DNA of 64,000 nt, from NCBI GenBank assembly GCA_036874045.1, contig CM072336.1, positions 18,285,001 through 18,349,000 on the forward strand, written 5' to 3'. A program made the position numbers and the translations under genes. The notes under the pieces were generated by a model that saw nothing but the letters and a program-made list of their open reading frames with translations, did no database searches and was not told where the DNA came from. This stretch comes from Cymodocea nodosa (lineage: Eukaryota > Streptophyta > Magnoliopsida > Alismatales > Cymodoceaceae). This document shows positions 1-64,000 of this stretch, piece by piece (position 1 is the first letter of the stretch; each line of letters starts with the position of its first letter).

Positions 1-79
1 ACCGTGAGCATTAGCGTTGGGCGAGGAATGTGAGCGATTGCACATGGGCACTAGCGTGGGCAAAGGCGTAGGTGAATGC

Positions 80-207
80 GCGCGGGTGCTGGCGTGGGCG
101 AGGACGTGAGCGGTCGTGCGGGTGTTGGCGTGGGCAAAGACGCAAACGATCGCGTGGGCAAGAACACAGGTAATTGCGCGGGCGAGAACGCAGGCGATCG
201 CGTGGGC
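80..207. repeat. GC-rich minisatellite, 24-bp unit
   Basis: Copies of a 24-bp unit that begins GCGTGGGC start at 128, 152, 176 and 200. A further copy at 92-115 is separated by a 12-bp spacer, giving a 36-bp higher-order spacing at 80 and 116. The units differ by point changes, so the array is old. Its G+C content contrasts sharply with the flanks. Confidence 0.8.
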
Positions 208-244
208 GTCGGGCATCGAGCGTCGGGCGTCGGGCGTCAAACGC

Positions 245-302
245 GAGCGTCGGGTGTGTGCGTCGGGCACGAGCGTCGGGTGTGTGCGTCGGGCACGAGC
301 GT
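245..302. repeat. GC-rich tandem repeat, 26-bp unit
   Basis: Two identical 26-bp copies (245-270 and 271-296), plus the start of a third, contain GTGTGTGCGTCGGGCAC. Shorter GCGTCGGGC repeats precede them at 206-244. No coding role is apparent. Confidence 0.85.
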
Positions 303-373
303 CCACTTTGTGCGTTGGCCAAAATCTTTCTTTTCTTCTTTCAAAGCAAATCCATGGCCAACTCCTCAAGCTT

Positions 374-387
374 TGCTTTGATACCAC
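374..387 (-). promoter_or_regulatory. Primer-binding site, tRNA-iMet type
   Basis: On the minus strand this reads GTGGTATCAAAGC, directly next to the LTR end at 389. It is one mismatch from the initiator-Met primer site of plant Copia elements. It shows that 389-692 is a 5' LTR of a minus-strand element. Confidence 0.7.
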
Positions 388-388
388 T

Positions 389-692
389 TGTTATGCAAAG
401 AGAAGTATGGAAAGGGAGAAGCTTGGACACGTGGAGAAGAAAGAAGAAGACAAAAGAGAGAAACGTGTGAAGTAAAAGAAACACCAAGGTTTAACGTGGT
501 TCCCCAATTGGGTACGTTCATGGATGGAGCTCAACTAATTGATTCTCTTCTAGGTGATCACAAGGGGATACAAGATTCATCTTCATACAAAAGCACACGT
601 TGTGGGCCTATTTATAACATTTGTGTACCCCAAGTGGCCAAGGATAAAAATACCCCTACGTGTAACAAACTAATTCAAGACACATAATAACA
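389..692 (-). repeat. 5' LTR, 304 bp, short-LTR element
   Basis: The boundaries are the perfect terminal inverted repeat TGTTAT...ATAACA, with a primer site just inside. A TATA box lies on the minus strand at 608-616. The LTR carries the sequence TTTAACGTGGTTCCCC followed by a TACGTTCATGG-like stretch; a similar ACGTGGTTC...TACGTCCA motif occurs in the Tork LTR at about 5690. The element appears to have landed in the degenerate ORF that resumes at about 700. The matching target duplication would lie outside the window. Confidence 0.75.
608..616 (-). promoter_or_regulatory. TATA box of the short LTR
   Basis: TATAAATAG on the minus strand, inside the 389-692 LTR and about 75 bp from its outer end, is positioned as a core promoter for the element to its left. 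Confidence 0.6.
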
Positions 693-699
693 GCATCAA

Positions 700-1706
700 A
701 GAGAAGAATCATTGAAAAATGGAAAACTCTATTCCATTGCACAAGCTGGATAGGATTTTGTTTCAGGAATCCCAATAGATGTCACAAATATCGAATTACA
801 AGCATACACTCTAAGGTATTGTATCACATTAGTGCATAATGTTTCTTTTAATACAATGGACAGTTTTTTACAACATGCTGCAAGCCAACATATAGTAGGA
901 AATTTTGATGATATATATACAAATGATATCAATCTTGATGATATTTTTGATAACATAGACACTGAGTCTATGAATTTTGATGATATTTCATCTGAAGAGG
1001 AGTTAAATTATCAGAAAGAAAATAGGTTTATCAGTTGGGATGGGACATTAAAAGTTTAGCTAAAGATCCAACTACTAACAATCCAATGAGATTACTAAAT
1101 GATTTAAATAGCCAAACACGTTTTATTGCAAAAATACTATATGCTTCACTCTTTCAAAGGTTTGGTGATGGTGTAGAGGTTGGCAGATGTTGTCTTTATG
1201 CTACATATGCATTAATTAACCATATACAGGTGAACTGGTATGATATTTTCATTTCTCATATCTTAAACTTGTAGAGTAAATTATTTTATGGTGATACACT
1301 TTTGAGAATTGTGGCAAGTCAAACAGATATTACACCTTGGCCATAGAAAAAATTAAAATCAAGATCTTTCTCTACAAAGGAACTACAAAAATACCAGGAA
1401 GTAGATGCACCTATAATTCAACAGCAACAACAAGATCGGCAAACTCTATCACAACAGCAACAGCAATAGTCGACACAATTTTTAGAACAATAGCAACATA
1501 CAGATACACATATAGGTATACATACAAATACAAATACAAGTACACATATAAACATAAATACTGAATTTTTACAACAACCATCATAAGTTTCAGAAACTAA
1601 TTTAGATCAAGGAATAATTTATCAGATCAACAGAGTAAGTACAGAAATTGCAAGGCAAATTTCAAATACTCTGATCAATCTTTTTCAAAGACAAAGAGGC
1701 TTGTGA
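700..1706 (+). pseudogene. Plant-transposon-protein-like ORF in the env position of a Sirevirus-like element
   Basis: The reading is broken by a stop near 751, a frameshift near 1040 and several later stops. Its parts align with ORF B of family X. The segment around 775-830 matches the X stretch near LELLHNILG, and 1040-1345 matches the X stretch from VEWIEQ through LKQLN, the conserved NWxxxFIS and KLFYG. The likely family is the putative plant transposon protein domain (Transposase_32-like); this is from memory, not a search. The C-terminus is glutamine-rich (about 1380-1480), followed by T/N-rich repeats. It sits between the upstream interior and a Sirevirus-style polypurine tract plus LTR, where some Sireviruses carry an envelope-like ORF. 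The N-terminal part is cut off by the LTR at 389-692. Confidence 0.6.
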
Positions 1707-1976
1707 TTATACAAATTATGTATTGCATGTTAATTTATTGTAATTTGTTATTAAAACTTACTTGTGTAATATTTGTAAACTGTTTACTACATTTAATGAT
1801 CATATACTTGTTTTTAACAATTTATGTTTAAAACAGTTTTATTTAAACAATTTATTCTTATCCACAATAGTTATGCATGTTTAAAAAGAAAAAGAAAAAA
1901 TAAACAAAGTCTTTTTGAATGATATATACTTAGCAAACTTTTTCTTCCTTACATTTTATTTACTTTTTTATAATGC
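1707..1976 (+). other. 3' untranslated interior of the left Sirevirus-like element
   Basis: AT-rich sequence between the degenerate ORF and the first polypurine tract. I see no gene in it. Confidence 0.5.
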
Positions 1977-2040
1977 CAAAAAGGGGGAGAAGATAGATTA
2001 TTTGACTTATTAGGTTTTGACATCATCAAAAAGGGGGAGA
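1977..2040 (+). promoter_or_regulatory. Duplicated polypurine tract
   Basis: Two copies of AAAAAGGGGGAGA occur at 1977-1990 and 2027-2040; the second abuts the LTR start TGTTAGGA at 2042. Multiple polypurine tracts upstream of the 3' LTR are a known hallmark of Sireviruses, and the complete Sirevirus at 28003-36105 has the same arrangement. Confidence 0.8.
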
Positions 2041-2041
2041 T

Positions 2042-3274
2042 TGTTAGGAATTTTGTTTTGATGATGAATGCTTTATTAAAGTTTTTAAATAAGTCTAAAT
2101 AATATTTTCAAGTATAATAGTCACGTAATTAAATGTTGACAAGTTATCAGAAAGTTTCATTTACAATTTAAGATAGTTAACTTTCGAATAGTTAAAGTTT
2201 TCGGATAGTTAGCATTTCACAGTTAAACTTTCGGATAGTTAAGGTTTTGATTTAGTCGAAGAGTTATATTAAAAACTTGTATAGTTAAGTTATCTACACA
2301 TGTGTTTTTAATGTTTTAAGTTGTCACGTGTTTTCCATGTGCATTCGATAATGAAAATTGAAGAGTTAGATAATTGTTCGAGTTTTTATACGCATGGATA
2401 GATAACTATTTGAATTTTATAAAATGACTAACGAACAGATAAGTTTTCTATGCTTAGTCACGTGTTTTGCAAATGCAAAAACTCGAAGAGTTACAGATAA
2501 GTGTTCGAGTTTTTACAAGACTTAAAGGATAAGTGTTTGACTAAAATGAAGACTTAAAAGATATTCCATAAAATTCTAGGAAGATAAAGTTTCAGTGAAT
2601 CTACGAGTGGAGATCGTAGAAATTCAAAATGATAGTGAGAAAGTGGAAATTCAAAAAGATAGTAATTTAGATTAAAGGAAAAAATTAGTACATGGATTAT
2701 GGATTATGAATTGTAGATTAAGTGGATGAACATGCTGAACGTGAAGACAGAGTTCGACTACTAATAGAGAGTACGAGCTACATTACATCTAGAGGATCCA
2801 AATCTCAAAAACCAAGTCTGAATATTCAATCCAGATGCCTAACTGAAAAGTTAAGTTTGAATATTCATATTCAGAAAAATTCTCCAACATCAAAAGAAGT
2901 TCAAAATTCCAAGTAATTTCAGAAAAAGAGCTACAAACGCAAGAAGTTTGGAAATTCGACAACTGGAGAAGAAGAGATACAGAAGCTAAGCAAAAAGAAG
3001 GAAAGGAGCTATGTGCATAAAGATCAGGTTTTATACAATTCGAAATTAGTTTTGAATAACGACTTCATTTTCTATTTGAATTGTATATCGGACATTACTG
3101 TATCAAAACCGTTAAGAAGGGAATTGAGCTGAAAAGATATTGTAAATTCTTTCTTTAAAGTTTATAAAGAATAGAATTTTATTTACGAGTGTTTTGTGCT
3201 CTTGTTTTATCCATTGGTAATTTTAATTATTAAAGACACAATTCACCCCCCTCTTGTGATACAACGATCCTATA
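2042..3274 (+). repeat. 3' LTR of the left Sirevirus-like element
   Basis: It begins TGTTAGGA right after a polypurine tract and ends GATCCTATA, a decayed TCCTAACA. Just before the end it carries the AATTCACCCCCC stretch that also ends the Sirevirus LTRs at 29600 and 36070. The LTR is rich in TCGGATAGTTA and CGAAGAGTTA motifs (2160-2270) and in CACGTG (near 2322 and 2460). The base after it begins family X sequence at the F-box start codon, so this element inserted into copy X4. A piece equivalent to about 2218-2553 is found again inside X3 at 49604-49938. Confidence 0.75.
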
Positions 3275-3275
3275 G

Positions 3276-4396
3276 ATGAAATTGCCACTAGATGCACTAA
3301 GGGAAGTACTGAGTAACTTATTAGCTAAAGATCTATGTAGATTGTGTTGAGTATCAAAAGAAGTTAAAGAATGTGTTAGAGAAAATTTTTTTCAGAGATT
3401 ACAAGCTATAAAAATAATTAATATTAGAGATGGATTTTTATGGAAGTCATTTAATCATAGTTCAATCACCTATGAATATCTGAATATGGAAGAAACTGTT
3501 GGAATTCCACCCAATACATTAGAAGGAATAGATCATATTATAGGGATAGATGAAGGATTAATTACTTACAGAACCAAACCAAGGCATGCAATTCTGTTAC
3601 CTGATATTCTGATTAGAAATCCTATCACTAGAGAAGAATGGAATATAGGAAGGCCTAATAGATTTAAAGTACCAACTGAAAATTATGGGTCAGCTTTAAC
3701 ATTTTCTAATAAAAACTCGACCATTCTTGAAAAATTGTATTATTGAAGACCAATTGGAAATTGGGATGAAGATTTATGTTTAAGTGTGTATAATTTTCTA
3801 AATAGATCTTGGACTAAAAATACTATGATATATCTAGGACAGAAAACATTAATTAACAACATACATGTTATACTTGATGGATATATATATCTAGTCATAG
3901 ATATATCAGTTTCATTTAGATCTGATTTATACATAGTAAGCATAGATAGTTATTTATAGAAATATTGCCTATACCTAGTGACATAGTTGAACCACCGTCT
4001 GTAAAACATGATAAAATTCAATTAGGAATGTGGTATAATGATTATAATGATCCTACTTTATGTCTGATAAGATGGTGGGATGAATTGATGAAATTTCAAA
4101 TATAGATTATGAAAGACCTAAATGAATGGAAATGGGAAGAGGAATATATTGAAATATATGTAGAAATAGAAACAACTACATTATCTTGGAACAGAAAAGG
4201 ATCCCTTTCTACATTTCAATTTATTAATGGTAATACACTTATATTTAGTATTGATAACATACTGTAAGTTTACAAGTTAAAGAGGAAAGCAGACTGCATT
4301 AAAATAGAATTAATAGCAAGAAGAATTATGCCTAAAAAGTTTGCTTGGACTGACACATTTATTCCATTTGTCACTACTTTTCAATCATGTTCTTAA
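3276..4396 (+). pseudogene. F-box protein of family X, decayed copy (X4)
   Basis: It corresponds over its whole length to the intact 378-codon F-box ORF at 46521-47657. The F-box region is recognisable from the first codons (LPLDALREVL), and the F-box-associated region continues to the same SCS-stop C-terminus. It is broken by a stop in the F-box (near 3346), a TGG-to-TGA stop near 3743, a frameshift near 3955 and a TGG-to-TAG stop near 4102. The best open stretch is 3486-3746. It can no longer give a full-length product. Confidence 0.8.
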
Positions 4397-4557
4397 ACTG
4401 TGATTTTGTACTTTTAATGCTATGTGTACTCTGCATTTATTTTTAGAAAAAAAAAGAAAGAAAAAATTTTAGTTTTAGTTTTATTTTATAAGAAAAAGAA
4501 AAAAATAAAATATCAATCTAGTTTGTTGATATCTATTCTGGGAAACCAACTAGCTTA

Positions 4558-4600
4558 CTTGTGAGCCACCAAAGGCATAGGAGCCTATGTTCCACACAAG
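4558..4600 (+). ncRNA. Conserved hairpin block downstream of the F-box ORF (X4)
   Basis: This 43-base block is preserved in all four X copies. Outer arms CTTGTG and CACAAG can pair, and in this copy an inner CATAGG/CCTATG pair is perfect. It lies about 160 bases past the F-box stop. It could be a structured RNA element of the 3' untranslated region; the function is unknown. Confidence 0.45.
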
Positions 4601-4674
4601 ACACTAATTTAACAATTTATGTTTTGTTGTTAAGTTGTTATTTTGTTATATATTTTTCTTTTATTTGTTGTAAC

Positions 4675-5400
4675 TGTAGGATCGTATGGCTACACAAGAG
4701 GGGGGTGAATTGTGTTTTTCAACTTTTTCCGATCATAATTGAAACTTCAAAACTCATAAACAAGTCTAAACACTATTTTCATAAAGTCATTTTATTCAAA
4801 GTTTCAATTATAATATACAATTCAATTCTCCTCAGAAATTGTAGATGCAATTATATATCGATACCATGTTTCATCTATACAATTTCATAACTACAAATAG
4901 AGAAAACTAATATGCGGAATTTAAAATATTTCTCCCTGTTTAAGATCTTTCTTCTTCTTTTTCTTCTTCAGCACTTCTTCAGTGACGAATACTTTGTCTT
5001 TCTCTACTTCACCGAATTTGCTTTCTCTTAATACTTTAGATCTTTAGTGACATAAATCTAACTTTTTTTACTTCACTAAATTTTCTTCCATCTAAGAGCT
5101 TTTCCCTAAAGAGTGTTTTTTATCCCTGAAAATATTATTCGTTTGGTGTGCAAGGATAATTGATCAACGAGAATTCTATGCCTTTTATACTATATCTTCA
5201 TTTCATGCATATCATCCACATTTAATCACTACCAGTTTTCCACTTCTTCACGACTTCTCTTTTTCCTTCATTGAAATACACACGTTCTAACCCACGTTTA
5301 CATTTCGAATTTTCTTTAATCATCAATCCTAAATCTCTAAAAAATTTCTTGCAAAATAAAGTTTCTCGTCCAAAATTTTTCATCAAGTGTAATAAGAAGT
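4675..5400 (-). repeat. Partial or solo LTR
   Basis: On the minus strand the sequence ends ACAATTCACCCCCC...GATCCTACA, matching the termini of the Sirevirus-like LTRs. No primer site precedes 4675 and no polypurine tract follows, so it looks like a solo or truncated LTR inserted in X4. The upper boundary is not resolved; 5400 is an estimate. It contains no ORF of interest. Confidence 0.5.
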
Positions 5401-5608
5401 CGTTACTTTAATGTTAACTAAATGAGTCACATAAGTAGATATATAACTTAATGTTTCTAACTTAACGAGTTCCTCATGTGACAACTCACGTGACAAGTAT
5501 TGTAGCTAACTCAGTAAACTAAGTTTGTGGTGTTACCTTAACTCAACGAACCAACTCCTTGTTACGATTAAAACAAATCGTTCAGTCAACTTTCTATGGC
5601 ACGATTCT
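5401..5608. other. Unassigned AT-rich stretch with palindromic motifs
   Basis: The stretch has CTTAACGAGTT, CTCACGTGAC and ACTCAACGAAC motifs like those in the X LTR fragment at 20005-20610. It may be a diverged LTR piece. No gene is visible. Confidence 0.4.
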
Positions 5609-6529
5609 GAAAGACTCACCTCTTAACTCACTGAAACTGGAAAGTGAAGAGTAAGAGGAAGAAATAACACTGAAGACAAGGATTTACGTGGTTCAGCAAC
5701 TGCTTACGTCCATAGAGAGTTGAGGGTTCTACTATGAGCTTCTACACAATCAACTGCACTATTTTACAACATCATAAAGGTTTATATACTACCCAACTTA
5801 GGGTTAATAAACCTTTAATTACATTCAAGCCATTATAGTAGAGAAATAATGTTTCAGAGAAGGGACTCTCAATTTCGGAGCCTTATCTTCCTAACTTTTC
5901 GAAAAACAGCAACACTTCGGATGGTTATAGACTTAACTATCCGAAGAAATTCTTCTTTCTTCATTTGTTGTAATGGGCGGTACTGTAGCAGGCTAACTAT
6001 CTAGAGAGATACGGTATTTCGGATAGTTACAGACTTAACTATCTAAAAACCCACTTACTTCTCTCTCTTTTTCATTTCGGAAGGTTCTGTCGTTAACTCT
6101 TTGAAAACTGCATGTCTTTCGAATAATTACTATCTTAACTATTCTAAAACACACTTGAGTGTCTCTTCAGACATTTCAGAAGGTTCTGCTGTTAACCTTC
6201 CGAAAGCTTATGATTTTCGGATAGTTACTGCTTAACTATCCGAAGATCCACTTAAGTGACTGCTTTTTGGATACTTGACTTCTTAACTGTCCGATCATAC
6301 ACATAAGTGTCCTTTAAGTCATTCCGGATGATTACAGCTAGTAACCCTCCGAAATCTTCTGACTTTCAGATAGTTAGCTCAAAGCCTCCGATTGAAACTT
6401 TATTTTCGGATTCTTAGGCCTAATAACCTATCGAAAATATAAATCTGCTAGATACTTACTATTAACTAGCTTCCGACTGAACCTGGACTTCTTGTGGCAT
6501 ACTCCACACTTGTACTACCTACCCTAACA
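5609..6529 (-). repeat. 3' LTR of the Tork-type Copia
   Basis: Read on the minus strand the LTR starts TGTTAGGGTAGG at 6529, directly after a purine tract. Its outer end is uncertain, near 5600-5635. It contains the ACGTGGTTC...TACGTCCA motif at about 5687-5715 and a TATA box. Between about 5910 and 6440 it carries many TTCGGATAGTTA and TAACTATCCGAA inverted repeats, the same motif family found in the Sirevirus and X LTRs. Confidence 0.65.
5779..5790 (-). promoter_or_regulatory. TATA box of the Tork LTR
   Basis: AGTATATAAACC on the minus strand lies within the LTR and upstream of a plausible R region. It is a likely core promoter; the position relative to the LTR ends is the only other support. 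Confidence 0.5.
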
Positions 6530-6530
6530 A

Positions 6531-6543
6531 TCTCCCACTTGGA
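6531..6543 (-). promoter_or_regulatory. Polypurine tract of the Tork element
   Basis: CCAAGTGGGAGAT on the minus strand ends immediately before the LTR start TGTTAGGG at 6529. It marks the plus-strand priming site. Confidence 0.6.
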
Positions 6544-6647
6544 GTTTGACACAATGATCAAAGAAAAAATCAATCTCTACTCTTGGCTTACAGATTATTG
6601 CAATAGCAACTCAAGTAATCATCAACTCTTCATCTCCTTGTTTTCAA

Positions 6648-9600
6648 TTATTTAGGTGACCAATTAAGGCCATACAGAGTCTTAATTTCTGTAGATTCAG
6701 AACTTTGGTTAGCATATCTGCAGTAGTTTTAGATCTAGCAATCTTCTACAGATCTAACCTATTATGCTCTATCTCTTCCCTTATGAAATGAAATCGCATT
6801 CTCATATGCTTGGACCTTGAATGAAACTTCGAATTTTCAGCTAAATAAATGACACTTTGATTATCACAGAATAGAATACTTCTTTTTTGTTTGTGCCCTA
6901 ATTCGGCTAGTACATTCTCTAGCCAGATTCTTTCTTTAGCTGCCTCTATTACTGCAACATATTCAGCTTCTGTGGTCGAGAGTGCAACAATACTTTGTAG
7001 CTTGGATCTCGAGCTAATTACAGTACTTCCTATGCAGAAAACATAGCCTAAAGTACTTCTACTTTTATCCAACTCTCTTCCCAAATCAGCATCACAGTAG
7101 CCAACCAATTTAACTAGTCCTTTCTTGAAATTCAGATCTATATCTAGGCAATATCTGAGATATTTGAGTATCCATAGTACAACGAACCAATGCTCAGCTC
7201 CTGGATCTGCCATATATCTACTAACCACTCCCACTGCATGAGATATATCAGGTCTTGTGCATATCATAGCATATTAAACTTCCCACTACTGAAGCATATG
7301 GTATTCTAGACATTTTTGTCATTTCTTCTTCAATCTTGGCTGATTGATCTTTAGATAACTTGAAGTGGGGTCCGAGAGGTAGTTCAGTCTTCCTCTCATT
7401 TGAGATATTAAATCTCTTCAGTACCTATTCTAGATACTTCTTCTAATTTAATCTCAAAGTGTCTACTACTCTATCTCGGATAATTCTCATACCCAAGATT
7501 TACTTGGCTTCTCCCATATCCTTCATGTCAAATTCTTTTGACAGTTGTCTCTTTAATTGCTTAATTTGTTCCATACTAGAACAAGCAATTAACATATCAT
7601 TTACATAAATCAGTAGAATAATGAAGCAATCATTAAATAGTTTTATGTAGCAGCAATAGTCTATATCACATCTTTTGAAGCCTAGGGTACAGATAAAGGT
7701 ATCAAATCTCTTGTACCATTGTCGTGGTGCTTGATTCAAACCATACAGACTTTTCAACAATCTACATACTGTCTTTCTTTTCTTGCTAGTTACTATAAAT
7801 CCTTCTGGCTGCATCATGTAGAGTTCTTCTTGCAAGTCACCATGTAGAAATGTTGTCTTTACATCCATTTGCTCTAAGAGCAAATTTTCTGCAACAACAA
7901 TACTTAAGACTATTCTTATAGTATTCATCTTCACAATAGAAGAGAATACTTCTATATAGTCTATGTCTTGAATTTACTGAAAACCCTTAACGACAAGTCT
8001 GGCTTTATATTTCTTGCTGCCATCTAGTTGTTCTTTCATCCTAAACACCTACTTGTTTCATAGGATTTTCTTTCCTTCTAGCAATGAAGTTAGCTCCCAA
8101 GTTTTATTCTTCTTTAGGGACTTCATTTCTTCTTTCATTGCTAACTCCCATTTGTGTGCATCACTTGTACAGATTGCTTCCTGATATGTTTTAGGTTCAC
8201 CATCATCCATTAATAACAGATAATTGAATGATGGTACATACCTTTTAGGTTGTCTGGAAACCCTTTCAGATCTTCTAAGTTGTCTAGTGACAACTTCATC
8301 TTCTTGATCATCTAGATGTTCTTGTTGTTCAGCCTTTAGAAGCTGAATTTCTTCTACAGGTTCCTTCTAAGGTTGTTCAACATCATTATCTAGACTGATC
8401 TTAGTAGTACTTTCAAATTGAAGCTCTGACTGCTGTTCATTTGCACTTTCTCTATGCTTGTACATCTTGGATTCAATAAATGTGACATCTTTTGTACAGA
8501 TTATTTTCTTGGTTTCTTCTATCCAGAATTTGTAACCAAAATAATCCTTACCATAGCCAATGAAATAACATTTCTGTGATTTTGAATCTAGCTTGTCTCT
8601 TTTGTCATTGTTCAAGTAGACAAATGACTTGGATCCAAAGACTTTTAAGTGAACATAGTTGACCTCTTTCCCTGTCCACAATTCTTTAGGATTTTTGAGT
8701 CCTATTGGGACAGATGGTCCTCTATTTATTAGATAGGTGGTTATATTGACAGTTTCTACCTAGAATGTCTTGGGAAAACCTACATGTAGTCTCATGCATC
8801 TTGCCCGTTCATTCAAGGTCCTGTTCATCCTTTTAGCAACTCCATTTTGTTGTGGAGTTCCAACTACAGTCCTCTCCCTTCTAATCCCTTGCTCTTCACA
8901 GTAAACTTTGAATTCATGGCTATCATATTCTCCTCCATTATCTGACTTGATGGATTTGATTTTTCTTCCACTCTGATTTTCCACTTCTACCTTCCATTTC
9001 TTGAAGACTTGGAAAACTTTAGATTTCTATTTCAGAAAATAAACCCATACCTTCCTTGTACTATCATCAATGAAGGTGACATAATAGAGAGCACCTCCTA
9101 AAGAACTGATAGGGGCAAGCCCCCACACATCCGTGTAAACCAACTCCAATTTCTGTGACTTAGGATCATGAGGAGTCTTGGCAAAGCTGACTTTCTTCTG
9201 CTTTCCCTCAACGCAGTCCTCACATATCCTTAAATTGACATTCTTTAGCTTAGGGATTTTCCCTTCTGCCACTAAAACTTTCAGTTTATTATCACTAAGG
9301 TGTCCTAGTCTTTTATGCCATAAGTCAGTGTCTTCAGTATCACTGACTACTGCAATAGTGTCATCTTGATCCGATGTTAGATATAAGGTGTCAGTCCTCT
9401 ATCCTAAGGCAACAATTCTTGCACCTTTGGTTACCTTCCATTTACTTACACCAAAGGCAATCTGATAACCATCATTATCTAGAGAACTTATGGAAATTAA
9501 ATGCTTTGTAAGATCAGGAACATATCTGACCTCTTGCAATTTCCATATCCCTTGTTTTGTTTTTATGTGTACCTCTCCTATTCCCAACACATCCAAACTT

Positions 9601-10290
9601 GTGTTGTTAGCTAGGTACACCTTTTTCACAAGAGTTGCACCATAATTGTGCAACAAATCCTTCCTATAGGTAGTGTGGAATGAAGCTCCTAAGTCTAGTA
9701 CCCATGAGTCAATTAAACTATCTACACAGCATACTAGGGCATCATTTGAATCATAAGTGTCAACATTTGCACCTGCTCCTTCTGATTCCTTCCCTTTGCT
9801 GTCTTTCTTGGGAGCCTTGCATTGTGACTTGAAGTGCCCTCATTGATTGCAGTTCCAACATTTGATATCTGATCTCACTTTACTGGTACCTCTAGACTTT
9901 GACCTCCCTTTGGATTTAAATTGTTTCGATTTACTTCTCCCTCTACTTTCAACACTAAAGGTAGAAGTTGAAGCAAACAATTCACTTTTTCTGCGAATGT
10001 ACTCACTCAAAATTAAATCCTGAATGTCACTCATTCTGAGCTTCTCATGACCTAGTGAACTACTTACACTAATCACGATAGGAGACCAACTTTCTAGTAA
10101 TGAGGATAATAAAATCAAGGCCCTGATTTCATCATCAAATACTATATCTACTGAATGCAGTTGATTCAAAATAGTATTTAACTCATTAACGTGGTCTATA
10201 ACATTTCCACTTTCATGCATTTTCAGATTAAATAATCTATGCATGAGAAATACCTTGTTGGTGGCTGATGGCTTCTCATACATATTGGAC
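6648..10290 (-). pseudogene. Copia gag-pol polyprotein, Tork lineage, broken
   Basis: Read down the minus strand: gag (10290-9840, lacking its N-terminus), zinc knuckle CWNCNQ-stop-GHF near 9840, protease (about 9700; catalytic DSG is DLG), integrase (about 9300-8750 with KRLGH, CEDC, the acidic residues and NGVAKR), RT (about 7990-7500) and RNase H (about 7270-6700, ALSTTEAEYVA). The RT motif YVDD reads YVND, removing one catalytic aspartate. Stops at 9843, 9399, 9026, 8759, 8367 and others interrupt it, so it is dead. The RNase H and gag wording resembles Tnt1/Tork. The 5' end is fused to the X1 LTR remnant at about 10291, and the 5' LTR and primer site are absent. Confidence 0.85.
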
Positions 10291-10356
10291 AAGCTAAATA
10301 TTATGCAATTAACCATCATTTAACCGTGAATATTATGCACTTTTTCATTCTAAATA
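10291..10356 (-). repeat. 3' LTR remnant of X1
   Basis: It starts TATTTAGAATG (decayed TGTTTAGAATG) and matches the first bases of the X2 LTR at 44157. It stops abruptly against Tork gag sequence, so the remaining LTR of nearly 2 kb is missing. Confidence 0.8.
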
Positions 10357-10371
10357 CTTCCCCCAAACTTA
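10357..10371 (-). promoter_or_regulatory. Polypurine tract of X1
   Basis: AAGTTTGGGGGAAG on the minus strand, next to the LTR start. X2 has AAGTATGGGGGAAG at 44143. Confidence 0.75.
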
Positions 10372-12003
10372 AATTTTGCTAGTCCCTTAGCAAACTAAGA
10401 TCTAATTAATTGGTCTTTCTAAAGTGCTAGTCCCACCAGGCGTGCCAGAATTAATTCTTCCTTTTGTTCTTCTTTTTAGCATAAGAACTTATATTATTAT
10501 ATAGATATTCTGTATGTTTCAGTAATCTGTTTTAACATTATTTTCTCCTCTTCAACCTGCAAATATACTTAGAATATATGTAAATTACATACAAAATATA
10601 TCAACATCACATAGGTGTTAATTATATTATCATTTATTCTTCTTTTCATCATCTGTCATCTTGAATTTTCCAATAAGATTTCCAGAATAAACTTCAACAA
10701 CATACGAATCAAAACACAATCCAATTCAATATGATTAAGACAAGTAGAATAAAGAATTGTATCTCAAATAAACAACTTCAAAAGTCTATTCTAGATTTAT
10801 ATTTCAGCAATTTTAGATAACAGAAAATATACTTGATTCAAAAGATATTTGTATTTCACAAAACACTTGTATCTTTTCAGAACAGTATATGTATATTTTT
10901 ACTTTAAAAGTTAATTTGACAAGCTTGAATCATATAAGAGCTTTCTAGTGTACCCATGTATCGAGCTTTCAGTCAACAATCCCAGATCTGATTAGGATCT
11001 TAGGTTGTTAGATTTAAATAGTCCTTTTTCAGGTCAACAATCCTTACATACCTATCTGCTCAAGTACAAAAGGCTCGTGATCAAACAAGTCAATAAACTC
11101 TCAAAGTTTTTCTCTCTTCTTTTTTTTTCTTTCTTTTCAACACAGTATATGTACGTATTTCATTAATACAGATGCAATAAAATACCAATCTCATATAGTC
11201 CTACTTCTATTATTTACTGAAAATATGAATCCATATCAATAAGCTCATACTTTTTTCTGTAGTTTAATAAGATCTACACATAAATCATTCCACAAGTTTA
11301 ATCAATAAAATTAAATGTATCTTTGATCATATGTGTTTCATTTAATCTAAAAATCAACATTTCAGCTCTTTTAGGACTTCAAATAATTTACTAAGTTTCA
11401 GTTAAGCATTCTGATTTCATTTTAAAATTGTGAAATTGTTAAACTCATAAAATTCAGCAACAACATAAGATACTATATCTAGATTTGCATAAATAGTAAA
11501 TTCTATAGCATCTTATATAGCATTCTAAATATAACATTCAAGCAGTTACAGTTCTTAAAAAAAAATTTACAGTCTCAATTATCAAATAGTTACAGTAAAT
11601 TCATAAAAATTTTCAATTTCCACAAAACTTTGCAATACCATTCTAATTCTTTTAATTAACAAACTTACATGACTGTTACTTTAATTACCTCCCCCCCATA
11701 CCCTTTTTTTTTGCATTGTCTTCAATGTAAAAGATTTGACAATAAATACAGTAATTGTAGTAGGCATGAATATTGTTTTGTTGACTTAGCATCTAACTCA
11801 ATGAACTTAATTCGTTGAGTTAATGAATAACTCCACGAATTGAGTTTAAATCTAAATTCAGGATAAGTAATCACTTACATACCTTGTTTTGTTTGTATCT
11901 CCTTTTGTATATTCCGATTTTTGATTCTAAAAAACTTTTTATTCACAGATAAAAGCAGAATATATAACAAAATAACATTTAACAGATATTGATAAATCAG
12001 TGT
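10372..12003 (-). other. 3' untranslated region of X1
   Basis: About 1.6 kb of AT-rich sequence with no protein, colinear with the same region in X2 and X3. It contains a GTTGAGTTA/TAACTC inverted repeat cluster at 11785-11850 and, near 11690-11710, a second purine tract (TATGGGGGGG on the minus strand). Downstream of that are AT-rich segments shared by the copies. Confidence 0.7.
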
Positions 12004-12046
12004 CTTGTGTGGAACCCAAGCTCCTATGCCTTTGGTGGCTCACAAG
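12004..12046 (-). ncRNA. Conserved hairpin block (X1)
   Basis: The same 43-base block as at 4558-4600, with outer arms CTTGTG and CACAAG kept. The loop carries GAGCCACC and TAGGAGC as in the other copies. Confidence 0.45.
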
Positions 12047-12161
12047 CAAGCTAGTTGGTTTCCCAGAACAGATACCTACAAACTGGATTGATATTTTATT
12101 TTATTTTTTTTCTAAAAATAAATGCAAAATACACACAACATTAAAAGCACAGAATTAAAAT

Positions 12162-13301
12162 TTAAGAACATGATTGAAAAGTAGTAACAAATGGAATAAA
12201 TGTGTTAGTCCAAGTAAACTTTTTAGGCATAATTCTTCTTGCTATTAATTCTATTTTAATGCAGTTCGTGTTCATTCTTAATTTGTAAACTTGCAGTATG
12301 TTATCAATACTAAATACAAGTGTATTACCATTAATGAAATGAAATGCAGAAAGGGATCCTTTTCGGTTCCAAGATAATGTAGCTGTTATTATTTCTACAT
12401 CTATTTCAATATATTCTTCTTCCCACTTCCATTCATTTATGTCTTTCATAATCCATATTTGAAATTTCATCAATTCATCACACCCTCTTATTAGACATAA
12501 AGTAGGATCATTATATTCATTATACCACATCCCTATTTGAATTTTATCATATTCTGCAGATGGTGGTTTAGCTATTTCTCTCGGTATAGGCAAAATTTCT
12601 ATATAGTCATTATTATAACTATCTATGCTTACTATGTATAAATCAGATCTAAATGCAACTGATATATCTGTGACTAGATATATATATCCATCAAGTATGA
12701 CATGTATGCTGTTAATTAATGATTTCTGTCCTAGATATATCATAGTGTTTTTAGTCCAAGATCTATTCAGAAAATTATACACACTTAAGCATAAATCTTC
12801 ATCCTAATTTTCAGTAGGTCTCCAACAATATAATTTTTCAGGAATGGTCAAATTTTTATCAAAAAATATTAAAGCTGACCCACAATTTTTAGTTAGTACT
12901 TCATATCTATTAGGCCTTCCTATATTCCATTCTTCTCTTGTGAGAGGATTTTTAATCAAAATATCAGGTAACAGAATTGCATACCTTGGTTTGGTTTTGT
13001 ATATAGTTAATCTTTCATCCATCCCCATAATATGATCTATTCCTTCTAATGTATTGGGTGGAATTCCAACAGTTTCTTCCATATTCAGATATTCATAGCT
13101 AATTGAACTACGATTAAATGACTTCCATAAAAATCCATCTCTAATCTTAGTCATTTTTGCAACTTGTAGTCCATGAAAATATTTTTCTCTAACACAATCT
13201 TTAATATCCTTTGATACACAACACAATCTTCACAGATCTTTAGCTAACAAGTTACTCAATACTTCTCTTAGTGCGTCCAGCGGTAATTTCATAAATTCCA
13301 T
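12162..13301 (-). pseudogene. F-box protein of family X, broken copy (X1)
   Basis: It spans 380 codons in one frame from the ATG at 13301 to the stop at 12162. It holds an F-box (residues about 6-45) and an F-box-associated region with the NPLTREEW and FQIWIMKDINEW motifs. Two in-frame stops interrupt it: a TGA just after AKDL in the F-box (near 13230) and a TAG for TGG near 12803. The part after 12782 is open and very close to X3. It lies directly downstream of capsid ORF C, with a palindrome cluster (13370-13435) between. Confidence 0.85.
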
Positions 13302-13369
13302 CTGTTGATTCTGTATAACATAAACAAAAATTTAGTAGAGACAAAAATTAACATAACTACTTCACACCC

Positions 13370-13435
13370 TCGTGGAGTTAGGTCATAACTCAATGGATTA
13401 AGTTCGTTGAGTTAAGTAATAACTCTACGATACTA
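13370..13435. repeat. Palindrome cluster between ORF C and ORF D (X1)
   Basis: Inverted copies of GGAGTTA, TAACTCAA and GTTGAGTTA lie in 66 bases. The same cluster is present at 41130-41195 (X2) and 47722-47790 (X3). Confidence 0.75.
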
Positions 13436-13503
13436 TTAACTATAAGTAAACTTACATTTTTTTTTCTTACTATATTATACATAGTTACTTCAGTTATACT
13501 GCT

Positions 13504-14847
13504 TCATTCAGCTACCCTCCTAGAGGAGGTATCAATTTCATTAACAATTCTATTAACAAGGTTAGGTATTGTTTGTATTGGCAATCCTCTAGTAGGTCTA
13601 ACTTCCATTGATTCTTTCTGTCTAAGTGGTATGTTTCTATTTTGATTTTGAATTGCAACATTTCCAAATACAAGATCTAGACAATTGTTTAATTGTTGGA
13701 TTATCTTTTCTAATTTCTCTATTCTAGATCTTTGTTCAATTAATGCTTCATAACTTATATTCTTGTCATTTATATTTTCTCCTCCCTGAAAATTGTTATT
13801 TCTCCAAGATAAATTTAGGTGATTTCTCCAATTAGGGTTATAACAATTCCCAAAGTTATCTTTTTGGTTTCTAGCATAAATAATATCTAGATCATTAATG
13901 TTTGCATTATTTTTTGCTAGTTTTTGATTTAATGATAACTCTTCTATTTTCTTTGTTAATTCAGTTAATTTCACTTCAAGCATAGTGCTTGAATCTATTT
14001 CATGCATTCCCCTTGGCAATATTCTTTTATCTGTAATGGCTTCAGTCGAGTTTTCCCACTATGCAGTTCTTTTTGCAAAGTTTTCTAAATATGCCCATGC
14101 TTCTTCGCTACACAGTTTTAAAAATCCATTCTGACAAGTAGATTCTAATAAAGATTTCGTTGAAACATCTATGCCTTCATAAATTATACCTATTAATTAT
14201 GCTTTACTCATTGCATGATGTGGACATTGAGTCAATAAATCTTTAAATCTTTCAAAATATTTCCAGAATGATTCTCCCTGTTTTTGGCTACACATTAATA
14301 TTTCTTTTTTCTTTTTAATCATTTGATGTATTGGATAATATTTTTCTAGAAAAATAGAGCAAAATTCAATCCATGCAGAAATTGAATCAGGCGACAGAGT
14401 ATATAACCATCTCTTAGCTGTGTCTTTTAAAGCAAAAGAGATATATCTAAGTTTAATAGCATCTATACTTATGTTCGGCATTTTCATCATTTGACAAACT
14501 TCGTTAAATTCTCTAAGAAAATAATAAGCATCCTCTCTTTCTAATCCATGAAAATGTGGCAATTGACTAATATAATTAGATTTCAGTTCAAACCTATCTC
14601 CTTCAAAGTTTAGCAATCGAATACATGAATGTTCATCAACTAATTCAGGATACAGAATTTCCCCTAATGGTTTTTCTACTGGAGCAGCCATATCTTCGTT
14701 CTCTTTTAAAGAAAAGTTAGCTACACCCCTAAGGATTTCGTTAAAGTCCAATTCAGAAAATGTTTCAGTACGCCTCTATGTTGAATACTCCTGGGTAGGT
14801 ATTCTTACTATTCGTTTAGTGCTAGGAGAACGTGTCTATATGCTCAT
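13504..14847 (-). pseudogene. ORF C: capsid part of Athila/Tat-like gag (X1)
   Basis: About 447 residues. The retrotransposon gag (capsid) domain runs roughly from residue 90 to 215 (LPHFHGLEREDAYYFLREF ... FLEKYYP ... SFWKYFERFKDL). It is followed by coiled-coil segments and by YNPNWRNHLNLSWRNNN, a landmark of Athila/Tat gag. There is no zinc knuckle here: that domain begins ORF A near the other end of the element. The start at 14847 is chosen because all copies open with an ATG-AGC/AAC reading that runs into SELDFNEIL. Stops at about 14838, 14775, 14196 and 14060 are TAG or TAA in place of tryptophan or glutamine codons. Encoding capsid downstream of integrase is unusual. Confidence 0.85.
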
Positions 14848-15191
14848 AAACTCTTAACATATAGTAAAATAGTAGAAGATTAATTACATACCAGTCTGAG
14901 GCTTTCTATTCAGTAAATAGTTGTTGACGGATGAAGTTGAATTAGTTGCTTCTCCTTCCAGTTCCCCAACGAATTCTCTTTTCTTTCAAAAGTGCTGGTA
15001 ACTAGTAAATAACATTCTGTTCTATATTTATAATGCACGTCCATAAAGCAAATAAATCTCGTTGCAAGAATGTGTCTTGTAACGTGCAGTGTGGTTCCTA
15101 TTTTTCTAGGTACGTGTGCCACTTATAATCTCAAATTTTAGTAACCGCTAAACCCATGAAGTTTTGTTTGTGGCTAAAAAAAATAACTGTT

Positions 15192-15385
15192 TAACTTAAT
15201 CCATGAACTAACCTCATTGAGTTACAGTTAACTCAACGAACTAGCTTCGGTTACTATTGCTAACTGCACGGACTAATCCCATTGTGTTACAGATAACTCA
15301 ATGAAGTGACCTTATATTATATTATTGACCTCGTAGAGTTAAGTTTAACTCAACAAACTTACTTCATTGAGTTAACACTTGACAA
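15192..15385. repeat. Palindrome cluster between ORF B and ORF C (X1)
   Basis: Several inverted pairs such as CATTGAGTTA with TAACTCAACGAA lie in about 190 bases. Equivalent clusters are at 39177-39365 and 49518-49995. Non-coding. Confidence 0.8.
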
Positions 15386-15828
15386 ATTTCTAAAACTCAC
15401 TCCTCATACTAACTTCTATGTTTTTCTCTCTTGCATTCTGTTAACTTAAATAAAGTAAATACATGTCATTAATGCAGCATTCTAATTAAAACTCATTTAA
15501 ATTTGAACATTATATAAATATTTAACTTGCAATTCATTTTATGTTATGCAGAATTTATATTTTACTTTGCAGCATGCAGATATTCTCAAGCATTAATCAA
15601 TTATCTTTCATTTAATCCTGTCATTCAGCAAATTGTAAATATTTTAAACAATCTTGCATAATGTTCCACAAATTATATAATATTCAATATAGTTCATCCA
15701 TTTCATCATTCTCAAACACGAATGAAAAATATATCTGAAAAACATATATTCATTAATATGAATAATTTACATTACAGTTAATCAGATATTTTTCATACAA
15801 ATATACACAAGTAGACAAACAATACAAT
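15386..15828 (-). other. AT-rich spacer, X1 ORF B to ORF C
   Basis: About 440 bases with no gene. It is colinear with 38738-39176 in X2 and with 49996-50435 in X3. Confidence 0.6.
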
Positions 15829-18049
15829 TTAGTCTCTTCTCCTAAGTTCATCTACTTCCTTCTGAAGTCTTTCTACTTGTTGTTCTAATTGGTTAATCCT
15901 TTCTACAGCTCCTGACATTCCTCCCGAAGGTTCAGCAATCTCTACAGCGGCATAATTTCTGTACTCTTTCACTGAAATGGTTCTTGATCTTATCCCTTTG
16001 GATGCCTATTTAGTGAAATCGATATAGTGCACCATCAACAGTGGAATCAGATCTCCATAAAACAATTTCTTCTTCACTGTTCTCAGCTTGAAGATAAAAA
16101 CTATAGACCAATTTATTTGAATTCTATTCACAACTACATATGTGGCCCATTTGACAAATTGACTTAGTTCTATATCGTGGCCTTGTCGTTGGTAGGCATT
16201 CTTAATCAAATTGTTAGCTATCATGTGTGCTTTACCATTTAATTGCTTTAATCTATTTAATAATGGCACACCAGAATTGATAGCCAAATAATCCTTTATG
16301 GTCTGTTCTGTCCAATCGACTGCAGTTGTGTCTTCCAGAATTTTTAGTCCATTTTTCAATCCTAGAATGCTGTGGAGAAGCTCTAGTGTTATCTGTACAT
16401 CAGCTTCCTCCACGTTAGAAATTAATCCTCCTTCTCTTAAGTTTGCATAAAAGCAGGGCACTAGATTTTCATATATTGCATGCCTTTTTCTTGAGAAATA
16501 TATTGCAATAGACCTTGGAATTCAAATAAATCTTTAATTTCCTACATTCCATCCCAATTTACTGGTCTACTGTATATGATATCATAACCCCTGATCTCTT
16601 GGTATTTATTATGAGCTTCCTGACTCCAAAAGTGTACTTCATTTAGAATTGTTGTTTCAGTCGGGTTAGGAATGTGAATTTGTTGCTCTAAAGGGTTTGT
16701 TCTTGAACTTCCTCTTCCATATGTTGAATGTGAACTTGCTGAAAATGCTCTGAGGATTCCTGAATATTTGCTTCTGCTTCTATCTATGGTGGTGAGCTGG
16801 CAGAACTCTCCACTCTGTCTTGAATTCTTTCCATAAATTGCTGAAGAGTTTCTTGCTCTTTAGTGGAATATGCAAAGTCATTTCTTTCCATATGGACTTG
16901 TTCAGCTTCTTGTTCAGTTTCTGTTCCTTCTTCTTCCTCCTAACTACCAATCTGCATTGCCACTGTTCTTTTTGATTCTGTGGCAAATTGGGATGGAGTT
17001 ACGGGCAAATCAACTTCTACCCTAATTTCTGTTTCTTCTTCTTGTACAAGCTACAAACTAGTTTTAGCTTGTTTTTCTTCTTCTCTTTGCTTTTCTGCTG
17101 CTCCTACTCCTCCTCAGAATCGGATAGTAGGTTTACAAAAATTGGCTCTACAGGCCCTATTGATATTGGTACTTCAGATTTAATCTCCTCTTGATATTCA
17201 AGCACTATCTCTTTTCCTTTCCTTCTTCTGATTAATTGTGCTTGGTCTTCCTCTTCTTCTTTTGAGATTAAATCTACAAACATAGGCTCTACACGCCTTT
17301 GAGCCACAGGTACTGGCTCTTCCTGTTTAACTTTTTCAATAATTGTTGGTCTCGAAGGACCAGCTTCAGCTCCTCTTGCAGTAGGTCTGGCAATAGCTTC
17401 TTGATGTTGTTCCACTTTGATTTTATATTGGGCTTTTAACTTTTCTGCAGCCCTCTTTTTTAAAGTACATCGAACACTAGGTGTGCTTTAGCCACTGCCA
17501 AATCTTTTGATTCTCCTTGGTTTTTCCTAACTCGAACCAGTTCTTCTAATTCTCTTAATTCTTCTTCATTTGAAGGCCCCATAACTACCACCCTTTCAAA
17601 TGGTTTAGGAGGTGGAATTGAAGGTCCTGGCTGCTCTTCCTCAAGAACAGGTCTTTCAGCAGTTGGCTCCTCCTGTTCTTCCTTTTCTTTCCTTTGTTGC
17701 TCTCGTCTAATTTCTCCCCTTGCACAACCAACAATGTTCCTTTTGAACCATAGTCGGGACTTACGTTGGATTAGTTCTAAGGCAACTTCATTATTTGGCC
17801 TGATTTTTCTCATTTACTTATAGTGATTTTTGTTGCTACTTTGATTCTAGTTTCCATTATTTAAGGGATTTGTATACCCATATCTACTAACTCTTTCCTC
17901 CAATAAAAAAGGTCAGATTTTACCTTTTGTAGCTCTTTTTCCCTCATCGTATTTCTAATTTTCTACCTTGTGTGCCATTCCTCTGAATCTTTCAGAAATT
18001 CTAACGTGTTAGCTACCTTTTCCTAGAACTTAGGTGTCATCATCCTCAT
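15829..18049 (-). pseudogene. ORF B: plant-transposon-protein-domain ORF (X1)
   Basis: Reading starts at ATG 18049 (MRMMTPKF) and ends at TAA 15829. The N-terminal third is charged (EEWHTR ... KELQKV). The middle (about 17700-17110) is E/P/R-rich and of low complexity. The C-terminal domain (about 16650-16000) has PCFYANLREGG, LELLHSILGLKNG, LNRLKQLNGKAHM, NWSIVFIFKL and KLFYGDLIP. The tail is a short leucine-spaced coiled coil (VERINQLE...). The C-terminal domain resembles the putative plant transposon protein family seen in other plant repeats; the function is unknown. Many in-frame TAG stops and frameshifts break it. It follows integrase directly across two palindrome clusters. Confidence 0.7.
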
Positions 18050-18210
18050 CGTGGAGTTATACAACAGCATAGAGTCGCTTTGATCTTTATTGTTCTAAGT
18101 TCTAAATGATTCTATAGATAATGCCCCCAAACCCTAAGTTTAAGTATAAATAAGCCCTAAGTTTAGGCGGGTAATTGGGTCATTTCTCATACAAAACTCT
18201 CGCTCTCTCA

Positions 18211-18380
18211 CTCGTGGAATTACGGTTAACTCTACGGACTAAGTCCGTTGACTTAACTACAATACTTCGTTGAGTTAACTAGAGTTATAGTTAACTCAAT
18301 GGCGTAAGTTCATTAACTAATCCTAGACTCAACGGAGTAAGTTCGTTGAGTTAAGCGTAACTCAACGGACTTCTCGTCAA
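18211..18380. repeat. Palindrome cluster before ORF B (X1)
   Basis: Repeated inverted pairs of CCGTTGAGTTA and TAACTCAACGGA, with spacers of 3-10 bases. The same cluster sits at 36190-36354 and 51950-52098. Confidence 0.8.
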
Positions 18381-18429
18381 GTTATATCTAATAAAAATAC
18401 TTAAGATAATAATTTTTCTTCGATCAAGA

Positions 18430-18672
18430 CTGAAGAGTTTCCGGTCTAACCGCTCTTACTTTTTCCATATTTTAAAAATTCTTCGGTCAAACCGTTATAT
18501 TCCTCGGTTGAACCGAAATTAAATATTTTCTTTCTTTCTTCATTTTTTCTACTGGTTCAATCGATACTTTGCTTCGGTAAAACTGACATTTTTACTAAAT
18601 AATATATAGATTTTTTTATGTTTTTATGTTTCGGTCAGACCGATGGATCCTGTTGGTTGAACCGCAATGATT
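18430..18672. repeat. CGGTT-palindrome cluster after integrase (X1)
   Basis: Repeats of TCGGTCAAACCG, CGGTTGAACCG and TTCGGTCAGACCGA separated by AT-rich spacers. Matching clusters are at 27760-27955 plus 36106-36150 (X2) and 52150-52330 (X3). Confidence 0.75.
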
Positions 18673-18715
18673 TTTTTTTTATTTTTTATATATATTAAAT
18701 AAAAATGATTTCTTA

Positions 18716-20004
18716 CTAAGTAAAGCTCGAGTAGTCTTCTACTCTTACTTCTTCTATAATTCCAAAAGAACTTTTTGGTATTTTCAAAATAGGTATAAGT
18801 CTTTGTCCATTTACTTTAAATATATTCTGATTTTTAGGATTTTCAATCTCAATAACTCCATAGGGATAAATATTTCGAACTATGTAAGGTCCTGCCCATC
18901 TAGATCTTAATTTCCTAGATGGTTATGGAGTCTAGTCATGTAAAGATATACTTCTTGTCCTATTTCAAAGATTTTTGGAATAATTTTCCTGTCATGCTAG
19001 AACTTCAATTTTTCTTTTTCTTTTATAGTTTTTGAATAAGCTTCATTCCTAAATTCTTCTAATTCAATCAATTGTATTTTTCTATTTTCAGTAGCTTGAT
19101 TTAAATTAGTGTTCAGAGTTTTTAATGCCTAATAAGCTTTATGTTCAATTTCAGCTGGTAAATGACAACTTTTTCCATATACTAGCCTAAAAGGTGACAT
19201 ACCTAAGCTTGTCTTATAAGCAGTTCTATAAGCCCAAAGTGCATCTAACAATCTATTAGCCCAATCTATTCTAGTAGGATTTACTACTTTTTCTAAGATT
19301 AACTTAATTTGTTTGTTGGCACTTTTTACTTGTCCACTTGTTTGTGAATGATATGATGTTGCAATTTTGTGGTTCACTCCATATTTCTTCATTAAGGCTT
19401 CAAAACTTCTATTACAGAAATGAGTTCCTCTATCATTGATAATAGCTTTAGGTATTCCAAATCTGGTAATCTATTCCCCAACAATATATAATTAAATTGA
19501 TTAGACATAGGAAATGGACCCATAAAATCTATTCCCCATATATCAAAGATTTCAACCTCAACAATAGGATTAAGAGGCATTATATTCCTCTTTGATATTC
19601 TTCCTATTTGTTGACATCTTAAACAACTTAAGCAATATTTATGAGCATCTTTGAATAGTGTTGGCTAATAAAATCCACATTGCAGAATTTTTGCAGCAGT
19701 TTTCCCTGAACCAAAATGCACTCTACACGCTTGGTCATGACAGAAAGACAATATGCTCTGATATTCAGTTTCTAGAACACACCTCCTTAAAACTAGATTA
19801 GAACATTTCTTAAATAAGTATGGGTCTTCCCAATAGTAATATTTTACTCTTGAGAAAAATAATTTCTTATCCTGTCTATTCTAATCCTTAGGTGTTAAAC
19901 CAATAACTAAGTAATTAACTATGTCTACATACCAAGGCATTGCGTTGATGGTCATTAATTGTTCATCAGGAAAATTATCCTTAATTTCAATATTTGATTT
20001 TTCT
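18716..20004 (-). pseudogene. Integrase remnant of ORF A (X1)
   Basis: The sequence matches the last quarter of ORF A in X2 and X3. It shows the integrase zinc region (about 19800-19590), the FDIWGIDFMGPFP core near 19540, [19 protein letters not shown] near 19380 and the C-terminal GPY-like region near 18890. About 80 bp are missing near 19470, removing part of the catalytic core, and several stops are present. The protease, RT and RNase H that should precede it are absent; identity with X3 ends at 20004. Confidence 0.85.
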
Positions 20005-20610
20005 CTTGAGTAAAGCTTAACTCAATGAACTTAATATAAAATAATATATCACGTGAAATAAAGAATTAACTTATAAGCTTATAACACTAACACAACGCAT
20101 TACCTTAGTGTATATTCAAGTAACTCAATGTGTATAGTTATGCTAACTTGAGTTAAACATGTGCAACTCACGTGACATAATAAAATATTTAAATTCAATA
20201 TGTGCATAATGCTAACTTAACGAGTTTAAATATACAACTCATAGTTTTACTTGCTAACTTAATGAGTTCTCATGTGATCTTTTTACACCTTTAAACCTAT
20301 AACTCAACGAGTTAACATGTGATCTTTTAATAAAAAGAATACTAACTCAATGAGTTGTGACCGTACACTATACATGATATAAATATATACAAATAAAATA
20401 GATCATGGTTAATACTATTAAACCACACCTAAATTAGATTTTCAATCTTCCAAAAATGATATTCAATTAATGTTAATTCCTTGAAATTATGCACATTTTG
20501 TAATTAAAACATATAATCGTGCAATTGTAACATAATAGAATAATTCTCATATGATAAGCTAAATATAATGCAATTAACCATTAATATTATGCACTTTTTC
20601 ATTTTAGACA
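20005..20610 (-). repeat. Diverged X LTR fragment
   Basis: On the minus strand it begins TGTCTAAAATGAAAAAGTGC, an X LTR start. It continues about 600 bases with TAACTCAACGAG-type motifs and CACGTGA. It occupies the place of the deleted pol genes of X1. It is probably a recombination scar or a nested solo LTR piece. Confidence 0.6.
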
Positions 20611-20698
20611 AAGATTAATATGCACCTTATGAAAATGGATACATGAGAAAGTGAAATGGACCAAACGTGAATGCAAGAGAAATAAAACAAGTTAATAC
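20611..20698. other. Short unassigned spacer
   Basis: These 88 bases separate the LTR fragment and the X1 leader. They have no match to the ORF A start of X2 or X3, so the zinc-knuckle start of X1 is lost here. Confidence 0.4.
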
Positions 20699-20871
20699 CA
20701 ATTATAGAAGAAAACACACAACACTCTTGCTATTAAAACAAAACAGCTCTTACAATTTCTTAGCTTCTCAATTCCCAAGCAACGACGTCAGAAAAACTTG
20801 TTTGGGCTAGCTTTAGGCGGCACTAGAGAACTTGTTTAGTTCATAGGTAACATCACTAGAAAACTTGCATT
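20699..20871 (-). promoter_or_regulatory. X1 leader with three primer-like sites
   Basis: On the minus strand CAAGTTTTCTAG-type repeats recur three times (about 20870, 20835 and 20800). The last is followed by GTCGTTGCTTGGGA, close to the tRNA-Asp-type site TGGCGCCGTTGCCGGGGA. The sequence continues to the CTTCTATAATTG that precedes ORF A in the other copies. Confidence 0.65.
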
Positions 20872-21088
20872 TGTTAACTTCTGTTTGTACTTGGTTAATT
20901 TATCCTTGTGCTTATATCAATAATTTCTTTTTAGAAGTAAACAAACAACCTTTCACACAAATTAGATATTAATTCCAATTTGTATTTTAACTGCAAGTGC
21001 ACAGTGTATATTGTATTTGTGTGCAAGTACAAGTCGATCCCATAGAGAATTGATTGAGAATTGTGTACTATTCCATTTTTTATTATAC
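20872..21088 (-). repeat. 5' LTR remnant of X1
   Basis: The last 217 or so bases of an X LTR, ending AGAAGTTAACA on the minus strand and containing the GGGATCGACTTGTACTTGC stretch. It is fused head-to-head with the X2 LTR near 21088. Confidence 0.7.
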
Positions 21089-21599
21089 TTAATGTGTTGG
21101 TAATTTTGAATTGTCAGTAAATTGCATGCTGTGAAATTCTTTAATATCTGAATTTTCTGTTATTTCGAAGAGTTATGTTTAATGTACTGGACAGTTATGT
21201 TTTAAATGCTTAAAGAATATTTTATTATTTCCTGGATTACACGTGTTGAAACTACAATGCATGACTTAAGTGGATTTTAGGTAAGTTATCTGTTAACTAT
21301 CTGAAATGCATCTGAGCATCGGATAGTTAGGTTCGTAAGTGTTTGAAATATTTGAACTTGTTAAGTTAGAATTATGCACATGTTGAATTTAAATGCTTTA
21401 GTATATCACGTGAGATGCACATGTATAACTCGTTAAGTTAGCATAACTGTACGCGTTGAGTTACATGAATACACACTAAGGTAATGCATTAGGTTAGTAG
21501 CTTAGTTCTTTAGTGCACATTTTTTTTAGTTAAATCAACAAAGTAAGTCCGTTGAGTTATCTGTAACTCCACGGACCATTTATTTTCTAATATGCCACT

Positions 21600-22150
21600 A
21601 TAGCGGTTACAGAAACAGGACATTCAAAGGAAAACCACGATTGCATGTATCACGTAGGAAATCAGTCGTGGAAGGAAGAAGAAATCACCATCGTTGATAT
21701 GAACGAAGGAAATCCAACCGATCATCGAAGTAGAAGTAGTTACTACTAAGAAATATAAAAGAAAAGGAGAAAAAATGAAGAAGGGTGTGGCCAGTGTGTG
21801 TGCAAAGGAGGAGGATCACGCTAACTATAAGTAGCGACAGAAGTTCCCTGAAGTTCCACACTACCATCACCACCATGACCATAATCACCAACCATCGAAG
21901 GTCAATGAGGATAGTTTCCTGAAGTCGGGTTGATTCCGAGCCAAATACAGTGCCTAACAACCATTGTGAGGAGTGATTGCGTCACAGGAAGGGAAGCCAT
22001 TTTCACCAAGCACCGACTCATATCTCAGGAAATTGTAAAGCTTCTAGCCTTGGTTTTGGGTTGATGCCAGTATGTTGAAGAGGAGATCAACTTGCAATTC
22101 TGGACTCGCAATTCTATAGGGAGAGGAGACAGAATTGTAAGTGGTTAAAT
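21600..22150 (+). other. GC-richer exon-like segment in the X LTR
   Basis: This transcribed part of the LTR is richer in G+C than its surroundings. It is shared with X3 (57960-58510), where it encodes a short Lys-rich and His-repeat ORF. In X2 the reading frame is broken. It ends CAGAATTGTAAGT, a good 5' splice-site match. It could be a captured host gene piece or an untranslated leader exon. Confidence 0.4.
21754..21761 (+). promoter_or_regulatory. TATA box of the X2 LTR
   Basis: TATAAAAG in AAATATAAAAGAAAAG. The same sequence is at the same place in the X3 LTR (58351-58360). It implies an R-U5 region of about 1.1 kb. Confidence 0.55.
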
Positions 22151-22906
22151 TTTTAGTGGTGTAATTGTGTTGCATGTAGTGACGGAAATTTTTACTATTG
22201 ATAGATATTACTTTTACATTTCACCTTTTACCCATTTTCATGATCATATCAAAACAAAAATACTAAAAACAACTTATCTGTGTTTATAGTTAGTATTTGA
22301 GTGTTGTATTGTTTGTTTTGTATTGTGATTAATGTTATCATTGTCAGTGTTTTGAATGTTTCATGTTTGTTTAATTTAAAAAATAGAAAATAGTTTTACA
22401 GTTTACTAAAATTGAATCATTCCTGATACTTAAAAATTTTAATGGTTACTGTTTGAAATATCTGAATGTTAGTGTTGCTAAATGATAAATCTAATATTAA
22501 CTAGCATTAAAGAGCTTAATTGATGTTATTTACAATCTATGGAACCACCCAATGGTTGACCGAATTCCTCTATAAATAACAGTATTAAACTAGATAAATA
22601 GCTTCATTGAGTTAATTCAATTCCACAAGATTAGTTCGTTGAGTTAGCTATAACTCAACAGAGTGCTTACTGAATATATAAATTTCATTATTAAAAATGG
22701 AACAGTACACAATTCTTGCTCAATTCTCTGTGGGATCGACCTGTACTTACACACAAATACAATATACACTGTGCACTTGCAGTTAAAATACAAATTGGAA
22801 TTAATATCTAATTTGTGTGAAAGATTGTTTGTTGACTTCTAAAAAGGAATTACTGATAAGCATAAAGATAAATTAACTAAGTTACAAACAGAAGTTAACA
22901 AGACAA

Positions 22907-22999
22907 ACAAGTTTTCTAGCGTCGTTGCCAAGGAACTAAACAAGTTCTCTGGTGCTGCCTAAAAACCCAAACAAGTTTTCTAGCGTCGTTGCCAGGGAA
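22907..22999 (+). promoter_or_regulatory. Three tandem primer-like sites (X2)
   Basis: Sites begin at about 22907, 22940 and 22970. The first and third read CAAGTTTTCTAGCGTCGTTG with CCAAGGA or CCAGGGA following; the middle one is CAAGTTCTCTGGTGCTGCC. The Athila/Tat primer site TGGCGCCGTTGCCGGGGA pairs with tRNA-Asp, so each unit looks like a diverged primer site. Confidence 0.65.
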
Positions 23000-23081
23000 T
23001 TTGAGTAGTTAAGCAACTGTAAGTGCTGTTTCGTTTTAATAGCAAGAGGGGTATTGTGTGTTTTCTTCTATAATCGAGAAT

Positions 23082-26000
23082 ATGGCATATGCTTATGCTC
23101 AAAGATTTTTGAAACCTGTAGTTAGCATATGTGAATTCTACAGATTAGAATGTCACGACATCTCTGATTGTTTGAAACTGAGACAGTTGCAGATGGTTAG
23201 AGCACATGAACAATAGATGAATTATATTCAATATAATAGAGCTGAGCATGAGAATCCTATAGTTTACCCAACTGATGGTCAGCTTAGAAAGTGTAATATG
23301 TCGAGAGACAATGAAGTTTGGGATATGTATGACAGATTGGAGCGTAGTTTAGAACAAAACATGGACAAACTGGAACAATATATGTGTCAACAACAAGAAG
23401 TCAATCAATTAAACTATAAGGAAGAATATTCAGAACCTAAAATTGATATTATATACGAAACTGAAAAAACTATAATGAAAATCAATCAAAAATTGAATGT
23501 AATGAGATTAGATGATCAAGAAAGAAAACTAAAAGCATTAGACGAGTTTACAATGAAATTACAAGTTATACAACAGGACAATACAAATGAAAACTTTAAT
23601 GTTATAGATTTGCATAATTTGCAAGACATATAAACAACAGAGAATACCAATGCAATAGAATTTAAAGAATGTAATTTAAAATTAAAAATAGTTGAAGATC
23701 ATAATCACGAAAATGAAATACAAGAATATCAAGAAAGTAACAAAAATTTGAAAGATGTATGTATTACACTAAGATCTGGAACTGATATACCATCAAGAAT
23801 TCAAAAAGCAAGTAATATAAAGATGGGTAAGAACACAAATCAAAATGATAATGAAAATATAATATCTGAAAATATAGAAATCAATGAAGAAAAGTCTGAA
23901 TCAAAAAATGAGACTAAAAATGATCAAACAAATCAAATGAAAGAAAAAGAATCTTTTAAATCACAATCATTAGCACCTTATCCTGAAAGATTACAACAAA
24001 CATTTCCTGAAAAATAAGAAAAAATTAGAGAAATTTTTGAAAAAGTACAAGTTAGCATTCCTTTGTTAGAATTATTGTAGACAATGCCACCTTATGCTAA
24101 ATTTCTTAAGGATTGGTGTACTAAGAAAAGAGAGTGAAAAGTTTTAAGGAAAGTCTTTTTAGCTGAGCAAAGTAGTTCCCTATTTCTGCCACAAATTCCT
24201 AAAAAGTTATCTGATCTTGGAATCCTTGTTATATCATGCACCATAGAAAATACCATTCTAGAAAGAACCTTAATAGACCTAGGTGCAGGTATAAATGTTA
24301 TGCCAAGTGATATATCTGCATTCTTAGGATTAGAAGACTTAATCCCTACTAGGACTGTTATTCAATTAACAGATAGAAGTATAAGATACCCTAGAGGAAA
24401 AATAGAGGATGTCTTAATTAAAATCAAAAACTTCATATATCCTGATATTGTAATTTTGGATTCCTAACAAATTAAGCATAAAAATAGTGATACATCTTTA
24501 ATTTTGGGAAGACCATTTTTAGCAACATCAGGGGCTATTATAAATTGTAAAACTAGAATTATGAAGTTAGCATATGGTAATGAGGATACTCAATTAAACC
24601 TTTTCAAACCAAAAAAGTTTGAAGAGTTAGAAATGTCCTTACATACTATAGACTTTTTGGAGGATGAAGGAGATATGCTAGATGATGTGATTCAAGAAGA
24701 ATTAAATAGGCAACTTAATTCTGAGATTTTAGAAGAAAGTGAAAGCATAAATGTAGAAGGAGATCAAGAAAAATTAATGATATTCAATTAGGAGCTCTAG
24801 CTTCTGATGGGCAACAGTTAGAATTAAAACCTTTACCTCCTAAATTAACCTATATATTTTTGGAAGAAAAACGAACATGTCCAATCATTATTGCTTCAGA
24901 TTTAAAAGAGGATCAAATTGCTAAATTAAAAGATGTAGTAAAAACTTATAAAGAAGCAATAGGATGGACTATGACTGATATAAAAGGGTTAAGTGCAACT
25001 TTATGTTATCATCACATATATTTAGAAGAGAATGCTAAACTAGTTAGAATTCCTAAGAGGAGATTAAATCCAAACCTTAAAGAAGTAGTTAGGAAGGAAA
25101 TAGTGAAATGGTTAGATAATGACATAATTTATTCAATTTATGATAGCTCATGGGTTAGTCCAATCCATGTAGTTCCCAAGAAATCAGGATTAACAGTAAT
25201 TAGGAATGAAAGTCAAGACTTGATACCTACTAGAATTCAATCAGGCTGGAGAGTGTGTATAGACTATAGAAAGCTGAATGTTGTGACTAGGAAATATCAT
25301 TTTCTCTTACCTTTTACAGATCAAATGCTAGAGAAATTAACAGGGCAAGAATATTTTTGTTTCCTAGACGGGTATTTAGGATATAACCAAATTCCAGTAG
25401 CATTAGAGGATCAAGAGAAAACAACTTTCACCTGTCCTAATGGAACTTATGCTTTTAAGAGAATGTCATTCAGATTATGCAATGCACCAGCCACCTTTCA
25501 AAAGTCTATGTAGGGCATATTCATTAGAATGACTGAAGATTTTTTAGAAATATTTATGGATGATTTTACTGTTTATGGAACTTCATATGAAGTGTGTTTA
25601 AACAATTTAGACTAAGTTTTAAAACGATATGTGGAAAAAAAACTAGTTCTAAATTGGGAAAAATGTCACTTCATGGTTAATCAAGGAATTGTCTTGGGTC
25701 ATGTTTCAAATAAGGGGTTGAAAGTAGATAAAGCTAAAATAGAAGTAATTTCTAATCTACTAGATCCTAAATCAGTAAAAGATATTAGATCATTTCTAGG
25801 ACATGCTGGATTTTATAGAAGATTTATTAAAGATTTTAGCAAAATAGCTAGACCTTTAACTAATCTATTAAAAGATGTCCCATTCAACTTTGATAAAAAT
25901 TACAAAGAAGCATTTTTCAAGCTTAAAACTAGCTTAATTTCAACTCCTATAATACAAGCTCCTGATTAGAGCCATCCATTTAAATTAATGTGCGATGCAT

Positions 26001-27711
26001 CTGATTTTACTGTAGGAGCAGTGTTGGGACAGAAGATAGAAAAATCTCCTAGAGTGATTCATTATGCAAGCAAAACCTTAAATGATGCTCAAGTTAATTA
26101 CACAACTTCTGAAAAAGAGCTCTTAGCTATTGTGTTTGCCTTAGAAAAGTTTAGATCATATTTGATTGGAGCTAAAGTGATAGTGTACATGGATCATTCA
26201 TCTTTAAAACACCTAATAGCAAAGAAAGATACTAGACTTAGATTGATCTGATGGATATTATTATTACAAGAATTTGATCTAGAAATTAAAGATAAAAAGG
26301 GTTGTGAGAATGTAGTAGCAGATCATTTATCAAGATTACAAATAGAAAAATCAAATATTGAAATTAAGGATAATTTTCTTGATGAACAGTTAAAGACCAT
26401 CAACACAATGCCTTAGTATGCAGACATAGTAAATTACTTAGTTATTGGTTTAACACCTAAGGATTAGAATAGACAGGATAAGAAATTGTTCTTTCAAGAG
26501 TGAGATATTACTATTGGAAAGACCCATACTTATTTAAGAAATGTCTTGATCTGGTTTTAAGGTGTGTTCCAGAAACTGAATATCAAAGCATATTGTCTTT
26601 CTACCATGACCAAGCATGTGGAGGGCATTTTGGTTCATGGAAAACTGCTGCAAAAATTTTGCAATGTGGATTTTATTGGCCAACACTATTCAAAGATGCT
26701 CATAAATACTACTTAAGCTGTTTAAAGTGTCAACAAATAGGAAGAATATCAAAGAGGAATATGTTGCCTCTTAATCCTATTGTTGAGGTTGAAATATTTG
26801 ATGTGTGGAGAATAGATTTTATGGGTTCATTTCCTATGTCTAATCAATTTAATTATATATTGTTAGGGGTGGATTATGTATCTAAATGGATAGAAGCTAT
26901 TCCTACAAGAACTAATGACAACAAAATAGTAATACATTTTATAAGAACCAATATAATTGCCAGATTTGGAATACCTAAAGCTATTATCAATGATAGAGGA
27001 ACTCATTTCTGTAATAGAAGTTTTGAAGCCTTAATGAAGAAATATTGAGTAAACCACAAAATTGCAATATCATATCATCTGCAAACTAGTGGACAAGTAG
27101 AAAGTGCAAACAAACAAATTAAGTTAATCTTAGAAAAAGTAGTAAATTCTACTAGAACAGATTGGGCTAATAAATTGATAGATACACTTTGGGCTTATAG
27201 AACTACTTATAAGACAAGCTTATGTATGTCACCTTTTAGGCTAGTATATAGAAAAAGTTGTCATTTACTAGTTGAAATTGAACATAAAGCTTATTGGGCA
27301 TTAAAAACTCTGAACACTAATTTAAATCAAGTTGCTGAAAATAGGAAATTACAATTGATTGAATTAGAAGAATTTAGGAATGAAGCTTATTCGAAAACTA
27401 TAAGAGAAAAAGAGAAAATGAAGTTCTGGCATGATAAGAAAATTATTCCAAAAACCTTTGAAATAGGACAAGAAGTATATCTTTATATGACTAGACTCCA
27501 TAACCATCTAGGAAAATTAAGATCTACATGGGTAGGACCTTACATAGTTCGAAATATTTATCCCTATGGAGCTATTGAAATTGAAAACCCTAAAAATCAA
27601 AACATATTTAAAGTAAATGGACAAAGATTTAGACCTATTTTAAAGATACCAAAAAGTTCTTTTGGAATTGTAGAAGAAGTAAGAGTAGAGGACTACTCAA
27701 GCTTTACTTAG
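23082..27711 (+). pseudogene. ORF A: zinc knuckle-protease-RT-RNase H-integrase (X2)
   Basis: It starts ATG 23082 (MAYAYAQRFL), 80 bases past the primer sites. A zinc knuckle follows at once (about 23129-23170); here its second cysteine is tyrosine (CEFY). Next come a coiled-coil stretch, the TLRSG landmark (23766), protease with DLGAG (24276), and RT (24860-25620) with CNAPATFQ and FMDDF (25553). RNase H (25985-26260) and integrase follow, with HHCC (26590-26745), [13 protein letters not shown] and the glutamate in ESANKQ. A GPY-like C-terminus ends it near 27585. The wording is Athila/Tat-like. At least ten stops, for example at 23217, 24016, 25511, 25966 and 26249, make it inactive. There is no capsid domain upstream. 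Confidence 0.88.
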
Positions 27712-28002
27712 TAAGAAAGTTCTAAGTATATAACTTAAAAAAAAAAACTTATTTAAAACATAGTCACGGTTCAACCAGAAGAAATTGTCAGTTTTACCGA
27801 AACATGTTTTAAAAAGAAAAAAATTGTCACAGTTCAATCGGAAGAAATTGTCGATTTTACCGATACATGTTTTAGAAAGAAAAAAAATTGAAACATGTTT
27901 TAGAAAGAAAAAAAATTGTTGCGGTTCAACCGATAGGATCCATCAGTCTCATTGAAACGCAAAAACATAAAATATATATTATATTTAGTTAAGTGTCGGT
28001 GT
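27712..28002. repeat. CGGTT-palindrome cluster, left part (X2)
   Basis: Three repeats combine a C(A/G)GTTCAACC or CGGTTCAATCGG half with a TTTTACCGA half, separated by GAAGAAATTGTC-like spacers. The cluster continues after the Sirevirus at 36106. The last five bases (27998-28002, GGTGT) are the Sirevirus target duplication. Confidence 0.75.
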
Positions 28003-29637
28003 TGAAAGGACCTCTAGATTTTGATAATGCAAAAATCAATGTAAGGTTTTGAATTGTATTTATCAGGTTTAGTCAGTACAGCAAAAAGATCAGAAGGTAG
28101 ACAAATCGAAGCAGCAAACAAGTTGCAGTAAATCTCAGAATGTGTTGCTACAGAAAATCGGATAGTTAAGAAAGGATTGAATGATTGGAAAGTTAAGGAG
28201 TTAACTATCGAGAAGCTTAAAGGACTTTTCAAAGAGTTACAGGTATAACTATCCGAAAGTTAAGTCATTCAATTAATCACGTGTAGAAATACAGAACAAA
28301 AGCTTAAAGGACGTTTCGAAAAGTTAGATAACTATCTGAGTTTTCTTTACGGAGAGTTAGATAACTATTTGAGTTTTTTTCGAAGAGTTACAGGTATAAC
28401 CTTCCGGAACTTAAGTCATCTTATTACGCACGTGTATAATGGAGAAGCCGACAATCAAAAGCTTAAAAGGAAAAATCAGAGAGTTAAAAAGATAACTATC
28501 CGAACATTCAAGAGAGTTTCGGTGAATTACAGTTTAACTATCCGAAACTTAAGTCATTGAATTTCTCACGTGCAGAATTCCAGAGAGAAACTCATATAAG
28601 TTTTCGGAGAGTTAGAAAGATAACTATCCGAACATTCAAGAGAGTTTCGGTGAATTACAGTTTAACTATCCGAAACTTAAGTCATTGAATTTCTCACGTG
28701 CAGAATTCCAGAGAGAAACTCATATAAGTTTTCGGAGAGTTAGAAAGATAACTATCCGAAATCCTGGAGCGTTTCGGTGAGTTATAGGGATAACCATCCG
28801 AAACTTAAGTCAGTCTTTTATGCACGTGCTAAATTAAAGCAATCTCAAAGTAAACGGAGGGTTACTGTAGCCAACTATCCGACAGTTAAATAACTGTTCG
28901 ATAAGTTACAGTTATAAGTATCTGATTAAACGACAACTCGTAGTATATATTTTGGAATCCTACATGGTAGAAAGGTTTAAGTGATCTTTCGGTGAGTTAC
29001 AGATATTCTTCGGAGAGTTATGTAGCTAACTATCCGAAAGGTTAAGAAAATCGGAAGAACATCTTGAAATAACTTTCTGAACGGTAACTTACTGTATTTG
29101 GGACTGAAGTCTAATCAAGTACAGTAGAATACATCCGTTGGAAGAAAATATGATCGTTACACATATTTGGTATTTATACAAGATATAGATAACGGATTTA
29201 GATAGCTTTTGCTCATACACATACTTACACCAAGCTCAATAGAAGAAAAGCTTTAGAGATCAAATCATCTTCAACGTTTATAGACTAAATTTCAGAAGCT
29301 CATCACGCACTCAACTCTATTTCTCACAAGCTAGTGTTTACTAAAGTACACGGATCAAAACTTCAGAGAAAGGATTGATTGAAGCTTCGACAAGGAAGCT
29401 CAAGTGAATAGTTGGTTGGTTCTTGCTTAGACCTTAAAGCAAGTGATTGCAAGAGTTTAGTGAAGCCCAAGTACCCCTTGGGGGTGGACTAGCCATTAGT
29501 GGTGAACCACCTAAAAATCTCTATGTGATTTCTTATATTATGTGCTTGCTATCTCTTTACATTAAACTAATTCTAAAAGGTTAAGAAACGAATTATTACC
29601 ATTCACCCCCCCTTTAGTAAGCCTTAAGGTCCTAACA
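28003..29637 (+). repeat. 5' LTR of the Sirevirus
   Basis: It starts TGAAAGGACC and ends GGTCCTAACA, an imperfect terminal inverted repeat. It is 1635 bp, longer than the 3' LTR because a 128-bp segment around 28494-28749 is tandemly duplicated. It is packed with units of the form GAGTTA ... TAACTATCCGAA, CTTAAGTCA, CACGTG. A TATA-like TATTTATAC lies near 29171. Confidence 0.93.
29171..29180 (+). promoter_or_regulatory. TATA box of the Sirevirus 5' LTR
   Basis: TATTTATACA; the 3' LTR has ATTTATATAAG at the same place (about 35632). It is the likely core promoter. Confidence 0.5.
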
Positions 29638-29639
29638 AT

Positions 29640-29651
29640 TGGTATCAGAGC
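29640..29651 (+). promoter_or_regulatory. Primer-binding site, tRNA-iMet
   Basis: TGGTATCAGAGC two bases past the LTR end, the standard plant Copia primer site. Confidence 0.92.
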
Positions 29652-29689
29652 AAGGTTGATCTCGTTAATAGATTTAACTATTTGAGATC

Positions 29690-32600
29690 ATGGCTTTTCA
29701 CACTGTAGAGTGTCAGAATATCCATTAACCTCCCCTCTTTGATGGTAGCAATTATAGCTACTTGAAAAATAGGATGGAGTGCTTTCTCAGAAGTACAGAT
29801 GTGAAACTTTGGAGAATGGTTGTACATGGTACACCAACTCCAATCAGTCATGAAAGTAACTAGACTGAGGAGGATGAAAGAATTATCTAGATGGATGCTC
29901 GTGGGCTTAATTCCATTTACTGTGCACTAACTAGTGAATAGTATAATAAAATATCTGCTTGTAAATTCTCCCATGAAGCTTGGAAGATCCTTCAAATTAC
30001 ATATGAAGGAACCAGCCAAGTTAAAGATACTAAAATCAGCATTTTGTTAAGAAAATATGAATTATTCAAAATGCTTGAAAAAGAAAGTATCACTGAAATG
30101 TTTTCTAGATTCACAGAAATTGTGAATGAACTAAGAGGCCTTGGGAGGAGTTTTTCTAATCGTGAACAGGTACAAAAGATCCTAAGGAGCCTGATAGTCG
30201 AATGGAAGCAGAAGTCTACTTCCATACAAGATTCAAAGGATTTGAATAACTATTCAGTTGAAGATCTGTTGGGAAACCTTCTAGCCCATGAAGTCCAAAT
30301 GAAGGAATGGAAAGAAGAAGGAGTCACTAAAAGAAAAGCAGAGAAAAAGAAAGAACTAGCTTTTTCCTTAGTAGAAGATCAACTAAGCTCGAATGAGGAT
30401 GAAGTATTACTACTGGCCAGGAACTTCATAAGGATGATGAGACAAGGAAGCAAAGCCAGCTTCTCAAAATCAAAAGTCCCTACATACTACAAGTGCAAGA
30501 AATTGGGACACATTCAACTTTACTGTCCTTTTCAACAAGAGGAGGACAAACAGAGGTGGAAAAGGAAGAATAAGAAGAAAATGGCCTTGAAAGCCACTTG
30601 GGATGATAGCAGTTCATCCAACAGCTCATCAGACTCAAATGAGGAGGCATCTGCAAACGTGTGCTTTGCTGCACAAGAGGTATGCTCTACATCTCCCTAT
30701 TGCTTAGAAAAAGAAAATGATGATGTAAATATAGATAGTCTTCTCTATACAGTAGATAACTTATATGTAAAATGTAAGAAGTACAAGAAAGAGTTAAAGA
30801 GTTTAAATTCCTATCTAGAAGATGTTTTTATTGAACTAGAAAAAGCCCTAGTTGATAATAGGGAATTAAAAACTAAAATGGATAGCTATAGTTGTAAAAA
30901 TTTTGATCTGAAAGAAGAAAATAAAAATCTGTTATCTGAAGTTACTGATTTAAAGAAAACTATATGTAAATTTACTAAGGGTGAAAATAGTTTAAACAAA
31001 ATCATAGGATCTCAAAGAATAGGGAGAAGTAAATTTGGCCTAGGGTATGGTGTACCACAGGAAACCCCTTACTATGGTGGAAAAATTAGATCTTACAAAG
31101 ATGGCACAACTGTGTTTGTCATTAAGAAGAGATCTATGTCTATATGGCTACCAAAAAGCAACAGGTTTAGTATATAGAGGACTAACAATGATGAACCCAA
31201 GAAGATATGGGTACCAAAAATCTTAATTTCAACATAACTTGCAGGACTGCATGGACAAGAAAGCTCAAACGTCTAAGTGGATCATTAGTAGTGGTTGCTC
31301 AAAGCATATGACAGGTAAGAAAAGACTTCTTGAATCTGTTAAATCAATAAATTCAGGATCTGTTAAGTCTGGTAACAATGAAAAATGTAGAATTACTGCC
31401 ATAGGAAATGTCGCATCTGAAAATGGAAAAATAGAAAATGTCTTACATGTAAATGGTTAAAACAGAATCTGCTAAGTGTAGGTCAATTATGTGACAAAGG
31501 TTACAATATACTTTTTATTGCAGAAAACTGTTTTATATTACAACAAGATACACATGAAATCAAATTTACTGGATATAGAAATAATTCAATTTATACTTTG
31601 AAATTTCCATGTGATATTATATCTAGTGACGCATGTTTAGTTGCTTCTAATGAAGATGAATGGTTATGGCATAAGAGATTAAATCATGAAAACATGAGAC
31701 TTATAAGAAAATTGACCAAACATGATCTTGTTAGAGGTGTGACTAAGCTCAAATTCAAGAGAGATAAATTGTGTAGTGACTATACAATTGGAAAACAAAA
31801 GAAATCAGCACACAAGAGTATTGAAGACATTGCCACACGTCAACCATTGGATCTATTACATATGGACCTATTTGGTCCTACACAGACAGCCAGTTTAGGA
31901 GGAAGAAAATATACCTTAGTGGTAGTTGATGATTATACAAGATTCACTTGGGTTATTTTCTTAACACATAAGAATGAGGCATGTGATGAATTCAAACATC
32001 TCTGTATTAGAATTCAAAATGAAAAAGAATCAACCGTGAAGAAGATTAGAAGTGATCATAGAGGTGAATTTGAAGAATTATGCAATTCTTTTGGCATACT
32101 ACATGAATTCTCATGTCTAGGAACTCTTGCTCAAAATGGAGTTGTAGAGAGGAAGAATAGATCAATACAAGAAATGGCAAGGACAATTCTTAATGCATCT
32201 GATCTACCAAAGTCTCTATAGGCTGAAGCTGTAAATGTTGCATGTTATTCTATAAACAAAACTCACCTTAGACATATCCTACATAAGACACCTTTTGAAC
32301 TATGGTATGGTAAAATACCAAATGCTGGATATTTTAAGGTCTTTGGATCAATATGTTTTATGCTTAACACTAAGGATCAAAAAGACAAATTTGATGCAAA
32401 GTCTGATCCTGCTCTACTTGTTGGATACTCTTCAAGAAGCAAGACCTACAAGGTCTATTTTGAACATGAAAGAAGAGTAGAAGAGTCAATAAATGTATTC
32501 TTTGATGAAGATACCGTAGGAAAATTGAATAGGCTAAAAATAGACAATGAAAGTGAAAGTGAATTAATAAATCAGAAAATTCCTCAGAAAAAGGATAGTT

Positions 32601-34249
32601 CAACACTGTCTACACCTACTGAGACAGAAAAAGCATGGAAGACAAAGTCTAAACATCCCATTGGACAAATTATTGGGAATATAAATCAAGGTGTTCAAAC
32701 AAGAAGCAAAATTCAAAATATTTGTAATTATTGTGCTTTTGTGTCTGAACTTGAACCTTCAATAGTTCAAGATGCTTGCAATGATGAATATTGGATCATG
32801 GCCATGCAAGAGGAACTAAATCAGTTCAAGAAAAATGAAGTCTGAAACTTGATTGAAAGGCCATTGAAAAATCAATTATTGGTACTAAATGGGTGTTTAA
32901 GAACAAACTTGATAATAATGGTAGTATTATCAAAAATAAAGCTAGACTTGTTGCTTAGGGATACAACCAACAAGAAGGAATCAACTATGAAGAAACTTTT
33001 GCACCTGTTGCAAGACTTGAAGCAATTAGAATGTTACTTGCCTTTGCAAGTAGTATGAAAATCAAGCTTTATCATATGGATGTTAAAAGTGCATTTCTTA
33101 ATGGCATTCTGCAAGAAGAAGTATATGTAGAATAGCCACCTGGTTTTGAAGATGAAGAAAAACCAAACCATGTATACAAACTGAATAAAGCTCTCTATGG
33201 TTTGAAGCAAGCACCACATGCATGGTATGATAAACTAAAGAGTTTCCTTCTTGAGAATCAGTTTAACATAGGAACTGCAGACAACACCTTATTCATCAAA
33301 TCTGTAAGTTCTCATATGTTGATTATTCAAATCTACATGGATGATATCATTTTTGGTGCCACACATGAGAAACTATGTCATGATTTTCAAATCTTAATGA
33401 AGAATGAATTTGAGATGAGTCTTATGGGAGAATTAAAATTCTTTCTAGGATTACAAATTCATCAACTTCAGCATGACATTTTCCTGAATGAAGAAAAATT
33501 TTGCAAAGAGATTCTCTTAAAATTTGGTATGGATAAATCCAAAGTAGCAGGTACTCCCATGAACTCATGCAAAACTTGATAAGGACATTTTTGGCATTCC
33601 AGTAGATCAAAAGAAATACAAAGGCATGATTGGATCACTTCTGTATCTAATAGCCAGTAGACCAGATATAATGTTTAGTATTTGTGCTTGTGCAAGATAT
33701 CAAGCCTCTCCAAAAGCATCACACTTAAAAGCAATTAAACGTATATTTAAATATCTACAGGGTACCAAAGACTTTGGCTTATTTTATTCTTCACAGAATC
33801 AATTGATATTAGCAGGATATAGTGATGCAGATTATGCAAGATGCAAATCAGATCGAAAAAGCACCAGTGAGACATGTCAGTTGCTTGGTCATTCACTTGT
33901 TTCTTGGTTTAGCAGGAAACAAAACTCTATAGCTCTATCCACCACTAAAGCTGAATATATGGCAACAGGCTTATGTTGTGCATAGATCTTATGGATGCAA
34001 CAAACTCTGGCAGATTATAAGCTAAATTTTCAAAATACCATTATTTATTGTGATAGCAGCAATGCCATCAATCTCTCCAAAAATACAGTTCTACACTCTA
34101 GAGCAAAACATATCGAGATTAGGCACCACTTTGTAAGAGACCATGTTAAAAAATGTCATATTTCCTTAGAATATGTCTCTACTAAAGAACAACTTGTAGA
34201 TATCTTCACCAAACCATTATCTGAAACTACATTTAATCATATTAGATGA
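29690..34249 (+). pseudogene. Sirevirus gag-pol polyprotein, broken
   Basis: ATG 29690 begins gag (MAFHTVECQN). The capsid region runs to about 30350. The zinc knuckle at 30490-30531 reads YYKCKKLGHIQLYC, its first cysteine changed to tyrosine. A coiled coil (30720-31000) follows, typical of Sirevirus gag. The protease active site near 31278 reads SSG instead of DSG. Integrase (31660-32220) has the HHCC region and HMDLFGP. The QTRS...NYCAF...ELEPS landmark is at 32690-32760. RT (33050-33580) keeps YMDD at 33333, and RNase H runs 33780-34200. Stops at 29726, 29861, 32219, 32843 and elsewhere, plus frameshifts near 31460, 32850 and 33580, disable it. No envelope-like ORF follows. Confidence 0.9.
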
Positions 34250-34423
34250 AATTTAGGGATTTGTTCCTTATATGATTTATAATTTCATATCTCTACTCTC
34301 CAAGCTCATAACTAGGTGCTGGTTCTACTAACATCTCTGTTTTACAGCAACCTAGACATTTTGATACTCAACTATAATTGCTCCACCAACTTAGTATCTG
34401 ACTTCTCACTTCTTTTTGACAAA

Positions 34424-34590
34424 TTTGCAAAAAAGGGGGAGAAATATCATATTTTGGTAAGCAAAGCTATAGTAAAGTAGGGGGAGAAATATCTCTATAT
34501 TCCTCATGTGTTTTTCTTGTATAGATATATAGGGAGAGAAATATATGTAATACATTATAAGGTTTTTGCAATTATCAAAAAGGGGGAGAT
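34424..34590 (+). promoter_or_regulatory. Multiple polypurine tracts of the Sirevirus
   Basis: AAAAAAGGGGGAGA near 34428-34441, AGTAGGGGGAGAA near 34476-34488 and AAAAAGGGGGAGA at 34577-34589, the last touching the 3' LTR. Repetition of the tract is a Sirevirus trait. Confidence 0.85.
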
Positions 34591-36105
34591 TGAAAGGACC
34601 TCTAGATTTTGATAATGCAAAAATCAATGTAAGGTTTTGAATTGTATTTATCAGGTTTAGTCAGTATAGTAAAAAGATCAGAAGGTAGACAAATCGAAGA
34701 AGCAAATAGGTTGTAGTAAATCTCAGAATGTGCTGCTACAGAAAATTGGACAGTTAAGAAAGGATTGAATGATTGGAAAGTTAAGGAGTTAACTATCCAG
34801 AAGCTTAAAGGACTTTTCGGAGAGTTACATGTATAACTATCCGAAAGTTAAGTCATTCAATTAATCACGTGCAGAAATACAGAATGGAAGCTTAAAGGAC
34901 TTTTCGAAAAGTTAGATAACTATCCGAGTTTTCTTTTCGGAGAGTTAGATAACTATTTTAGTTTTTTTCAGAGAGTTATAGGTAAAACCTTCCGGAACTT
35001 AAGTCATCTTATTACGCACGTGTAGAATGGAGAAGCCGACAATCAAAAGCTTAAAAGGAAAAATCAGAGAGTTAAAAAGATAACTATCCGAACATTCAAG
35101 AGAGTTTCGGTGAGTTACAGTTTAACTATCCGAAACTTAAGTCATTGAATTTCCCACGTGTAGAATTCCAGAGAGAAACTCATATAAGTTTTCGAAGAGT
35201 TAGAAAGATAATTATCCGAAATCCTGAAGCGTTTCGGTGAGTTACAGGGATAACCATCCGAAACTTAAGTCAGTCTTTTATGCACGTGCTAAATTAAAGC
35301 AATCTCAAAGTAAACGGAGGGTTACTGTAGCCAACTATCCGACAGTTAAATAACGGTTTGGTAAGTTACAGTTATAAGTATCTGATTAAACGACAACTCG
35401 CAGTATATATTTTGGAATCCTACATGGCAGAAAGGTTTAAGTGATCTTTTGATGAGTTACAGATATTCTTCGGAGAGTTATGTAGCTAACTATCCGAAAG
35501 GTTAAGAAAATCGGAAGAACATCTTGAAATAACTTTCTAAATGGTAACTTACCGTATTTGGGATTGAAGTCTAATCAAGTACAGTAGAATACATCCGTTG
35601 GAAGAAAATATGATCGTTACACATATTTGGCATTTATATAAGATATAGACAACGAATTTAGATAGCTTTTGCTCATACACATACTTACACCAAGCTCAAT
35701 AGAAGAAAAGCTTTAGAGATCAAATCATCTTCAACGTTTACAGACTGAATTTCAGAAGCTCATCACGCACTCAACTCTGTTGCTCACAAGCTAGTGTTTA
35801 CTGAAGTACACGGATCAAAACTTCAGAGAAAGGATTGATTGAAGCTTCAACAAGGAAGCTCAAGTGAATGGTTGGTTGGTTCTTACTTAAACCTTAAAGC
35901 AAATGATTGTAAGTTTGCAAGAGTTTAGTGAAGCCCAAGTATCCCTTGGGGGTGGACTAGCCGTTAGTGGTGAACCACCTAAAAATCTCTATATGATTTC
36001 TTATATTGTGTGTTTGCTATCTCTTTACATTAAACTACTTCTAAAAGGTTAAGAAACGAATTATTACCATTCACCCCCCCTCTGGTAAGCCTTAAGGTCC
36101 TAATA
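34591..36105 (+). repeat. 3' LTR of the Sirevirus
   Basis: 1515 bp starting TGAAAGGACC and ending GGTCCTAATA (decayed CA end). It lacks the 128-bp duplication of the 5' LTR and has an 8-base insertion near 35910, which together account for the 120-bp length difference. Confidence 0.93.
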
Positions 36106-36354
36106 GGTGTTACCGAAATATAGTATCGATTCAACCGATAAAAAAAAGAAAAAAAAAATTATTATATATATTCTTATTAGATATAATTTACGGAAAGTCC
36201 GTTGAGTTAAGTGTAACTCAACAAACTTACTCCGTTGAGTCTAGGAAAAGTTAACGAGCGTACCCTATTGAGTTAACTATAACTCAACGGGGTATTGTAG
36301 TTAAGTTCACGGACTTAGTCCATGGAGTTAACCGTAATTCCATTGATGAGAGAG
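36106..36354. repeat. Palindrome clusters before ORF B (X2)
   Basis: After the target duplication the CGGTT cluster ends with TTACCGAAAT and TTCAACCGAT (to about 36145). The GTTGAGTTA cluster follows at 36190-36354 with pairs such as TCCGTTGAGTTA/TAACTCAAC. Non-coding. Confidence 0.8.
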
Positions 36355-36505
36355 CGAGAGTTGGTGTGGGAAATGATCCGATTACCCGCCTAAACTTAGG
36401 GCTTATTTATATTAAACTTAGGGTTTAGGGGCATTATCCACAGAATCATTTAAAACTTAGAATAGTAGAGATCAGAGCGACTCTATTCCATTGCATAACT
36501 CCACG

Positions 36506-38737
36506 ATGAGGAAGATGACACTTGAGTTCTGGGGAAAGGCAGTAGACACTTCAGAATTTCTTAAAGACTCGGAGGAATGGCACACAAGGTAGAAAATCAG
36601 AAATACGACAAGAGAAAAAGAACTACAAAAGGTAGAATCTAAACTTTTCAACTAGAGAAGAGTTTTAGTAGATTTGGGTATACAAATACCTCAAATAATG
36701 GAAATAAGAATAAAGGTTGCTATGGAAATTGTTGTAAGCAAAGAGAGAAAAATCAGGCTAAACAATGAAGTTGCCCTAGAATTAATCCAACGTAAGTCCC
36801 AGCTCTGGTTCAAAAGATGAATAGGTAGACAAGCTCAATGGGCGATCTAGGAGCAATAAAGGAAAGAAAATGAAGAAGAGGCAACTAAAGAACAAGAGGA
36901 ACCGACTGTTGAAAGACTTGTTCCCAAGGAACAGCAACTAGGACCTTCAATTCCACCACCAAGGCCATTGGAACGAGCAGCAATTTTAGGACCTTCTACT
37001 GAAGAAGAAAGAAGAGAATTTCAAGAACTGGTTCAAATAGGAAAAGACCAAGGAGAACTAGAAGAATTGGCAGTAGCTATAGCACATATGGTGTTTGATG
37101 CACGGTGCAAAAAGAGGGCTGCAGAAAAGCTGAAAGCTCAATATAAAATCAAAGTGGAACAGCATCGTGAAGCTACTGCCAGACCTGCTGCAAAAGGAGA
37201 TGAAGTTGGTCCTTCGAGACCAGTAATTATGGAAAGAGTTAAATAGGAAGAGCTAGTACTTGTGGCTCAAAGGCCTGCAGAGCCTATTTTTGTGGATTTA
37301 ATTTCAGACGAGGAAGAGAAACACCAGACACAATTAATTAGAAAAAGAGATAGTGTCTGAATATCAAGAGGAGATTAAATCTGAAAGACAAATGTTAGTA
37401 GAGCCTGTAGAGCCAAATTTTGTAAACTTGCTATCCGATTTTGAAGAGGAGCAAGAGTAGGAGTAGTAGCAGCAAGAGCAAAGAGAAGAAGAAAAATAGG
37501 CTGAAACTAGTCTGCAGCCTGTACAAATAGAAGAAATAGAAATTAGGGTAGAAGTTGATTTGCTAGGAACTCCATCCCAATCTGCCACAGAATTAGAAAG
37601 AATAGTGACAATGCAGATTGGTAGTCAGGAGGAAGAAGAAGAAAAAAAAAAATGAACAAGAAGCTGAACAAGTATATATGGAAAGAGATGACTCAACAAA
37701 TTCCACTAAAGAGCAAAGAACTCTAGCAAATTTTGGACAGTATTCAAGACAGAGTGGAGAGTTCTACCGGCTCACTACCACAAACAAAAGTAGAAGCAAA
37801 AATGCCAGAATCTATGGAGCATTTTCAACAAGTACAAGTTCAGCATATGGAAGAGGAAACCCCGTAGGAGTAACAAATGCATATTCCTGATCCTTCTAAA
37901 GCAACAGTTTTAAATGAAGTACACTTTTGGAGTCAAGAAGCTTATGACAAATACCAAGAGATTAGGGGTTATGATATCATTTACAGTAGACTAGTAAATT
38001 GGGACGGAATGCAAGAAATCAAAGAATTATTTGAATTCCAAGTTCTACTGAAGTTTATTTCTCAAGAAAGAGGGCATGCAGTATATGAGAATCTAGTGCC
38101 CTGCTTTTATGTAAACTTAAGAGAAGGAGAAGGAGGAGTAATTTCCAACGTGGAGGAAGCTGATGTACAAATAACACTAGAGCTTCTCCACAACATTCTT
38201 GGATTGAAGAATGAAGGACTAGAAATTCTAGAAAGCACAACTGTAGTCGAGTGGATAGAGCAAGCAATAAAGGATTGTTTGGCTATCAATCCTGATGTGT
38301 CGTTATTAAATAGACTAAAGCAGTTAAATGGTACAACACACATGATAGCAAATATTCTAATTAAGAATGTCTACCAACGACAAGGTCATGACATAGAACT
38401 GAGTCAATTTGTCAAGTGGGCCACATATGCAGTTGTAAACAGAATTTAGATAAATTGGTTTGTAGTTTTCATCTCCAAGCTAAAAATAGTAAAGAAGAAA
38501 TTATTTTATGGAAATCTGATTCCACTATTGATGGTGGACTATATTGATTTCATGAAATGGGCATCTAAAAAGATCAGATCAAGAACTATTTTAGTGAAAG
38601 AATACAGAAATTATGTAGCTACAGAGATTGTTGAACCTTCTAGAGGAATTACAGGAGTTGTAGAAAGGATTAACCAATTAGAGCAACAATTAGAAAAGCT
38701 CTAGAAGGAAGTAGATGAACTTAGGAGAAAAGATTAA
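36506..38737 (+). pseudogene. ORF B: plant-transposon-protein-domain ORF (X2)
   Basis: It starts ATG 36506 (MRKMTLEFW) and ends TAA 38737, about 744 codons. It has a charged N-terminus, a Glu/Pro-rich middle (36840-37630) and a C-terminal domain from about 37877 to 38560. That domain holds WSQEAYDKYQEIRGYD, ENLVPCFYVNLREG, LELLHNILGLKNEG, LSQFVKWATY and KLFYGNLIP. A short coiled coil ends it. The longest open stretch, 37877-38449, is nearly the whole domain. Stops at 36593, 36659, 36818, 37243 and others, and a frameshift near 37345, break it. The same domain is visible at 700-1706 in a different element. Function unknown; the domain name is my recollection and needs a profile search. Confidence 0.72.
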
Positions 38738-39176
38738 AATTGTATTGTTCGTCTACTTGTAATTGTATATATTTGTATGAAAAATATCTAACTGATTGTA
38801 ATATACACTATTCATATAAATGAATTTATGTTTATCAGATGTTTTTTTCATTTGTGTTTGAGAATGATGTATTGGATGAACTATCTTTAATATTAAACAA
38901 CTGTTTGAACATTAGGCAATCTGCTGAATGACAAGATTAAAGGCACGATAACTAATTAATGCTTGAAAATATCTACATGCTGCCAAGTAAAATATAAAAT
39001 TCTGCACAACATGAAATGAACTACAAGTTAAATATTTATATAATGTTCAGATGTAAATGAGTTTTGATTAGAATGTTGCATTAATGACATGTATTTAATT
39101 TTATTTAAGTTGGAAAAATGCAGGAGAGAAGAAAATTATAGAAGTTAATACGAGGAGTAAACTTAGAGGTTGCTAA
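38738..39176 (+). other. AT-rich spacer, X2 ORF B to ORF C
   Basis: About 440 bases, no gene seen. It is colinear with X1 and X3. Confidence 0.6.
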
Positions 39177-39365
39177 GTGTTAACTCAACGAAGTAAGTCC
39201 ATTGAGTTAACCTTAACTCCACAAGGTCAATAATATAAGGTCACTCCGTTGAGTTATCTGTAACTCAATGAAGTTAGTTCGTGGAGTTAGTAGTAGTAAC
39301 TAAAGCTATTCCGTTGAGTTATCTATAACTCAACGAGGTTAGTTCATGGATTAAGCTAAACGGTT
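39177..39365. repeat. Palindrome cluster between ORF B and ORF C (X2)
   Basis: Inverted pairs such as CCATTGAGTTA/TTAACTCCAC and TCCGTTGAGTTA/TAACTCAACGAG repeat four or more times. It is followed by about 330 bases of leader before ORF C. Confidence 0.8.
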
Positions 39366-39697
39366 ATTCTTTTAGCCACGAACGAAACTTTATGGGTTTA
39401 GCGGTTACTGAAATTTGAAATTAGAAATGGCACACGTACCCATAAAAATAGGAACCATACTACACGTTACAAGACACACTCTTGCAACGAGATTAATTTG
39501 CTTTATGGACGTGCATTATAAATATAAAACAAAATGTTGTTTACAAGTTACCAGCAATCGAGAAAAGAAAATTTGTTGGGGAACTAGAAGGAGAAGCAGT
39601 TGATTCAACTTCATCCGTCAACAACTATCTACTGAATATACAGCTTCAAACTGGTATGTAATTAATCTTCTGCTATTTTACTTTATGTTAAGAGTTT

Positions 39698-41047
39698 ATG
39701 AGCACATGGATTCGTTCTCCTAGCACTAAATGATTAGTAAGAACACCTACACTGGATTATTCAACACAGAGGTGTACTAAAAAATTTTCTGAATTGGACT
39801 TTAACGAAATCCTTAGGGGTGTAGCTAACCTTTCTTTAAAAGAGAACAAAGATATGATTGCTCTAGTAGAGGAACCATTAAGGGAAATTCTGTATCCTGA
39901 ATTAGTTGATGAACCTTCATGTATTCGATTGCCAAACTTTGAGGGAGATAGGTTTGAATTGAAATCCAATTATATTAGTCAATTGCCACATTTTCATGGA
40001 TTAGAAAGAGAGGATGCCTATTATTTCCTTAGAGAATTTAACGAAGTTTGTCAAATGATGAAAATGCCGAATATGAGTATAGATGCTATTAAACTTAGAT
40101 ATATCCCTTTTGCTTTAAAAGACATAGCTAAGAGATGGTTATATACTCTATTGCCTGATTCAATTTCTACATGGACTAAATTTTGCTCTGTTTTTCTAGA
40201 AAAATATTATCCAACACATCAAATAATTAAAAAGAAAAAGGAAATATTAATGTGTAGCCAAAAATAGGGAGGATCATTCTGGAAATATTTTGAAAGATTT
40301 AAAGATTTACTAACTCAATGTCTGCATCATGCAATGTGTAAAGCACAATTGATAGGTATAATTTATGAAGGCATAGATGTTTCAACGAAATCTTTATTAG
40401 AATCTACTTGTCATAATGGATTTTTAAAATTGTGTAGTGAAGAAGCATGGGCATACTTAGAAAACTTTGCAAAAAGAACTACACAGTGGGAAAACTCAGT
40501 TGAAGCTATTGTAGATAAAACAATATTGCCAAGGGAAATGCATGAAATAGATTCAAGCACTATGCTTGAAGTTAAATTAACTGTATTGATAAAGAAAATA
40601 GAAGAGTTATCATTAAATCAAAAACTAGCAAAAAAGAGTGCAAACGTTAATGATTTAGATATTATTTATGCTAGAAACTAGAAAGATAACTTTGGAAATT
40701 CTTATAACCCTAATTGGAGAAATCACCCAAATTTATCTTGGAGAAACAACAATTTCCAAGTAGGAGAAAATATAAATGACAAAAATATAAGTTATGAAGC
40801 ATTGATTGAACAAGGATCTAGAATAGAGAAGTTAGAAAAGATAATTCAACAATTAAACAATCGTCTAGATTTTGTATTTGAAAATGCTGCAATTCAAAAT
40901 CAAAATATAAATAGAAATATACCCCCTAGACAGAAAGAATCAATAGAAGTTAGACCTACTAGAGGATTGCCAATGCAAGTAGTACCTAACCCTATTAACA
41001 AAACTGTTAATGAAATTGATACCCCCTTTGGGAGGGTAACTGAATGA
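39698..41047 (+). pseudogene. ORF C: capsid part of Athila/Tat-like gag (X2)
   Basis: ATG 39698 to TGA 41047, 449 residues in a single frame. It has the capsid domain (about residues 90-215, LPHFHGLEREDAYYFLREF), coiled coils and YNPNWRNHPNLSWRNNN near 40700-40750. There is no CX2CX4HX4C here. In-frame stops are few: TGA at 39731 (CGA in X1), TAG at 40267 (CAG) and TAG at 40679 (CAG). It lies 3' of integrase and ORF B, an order unlike ordinary gag-pol elements. Confidence 0.87.
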
Positions 41048-41129
41048 AACATCATAACTGAAGTAACTATGTATAATATAGTAAGTAGAAAAATATAAAA
41101 AAATGTAAGTTTACTTATAGTTAATAGTA

Positions 41130-41195
41130 TCGTAGAGTTCTTACTTAACTCAACAAACTTAGTCCGTTGAGTTATGACTTAACTCCACGAGGGTG
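41130..41195. repeat. Palindrome cluster between ORF C and ORF D (X2)
   Basis: TTAACTCAACAAAC, GTCCGTTGAGTTA and TTAACTCCACGAG in 66 bases just upstream of the F-box start. Confidence 0.78.
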
Positions 41196-41243
41196 TGAAG
41201 TAGCTATGTTAATTTTTGTTTATGTCATACAGAATCACAACAG

Positions 41244-42378
41244 ATGGAATTGATGAAATTACCACTAGATGCACTAAGGGAAATATTGAGTAACTTGTCA
41301 ACTGAAGACTTGTGCAAATTGTGTTGTGTATCAAAGGAAATCAAAGACTATTAGAGAAAAATATTTTCATGGACTACAAGCTACAAAGATGACTAAGATT
41401 AGAGATGGATTTTTATGGAAGTCATTTAATCATAGTTCAATCAGCTATGAATATTTGAATATGGACGAAACTATTGGAATTCCACCCAATACATTAGAAG
41501 GAATAGATCAGATTATGGGGATGGATGAAGGATTAATTGTATACAAAACCAAACCAAGGTATGCAATTCTGTTACCTGATATTTTGATTAGAAATCCTAT
41601 CACAAGAGAAGAATGGAATATAGGAAGACCTAATAGATATGAAGTACCATTTGAAAATTGTGGGTCAACTTTAATCTTATCTAAAAAAAATTTGACCATT
41701 CCTAAAAAATTATATTATTGGAGACCAACTAGAAACTGGGATGAAGATTTATGATTAAGTGTGTATAATTTTCTGAATAGATCTTGGACTAAAAATATTA
41801 TGATATATCTAGGACAGAAATCATTAATTAACAACATGCATGTCATACTTGATGGATATATATATCTAGTCATAGATATATCAGTTGCATTTAGATCTGA
41901 TTTATACATAGTAAGCATAGACAATTATGATGATTTTATAGAAATATTACCTATACCAGGTGATATAGCTAAACCACCATCTGCAGAATATGATAAAATT
42001 CAATTAGGAATGTAGTATAATGAATATGATGATCCTACTTTATGTTTGATAAGATGATGGGATGAATTGAAGAAATTTCAAATATAAATTATAAAAGACC
42101 TAAATGAATAGAAGTGGGAAGAGGAATATATTGAAATAGATGTAGAAATAAAAACAGCTACACTATCTTGGAACAGAAGAGGATCTCTTTCTGCATTTCA
42201 TTTCATTAATGGAAATACACTTATATTTAGTATTGATAACATACTGCAAGTTTACAAATTAAAAAGGAAAATAGATTGCATTGAAACAGAATTGATAGCA
42301 AGAAGAATTATGCCAAAAAAGTTTGCTTGGACTGACACGTTTATTCCATTTGTTACTACTTTTCAATCATGTTCTTAA
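41244..42378 (+). pseudogene. F-box protein of family X, decayed copy (X2)
   Basis: It starts ATG 41244, with the same N-terminus as X1 and X3. The F-box region is interrupted by a frameshift near 41350 (lost base). Further stops lie near 41752, 42014, 42057, 42085 and 42110; most are TGG codons in X3. The associated region still reads NPITREEW and the C-terminus ends SCS like the others. It cannot be translated in full. Confidence 0.85.
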
Positions 42379-42498
42379 AGTGTGATTCTATGTTTTTAAT
42401 GTTGTGTGTAGTCTACATTTATTTTTAGAGAAAAAAAATGAAAAACAAAAATATCAATCTAGTTTGTTGGTATCTGTTCTGGGAAACTAATTGACTTG

Positions 42499-42541
42499 CT
42501 TGTGAGCCACCAAAGGCATAGGAGCTTGGGTTCCACACAAG
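42499..42541 (+). ncRNA. Conserved hairpin block (X2)
   Basis: Outer arms CTTGTG and CACAAG, with the 31 bases between nearly identical to X1. It lies about 120 bases after the F-box stop. Confidence 0.45.
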
Positions 42542-44142
42542 ACACTGATTAATAAGTTATGTTTTGTTGTTATATATTTTGCTTTTAATTGTGAATGAAA
42601 AGTTTTTCAGATTCAAAAATTGGAAGATATTGAAGGAGATACAAAAGAACAAGGTATGTAATTAATTACTTATCCTGAATTTACATTTAAACTCAATTCG
42701 TGGAGTTATTCATTAACTCAACGAATTAAGTTTGTTGTGTTAGGTGTTAAGTCAATGAAACAATATTCATGCCTACTACAATTACTATATTTACTGAAAA
42801 ATCTTTTACATTGAGGATAATGCAAAATGTAGGTATGGGGGGGGACGTAATTAAAGTAACAACCATGCAATTTTGTTAATTAGAAGAATTAAAATAGTAC
42901 TACAAAAGTTCTATGGAAATTGAAAAATTTTGATGAAGTTGCTATAACTATCCGATAATTAAAATTACAAAATTTTTAAAGAACTATAACTACTAAATTG
43001 TATATTTATAATCTTATATAAGATGTTATAAATTTTACTACTCATACAAATCTAGATATAACATCTTATGTTTTTGCTGAAATTTATGAGTTTAATAGTT
43101 TCACGATTTTAAAAAGAAATCAGAATGTTTAACTGAAACTCAGTAAATTATCTGAAATCTTGAAAGAGCTGAAATGTTGATTTTTGGATTAAAGGAAATA
43201 CATATGATCAATGATACATTTAATTTGATTGATTAAACTTGTAGAATGATTTATGTGTAGATCTTATTAAAATACAAAAAAAGTATGAGCTTATTGATAT
43301 GGATTCATATTTTTAGTAAATAATAAGAGCAGGAATATACGAGATTTGTGTTTCATTGCATCTATTTAATGAAATACGTACATATACTGTGTTGAAAAGA
43401 AAAAAAAAGAGGAAAAAAAGAGAAAAGATTTGAGAGTTTATTGACTTGTTTGATCACGAGCCTTTTGTACTTAAGTAGATAGGTATGTAAGGATTGTTGA
43501 CCTGAAAAAGAACTCTTTAAATCTGGCAACCTAAGATCCTGATCAGATCTGGGATTGTCGACTGAAAGCTCGATACATGGGTACACTAGAAAGCTCTTGT
43601 ATGATTCAAGCTTGTCAAATTAACTTTTAAAAGTACAAATATGCATATACTATTTTGAAAAGATACAAGTGTTTTGTGAAATACAGATATCTTCTGAATT
43701 GAGTATATGTTCTATTATCTAAAATTGTTGAATTATGAATCTAGAGTAGACTTTTGAGGTTGTTTATTTGAGATACAATTCTTTATTCTACTTGTCTTAA
43801 TTATATTGAATTGGATTGTGTTTTGATTCATATGTACTTGAAATTTATTCTGGAAATCATATTGGAAAATTCAGGATGACAGATGCTAAAAAGAAAAAAA
43901 TGATGATATAATTAACACCTATGTGATGCTGATATATTTTGTATGTAATTTACATATATTCAAAATATATTTGCAAGTTGAAGAGTAGAAAATAAAGTTA
44001 AAACAGATTACTGAAGCATACAGAATATCTATATAGTAATCTAATTTATTATTCTGAAGACGAGCGAAATGAAGAATTAAATCTAGCACTTTAGAAAGAT
44101 CAATTAGTTAGATCTTAGTTTGCTAAGGGACTAGCAAAATTT
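42542..44142 (+). other. 3' untranslated region of X2
   Basis: AT-rich, no protein. It holds a GTTGTGTTA/TTAACTCAACG cluster (42690-42760) and the stretch ACATTGAGGATAATGC followed by a G-run at 42834-42846. It then matches X1 and X3 to the polypurine tract. Confidence 0.7.
42820..42847 (+). promoter_or_regulatory. Internal second polypurine tract (X2)
   Basis: AAATGTAGGTATGGGGGGGG resembles the terminal tract at 44143 and follows ATTGAGGATAATGC. Athila/Tat elements carry a similar TTGAGGACAATG...TTTGGGGG stretch after pol. X1 keeps it (about 11690-11710); X3 has lost the G-run (near 46060). Confidence 0.55.
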
Positions 44143-44156
44143 AAGTATGGGGGAAG
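44143..44156 (+). promoter_or_regulatory. Polypurine tract of X2
   Basis: AAGTATGGGGGAAG, directly followed by the LTR start TGTTTAGAATG. Confidence 0.8.
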
Positions 44157-44403
44157 TGTTTAGAATGAAAAAGTGCATAATATTAATGATTAAATGATGG
44201 TTAATTACATAATTTTTAGCTTATCATATGAAAATTAAGTCATTATGTTATAATTGCACTGTTATATGCTTTAATGAAAGAATCTACATAATTCCAAGAA
44301 ATTAGCGTTAATTTAGTACATTTATGAACTATCGGTAAATTGCAAGCTGTGAAATTCTTTAGTATTCGAATTTTCTATTATTTCGAAGAGTTATGTTTAA
44401 TGT
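44157..44403 (+). repeat. 3' LTR fragment of X2
   Basis: The first 247 or so bases of the X LTR, starting TGTTTAGAATGAAAAAG. It runs directly into the inverted 3' LTR fragment of X3 near 44403. Confidence 0.8.
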
Positions 44404-44747
44404 ACCGGATAGTTAGAGATAACTCACTGAAAGTCCACTTAAGTCATGCATTATGATTTCGACACATGTACTTCAGGAAATAAACATAACTCTTCGATAC
44501 ATTAAGCATAACTGTTCGGTACATTAAACATAACTGTCTGAAATAACAAAAAATTCGGATACTTAAGAATTTCACAGCCTGCAATTTACCGACAGTTCAG
44601 AAATATACTAAATTAACATTAATTCCCTGAAATTAAGCAGATTCTTTCATTAACGCATATAATAATGCAATTATAACAAAATGGCTTAATTCTCATATGA
44701 TAAGCTAAATATTTTGCAATTAATCATCATTTAACTATTAATATTAT
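44404..44747 (-). repeat. 3' LTR fragment of X3
   Basis: It matches 58820-59205 of the 5' LTR. The LTR start TGTTTAGAATG has been deleted: the purine tract GGGGGA runs straight into AAAAGTG. Together with 44157-44403 it makes a near-palindrome of about 590 bp. Confidence 0.8.
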
Positions 44748-46320
44748 ACACTTTTTCCCCCATACCTAAATTTTGCTAGTCCCTTAGCAAACTAAGATCT
44801 AATTAATTGGTCTTTCTAAAAGTGCTAGAATTAATTCTTCCTTTTTTCTTCTGTTCAGCATAAGAACTTGTATTATTATATAGATATTCTGTATGTTTCA
44901 GTAATCTGTTTTAACATTGTTTTCTCCTCTTCAACCTACAAATACACTTAGAATATATGCAAATTACATACAAAGTATATCATCATCACATAGGTGTTAA
45001 TTATATTATCATTTGTTCTTCTTTTCATCATCTATCATCCTGAATTTTCCAATAAGACTTCTAGAAGAAATTTCAACAACATACGAATCAAAGCACAATC
45101 CAATTCAATATGATTAAGACAAGTAGAATAAAGAATTGTATCTCCATTAAACAACTTCAAAGGTCAATTCTTAGATTCATACTTCAACAATTCTAGATAA
45201 CAGAAAATATACTCGATTCAAAAGATATCTGTATTTCACAAAACACTTGTATCTTTTCAAAATAGTATATGTATTTTTGTACTTTAAAAGTTAATTGGAT
45301 AAGCTTAAATCATACAAGAGCTTTCTAATGTACTCATGTAACGAGCTTTCAGTCAATCCCAAATATGATCAGGATCTTAGGTTGCCAGATTTCAAGAGTC
45401 ATTTTTCAGGTCAACAATCCTTACATACCTATCTGCTCAAGTACAAAAGGCTTTTGATCAAACTAGTTAATAAACCCTCAAAGTTTTTTTTTTTTTTTTT
45501 TTTTCACATACTGCATATGTATGTATTTCATTAATACAAATGCAATAAAACACCAATCTCACATACTTCTGCTTTTATCATTTACTGAAAATATGAATCC
45601 ATAACAATAAGCTCATACTTTTTCTGTAATTTAATAAGATCTACACATAAATCATTCTACAAGTTTAATTAGTCAAATTAAATGTATCTTTAATCATATG
45701 TGTTTCATTTAATCTAGAATTCACATCTCAGCTCTTTTAGGACTTCAAATAATTTACTGATTTTTCATTAAGCATTCTGATTTCATTTTAAAATCATGAA
45801 ACTGTTAAACTCATGAAATTCAGAAAAAAAAACATAAGATACTATATCTAGATTTGCATAAATACTAAATTCTATAGCATCTTATATAGCCTTCTAAATA
45901 TAACATTCAAGCAGTTACAGTTTATAAAAATTTTACTGTCTCAAATATCGGATGGTTACAGCAAGTTCATAAAAAAGATTTTAATTTCCACAAACTTTTC
46001 AGTACCATTTTAATTCCTTTAATTAAGAAACTTACATGGCTGTTACTTTAATTACCTACATTTTGCATTGTCCTCAATGTAAAAGATTTGACAATAAATA
46101 CGGTAATTGTTGTAGGCATGAATACAGTTTCGTTGATTTAGCACCTAACTCAACGAATGAGTTTAAATCTAAATTCAGGATAAGTAATCAGTTACATACC
46201 TTGTTTCGTTAGTATCTCCTTCTGCATATTTCGATTTTTGATTATGAAAAACTTTTTATTCACAGATAAAAGTAGAATATATAACAAAATAATAGTTAAC
46301 AGATATTTATAAATCATTGT
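44748..46320 (-). other. 3' untranslated region of X3
   Basis: AT-rich and colinear with X1 and X2, with a T-run of about 20 near 45485. The palindrome cluster (46128-46160) is partly deleted. The polypurine tract reads GGTATGGGGGA on the minus strand at 44755-44765. No gene. Confidence 0.7.
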
Positions 46321-46363
46321 CTTGTGTGGAACCTAGGCTCCTACGCCTTTGGTGGCTCACAAG
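46321..46363 (-). ncRNA. Conserved hairpin block (X3)
   Basis: Same length and outer arms (CTTGTG/CACAAG) as in the three other copies, with three or four substitutions in the loop. Confidence 0.45.
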
Positions 46364-46520
46364 CAAGCCAATTGGTTTCCCAACACAAATACTAACAAAC
46401 TGGATTGATATTTTGTTTTTGTTTTGTTTTTTTATTTTTTTTTATAAAATAAACTAAAACTAAAATTTTTCTAAAAGTAAATGTAGAAAACACACAACAT
46501 TAAAAGCACAAAATCACAGC

Positions 46521-47657
46521 TTAAGAACATGATTGAAAAGTAGAAACAAATGGAATAAACATGTCAGTCCAAGCAAACTTTTTAGGCATAATTCTTCTTG
46601 CTATTAATTCTATTTTAATGCAGTTTGTGTTCCTTCTTAATTTGTAAACTTGCAATATATTATCAATGCTAAATACAAGTGTATTACCATTAATGAAATG
46701 AAATGCAGAAAGGGATCCTTTTCGGTTCCAGGATAATGTAGCAGCTTCTATTTCTACATCTATTTCAATATATTCCTCTTCCCACTTCCATTCATTTATG
46801 TCTTTCATGATCCATATTTGAAATTTCATCAACTCATCCCACCATCTTATCAAACATAAAGTAGGATCATCATATTCATTATACGACATCCCTATTTGAA
46901 TTTTATCAAATTCTGCAGATGGTGGTTTAGCTATTTCTCTCGGTATAGGCAAAATTTCTATATATTCATCATAACTATCTATGCTTACTATGTATAAATC
47001 AGATCTAAATGCAACTGATATATCTGTGACTAGATATATATATCCATTAAGTATGACATGCATGCTATTAATTAATGATTTCTGTCCTAGATATATCATA
47101 GTGTTTTCAGTCCAAGATCTATTTAGAAAATTATACACACTCAAGCATAAATCTTCATCCCAATTTACAATAGGTCTCCAATAATATAATTTTTCAGGAA
47201 TGATCGAATTTTTATCAGAAAATATTAAAGCCGACCCACAATTTTCAGTTGGTACTTCATATCTATTAGGTCTTCCTATATTCCATTCTTCTCTTGTGAT
47301 AGGATTTCTAATCAAAATATCAAGTAATAGAATTGCATACTTTGGTTTGGTCCTGTATATAATTAATCCTTCATCCATCCCCATAATATGATCTAGTCCT
47401 TCTAATGTATTGGGTGGAATTCCAGTAGTTTCTTCCATATTCAAATATTTATGGCTAATTGAACTACGATTAAATGACTTCCATATGAATCCATCTCTAA
47501 TCTTAGTCATTTTTGCAGCTTGTAGTCCATGAAAATATTTTTCTCTAACACAATCTTTAATTTCCTTTGATACACAATACAGCCTGCACAGATCTTTAGT
47601 TGACAAGATACTTAGTACTTCCCTTAGTGCGTCCAGCGGTAATTGTATCAATTTCAT
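46521..47657 (-). CDS. Intact F-box protein carried by retrotransposon family X (ORF D)
   Basis: 378 residues with no interruption, the only undamaged ORF of the X copies. Residues about 5-45 form an F-box (LPLDALREVLSILSTKDLC then CVSKEIKD), the Skp1-binding motif of SCF ubiquitin ligases. Residues about 100-370 look like an F-box-associated domain: RNPITREEWNIGRP, the LCLIRWWDELMKFQIWIMKD stretch and a repeated beta-strand pattern. Substrate unknown. The start is supported by conservation with X1 and X2 (M-[KE]-[LF]). It lies at the 3' end of the element, after the capsid ORF, with a palindrome cluster between. It may be a captured host gene that spread with the element. A role in countering silencing, by analogy with the F-box P0 proteins of poleroviruses, is only a hypothesis. 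No separate promoter is evident. Confidence 0.85.
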   Translation of the reverse strand: MKLIQLPLDALREVLSILSTKDLCRLYCVSKEIKDCVREKYFHGLQAAKMTKIRDGFIWKSFNRSSISHKYLNMEETTGIPPNTLEGLDHIMGMDEGLIIYRTKPKYAILLLDILIRNPITREEWNIGRPNRYEVPTENCGSALIFSDKNSIIPEKLYYWRPIVNWDEDLCLSVYNFLNRSWTENTMIYLGQKSLINSMHVILNGYIYLVTDISVAFRSDLYIVSIDSYDEYIEILPIPREIAKPPSAEFDKIQIGMSYNEYDDPTLCLIRWWDELMKFQIWIMKDINEWKWEEEYIEIDVEIEAATLSWNRKGSLSAFHFINGNTLVFSIDNILQVYKLRRNTNCIKIELIARRIMPKKFAWTDMFIPFVSTFQSCS

Positions 47658-47721
47658 TTGTTGATTCTATATAACATAAACAAAAATTTTAGTAGAGACA
47701 AAAATTAACATAACTACTGCA

Positions 47722-47790
47722 CACCCTCGTGGAGTTAGGGCATAACTCAACAGATTAAGTTCGTTGAGTTAAGCAATAACTCTACGATAC
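47722..47790. repeat. Palindrome cluster between ORF C and ORF D (X3)
   Basis: CGTGGAGTTA, CATAACTCAAC, TTCGTTGAGTTA and CAATAACTC in 69 bases, equivalent to X1 and X2. Confidence 0.78.
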
Positions 47791-47843
47791 TATTAACTAC
47801 ACATAAACTTATATATATATATAGTTACTTCAATTATATTGCT

Positions 47844-49191
47844 TCATTCAACTACCCTCCTAGAAGAGGTATCAATTTCATTAACAGTTCTATTGACAAG
47901 GTTAGACATTGCTTGTATTGGCAATCCTCCAATAGGTCTAACTTCCATTGATTCCTTCTATCTAAGCGGTATGTTTCTATTCTGATTTTGAATTGTAGCA
48001 TTTTCAAATACAAGATCCAGACGATTGTTTAATTGTTGGATTATCTTTTCTAATTTCTCTATTCTAGATCCTTGTTCAATTAATGCTTCATAACTTATAC
48101 TCTTCTCATTTATATTTTCTCCTCCCTGGAAATTGTTGTTTCTCCAAGATAAATTCGAGTGATTTCTCCAATTAGGGTTATAAGAATTTCCAAAGTTATC
48201 TTTCTGGTTTCTAGCATAAATAATATCTAGATCATTAATGTTTGCATTCTTTTATGCTAGCTTTTGATTTAATGATAACTCTTCTATTTTCTTTGTTAAT
48301 TCAGTTAATTTAACTTCAAGCATAGTGCTTGAATCTATTTCATGCATTCCTCTTGGCAATATTCTTTTATCTGCAATAGCTTTAGTCGAGTTTTCCCACT
48401 ATGCAGTTCCTTTTGCAAAGTTTTCTAAATATGCCTATGCTTCTTCACTACATAGTTTCAAAAATCCATTTTGACAAGTAGATTCTAATAAAGATTTTGT
48501 TGAAACATCTATGCCTTCATAAATTATACCTATTAATTGTGCTTTACTCATTGCATGATGTGGACATTGAGTTAGTAAATCTTTAAATCTTTCAAAATAT
48601 TTCTAGAATGATTCACCCTGTTTTTGGCTACACATTAATATTTCTTTTTTTCTTTTTAATCGTTTGATGTGTTGGATAATATTTTTCTAGAAAAATAGAG
48701 CAAAATTCAGTCCATGTAGAAATTGAATCAGGCGATAAAGTATATAACCATCTCTTAGCTGTGTCTTTTAAAGCAAAAGAGATATATCTAAGTTTAATAG
48801 CATCTATACTCATGTTCGGAATTTTCATCATTTGACAAATTTCGTTAAATTCTCTAAGGAAATAATAGGCATCCTCTCTTTCTAATCCATGAAAATGTGG
48901 CAATTGACTAATATAATTAGATTTTAGTTCAAACCTATCTCCCTCAAAGTTTGGCAATCAAATACAGGAAGGTTCATCAACTAATTCAAGGTACAGAATT
49001 TCTCCTAATGGTTTTTCTACTAGAGCAGCCATATCTATGTTCTCTTTTAAAGAAAATTCCTGGGTAGGTGTTCTTACTACCTTGTTTTAGTCCAGTTCAG
49101 AAAATGTTTCAAAACACCTCTGTGTTGAATATTCCTAGGTAGGTGTTCTTACTAATCGTTTAGTGCTAAGAGAACAAGTCCATGTGTTCAT
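47844..49191 (-). pseudogene. ORF C: capsid part of gag (X3)
   Basis: Same domain layout as X1 and X2. The N-terminal region is rearranged: about 30 bases encoding FNEILRGVAN are replaced by a partial repeat of the upstream GTAAGAACACCTACCCAGG sequence (49045-49135). The capsid domain (48957-48640) is open and well conserved. Frameshift and stops near 48650, 48605, 48405, 48255 and 47960 break it. Position 3' of ORF B is the same as in the other copies. Confidence 0.85.
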
Positions 49192-49517
49192 AAATAAAAT
49201 AGCAGACGATTAATTACATACCATTCTGAAGATTTCTATTCAGTAAATATTTGTTGATAGATGAAGTTGAATCAGCTACTTCTCCTTCCAGTTCCCCAAC
49301 ACATTCTCCTTTCTTTCAAAAGTGCTGGTAACTCATAAATAACATTCTATTCTATATATATAATGCACATCCATAAAGTAAATAAATCTCGTTGCAAGAA
49401 CGTGTCTTGTAACGTGCAACGTGATTCCTATTTTTATGGGTACGTGACCACTACTAATTTCAAATTTTGGTAATCGCTAAGTCGACGAAGTTTCGTTCGT
49501 GGTTAAAAGAATAATTG

Positions 49518-49995
49518 TTCTGCTTAATCCACGAACTAACCTCATTGAGTTACAGGTAACTCAACGGAACAACGTCGGTTACTGTTGCTAACTCCAAGGA
49601 CTAACTTCGATTTAGTCAAACATTTATCCTTTAAGTCCTATAAAAACTCGAACATTTATCTTTTAACTCTTCGAGTTTTTGCACCTGCAAAACACGTGAC
49701 TGAATAAAGTAATTTATCTATTTATTATTCCTTTTATAAAACTCGAATAGTTATCTATCCATGCGTATCAAAACTCCAACAGTTATCTAACTATTCGATT
49801 TTTCATTACCGAACGCACCTAGAAAACACGTGACAACTTAAAACATTAAAAACACACGTGTAGATAACTTAACTATACGAGTTTTTAACATAAAGTATTC
49901 GACAAAAATGAGACATTAACTATCCGAAAGTTTAACTATCAACGGAGTGACCTTATATTATATTACTGGCCTCATTGAGTTAACACTTGGCAACC
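49518..49995. repeat. Palindrome cluster between ORF B and ORF C with foreign insert (X3)
   Basis: The flanks match the X1 and X2 clusters (CATTGAGTTACAGGTAACTC at the left, CAACGGAGTGACC at the right). The middle, about 25 bases in X1, is replaced by the 335-bp Sirevirus LTR piece. Confidence 0.8.
49604..49938 (-). repeat. Internal fragment of a Sirevirus-like LTR inside X3
   Basis: Read on the minus strand it aligns base for base, with few gaps, to about 2218-2553 of the LTR at 2042-3274. It includes the two CACGTG boxes and CGAAGAGTTA repeats. Neither LTR terminus is present and no target duplication is seen, so it was not an integrase-made insertion. Confidence 0.85.
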
Positions 49996-50435
49996 TCTAA
50001 GTCTACTCCTCGTAAGTAACTCTATTTTTTTTTTTCCTCTCCTGCACTCTACTAACTGAAATAAAGTTAAATACATGTCATTAATGCAGCATTCTAATCA
50101 AAATTTGTTTAAATCTGAACATTATATAAATATTTAACTTGTAGTTCATTTCATGTTATGCAGAATTTACATTTTATCTTGTAGCATGTAGCTATTTTCA
50201 AGCATCTATTATTTAATCCTGTCATTCAACAAACTGTAAATCTTTTTAAACATTCATGCATAATGTTCCACAAATTATATAACATTCAATATAGTTCATC
50301 CATTTCATCATTCTAAACACACATGAAAAATATATCTGAAAAACATATATTCATTCATATGAATAAATTACAATACAATCAAATCAGATATTTTTCATAC
50401 AAATATATACAAGTACAAGTAGACGAACTATACAA
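49996..50435 (-). other. AT-rich spacer, X3 ORF B to ORF C
   Basis: No gene. It is colinear with 15386-15828 and 38738-39176. Confidence 0.6.
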
Positions 50436-51948
50436 TTAGCCTCTATTCCTAAGTTCATCTATTTCCTTTTGGAGTTTTTCTATTTGTTGCTCTAATTGTT
50501 CTATCCTTTCTACAACTCCAATAATGCCTCCAAAAGGTACAAATACTTCAGTTGCAGCATAATTTATGTATTCTTTCACTGAAATGGTTCTTGATCTTAT
50601 CCTTTTGGATGTCCATTTCGTGAAATCAATACAATCTACCATCAATATAGGTATCAAATCTCCATAAAATAATTTCTTCTTTGTAGACTTCATTTTGGAT
50701 AGGAAGACTTGACACCAATTAACTTGAATTATGTTCACAACTACATAAGTGGCCCACTTGACAAATTGACTCAATTCAATGTCATGGCCCTGTCATTGGT
50801 AGACATTTTTAATCAAAATGTTAGCTATCATGTGTGCTTTACCATTTAAATACTTCAGTCTATTTAATAATGGCACACCAGGATTGATAGCCAAACTGTC
50901 CTTGATTTCCTACTCTATCCATTCAACGACAGTTGTGCTTTCCAAAATTTCTTTTCCTTCATTCTTCAATCTACAAATGTTGTGGAGAAGCTCTGGTGTT
51001 ATCTGTACATCAGCTTCCTCCACGTTGGAAATTAATTGTCCTTCTTCTTCTCTTAAATTAGCATAAAAGCAGGGCACTAGATTTTCATATATTGCATGCC
51101 CTTTCTGTTGAGAAATAAATTGTAATAGACCCTGGAACTCAAATAATTCCTTAATTTCTTGCATTCCGTCCTAATTTACTGGTCTACTGTATATGATATC
51201 ATAACCCCTAATCTCTTGGTATTTATTATAAGCTTCCTGACTCCAAAAGTGTACTTCATTCAGAACTGTTGCTTCAGTCGGGTCAAGAATGTGACTTTGT
51301 TGTTCTAGAGGGGTTTGTTCTTGATCTTCCTCTTCCATAGGCTGAACTTAAACTTGTTGAAAATGTTCTACAGATTCCTGAACATTTGCTTCTACTTTTG
51401 TCTATGGTGGTGAGCCGGCAAAACTCTCCACTCTGTCTTGAAGTGTTTCATTAAATTTAGTCGAATCTGCAAAGTCATTTTTGTCCATATGGCTTTGTTT
51501 AGCTTCTTGTTCATTATCTGTTCTTTCTTCTTCCTCTTGACTACTAATCTACATTGTCACTATTCTTTCTGATTCTTTGGCAGATTGGGATGGAGTCACG
51601 GGCAATTCAGTTTCTACCCTATTTTTTGTTTCTTCTTATTGTACAGGCTGCAAACTAATTCCAGTCTGATTTTCTTCTTTTCTTTACACTTGAATTCCAG
51701 CCTGATTTTCTTCTTTTCTTTGCTCTTGCTGTTGCTGCTCTAATTCTTGTTTCCATTATCTGGGGTATTTGTATACCCAAATCCACTAAAACTCTTCTCA
51801 AGTTGAAAAGTTCGGATTCTACCTTCGGTAGCTCTTTTTCTCTTGTCGTATTTCAAATTTTCTGTCGCGTGTGCCATTCCTCTGACTCTTTCAGAAATTT
51901 TGATGTGTCAACAACATCTTCTCAGAACTCAGGCGCCATCTTCCTCAT
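50436..51948 (-). pseudogene. ORF B: plant-transposon-protein-domain ORF, internally deleted (X3)
   Basis: It starts ATG 51948 (MRKMAPEF). About 700 bases of the Glu/Pro-rich middle are missing compared with X1 and X2. The C-terminal domain (about 51230-50560) retains PCFYANLREEEG, ELLHNI, LSQFVKWATYVVVN and KLFYGDLIP. The C-terminal coiled coil has IEQLEQQIEKLQKEIDEL. Stops near 51172, 50912 and 50793 and several upstream interrupt it. Survival of the N- and C-terminal parts suggests the middle is a linker. Confidence 0.7.
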
Positions 51949-51949
51949 C

Positions 51950-52098
51950 GTGGAATTACAGATAACTCCACGGACTAAGTCCGTGGACTTAACTACAGTA
52001 CTCCGTTGAGTTACAATTAACTCAACGGAATAAGCTCATTGAGTAACTCAAGACTCAACAGAGTAAGTTCGTTGAGTTAAGCATAACTCAACGGACCT
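51950..52098. repeat. Palindrome cluster before ORF B (X3)
   Basis: Pairs such as TCCGTTGAGTTA/TTAACTCAACGGA and TTCGTTGAGTTA/TAACTCAACGGA, immediately 5' of the ORF B start. Confidence 0.8.
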
Positions 52099-52149
52099 CC
52101 CGAACAGACAGATATAATAAAAAAATACTTAAGATAATAGTTTTTTCTT

Positions 52150-52330
52150 TCTTTCGGTTTTTACCGATTTAACCGATACTTTGTTTCGGTCAGACCGACT
52201 TTTTTTCCAATTGAACCGATACTATGTTTCGGTAAAACAAAATATTTTTTTTTTTACTAAAAATTAATATAGATTTTTTATGTTCCGGTCATACCGATGG
52301 ATCTAGTCTGTTGAATCGCAACGATTTTTT
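52150..52330. repeat. CGGTT-palindrome cluster after integrase (X3)
   Basis: TTCGGTTTTTACCGATTTAACC, TTTCGGTCAGACCGAC and similar units with AT-rich spacers, matching X1 and X2 at this position. Confidence 0.75.
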
Positions 52331-52400
52331 ATATTTTATAATTTTTTTATTTTTATTTTTTTATAATAAAAATGATAATAAAATAAAAACCGATTTCTTA

Positions 52401-55400
52401 CTAAGTAAAGCTCGAGTAGTCCTCTACTCTTACTTCTTCTATAATTTCTAAGGATCTTTTTGGTATTTTCAAAATAGGTCTAAGTCTTTGTCCATTTACT
52501 TTAAATATATTCTGATTTTAGGATTTTCAATCTCAATAGCTCCATAGGGATAAATATTTCGAACTATGTATGGTCCTGCCCATCTAGATCTTAATTTTCC
52601 TAGATGGTTATGGAGACTAGCCATGTAAAGATATACTTCTTATCCTATTTTAAAGCTTTTTGGAATAATTTTCCTATTATGCCAGAATTTCATTTTCTCT
52701 TTTTCTCTTACAGTCTTCAAGTAAGCTTCATTACTAAATTCTTCTAATTTAATTAATTACATTTTCCTATTTTCAACAGCTTGATTTAAATTAGTGTTCA
52801 GAGTTTTTAATGCCCAATAAGCTTTATGTTCTATTTCAACTAGTAAATGACAACTTTTTCCATATAATAGCCTAAAAGGTGACATACCTAAGCTTGTCTT
52901 ATAAGCAGTTCTATAAGCCCAAAGTGCATCTATTAATCTATTAGCCCAATCTGTTTTAGTAGGATTTACTACTTTTTCTAAGATTAACTTAATTTGTTTG
53001 TTAGCACTTTCTACTTGTCCACTTGTTTGCGGATGACATGATGTTGCAATTTTGTGGTTTACTCCATATTTCTTCATTAAGGCTTCAAAACTTCTATTAC
53101 AGAAATGAATTCCTCTATCAGTGATAATAGCTTTAGGTATTCCAAACCTAATAAATATATTGGTTCTTATAAATTGTATTACCACTTTGTTGTCATTAGT
53201 TTTTGTAGGAATAGCTTCTATCCATTTAGATACATAATTCACCCCCAACAATATGTAATTAAATTGATTAGACATAGGAAATGAACCCATAAAACCTATT
53301 CCCCACACATCAAAGATTTCAACCTCAACAATAGGATTAAGAGGCATTATATTCTTCTTTGATATTCTTCCTATTTGTTGACATCTTAAACAACTTAAGC
53401 AATATTTATGAGCATCTTTGAATAGTGTTGGCCAATAAAATCCACATGTAGAATTTTTGCAGCAGTTTTCCCTAAGCCAAAATGCCCTCTACAAGCTTGG
53501 TCATGACAGAAAGACAATATGCTCTAATATTCAGTTTCTGGAACACACCCCTTTAAAACCATATTAGGACATTTCTTAAATAAGTATGGGTCTTCCCAAT
53601 AGTAATATTTTACTCTTGAGAAAAATAATTTCTTATCCTGTCTATTCCAATCCTTAGGTGTTAAACCAGTAACTAAGTAATTAACTATGTCTGCATACCA
53701 AGGTATTGTGTTGATGGTCATTAATTGTTCATTAGAAAAATTATCTTTAATTTCAATATTTGATTTTTCTATTTGTAATCTTGATAAATGATCTGCTACT
53801 ATATTCTCACAACCTTTTTTATCATTAATTTCTAAATCAAATTCTTATAATAATAATATCCATCGGATCAATCTAGGCTTAGTTTCTTTTTTTTCTATTA
53901 GGTGTTTTAAAGCTACATGATCCGTGTATACTATTACTTTAGCTCCAATCAGATATGATCTAAACTTTTCCAAGGCAAACACAACAACTAATAGTTCTTT
54001 TTCAATAGTTGTGTAATTAACTTGAGCATCATTTAAGGTTTTGCTTGCATAATGAATCACTCTAGGAGATTTTTCTATCTTCTGTCCCAACACTGCTCCT
54101 ACATCAAAATCAGATGCATCACACATTAATTCAAATGGGTGGCTCCAATCAGGTGCTTGAATTATAGGAGTTGAAATTAAGCTAGTTTTAAGTCTGAAAA
54201 ATGCTTCCTTGCAATTTTTATCAAAGTTAAATGAGACATCTTTTAATAGATTAGTTAAAGGTTTAGCTATTTTGCTAAAGTCTTTAATAAATCTTCTATA
54301 AAAACCAGCATGTCCTAGAAATGATCTAATATCTTTTACTGATTTTGGTTCTAGTAGATTAGAAATTACTTCTATTTTAGCTTTATCTACTTCCAACACT
54401 TTCTTACAAACAACATGCCCTAAGACTATTCCTTGTTTAACCATGAAGTGACATTTTTCTCAATTTAGAAACAAATTTTTTTCCATACAGCGTTTTAATA
54501 TTTGGTCTAAATTTTTTAAACAAACTTCATATGAATTGCCATAAATAGTAAAATCATCCATAAATATTTCTAAGAAATCATCAGTCATTCTAGTAAATAT
54601 GCCCTACATACACCTTTGAAAGGTGGCTGGTGCATTGCATAATCCGAATGACATTCTCTAAAAAGCATAAGTTCCATTAGGACAGGTGAAAGTTGTTTTC
54701 TCTTGATCCTCTAATGCTACTGAAATTTGGTTATATCCTGAATACCTGTCTAAGAAATAAAAATATTCTTGCCCTGCTAATCTTTCCAGCATTTAATCTA
54801 TAAAAGGTAAGGGAAAATGATCTTTCCTAGTCACAGCATTCAGCTTTCTATAGTCTATACATACTCTCCAGCCTGATTGAATTCTAGTAGGTATCAAGTC
54901 TTGACTTTCATTCCTAATAATTGTTCATCTTGATTTCTTGGGAACTACATGGATTGGGCTAACCCACGAGCTATCAGAAATCGAATAAATTATGTCATTA
55001 TCTAACCATTTTACTATTTCTTTCCTAACTACTTCTTTAAGGTTTGGATTTAATCTCCTCTCAGGAATTCTAACAGGTTTAGCATTCTCTTCTAAATATA
55101 TGTGGTGACAGCATAAAGTTGAACTTAATCCTTTTATATCAGTCATAGTCCATCCTATTGCTTATTTATAACTTTTCACTACATCTTTTAATTTAGCTAT
55201 TTGATCCTCTTTTAAATCTAAAGCAATAATGATTGGACAGATTCATTTCTCTTCCAGAAATATATAGGTTAATTCAAGAGGTAAAGGTTTTAATCCTTAA
55301 TGTTGCCCATGAGAAGCTAGAGCTCCTAATTGAAGATCATCATTTTCTAAATTAATTTTTTCCTAATCTCCTTCTATATTTATGCTTTCACTTTCCTCTA

Positions 55401-57045
55401 AAGTTTCAGAATTGATTTGCCTATTTAATTCTTCTTGAATCACATCATCTAACATATCTCCTTCATCCTCTAAAAAGTCTATGGTATGTAAGGACATTTC
55501 TAACTCCTCAAACATTTCTAGTTTGAAAATGTTTAATTGAGTATCCTCATTACCATATGATAACTTCATTACTCTACTTTTACAATTTATAACAGCCCTT
55601 GATGTTGCTAAAAATGGCCTTCCCAAAATTAAAGATGTATCACTATTTTTATGCTTAATTTGTTGGGAATCCAAAATTATAATATCAATAGGATATATAA
55701 AGTTTTTGATTTTAATTAAGACATCCTCTATTTTTCCTCTAGGGTATCTTATACTTCTATCAGCTAATTGAATAAACGTACTAGTAGGAGTTAAGTCTTC
55801 TAATCCTAAGGATGCAAATATATCACTTGGCATAACATTTATACCTACACCTAAGTCTATTAAGGTTCTTTCGAGAATGGTATTTCCTATGGTGCATGAT
55901 ATAACAGGGATTCCAGGATTAGATAACTTTTTAGGAATTTGTGGCAGAAATAGGGAACTACTTTGCTCAACTAAAAAGACCTTTCTAAGAACTTTTCGCT
56001 CTCTTTTCTTAGTACACCACTTGTTCAGAAATTTAGCACAAGGTAACATTTTCTGCAATAGATCTAACAAAGGAATGTTAACTTGCACTTTTTCAAAAAT
56101 TTCTCTGATTTTTTCTTGTTTTTCAGGTATTATTTGTTGTAATCTTTCAGGATAGGGTGCTAAAAATTGTGATTTAAAAGATTCTTTTTCTTTCGTTTGA
56201 TTTGTTTGATCATTTTTAGCCTCATTAGCAGATTCAGATTGTTCTTTAGTGATTTCTAGATTTTCAGCTATTACATTTTCCTTATCATTTTGATTTTTAC
56301 TCTTATCCACCTTCATATTATTTTCATGTTGAGTTCTTGATGGTATATCAATTCCAAATCTTAATGTTACACATACATCTTCCAGATTTTTGTTACTCTT
56401 ATGATGTTTTTGTATATCATTTTCGTGATTATGATCTTCAATTGTTTTTAGTTTTAAAGTGCATTCTTTAAATTCTCTTGCATTAGTATTTTCTTTTGGC
56501 TGTGTATTTTGCAAATTATGCAAATCTATAACATTATAATTTCCATTGTCCTATTGCATAAATTGTATTTTCATTGTATATTCGTCCAATGCTTTTAGTT
56601 TTCTTTCCAGATCATCTAATCTCATTGCATTCAATTTTTGATCAATTTTCATTATGGTTTTTTCAGTTTCGTAAATTATATCCATTTTAGGTTATGAATA
56701 TGCTTCCTTATAGTTTAATTGGTTGACTTCTTGTTGCTGACACATAAAATGTTCTAGTTTGTCCAAGATTTGCTCTATACTACGCTCCAGTCTGTCATAC
56801 CTATCCCAAACTTCAGTGCCTCTCAACATCTTACACATTCTATACTGACCATTAGTTGGGTAAACTATAGGATTCTCATACTCGGCTCTATTATATTAAG
56901 GATAATTCATTTGTTGTTCATGGGATCTAGCCATCTACAAATGTCTCAATTTCAAACAGTCAGAAATGTCGTGTCCTTCAGAATTGCAGAATTCACATAT
57001 GTTAACTACAGATTTCAAAAATCTTTGAGCATAAGCATATGCCAT
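52401..57045 (-). pseudogene. ORF A: zinc knuckle-protease-RT-RNase H-integrase (X3)
   Basis: It starts ATG 57045 (MAYAYAQRFL) and ends at TAG 52401. Here the zinc knuckle is perfect: CEFCNSEGHDISDC (CX2CX4HX4C), 20 residues from the start. TLRSG reads TLRFG (about 56360). Protease reads DLGVG near 55850, in a 386-codon open stretch (56523-55363). RT has FMDD at about 54560, RNase H runs 54150-53880 and integrase 53720-52760 with HHCC and the DDE residues. The C-terminus is GPY-like. Stops lie at 56990, 56700, 56553, 55170, 54927, 54795, 53846 and others. Nothing resembling capsid lies between the LTR and the zinc knuckle. Confidence 0.88.
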
Positions 57046-57120
57046 ATTCTCAATTATAGAAGAAAACACACAATACTCTAGCTATTAAAACGAAACAGCT
57101 CTAACAGTTTCTTATATGAA

Positions 57121-57213
57121 TTCCCCAGCAACAGTGCTAGAAAACTTGTTTGGATCTCCAGCACGGCACTAGAAAACTTGATTGGTTACCCAGCAACGTG
57201 CTAGAAAAACTTG
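57121..57213 (-). promoter_or_regulatory. Three tandem primer-like sites (X3)
   Basis: On the minus strand CAAGTTTTTCTAGCACGTTG, CAAGTTTTCTAGTGCCGTG and CAAGTTTTCTAGCACTGTTG occur with a 31-32 base period. The last continues CTGGGGA, closest to the tRNA-Asp-type site. Confidence 0.68.
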
Positions 57214-57959
57214 GATTTGTTGACTTCTGTTTTTACTTAGTTAATTTATCTTTATGCCTATCACTGAATTCCTTTTTAGAAGTAAACAAACAACCTTTCA
57301 CACAAATTAGATATTAATTCTAATTTGTATTTTAACTGCAAGTGCACAGTGTCTATTGTATTAGTGTGCAAGTACAAGTCGATCCCATAGGGAATTGCTT
57401 AAGAATTGCGAACTGTTCCATTTTTAACAATCAAATTTATATATTCAATAAGCTCTCCGTTGAGTTACAGTTAACTCAACGGACTAACCTCATGGACTTA
57501 AGTTAACTCCACGAGCTTGTCTTTCCTACTTAATACTGCTATTTACAGAGGAATTCGGCCAACCATTGGGCGGTTCCACTGATTGTAAATAACATTAATT
57601 AAGCTCTTTAATGTTAGTAAACACTGGATTTATCATTTAGCAATGCTAACATTCAGATAATTCAAACAGTAACCATTAAAATCTTTAAGTCTATTGAATG
57701 AACCAATTTCAATAAATTGTAAAACTAAAACAAACATAAAACATTCACAACACTGACAAAGATAACATTAATCACGATACAAAACAAACAATACAATACC
57801 CAAATACAAAATACAAACACATATAAGTTGTTTTTGGTATTTTTATTTTGATATGAGCATGAAAATGGGCGAAAGGTGAAATGTAAAGTAATCTCAATCG
57901 ATAGTAAATACTTCTGTCACTACATGCGACGCGATTACACCACTAAAAATTAAACCTCT

Positions 57960-58510
57960 TACAATTCTGTCTCCTCTCCCTATAGAATCGCGAGTCCAGA
58001 ATTGCAAGATGATCTCCTCTTCAGCATACAGGCATCAACCCGAAGCCAAGGCTAGAAGCTTTACGATCTCCTGAGATATGAGTCGGCGCTTGGTGAAAAT
58101 GGCTTCCCTCTCCACGACGCGATCACTCCTCACAGTGGTTGTCAAGCATTGTGTTTGGCTCGAAATCGACCCGACATCAGGAAAGTATCCTCACAGACCT
58201 TTGATGGTTGGTGATTATGGTGGTGGTGGTGATGGTTGGTGTGGTACTTCAGAGAATTGTCGATGCTGCCTGCAAAAAGCTCGATGATCCTCCTTTGCAC
58301 ACATTGGCCACACCCATCGGCCACCACACTTACTTTTTTTTCTTCTTTTCTTTTATATTTCTTCAATGGTAACTGCTTCTGCTTGAATGATCGATTGGAT
58401 TTCCTTCATTCATATCAACGACGATGATTTCTTCTTCCTTCGACAAGTGAATTCCTACATGATACGTGTGATCGTGGTTTTTTCTTCCAACTGTCTTGTT
58501 CCTGCAACCG
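57960..58510 (-). other. Exon-like segment with small ORF in the X3 LTR
   Basis: It lies just downstream of the TATA box. A 74-codon ORF (58366-58142) is Lys-rich at the start, has six consecutive His near the middle and ends RFRAKHNA. The ATG precedes the expected transcription start, so translation is doubtful. The segment ends with GAATTGTAAGAGG, a possible splice donor. It may derive from a host gene; no family recognised. Confidence 0.35.
58351..58360 (-). promoter_or_regulatory. TATA box of the X3 LTR
   Basis: AAATATAAAA on the minus strand, identical in position to the X2 box at 21754. Confidence 0.5.
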
Positions 58511-59212
58511 CTACAGTGGCATATTAGAAAATAAATGGTCCGTGGAGTTATAGATAACTCAACAGACTTGCTTCGTTGATTTAACTATAAAACACGTGCA
58601 TAAATTTAACTATTTGATGCTTAGGTGCATTTCGGATACTTACAAAATTAACTATCTGATGCTCAAATGCATTTCGGATACTTACAGATAACTCACCGAT
58701 ATATAACTTAAGTCAATCTTCTAGATCACGACACATGTCATCAGTAGTTTTATAATAAAAGGAGATTTTAGAGAGTTACAAGTCTAACTATCTGATGCTA
58801 AGCTACAATTTCGGTTAGTTAGAGATAACTCACTGAAAGTCCACTTAAGTCATGCATTATGATTTCGACACGTGTACTTCAAGAAATAATAAAATATTCT
58901 TTTAAAACATAACTGTTCGGTAATTTAAACATAACTCTTCGGTACATTAAGCATAACTATTTGATACGTTAAACATAACTATCTGAAATAATAGAAAATT
59001 CGGATACTTAAGAATTTTACAGCCTGCAATTTATCAACAGTTCAGAAATGTACTAAATTAACATTAATTCCTTGAAATTAAGCAGATTCCTTCATTAACG
59101 CATATAACAGTGCAATTATAACAAAATGGCTTAATTCTCATATGATAAGCTAAATATTATGCAATTAACCATCATTTAATCGTTAATATGATGCACTTTT
59201 TCATTCTAAACA

Positions 59213-59912
59213 AGTACTACATAGCCATAGTCGGAGTTTTTTTTTTTTGTTTTTTGACATGATTGGTGTTGGTTGCTCTTTGCAACAAACATTCCAATTT
59301 TTTATTTTTTATTTTGATAATGGCAATCACTTTGATAGTATTGAAAATTGGAAAGTGTAGAAAGTTAAAAACATTTGGACAATGTCAGGTTAAATATCTT
59401 GAGTCTTATTGCTTCCAACCACTTTTCCTTATTTTTCACCCTCACATATTAAATACCTCTAAATTTTCTAATCATGTAACATTCAGTCTAGCAAATAGGA
59501 ATACAATCACTGAATTAATAAGGTAACTTGGCTATTTTTCGAATTTAGATCCCCATTCTAAGTGTCATGTGGGCATTATTCTATTTGTGGAGCTGAAACC
59601 TTCAGTAATTTTTGTGAATTAATCTGAGTTGATTTTAATATAGATGTATGAAATCATTGTAACTTAAAAACTCAGTAGAAAATCCCATGAAACAAATGTT
59701 GTGATTTTTATAATATTTTTTTTTTAAATAAAATTTTTGAAAAAGATTTTGAAAGAAGAAAATAATTAAACAAGAGCAAGAATTTAGTAAATATTCTCAA
59801 GAATAGCTAAACAGAAATAGATCATCAAAATAACTCAATATGAACCAATAATAGAAAATAAGATGGTGAAGTAAATATTGAAAAAGTAGAAGATAAAAGA
59901 TAGTAGGTAATG
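59213..59912. other. Unassigned AT-rich region
   Basis: About 700 bases between the X3 LTR and the end of the right-hand Copia pol. I see no LTR end, purine tract, gene or repeat. It may be the 3' untranslated part of that Copia or interrupted older sequence. An 87-codon ORF at 59263-59526 has no recognisable features. Confidence 0.4.
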
Positions 59913-62900
59913 TTAAGAATCATTTAGGCAGCATATTCCTAAATCTCTTCTTAATTCAATGAACTATTTTTCTTCAAGAGGCTTTGTGAAAATATCTGCC
60001 AACTACTCATAAGTAGAAACAAAATTTAGCTCAATGTTCTCCTTCATAACATTTTCTCTCAAAAAATAGTGTCTTATCTCAATATGTTTTGCCCGAGAGT
60101 GCAACATAGGGTTCTTTGACAAACTTATTGCACTATTACTGTCACAATTAATAGGAGTTTTTCCATATATAATTCTATAATCTTTCATAGTTTGTTTCAT
60201 CCAAAGAATTTGTGCACAGCATAGGGCAGGAGCAACATATTCAGCTTTAGTAGTTGATAAGGCAACACAATTCTACTTCTTACTGAACCATGAAATTAAT
60301 GAACTACCAAACAGTTGGCAAGTTCCACTAGTACTCTTTCTATTAGATTTGCATCCAACATAATCAGCATCACTGTATCCAATTGGATCCAAACTGCTAT
60401 CCTTAAAATACATTAAACTAAAATTTGAAGTTCCTTGTAGGTATTTCATTATCCTTTTAATTGTCGATAGATGAGATTCTTTTGGTTGAGTTTGAAAATG
60501 AGCATAGGCACAAACATTGAACATAATATCAGGTCTAGAAGCTGTTAAATAAAGGAGAGAACCTATCATTCCTCTATATTTTGTAATATCAACAGCTGGT
60601 CCAGATTCATCTTTATCCAATTTAATTGATGAACTCATAGGAGTTCCTGAGGACTTGCAGTTACTAATACCAAATTTTTCTAAGAGTTGCTTTGTATATT
60701 TTTCTTGATATAAAAAAATTCCTTTTTTTACTTGTTTAATGTACAATCCTAAAAAGAATGTCAACTCACCCATTAAACTCATCTCAAACTGATTTTTCAT
60801 TTGATCTGCAAATTTATTGCTTAAATCCTCATTAGTTGCTCCAAAAATGATATCATCAACATAAATCTGAACAACTAACAAACTTCGATAATTTTTCTTA
60901 AAGAATAAGGTATTATCAACCTTACCAATAGAAAAATCATTATCTAGCAGAAAAGATTTCAGCCTATCATACCAAGCTCTCAGAGCTTGTTTCAACCCAT
61001 ACAAGGCCTTCTTCAATTTGTAAACATGCTCAAGATAATCAGCATCAGCAAAACCAGGTGGTTGCCTAACATATACTTCTTCTTTAATAAAACTATTTAA
61101 AAATACACTTTTAACATCCATTTGATATAATTTAAAATTCATATGAGCAGCAAAAGCTAGAAATATTCTAATTGATTCTAATCTAGCTACAGAAGCAAAG
61201 GTTTCTACAAAATCTATACCCTCCTACTGGTTATACCCTTGGACTACTAGTCTAGCCTTATTTCTAATAACATGCCTTGATTCATCAAATTTATTCTTAA
61301 ATATCCATTTAGTGCCTATAATTGAATAATCTAGAGGTTTAGGAACTAAGTCTCAAACTTCATTTCTTCTAAACTAATTGAGTTCTTCTACATGGCACTA
61401 ATCCAAAATTCATCATTTAATGCTTCATCAATGTTTTTAGGTTCTATTTCAGATAGAAATGCATAGCACCCAGATACATTGATACTAGATATTGTTTGAA
61501 CACCTTTTGAAATATCACCAATAATAAACTCCTTAGGGTGTTGAGGCAAAAATTTATGAGACACAAAGTTATCATTTCTTTCTTGACCCATGGTAGTAGA
61601 TTCACCAATATTTACTTCAGTACATTCATCTTCAGAAGTACCAATAATTTTTCTTGAATTACTACTTGGCTCTTCATAAAAATTTACATGCATAGATTCT
61701 TCAACGACCAAGGAAAATTTGTTATAGACTCTATACACCTTACTTCTTGAAGAATATCCCAAAAATATACCTTCATCAGATTTTGCTTCAAATTTATCTT
61801 TATTCTCCTTTGTATTCGAAATAAAACATTTAGATCCAAAAGCTTTAAAATAATGAACTTTAGGAATTCTACCCATCCATAGTTCAAAGGGAGTCTTATT
61901 CAAATCTCTTCTTAGGGTTACTCTATTTAAAATATAATATGCAATACTAACTGCATTAGCCTAAAAATAATAAGCAATCTTGTTTTCATTCAGCATAGTT
62001 CTAGCCATTTCTTAAAGAGATCTATTCTTTCTCTCTACAATTCCATTCTGAGAAAGGGGCTCTAGGAAAGGCAAATCTATGTTCTATTCCTAGATCTTGG
62101 CAAAGTTTTTCCATATTTTCATTTTCAAATTCCCCTCCATGATCACTCTTAATTTTCTGAACTTTCAATTGCTTTTCATTTTGAACCATATTCAGAAAAA
62201 TTTTAAACTCCTCAAATACTTCACTCTTATGTCTTAGAAATATTACCCAAGAATATCTTGAAAAATCATCAACTAGAACAAATACATATTTCTTTCCACC
62301 TAAACTTTCTATTCTAGTAGGGCCAAATAAATCCATGTGAATTAATTCCAAAATTCTTCTAGATATAATTTGCTTTCCTGATTTAAAAGAACTCTTCTTC
62401 TATTTTCCCAATTCACATGCATCACAGATTTTATCCTTTTTAAATTTCAAATTGGGTAAACCATCTACTAGGTTCTTCTTAGCCAACTTATCTAACTGCT
62501 TCATATGAATATGACCTAATCTACGATGCCATAACCATGCATTGTCTAAATTATTTGCAATCAAACAGTAATCAGTGGTAGAAACATCATCAAGTAAATT
62601 TAGAAAACATACATCATTTCTTCTATGAGCAATAAATTTAACTTCATTAGAATTTTCATCAATAACAAGGCATTTCTTAGATTTAAATAAGACCATATAA
62701 CCTTTGTCTTCTAACTGAGTAATACTAATTAAATTATACTCTAAATTTTCAACTAGTAAGACATTATCTATAACCATTTTATCATTTACATAGATAGATC
62801 TGATACCAATAATCTTACCTTTCTGATCATTGCCAAATCTGACATTTCCTCCATCAATTTTCTTCAGGTCTTTTAGGATAGATTTATCTCTATTCATATG

Positions 62901-64000
62901 CTTAGAAGCACCACTGTTCATCACCCATCGTAATCTTTTAGTTTTGACCTACAAGAACAGTCATAATCACATCCTTTGGTACCCATATTTTCTTGGGTCC
63001 ATTTTTGTCAATGGAAAAGATTTGAAATCTATTCTGTTTTGATATCCATGTATTATTTTGATTAACAGAATTTCTTTTTAATACATAGATAACTTTTTCT
63101 TTATTAATTGTTTTCAAATAGCCATTTCCATAATCCATTTTATAACTGTTTGAAAAGTTAACAGAAGCATATGTTTTTAGTGGTTCATAGTTAAAACCTA
63201 TACCAGTTCTATCACCAAAGACTTTATAACTATTAATAATATTAGTCAATTTCTTATCTTCTTTGGTAAAAGCTCCTAGTTTAAATTTCAGTCTACCAAT
63301 TTCTTATTCTAATTTTTCTATATCAGAATTAGAACTAGATTTTTATACACATTGATTTTTAAGTTTTTCATTCAATTTTTCAGTTTCATCTTGTAGCTTT
63401 TTATTTTCTAAAAATTTATCATTTAGTTCCTTAATAAGTTCTGAGTTATATTTTTCAAGTTCAAAAATTTTATTATACATATCAGAACTATCAACAACAA
63501 ATTTATTTTTCTTTAATGTAGAATTTTCAATTTTTAATGCAGTAATTTCCTTTTCTAACTTAGCAGCAATTTTATTACTATTCAATAATTTCCTTTTTAA
63601 CATAGAATTTTCCAAACTAACATTTTTTAGTTCTTCCAATAATTTATTATAATCATCTTGATTTATATCAGATACATCAAAATCATTATCAAAAATCATT
63701 TCATTAGCTATATTAGAATCAGAATGTACCTCATTAGTGTTAGTCATAAAATAGACATTGGCTAGCTCTTCAGACTCGGACTCAGTCTGTGTACCATCAT
63801 TACTAGTACCTTCAGATACTTTAGATTCTGTAAAATCATCCCAAGTAACTTGGAATGCTTTCTTCTTTCCTTGATTAAATTTTCTCTAATGAAACTTCTA
63901 TTTTCCATGAGATTTCTTCTTGTCAAAATTCTTTCTTTCATCCTTCTTTTGATATGTGCATTGGCTCTAAAAATGCCCATATCTATTGCAGTTGAAGCAT
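59913..64000 (-). pseudogene. Sirevirus-type Copia gag-pol, broken, runs off the right edge
   Basis: On the minus strand: the zinc knuckle CFNCNRYGH at the edge (63998-63960, with a stop inside), a Glu/Lys-rich coiled coil (63747-63343), the GPKKIWVPK landmark near 62990 and protease near 62918. The protease reads NSG, its catalytic Asp replaced by Asn. Integrase (62560-61990) has RRLGH, CDAC and HMDLFGP, followed by the QTISS...YAFLSEIEP landmark near 61490. RT (61142-60640) keeps YVDD near 60860, and RNase H runs 60400-59950. Stops at 62399, 61378, 60270 and 60000 and a frameshift near 62050 inactivate it. The landmark wording and gag coiled coil place it with Sireviruses, but it differs clearly from the element at 28003. 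Its LTRs are not in the window. Confidence 0.87.

Follow-up and report, generated by a model that had tools for sequence, protein, structure and literature searches.

LTR retrotransposons carry gag as their first gene, and the way in which Gag-Pol is translated determines how far capsid outnumbers enzyme. PMC6317226 places GAG or GAG-PROT in the first ORF and separates Tat/Ogre elements from Athila elements by an additional RNase H, and LTR-gag-LTR elements, elements carrying gag and env, and recombination between Athila families are reported in PMC2410132. In the literature that we searched, largely at the level of titles and abstracts, we found no report of a capsid gene 3′ of integrase. Here we analyse a 64-kb stretch of Cymodocea nodosa DNA (the window) that holds three decayed copies, X1, X2 and X3, of one Ty3/Gypsy retrotransposon family in which the capsid gene lies behind the integrase, against the usual Ty3/Gypsy gene order. 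We consider it probable that this is an Athila-clade family that retrotransposed with its capsid already in last place, its gag being under purifying selection.

Gene order and ends of the three copies

X3 (positions 44404–59212, minus strand) runs from its 5′ LTR through zinc knuckle, protease, reverse transcriptase (RT), RNase H and integrase to ORF B, capsid, F-box, polypurine tract (PPT) and 3′ LTR (Table 1), an order that a preliminary description had given and that Pfam domain matches together with the LTR and PPT positions now back. The X3 RNase H ORF (54459–53845) matches PF17917 (1.3e-33) and PF17919 (4.1e-30), the integrase (53488–52757) matches PF00665 at 4e-11, and the capsid (48957–48631) matches PF03732 at 4e-7. 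As had also been described, X2 repeats this order on the other strand and X1 does so where it is undeleted, with PF03732 matches behind the integrase that pass the cut-off in both (5.7e-8 in X2 and 7.7e-16 in X1). Knuckle, protease and RT are deleted from X1, and its integrase pieces fall short of the Pfam cut-off (7.9e-5 and 0.021) yet are 89–93% identical to the X3 integrase by tblastn. Integrase follows RT/RNase H in the X copies, which is the Gypsy order. X2 is interrupted at 28003–36105 by a copia element, and because this insertion has a target-site duplication (GGTGT on either side) the two halves of X2 represent one element. Coding frames are decayed across the copies, and each lacks one intact end within the window. 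The F-box ORF had no relative at E ≤ 0.001 among 1282 candidates, and scans of viral contigs confirmed no relative.

Table 1 Features of the three copies, in window positions
Feature	Position	Strand	Remarks
X1	10281–20610	−	5′ LTR start 20610, RNase H/integrase remnant, ORF B, gag, F-box, PPT, 74 bp of 3′ LTR
X1 gag	13504–14775	−	
X1 F-box	12162–13310	−	
X2	21101–44415	+	Same order as X3; nested copia inside
X2 gag	39734–41047	+	
X2 F-box	about 41235–42378	+	
X2 PPT and 3′ LTR	PPT from 44146; LTR start 44158	+	
X3 5′ LTR	57208–59212	−	Starts TGTTTAGAATG at 59212; inner end ~57150–57210, inferred from PBS-like repeats
X3 PBS-like sites, three in tandem	about 57121–57203	−	Putative tRNA-Asp type, transition-decayed
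X3 start of 5′ ORF with CCHC zinc knuckle (56956–56997)	56551–57045	−	Without capsid; in-frame stops
X3 protease ORF	55363–56550	−	395 aa
X3 RT and RNase H	53845–55362	−	
X3 integrase with flanking linker and tail	52420–53844	−	Core ORF 52757–53488
X3 palindromic hairpin cluster, integrase/ORF B interval	51949–52096	−	
X3 ORF B	50436–51550	−	Start approximate; weak Transposase_32 (PF20167) similarity
X3 palindromic unit, ORF B/gag interval	49524–49576	−	
X3 relocated gag	47847–49035	−	Athila-type capsid and YNPNWRNH segment, without zinc knuckle; stops and frameshift
X3 palindromic unit, gag/F-box interval	47728–47786	−	
X3 F-box ORF	46521–47666	−	381 aa; PF00646 2.6e-8
X3 3′ LTR fragment	44404–44757	−	Preceded by PPT TATGGGGG; joined to 3′ LTR of X2

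The LTR terminus of X3 is flanked by GTACT and the same terminus in X1 by ATCTT, and this terminus recurs after the PPT in X1 and X2. Because X1 and X3 start at the same LTR terminus within unrelated flanks, the rearranged form appears to have been copied by retrotransposition, in agreement with the earlier proposal that it had multiplied. The two LTRs of X3 match over 354 columns (K2P 0.079), bearing out a repeat at both ends, but the matched part is a fragment of a longer LTR; the LTR first described was only partial because X2 and X3 are fused tail to tail and both 3′ LTRs are cut off at the junction (44404–44415). The PBS-like sites, putatively of tRNA-Asp type, suggest a full LTR of about 2.0 kb. 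The decayed X2 site at 22981–22995 departs from a 15-base pattern at 3 positions (0.01 such matches expected by chance), and it has counterparts in X3 and in a fragment designated X4. Separately, a candidate LTR-start-like 12-mer, TGTTTAGAATGA, was noticed by eye near position 50320.

The copies alternate in orientation along the window, X1 facing X2 head to head and X2 meeting X3 tail to tail. This alternation, together with the direct fusion of the X2 and X3 3′ LTRs, would suit a chance chimera that spread only within this locus, through segmental or palindromic duplication of the DNA, its order never having existed in a mobile RNA. Set against that very unlikely reading are the shared LTR terminus of X1 and X3 amid unrelated flanks, the divergence between copies (K2P 0.06–0.20, by module) and the selection on gag described below. 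Long inverted repeats are also hard to assemble, and an assembly error could in principle have fused pieces of different elements; an order common to three copies so far apart and in different surroundings, with LTR, PPT and PBS-like sites all correctly placed, makes this highly improbable.

A divided gag and its selection

A search by tblastn and by a capsid profile run over all stop-to-stop peptides of at least 20 aa in six frames of the whole window placed the capsid at three downstream sites only (next match E 0.68), and the six-frame profile detected no capsid at the 5′ end of the X elements. The sole intact CCHC pattern among the copies lies in the X3 5′ ORF; the X2 knuckle is mutated, and the 3′ gags of the X copies contain no zinc knuckle. 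Knuckle and protease of X3 share one frame with four stops between them, and one stop separates them in the stretch examined in X2. A canonical knuckle-to-YNP profile splits likewise, its knuckle part matching the X3 5′ ORF only (E 0.004) and its YNP part the three 3′ gags only (E 6.5e-9 to 2.6e-7; next 0.32). The preliminary description had placed the two halves of gag at opposite ends, and this is correct in that the capsid lies behind integrase and the knuckle 5′ of protease, but there is no clean cut between capsid and knuckle, as the YNP segment sits with the 3′ capsid. Since the knuckle is at one end and its N- and C-terminal gag neighbours are both at the other, a single cut cannot explain the split.

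Among the listed protease relatives that have CCHC, 8 of 11 carry the YNP motif after it. The best protease relative, P0008 (56% of 215), is by score a reciprocal best match of X3 and begins at the knuckle without a capsid, on a contig of only 2,210 bp with the upstream context outside it. P0054 and P0108 likewise have no YNP pattern after the knuckle, and a missing YNP alone is therefore not special. Trees were built from protease only, and in them the join between P0008 and the X copies links two long branches.

The relocated gag is shown by comparison with neutral simulation to be under purifying selection. Its relative omega is 0.33 for X1–X3 and 0.46 for X2–X3 (0 of 400 neutral simulations as low in either case) and 0.60 for X1–X2 (4 of 400), and six noncoding control readings span 0.71–1.12, the control stretches being among those used to calibrate the neutral rates. 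Plain NG86 dN/dS was rejected as proof of selection, noncoding stretches also giving 0.44–0.67, and neutral simulation was used instead. Gag K2P is 0.062 and 0.089, versus 0.097 and 0.142 in the noncoding stretch after the F-box. Within pol, relative omega is 0.27 for RNase H and 0.59–0.79 for the remainder, with modest selection on protease and RT (16/400 and 12/400 simulations) and none of significance on integrase (95/400 and 59/400). Stop codons in gag are near the numbers from neutral simulation (6 versus 4.1, 6 versus 4.9 and 2 versus 5.0 expected); such numbers, and a weak pol signal, are to be expected because the copies are long dead.

These values bear on whether the family was non-autonomous for capsid and used the Gag of another Athila, its own 3′ gag product interfering with or regulating particles. 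A 3′ gag without a knuckle would fit such a role, and gag-less parasitic elements are mentioned in PMC11963269 and cited in PMC2410132. The selection on gag is about as strong as that on pol, however, and the X1 and X2 gags match nearly the full length of the capsid profile, which leaves borrowed Gag unlikely.

Clade placement and origin of the order

In X3 the 106 aa that separate RNase H from integrase gave no Pfam match at E ≤ 0.1, and because no additional RNase H was found there, the family appears Athila-like rather than Tat/Ogre, although its gag does not stand 5′ of pol as is usual in the Athila clade. ORF B resembles Transposase_32 (PF20167) at E 0.0012 in X3 and 0.09 in X2, both short of the curated cut-off, and this domain is reported in the sense 3′ extra ORF of a sunflower Athila (PMC11728184). 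No ORF B piece matched the Athila ORF-1 domain PF03078, present in 16% of Athila elements, and the plant mobile domain PF10536 was absent among their matches; an extra ORF with that domain occurs in 57% of Ogre elements and is not universal (PMC6317226). From its weak resemblance to the Athila ORF 3′ of pol, ORF B is probably in its usual Athila place and has not moved.

The earlier reading was a circular permutation. In such a scenario an Ogre- or Athila-type ORF1-gag-pol element, in circular or autointegrated form, would have been opened where capsid meets knuckle, with a shifted LTR boundary. Read as a circle, the module order is indeed the same, and palindromic units stand at every junction (18 clusters in the window, 6 per element and none elsewhere); recombination at the palindromic spacers is a possible origin. 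Yet ORF B, judged by its weak family match, occupies the Athila 3′ position, no additional RNase H was found, and the knuckle missing from the 3′ gag would have stood inside it, not at its end. No relic of an LTR or PBS was detected at the old junctions, neither between integrase and ORF B (blastn) nor, apart from the shared hairpin units, in the gap from ORF B to gag. The Ogre-type circular order is thus not upheld, and we judge permutation improbable.

An old LTR in the ORF B/gag gap was considered and rejected. Permissive local alignment was uninformative, and strict alignment on the gag side gave shared hairpin units only, in all three copies. On the ORF B side, a long AT-rich match of X3 to the X2 LTR (4/200 shuffles) was not repeated in X1 and X2 (26/200 and 112/200), and a PBS-like site is attributable to chance (27, 162 and 237 of 300 shuffles).

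We infer that duplication of gag, followed by loss of complementary parts, fits better than permutation. Template switching with a gag-carrying Athila would have inserted a second gag after ORF B in an Athila of normal order; the 5′ copy would then have lost its capsid and the 3′ copy its knuckle, and each half may have become necessary because complementary parts were lost. After a duplication the coiled coil of the 5′ ORF should be homologous to that of the 3′ gag; in that comparison, shuffles scored as well in 0/300 and 5/300 cases for two pairs and in 47/300, 96/300, 152/300 and 207/300 for four others.

The gene arrangement further suggests that shell and enzymes were made as separate proteins. 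Full-length RNA would be the template for an unfused Pol with an RNA-binding knuckle at its N terminus, while capsid, ORF B and F-box proteins would be separate products, for which spliced or internally initiated RNAs are the simplest source, and the knuckle-Pol protein might enter assembly through the genomic RNA. More tentatively, X may belong to an old lineage of pol-first plant Ty3/Gypsy elements that goes back at least to the divergence of X from P0008 and that abandoned Gag-Pol fusion, with the knuckle on Pol, the capsid encoded by its own 3′ gene, and hairpin-bounded cassettes (ORF B, gag and F-box) that can be shuffled between elements.

Comparison with known systems

If a capsid-last element multiplied, such elements can dispense with both gag-first order and Gag-Pol fusion, and entry of Pol into particles without fusion becomes testable in plants. 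Annotation that assumes a fixed domain order could have missed such elements. Foamy viruses express Pol from its own mRNA without Gag fusion, as proposed for X, but their gag is still 5′ of pol and their lineage is unrelated.

The Athila clade, as described for Arabidopsis Athila (PMC2410132) and soybean Diaspora (PMC1142308), shares with X a protease/RT/RNase H/integrase array without additional RNase H and an Athila-type capsid, and may also share a tRNA-Asp-like PBS after a long LTR and a Transposase_32-like 3′ ORF. X differs in that its capsid lies 3′ of integrase and ORF B, a knuckle opens the 5′ ORF, and an F-box precedes the 3′ LTR. Among bdelloid elements, an additional zinc knuckle lies within the pol of Juno, and the gag of Vesta1b has no knuckle, but unlike X both Juno and Vesta keep the usual order, with gag as ORF1 and pol as ORF2 (PMC5408684). 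Non-autonomous Athila elements (LTR-gag-LTR and LTR-gag-env-LTR; PMC2410132) carry a gag unit that travels without pol and is reported to recombine with pol-carrying elements, and they are the likely donor type for the relocated gag. TR-GAG elements similarly have a gag unit that travels without pol; unlike either, X carries its gag behind pol within one element.

Gene order and termini of the X elements

Three copies of one LTR retrotransposon family, X1 and X3 (44404–59212) on the reverse strand and X2 on the forward strand, carry the capsid gene behind integrase. Pfam scans of stop-to-stop open reading frames give this order in X3 (see table) and the order RT, integrase and capsid in X2 (PF03732, 5.7e-8); in X1, the capsid (7.7e-16) lies 3′ of integrase pieces that fall below the Pfam cut-off yet are 89–93% identical to X3 integrase by tblastn. 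Capsid pieces were found by tblastn at exactly three sites in the window, each 3′ of integrase, and a capsid profile that included eight outside relatives, run on all stop-to-stop peptides of at least 20 aa in the window, recovered the same three sites; the best match after them had E 0.68. Neither method found a 5′ capsid relic in X2 or X3; the counterpart region of X1 is deleted.

Features of the X elements and of fragment X4
Feature	Element	Position	Strand	Basis
Protease ORF	X3	56550–55363	-	Pfam matches below cut-off; 436 protease relatives at E<=0.001
RNase H	X3	54459–53845	-	Pfam scan
Integrase	X3	53488–52757	-	Pfam scan
Capsid	X3	48957–48631	-	PF03732, 4e-7, above cut-off
F-box	X3	47666–46521	-	PF00646, 2.6e-8
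Tandem PBS-like sites, three	X3	57121–57203		
Tandem PBS-like sites, three	X2	22900–23000		
Tandem PBS-like sites, three	X4 (fragment)	20740–20910		
Hairpin clusters	X1	11780–20343		
Hairpin clusters	X2	21360–42734		
Hairpin clusters	X3	46132–58575		

The LTR terminus TGTTTAGAATG, or a variant differing by one to two bases, occurs in four settings: at the 5′ end of X3 (flank GTACT), at the 5′ end of X1 (20610; flank ATCTT), and directly after the PPT in X2 (junction TATGGGGGAAG followed by TG, at 44158) and in X1. The X3 LTRs match as a pair (K2P 0.079 over 354 matching columns), the 3′ LTR lacking its first bases. The preliminary description had held that the capsid follows integrase, that the LTR is repeated at both ends and that the rearranged form multiplied; these points are borne out by the agreeing searches, by the X3 LTR pair and both X1 termini, and by three copies that share a terminus, X1 and X3 having different flanks. 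In the X elements an Athila-type element has indeed been rearranged, and it was copied in the altered order. Their arrangement (10281–44415) alternates head-to-head and tail-to-tail, and the X2 and X3 3′ LTRs are truncated and directly fused where they meet (44404–44415). X2 is a single element, because the copia inserted in it (28003–36105) bears a GGTGT target-site duplication on each side. The LTRs of this nested copia carry similar hairpins, TTCGGAGAGTTA..TAACTATCCGAA.

Just 5′ of the knuckle ORF, the first reading frame after the 5′ LTR, lie decayed, PBS-like sites of tRNA-Asp type, three in tandem rather than one, in X2, X3 and a fragment, X4 (20699–21080). If these are the PBS, the LTR would be about 2.0 kb and the knuckle ORF ATG (57045) about 75 bp past the last site. 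The account of Diaspora, an Athila relative, in PMC1142308 gives a tRNA-Asp primer, an LTR of 2,524 bp and 873 bp from LTR to gag start, termed unusually long.

Division of gag and lineage

Canonical relatives read capsid, CCHC knuckle, YNPGWRNHPN segment (YNP), LRSG and protease (for example, protease relative P0086), and in P0026 from Humulus one protein holds both capsid and protease. Among the 120 listed of 436 protease relatives, 11 have a CCHC by pattern; a YNP segment follows in 8 of these listed matches and was not found by pattern in the other three (P0008, P0054 and P0108). Pattern search finds the sole intact CCHC of the X copies at the start of the X3 5′ ORF; the X2 knuckle is mutated, and two further matches in the window, at 63958 and 9819, fall outside the X copies and are interrupted by stops. 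A knuckle-to-YNP profile splits in two, its knuckle part matching the X3 5′ ORF (E 0.004) and its YNP part the gags 3′ of integrase in all three copies (6.5e-9, 1.4e-8 and 2.6e-7; next match 0.32). The earlier proposal of a gag divided between opposite ends stands for knuckle and capsid, whereas its single cut between them is excluded, because the knuckle is alone at the 5′ end while YNP sits with the downstream capsid. Two gags with complementary losses can account for this division. Shuffle tests of similarity between the coiled coils at the two ends, which would reveal such a duplication directly, gave 0/300 and 5/300 for two pairs and 47/300, 96/300, 152/300 and 207/300 for four others.

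The proposed Ogre-type identity was not upheld. An additional RNase H separates Tat, including Ogre, from Athila in the account of PMC6317226; none was found by Pfam in X3, where the 106-aa stretch between RNase H and integrase has no family match. ORF B, between integrase and gag, shows weak similarity to Transposase_32 in two copies (E 0.0012 and 0.09, both below cut-off). The sense 3′ extra ORF of a sunflower Athila element is partly similar, according to PMC11728184, to Transposase_32, a domain described there as related to Athila ORF1, and Table 1 of PMC2410132 gives, in this order, gag, RT, integrase and env for Athila families I and IIIb and gag, RT and integrase for family VII. On these grounds, ORF B is most likely at its home position and gag alone displaced.

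P0008, from a JGI contig of only 2,210 bp, is the best protease match of X3 among those listed and mutually best by score (identical at 56% of 215 residues; runners-up P0009 at 52% and P0010 at 51%). It starts with the knuckle, at residue 20, with no capsid ahead. A 118-row protease tree joins P0008 and X3 (100/99), with a program warning of two long branches meeting; when either was removed from 35-row trees, the other stood alone on a long branch. P0008 is a lead to a possible second family member.

Selection and divergence

NG86 ratios below 1 were rejected as proof of selection, noncoding stretches likewise giving 0.44–0.67. We used neutral simulations whose substitution rates were taken from noncoding sequence in these copies (400 runs per test). 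Relative omega was 0.33, 0.46 and 0.60 for gag (values as low arose in 0, 0 and 4 of 400 runs), 0.37–0.44 for ORF B (0/400 in each of three tests) and 0.45, 0.50 and 0.62 for F-box (0, 0 and 10 of 400). Values were 0.27 for RNase H (1/400), 0.59 for RT (12/400), 0.68 for protease (16/400) and 0.64 for the knuckle ORF (28/400); integrase was not significant (0.67 and 0.79; 59/400 and 95/400). Six noncoding control readings, from two stretches in three frames that were also part of the rate-setting sequence, gave 0.71–1.12, the lowest with 25/400. Gag K2P (0.062 and 0.089) is below that of the noncoding stretch 3′ of F-box (0.097 and 0.142). Gag shows no clear depletion of stop codons (6, 6 and 2 against an expected 4.1, 4.9 and 5.0), as expected if copies decayed after insertion. 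By parsimony, selection on gag postdates its move, because its location is common to all three copies.

The ORF B block (50436–51550 and counterparts) exceeds its neighbours two- to threefold in K2P between copies (0.17–0.19 versus 0.066–0.084 for integrase and 0.062–0.089 for gag) and exceeds gag in NG86 synonymous divergence (0.37–0.68 versus 0.10–0.24), a mosaic pattern that suggests exchange of this block between sublineages.

Palindromic spacers and proposed expression

Hairpin clusters were counted as groups of at least two GTTGAGTTA/TAACTCAAC units. X1, X2 and X3 hold six each at matching places, 18 in all: two belong to the 5′ LTR or its vicinity, and the other four mark the integrase/ORF B, ORF B/gag, gag/F-box and F-box/PPT junctions. 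None occurs in the remaining 23.7 kb of the window, and 50 mononucleotide shuffles of the window gave a mean of 0.7 and a maximum of 3. Single palindromic units also lie within genes; clusters lie in no X gene and delimit the separately placed genes, and may serve as sites of recombination or as signals in the RNA. A fourth F-box copy (3272–4668) has no gag neighbour and is bounded by inverted repeats (3232–3275 and 4674–4719) containing ACACAATTCACCCCCCTCTTGTG, as if this cassette had moved independently. At the left window edge, 5′ of it, lies a distant ORF B relative (1041–1394; ~32–39% identity). X3 has ~330 bp extra between ORF B and gag (49605–49937), missing in X1 and X2, which matches 2221–2551 at the same edge at 86%.

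Capsid, ORF B and F-box would be made from RNAs that are spliced or start internally; by eye, 3/3 copies retain candidate splice sites, an AG ahead of the gag ATG and a donor-like GTATGTAA. The F-box protein, for which no relatives were found at E<=0.001 among 1282 candidates, might recruit a host ubiquitin ligase. Full-length RNA would give a knuckle-Pol protein without capsid. Foamy virus Pol is a protein without capsid, and the proposed knuckle-Pol of the X elements would resemble it in this respect.
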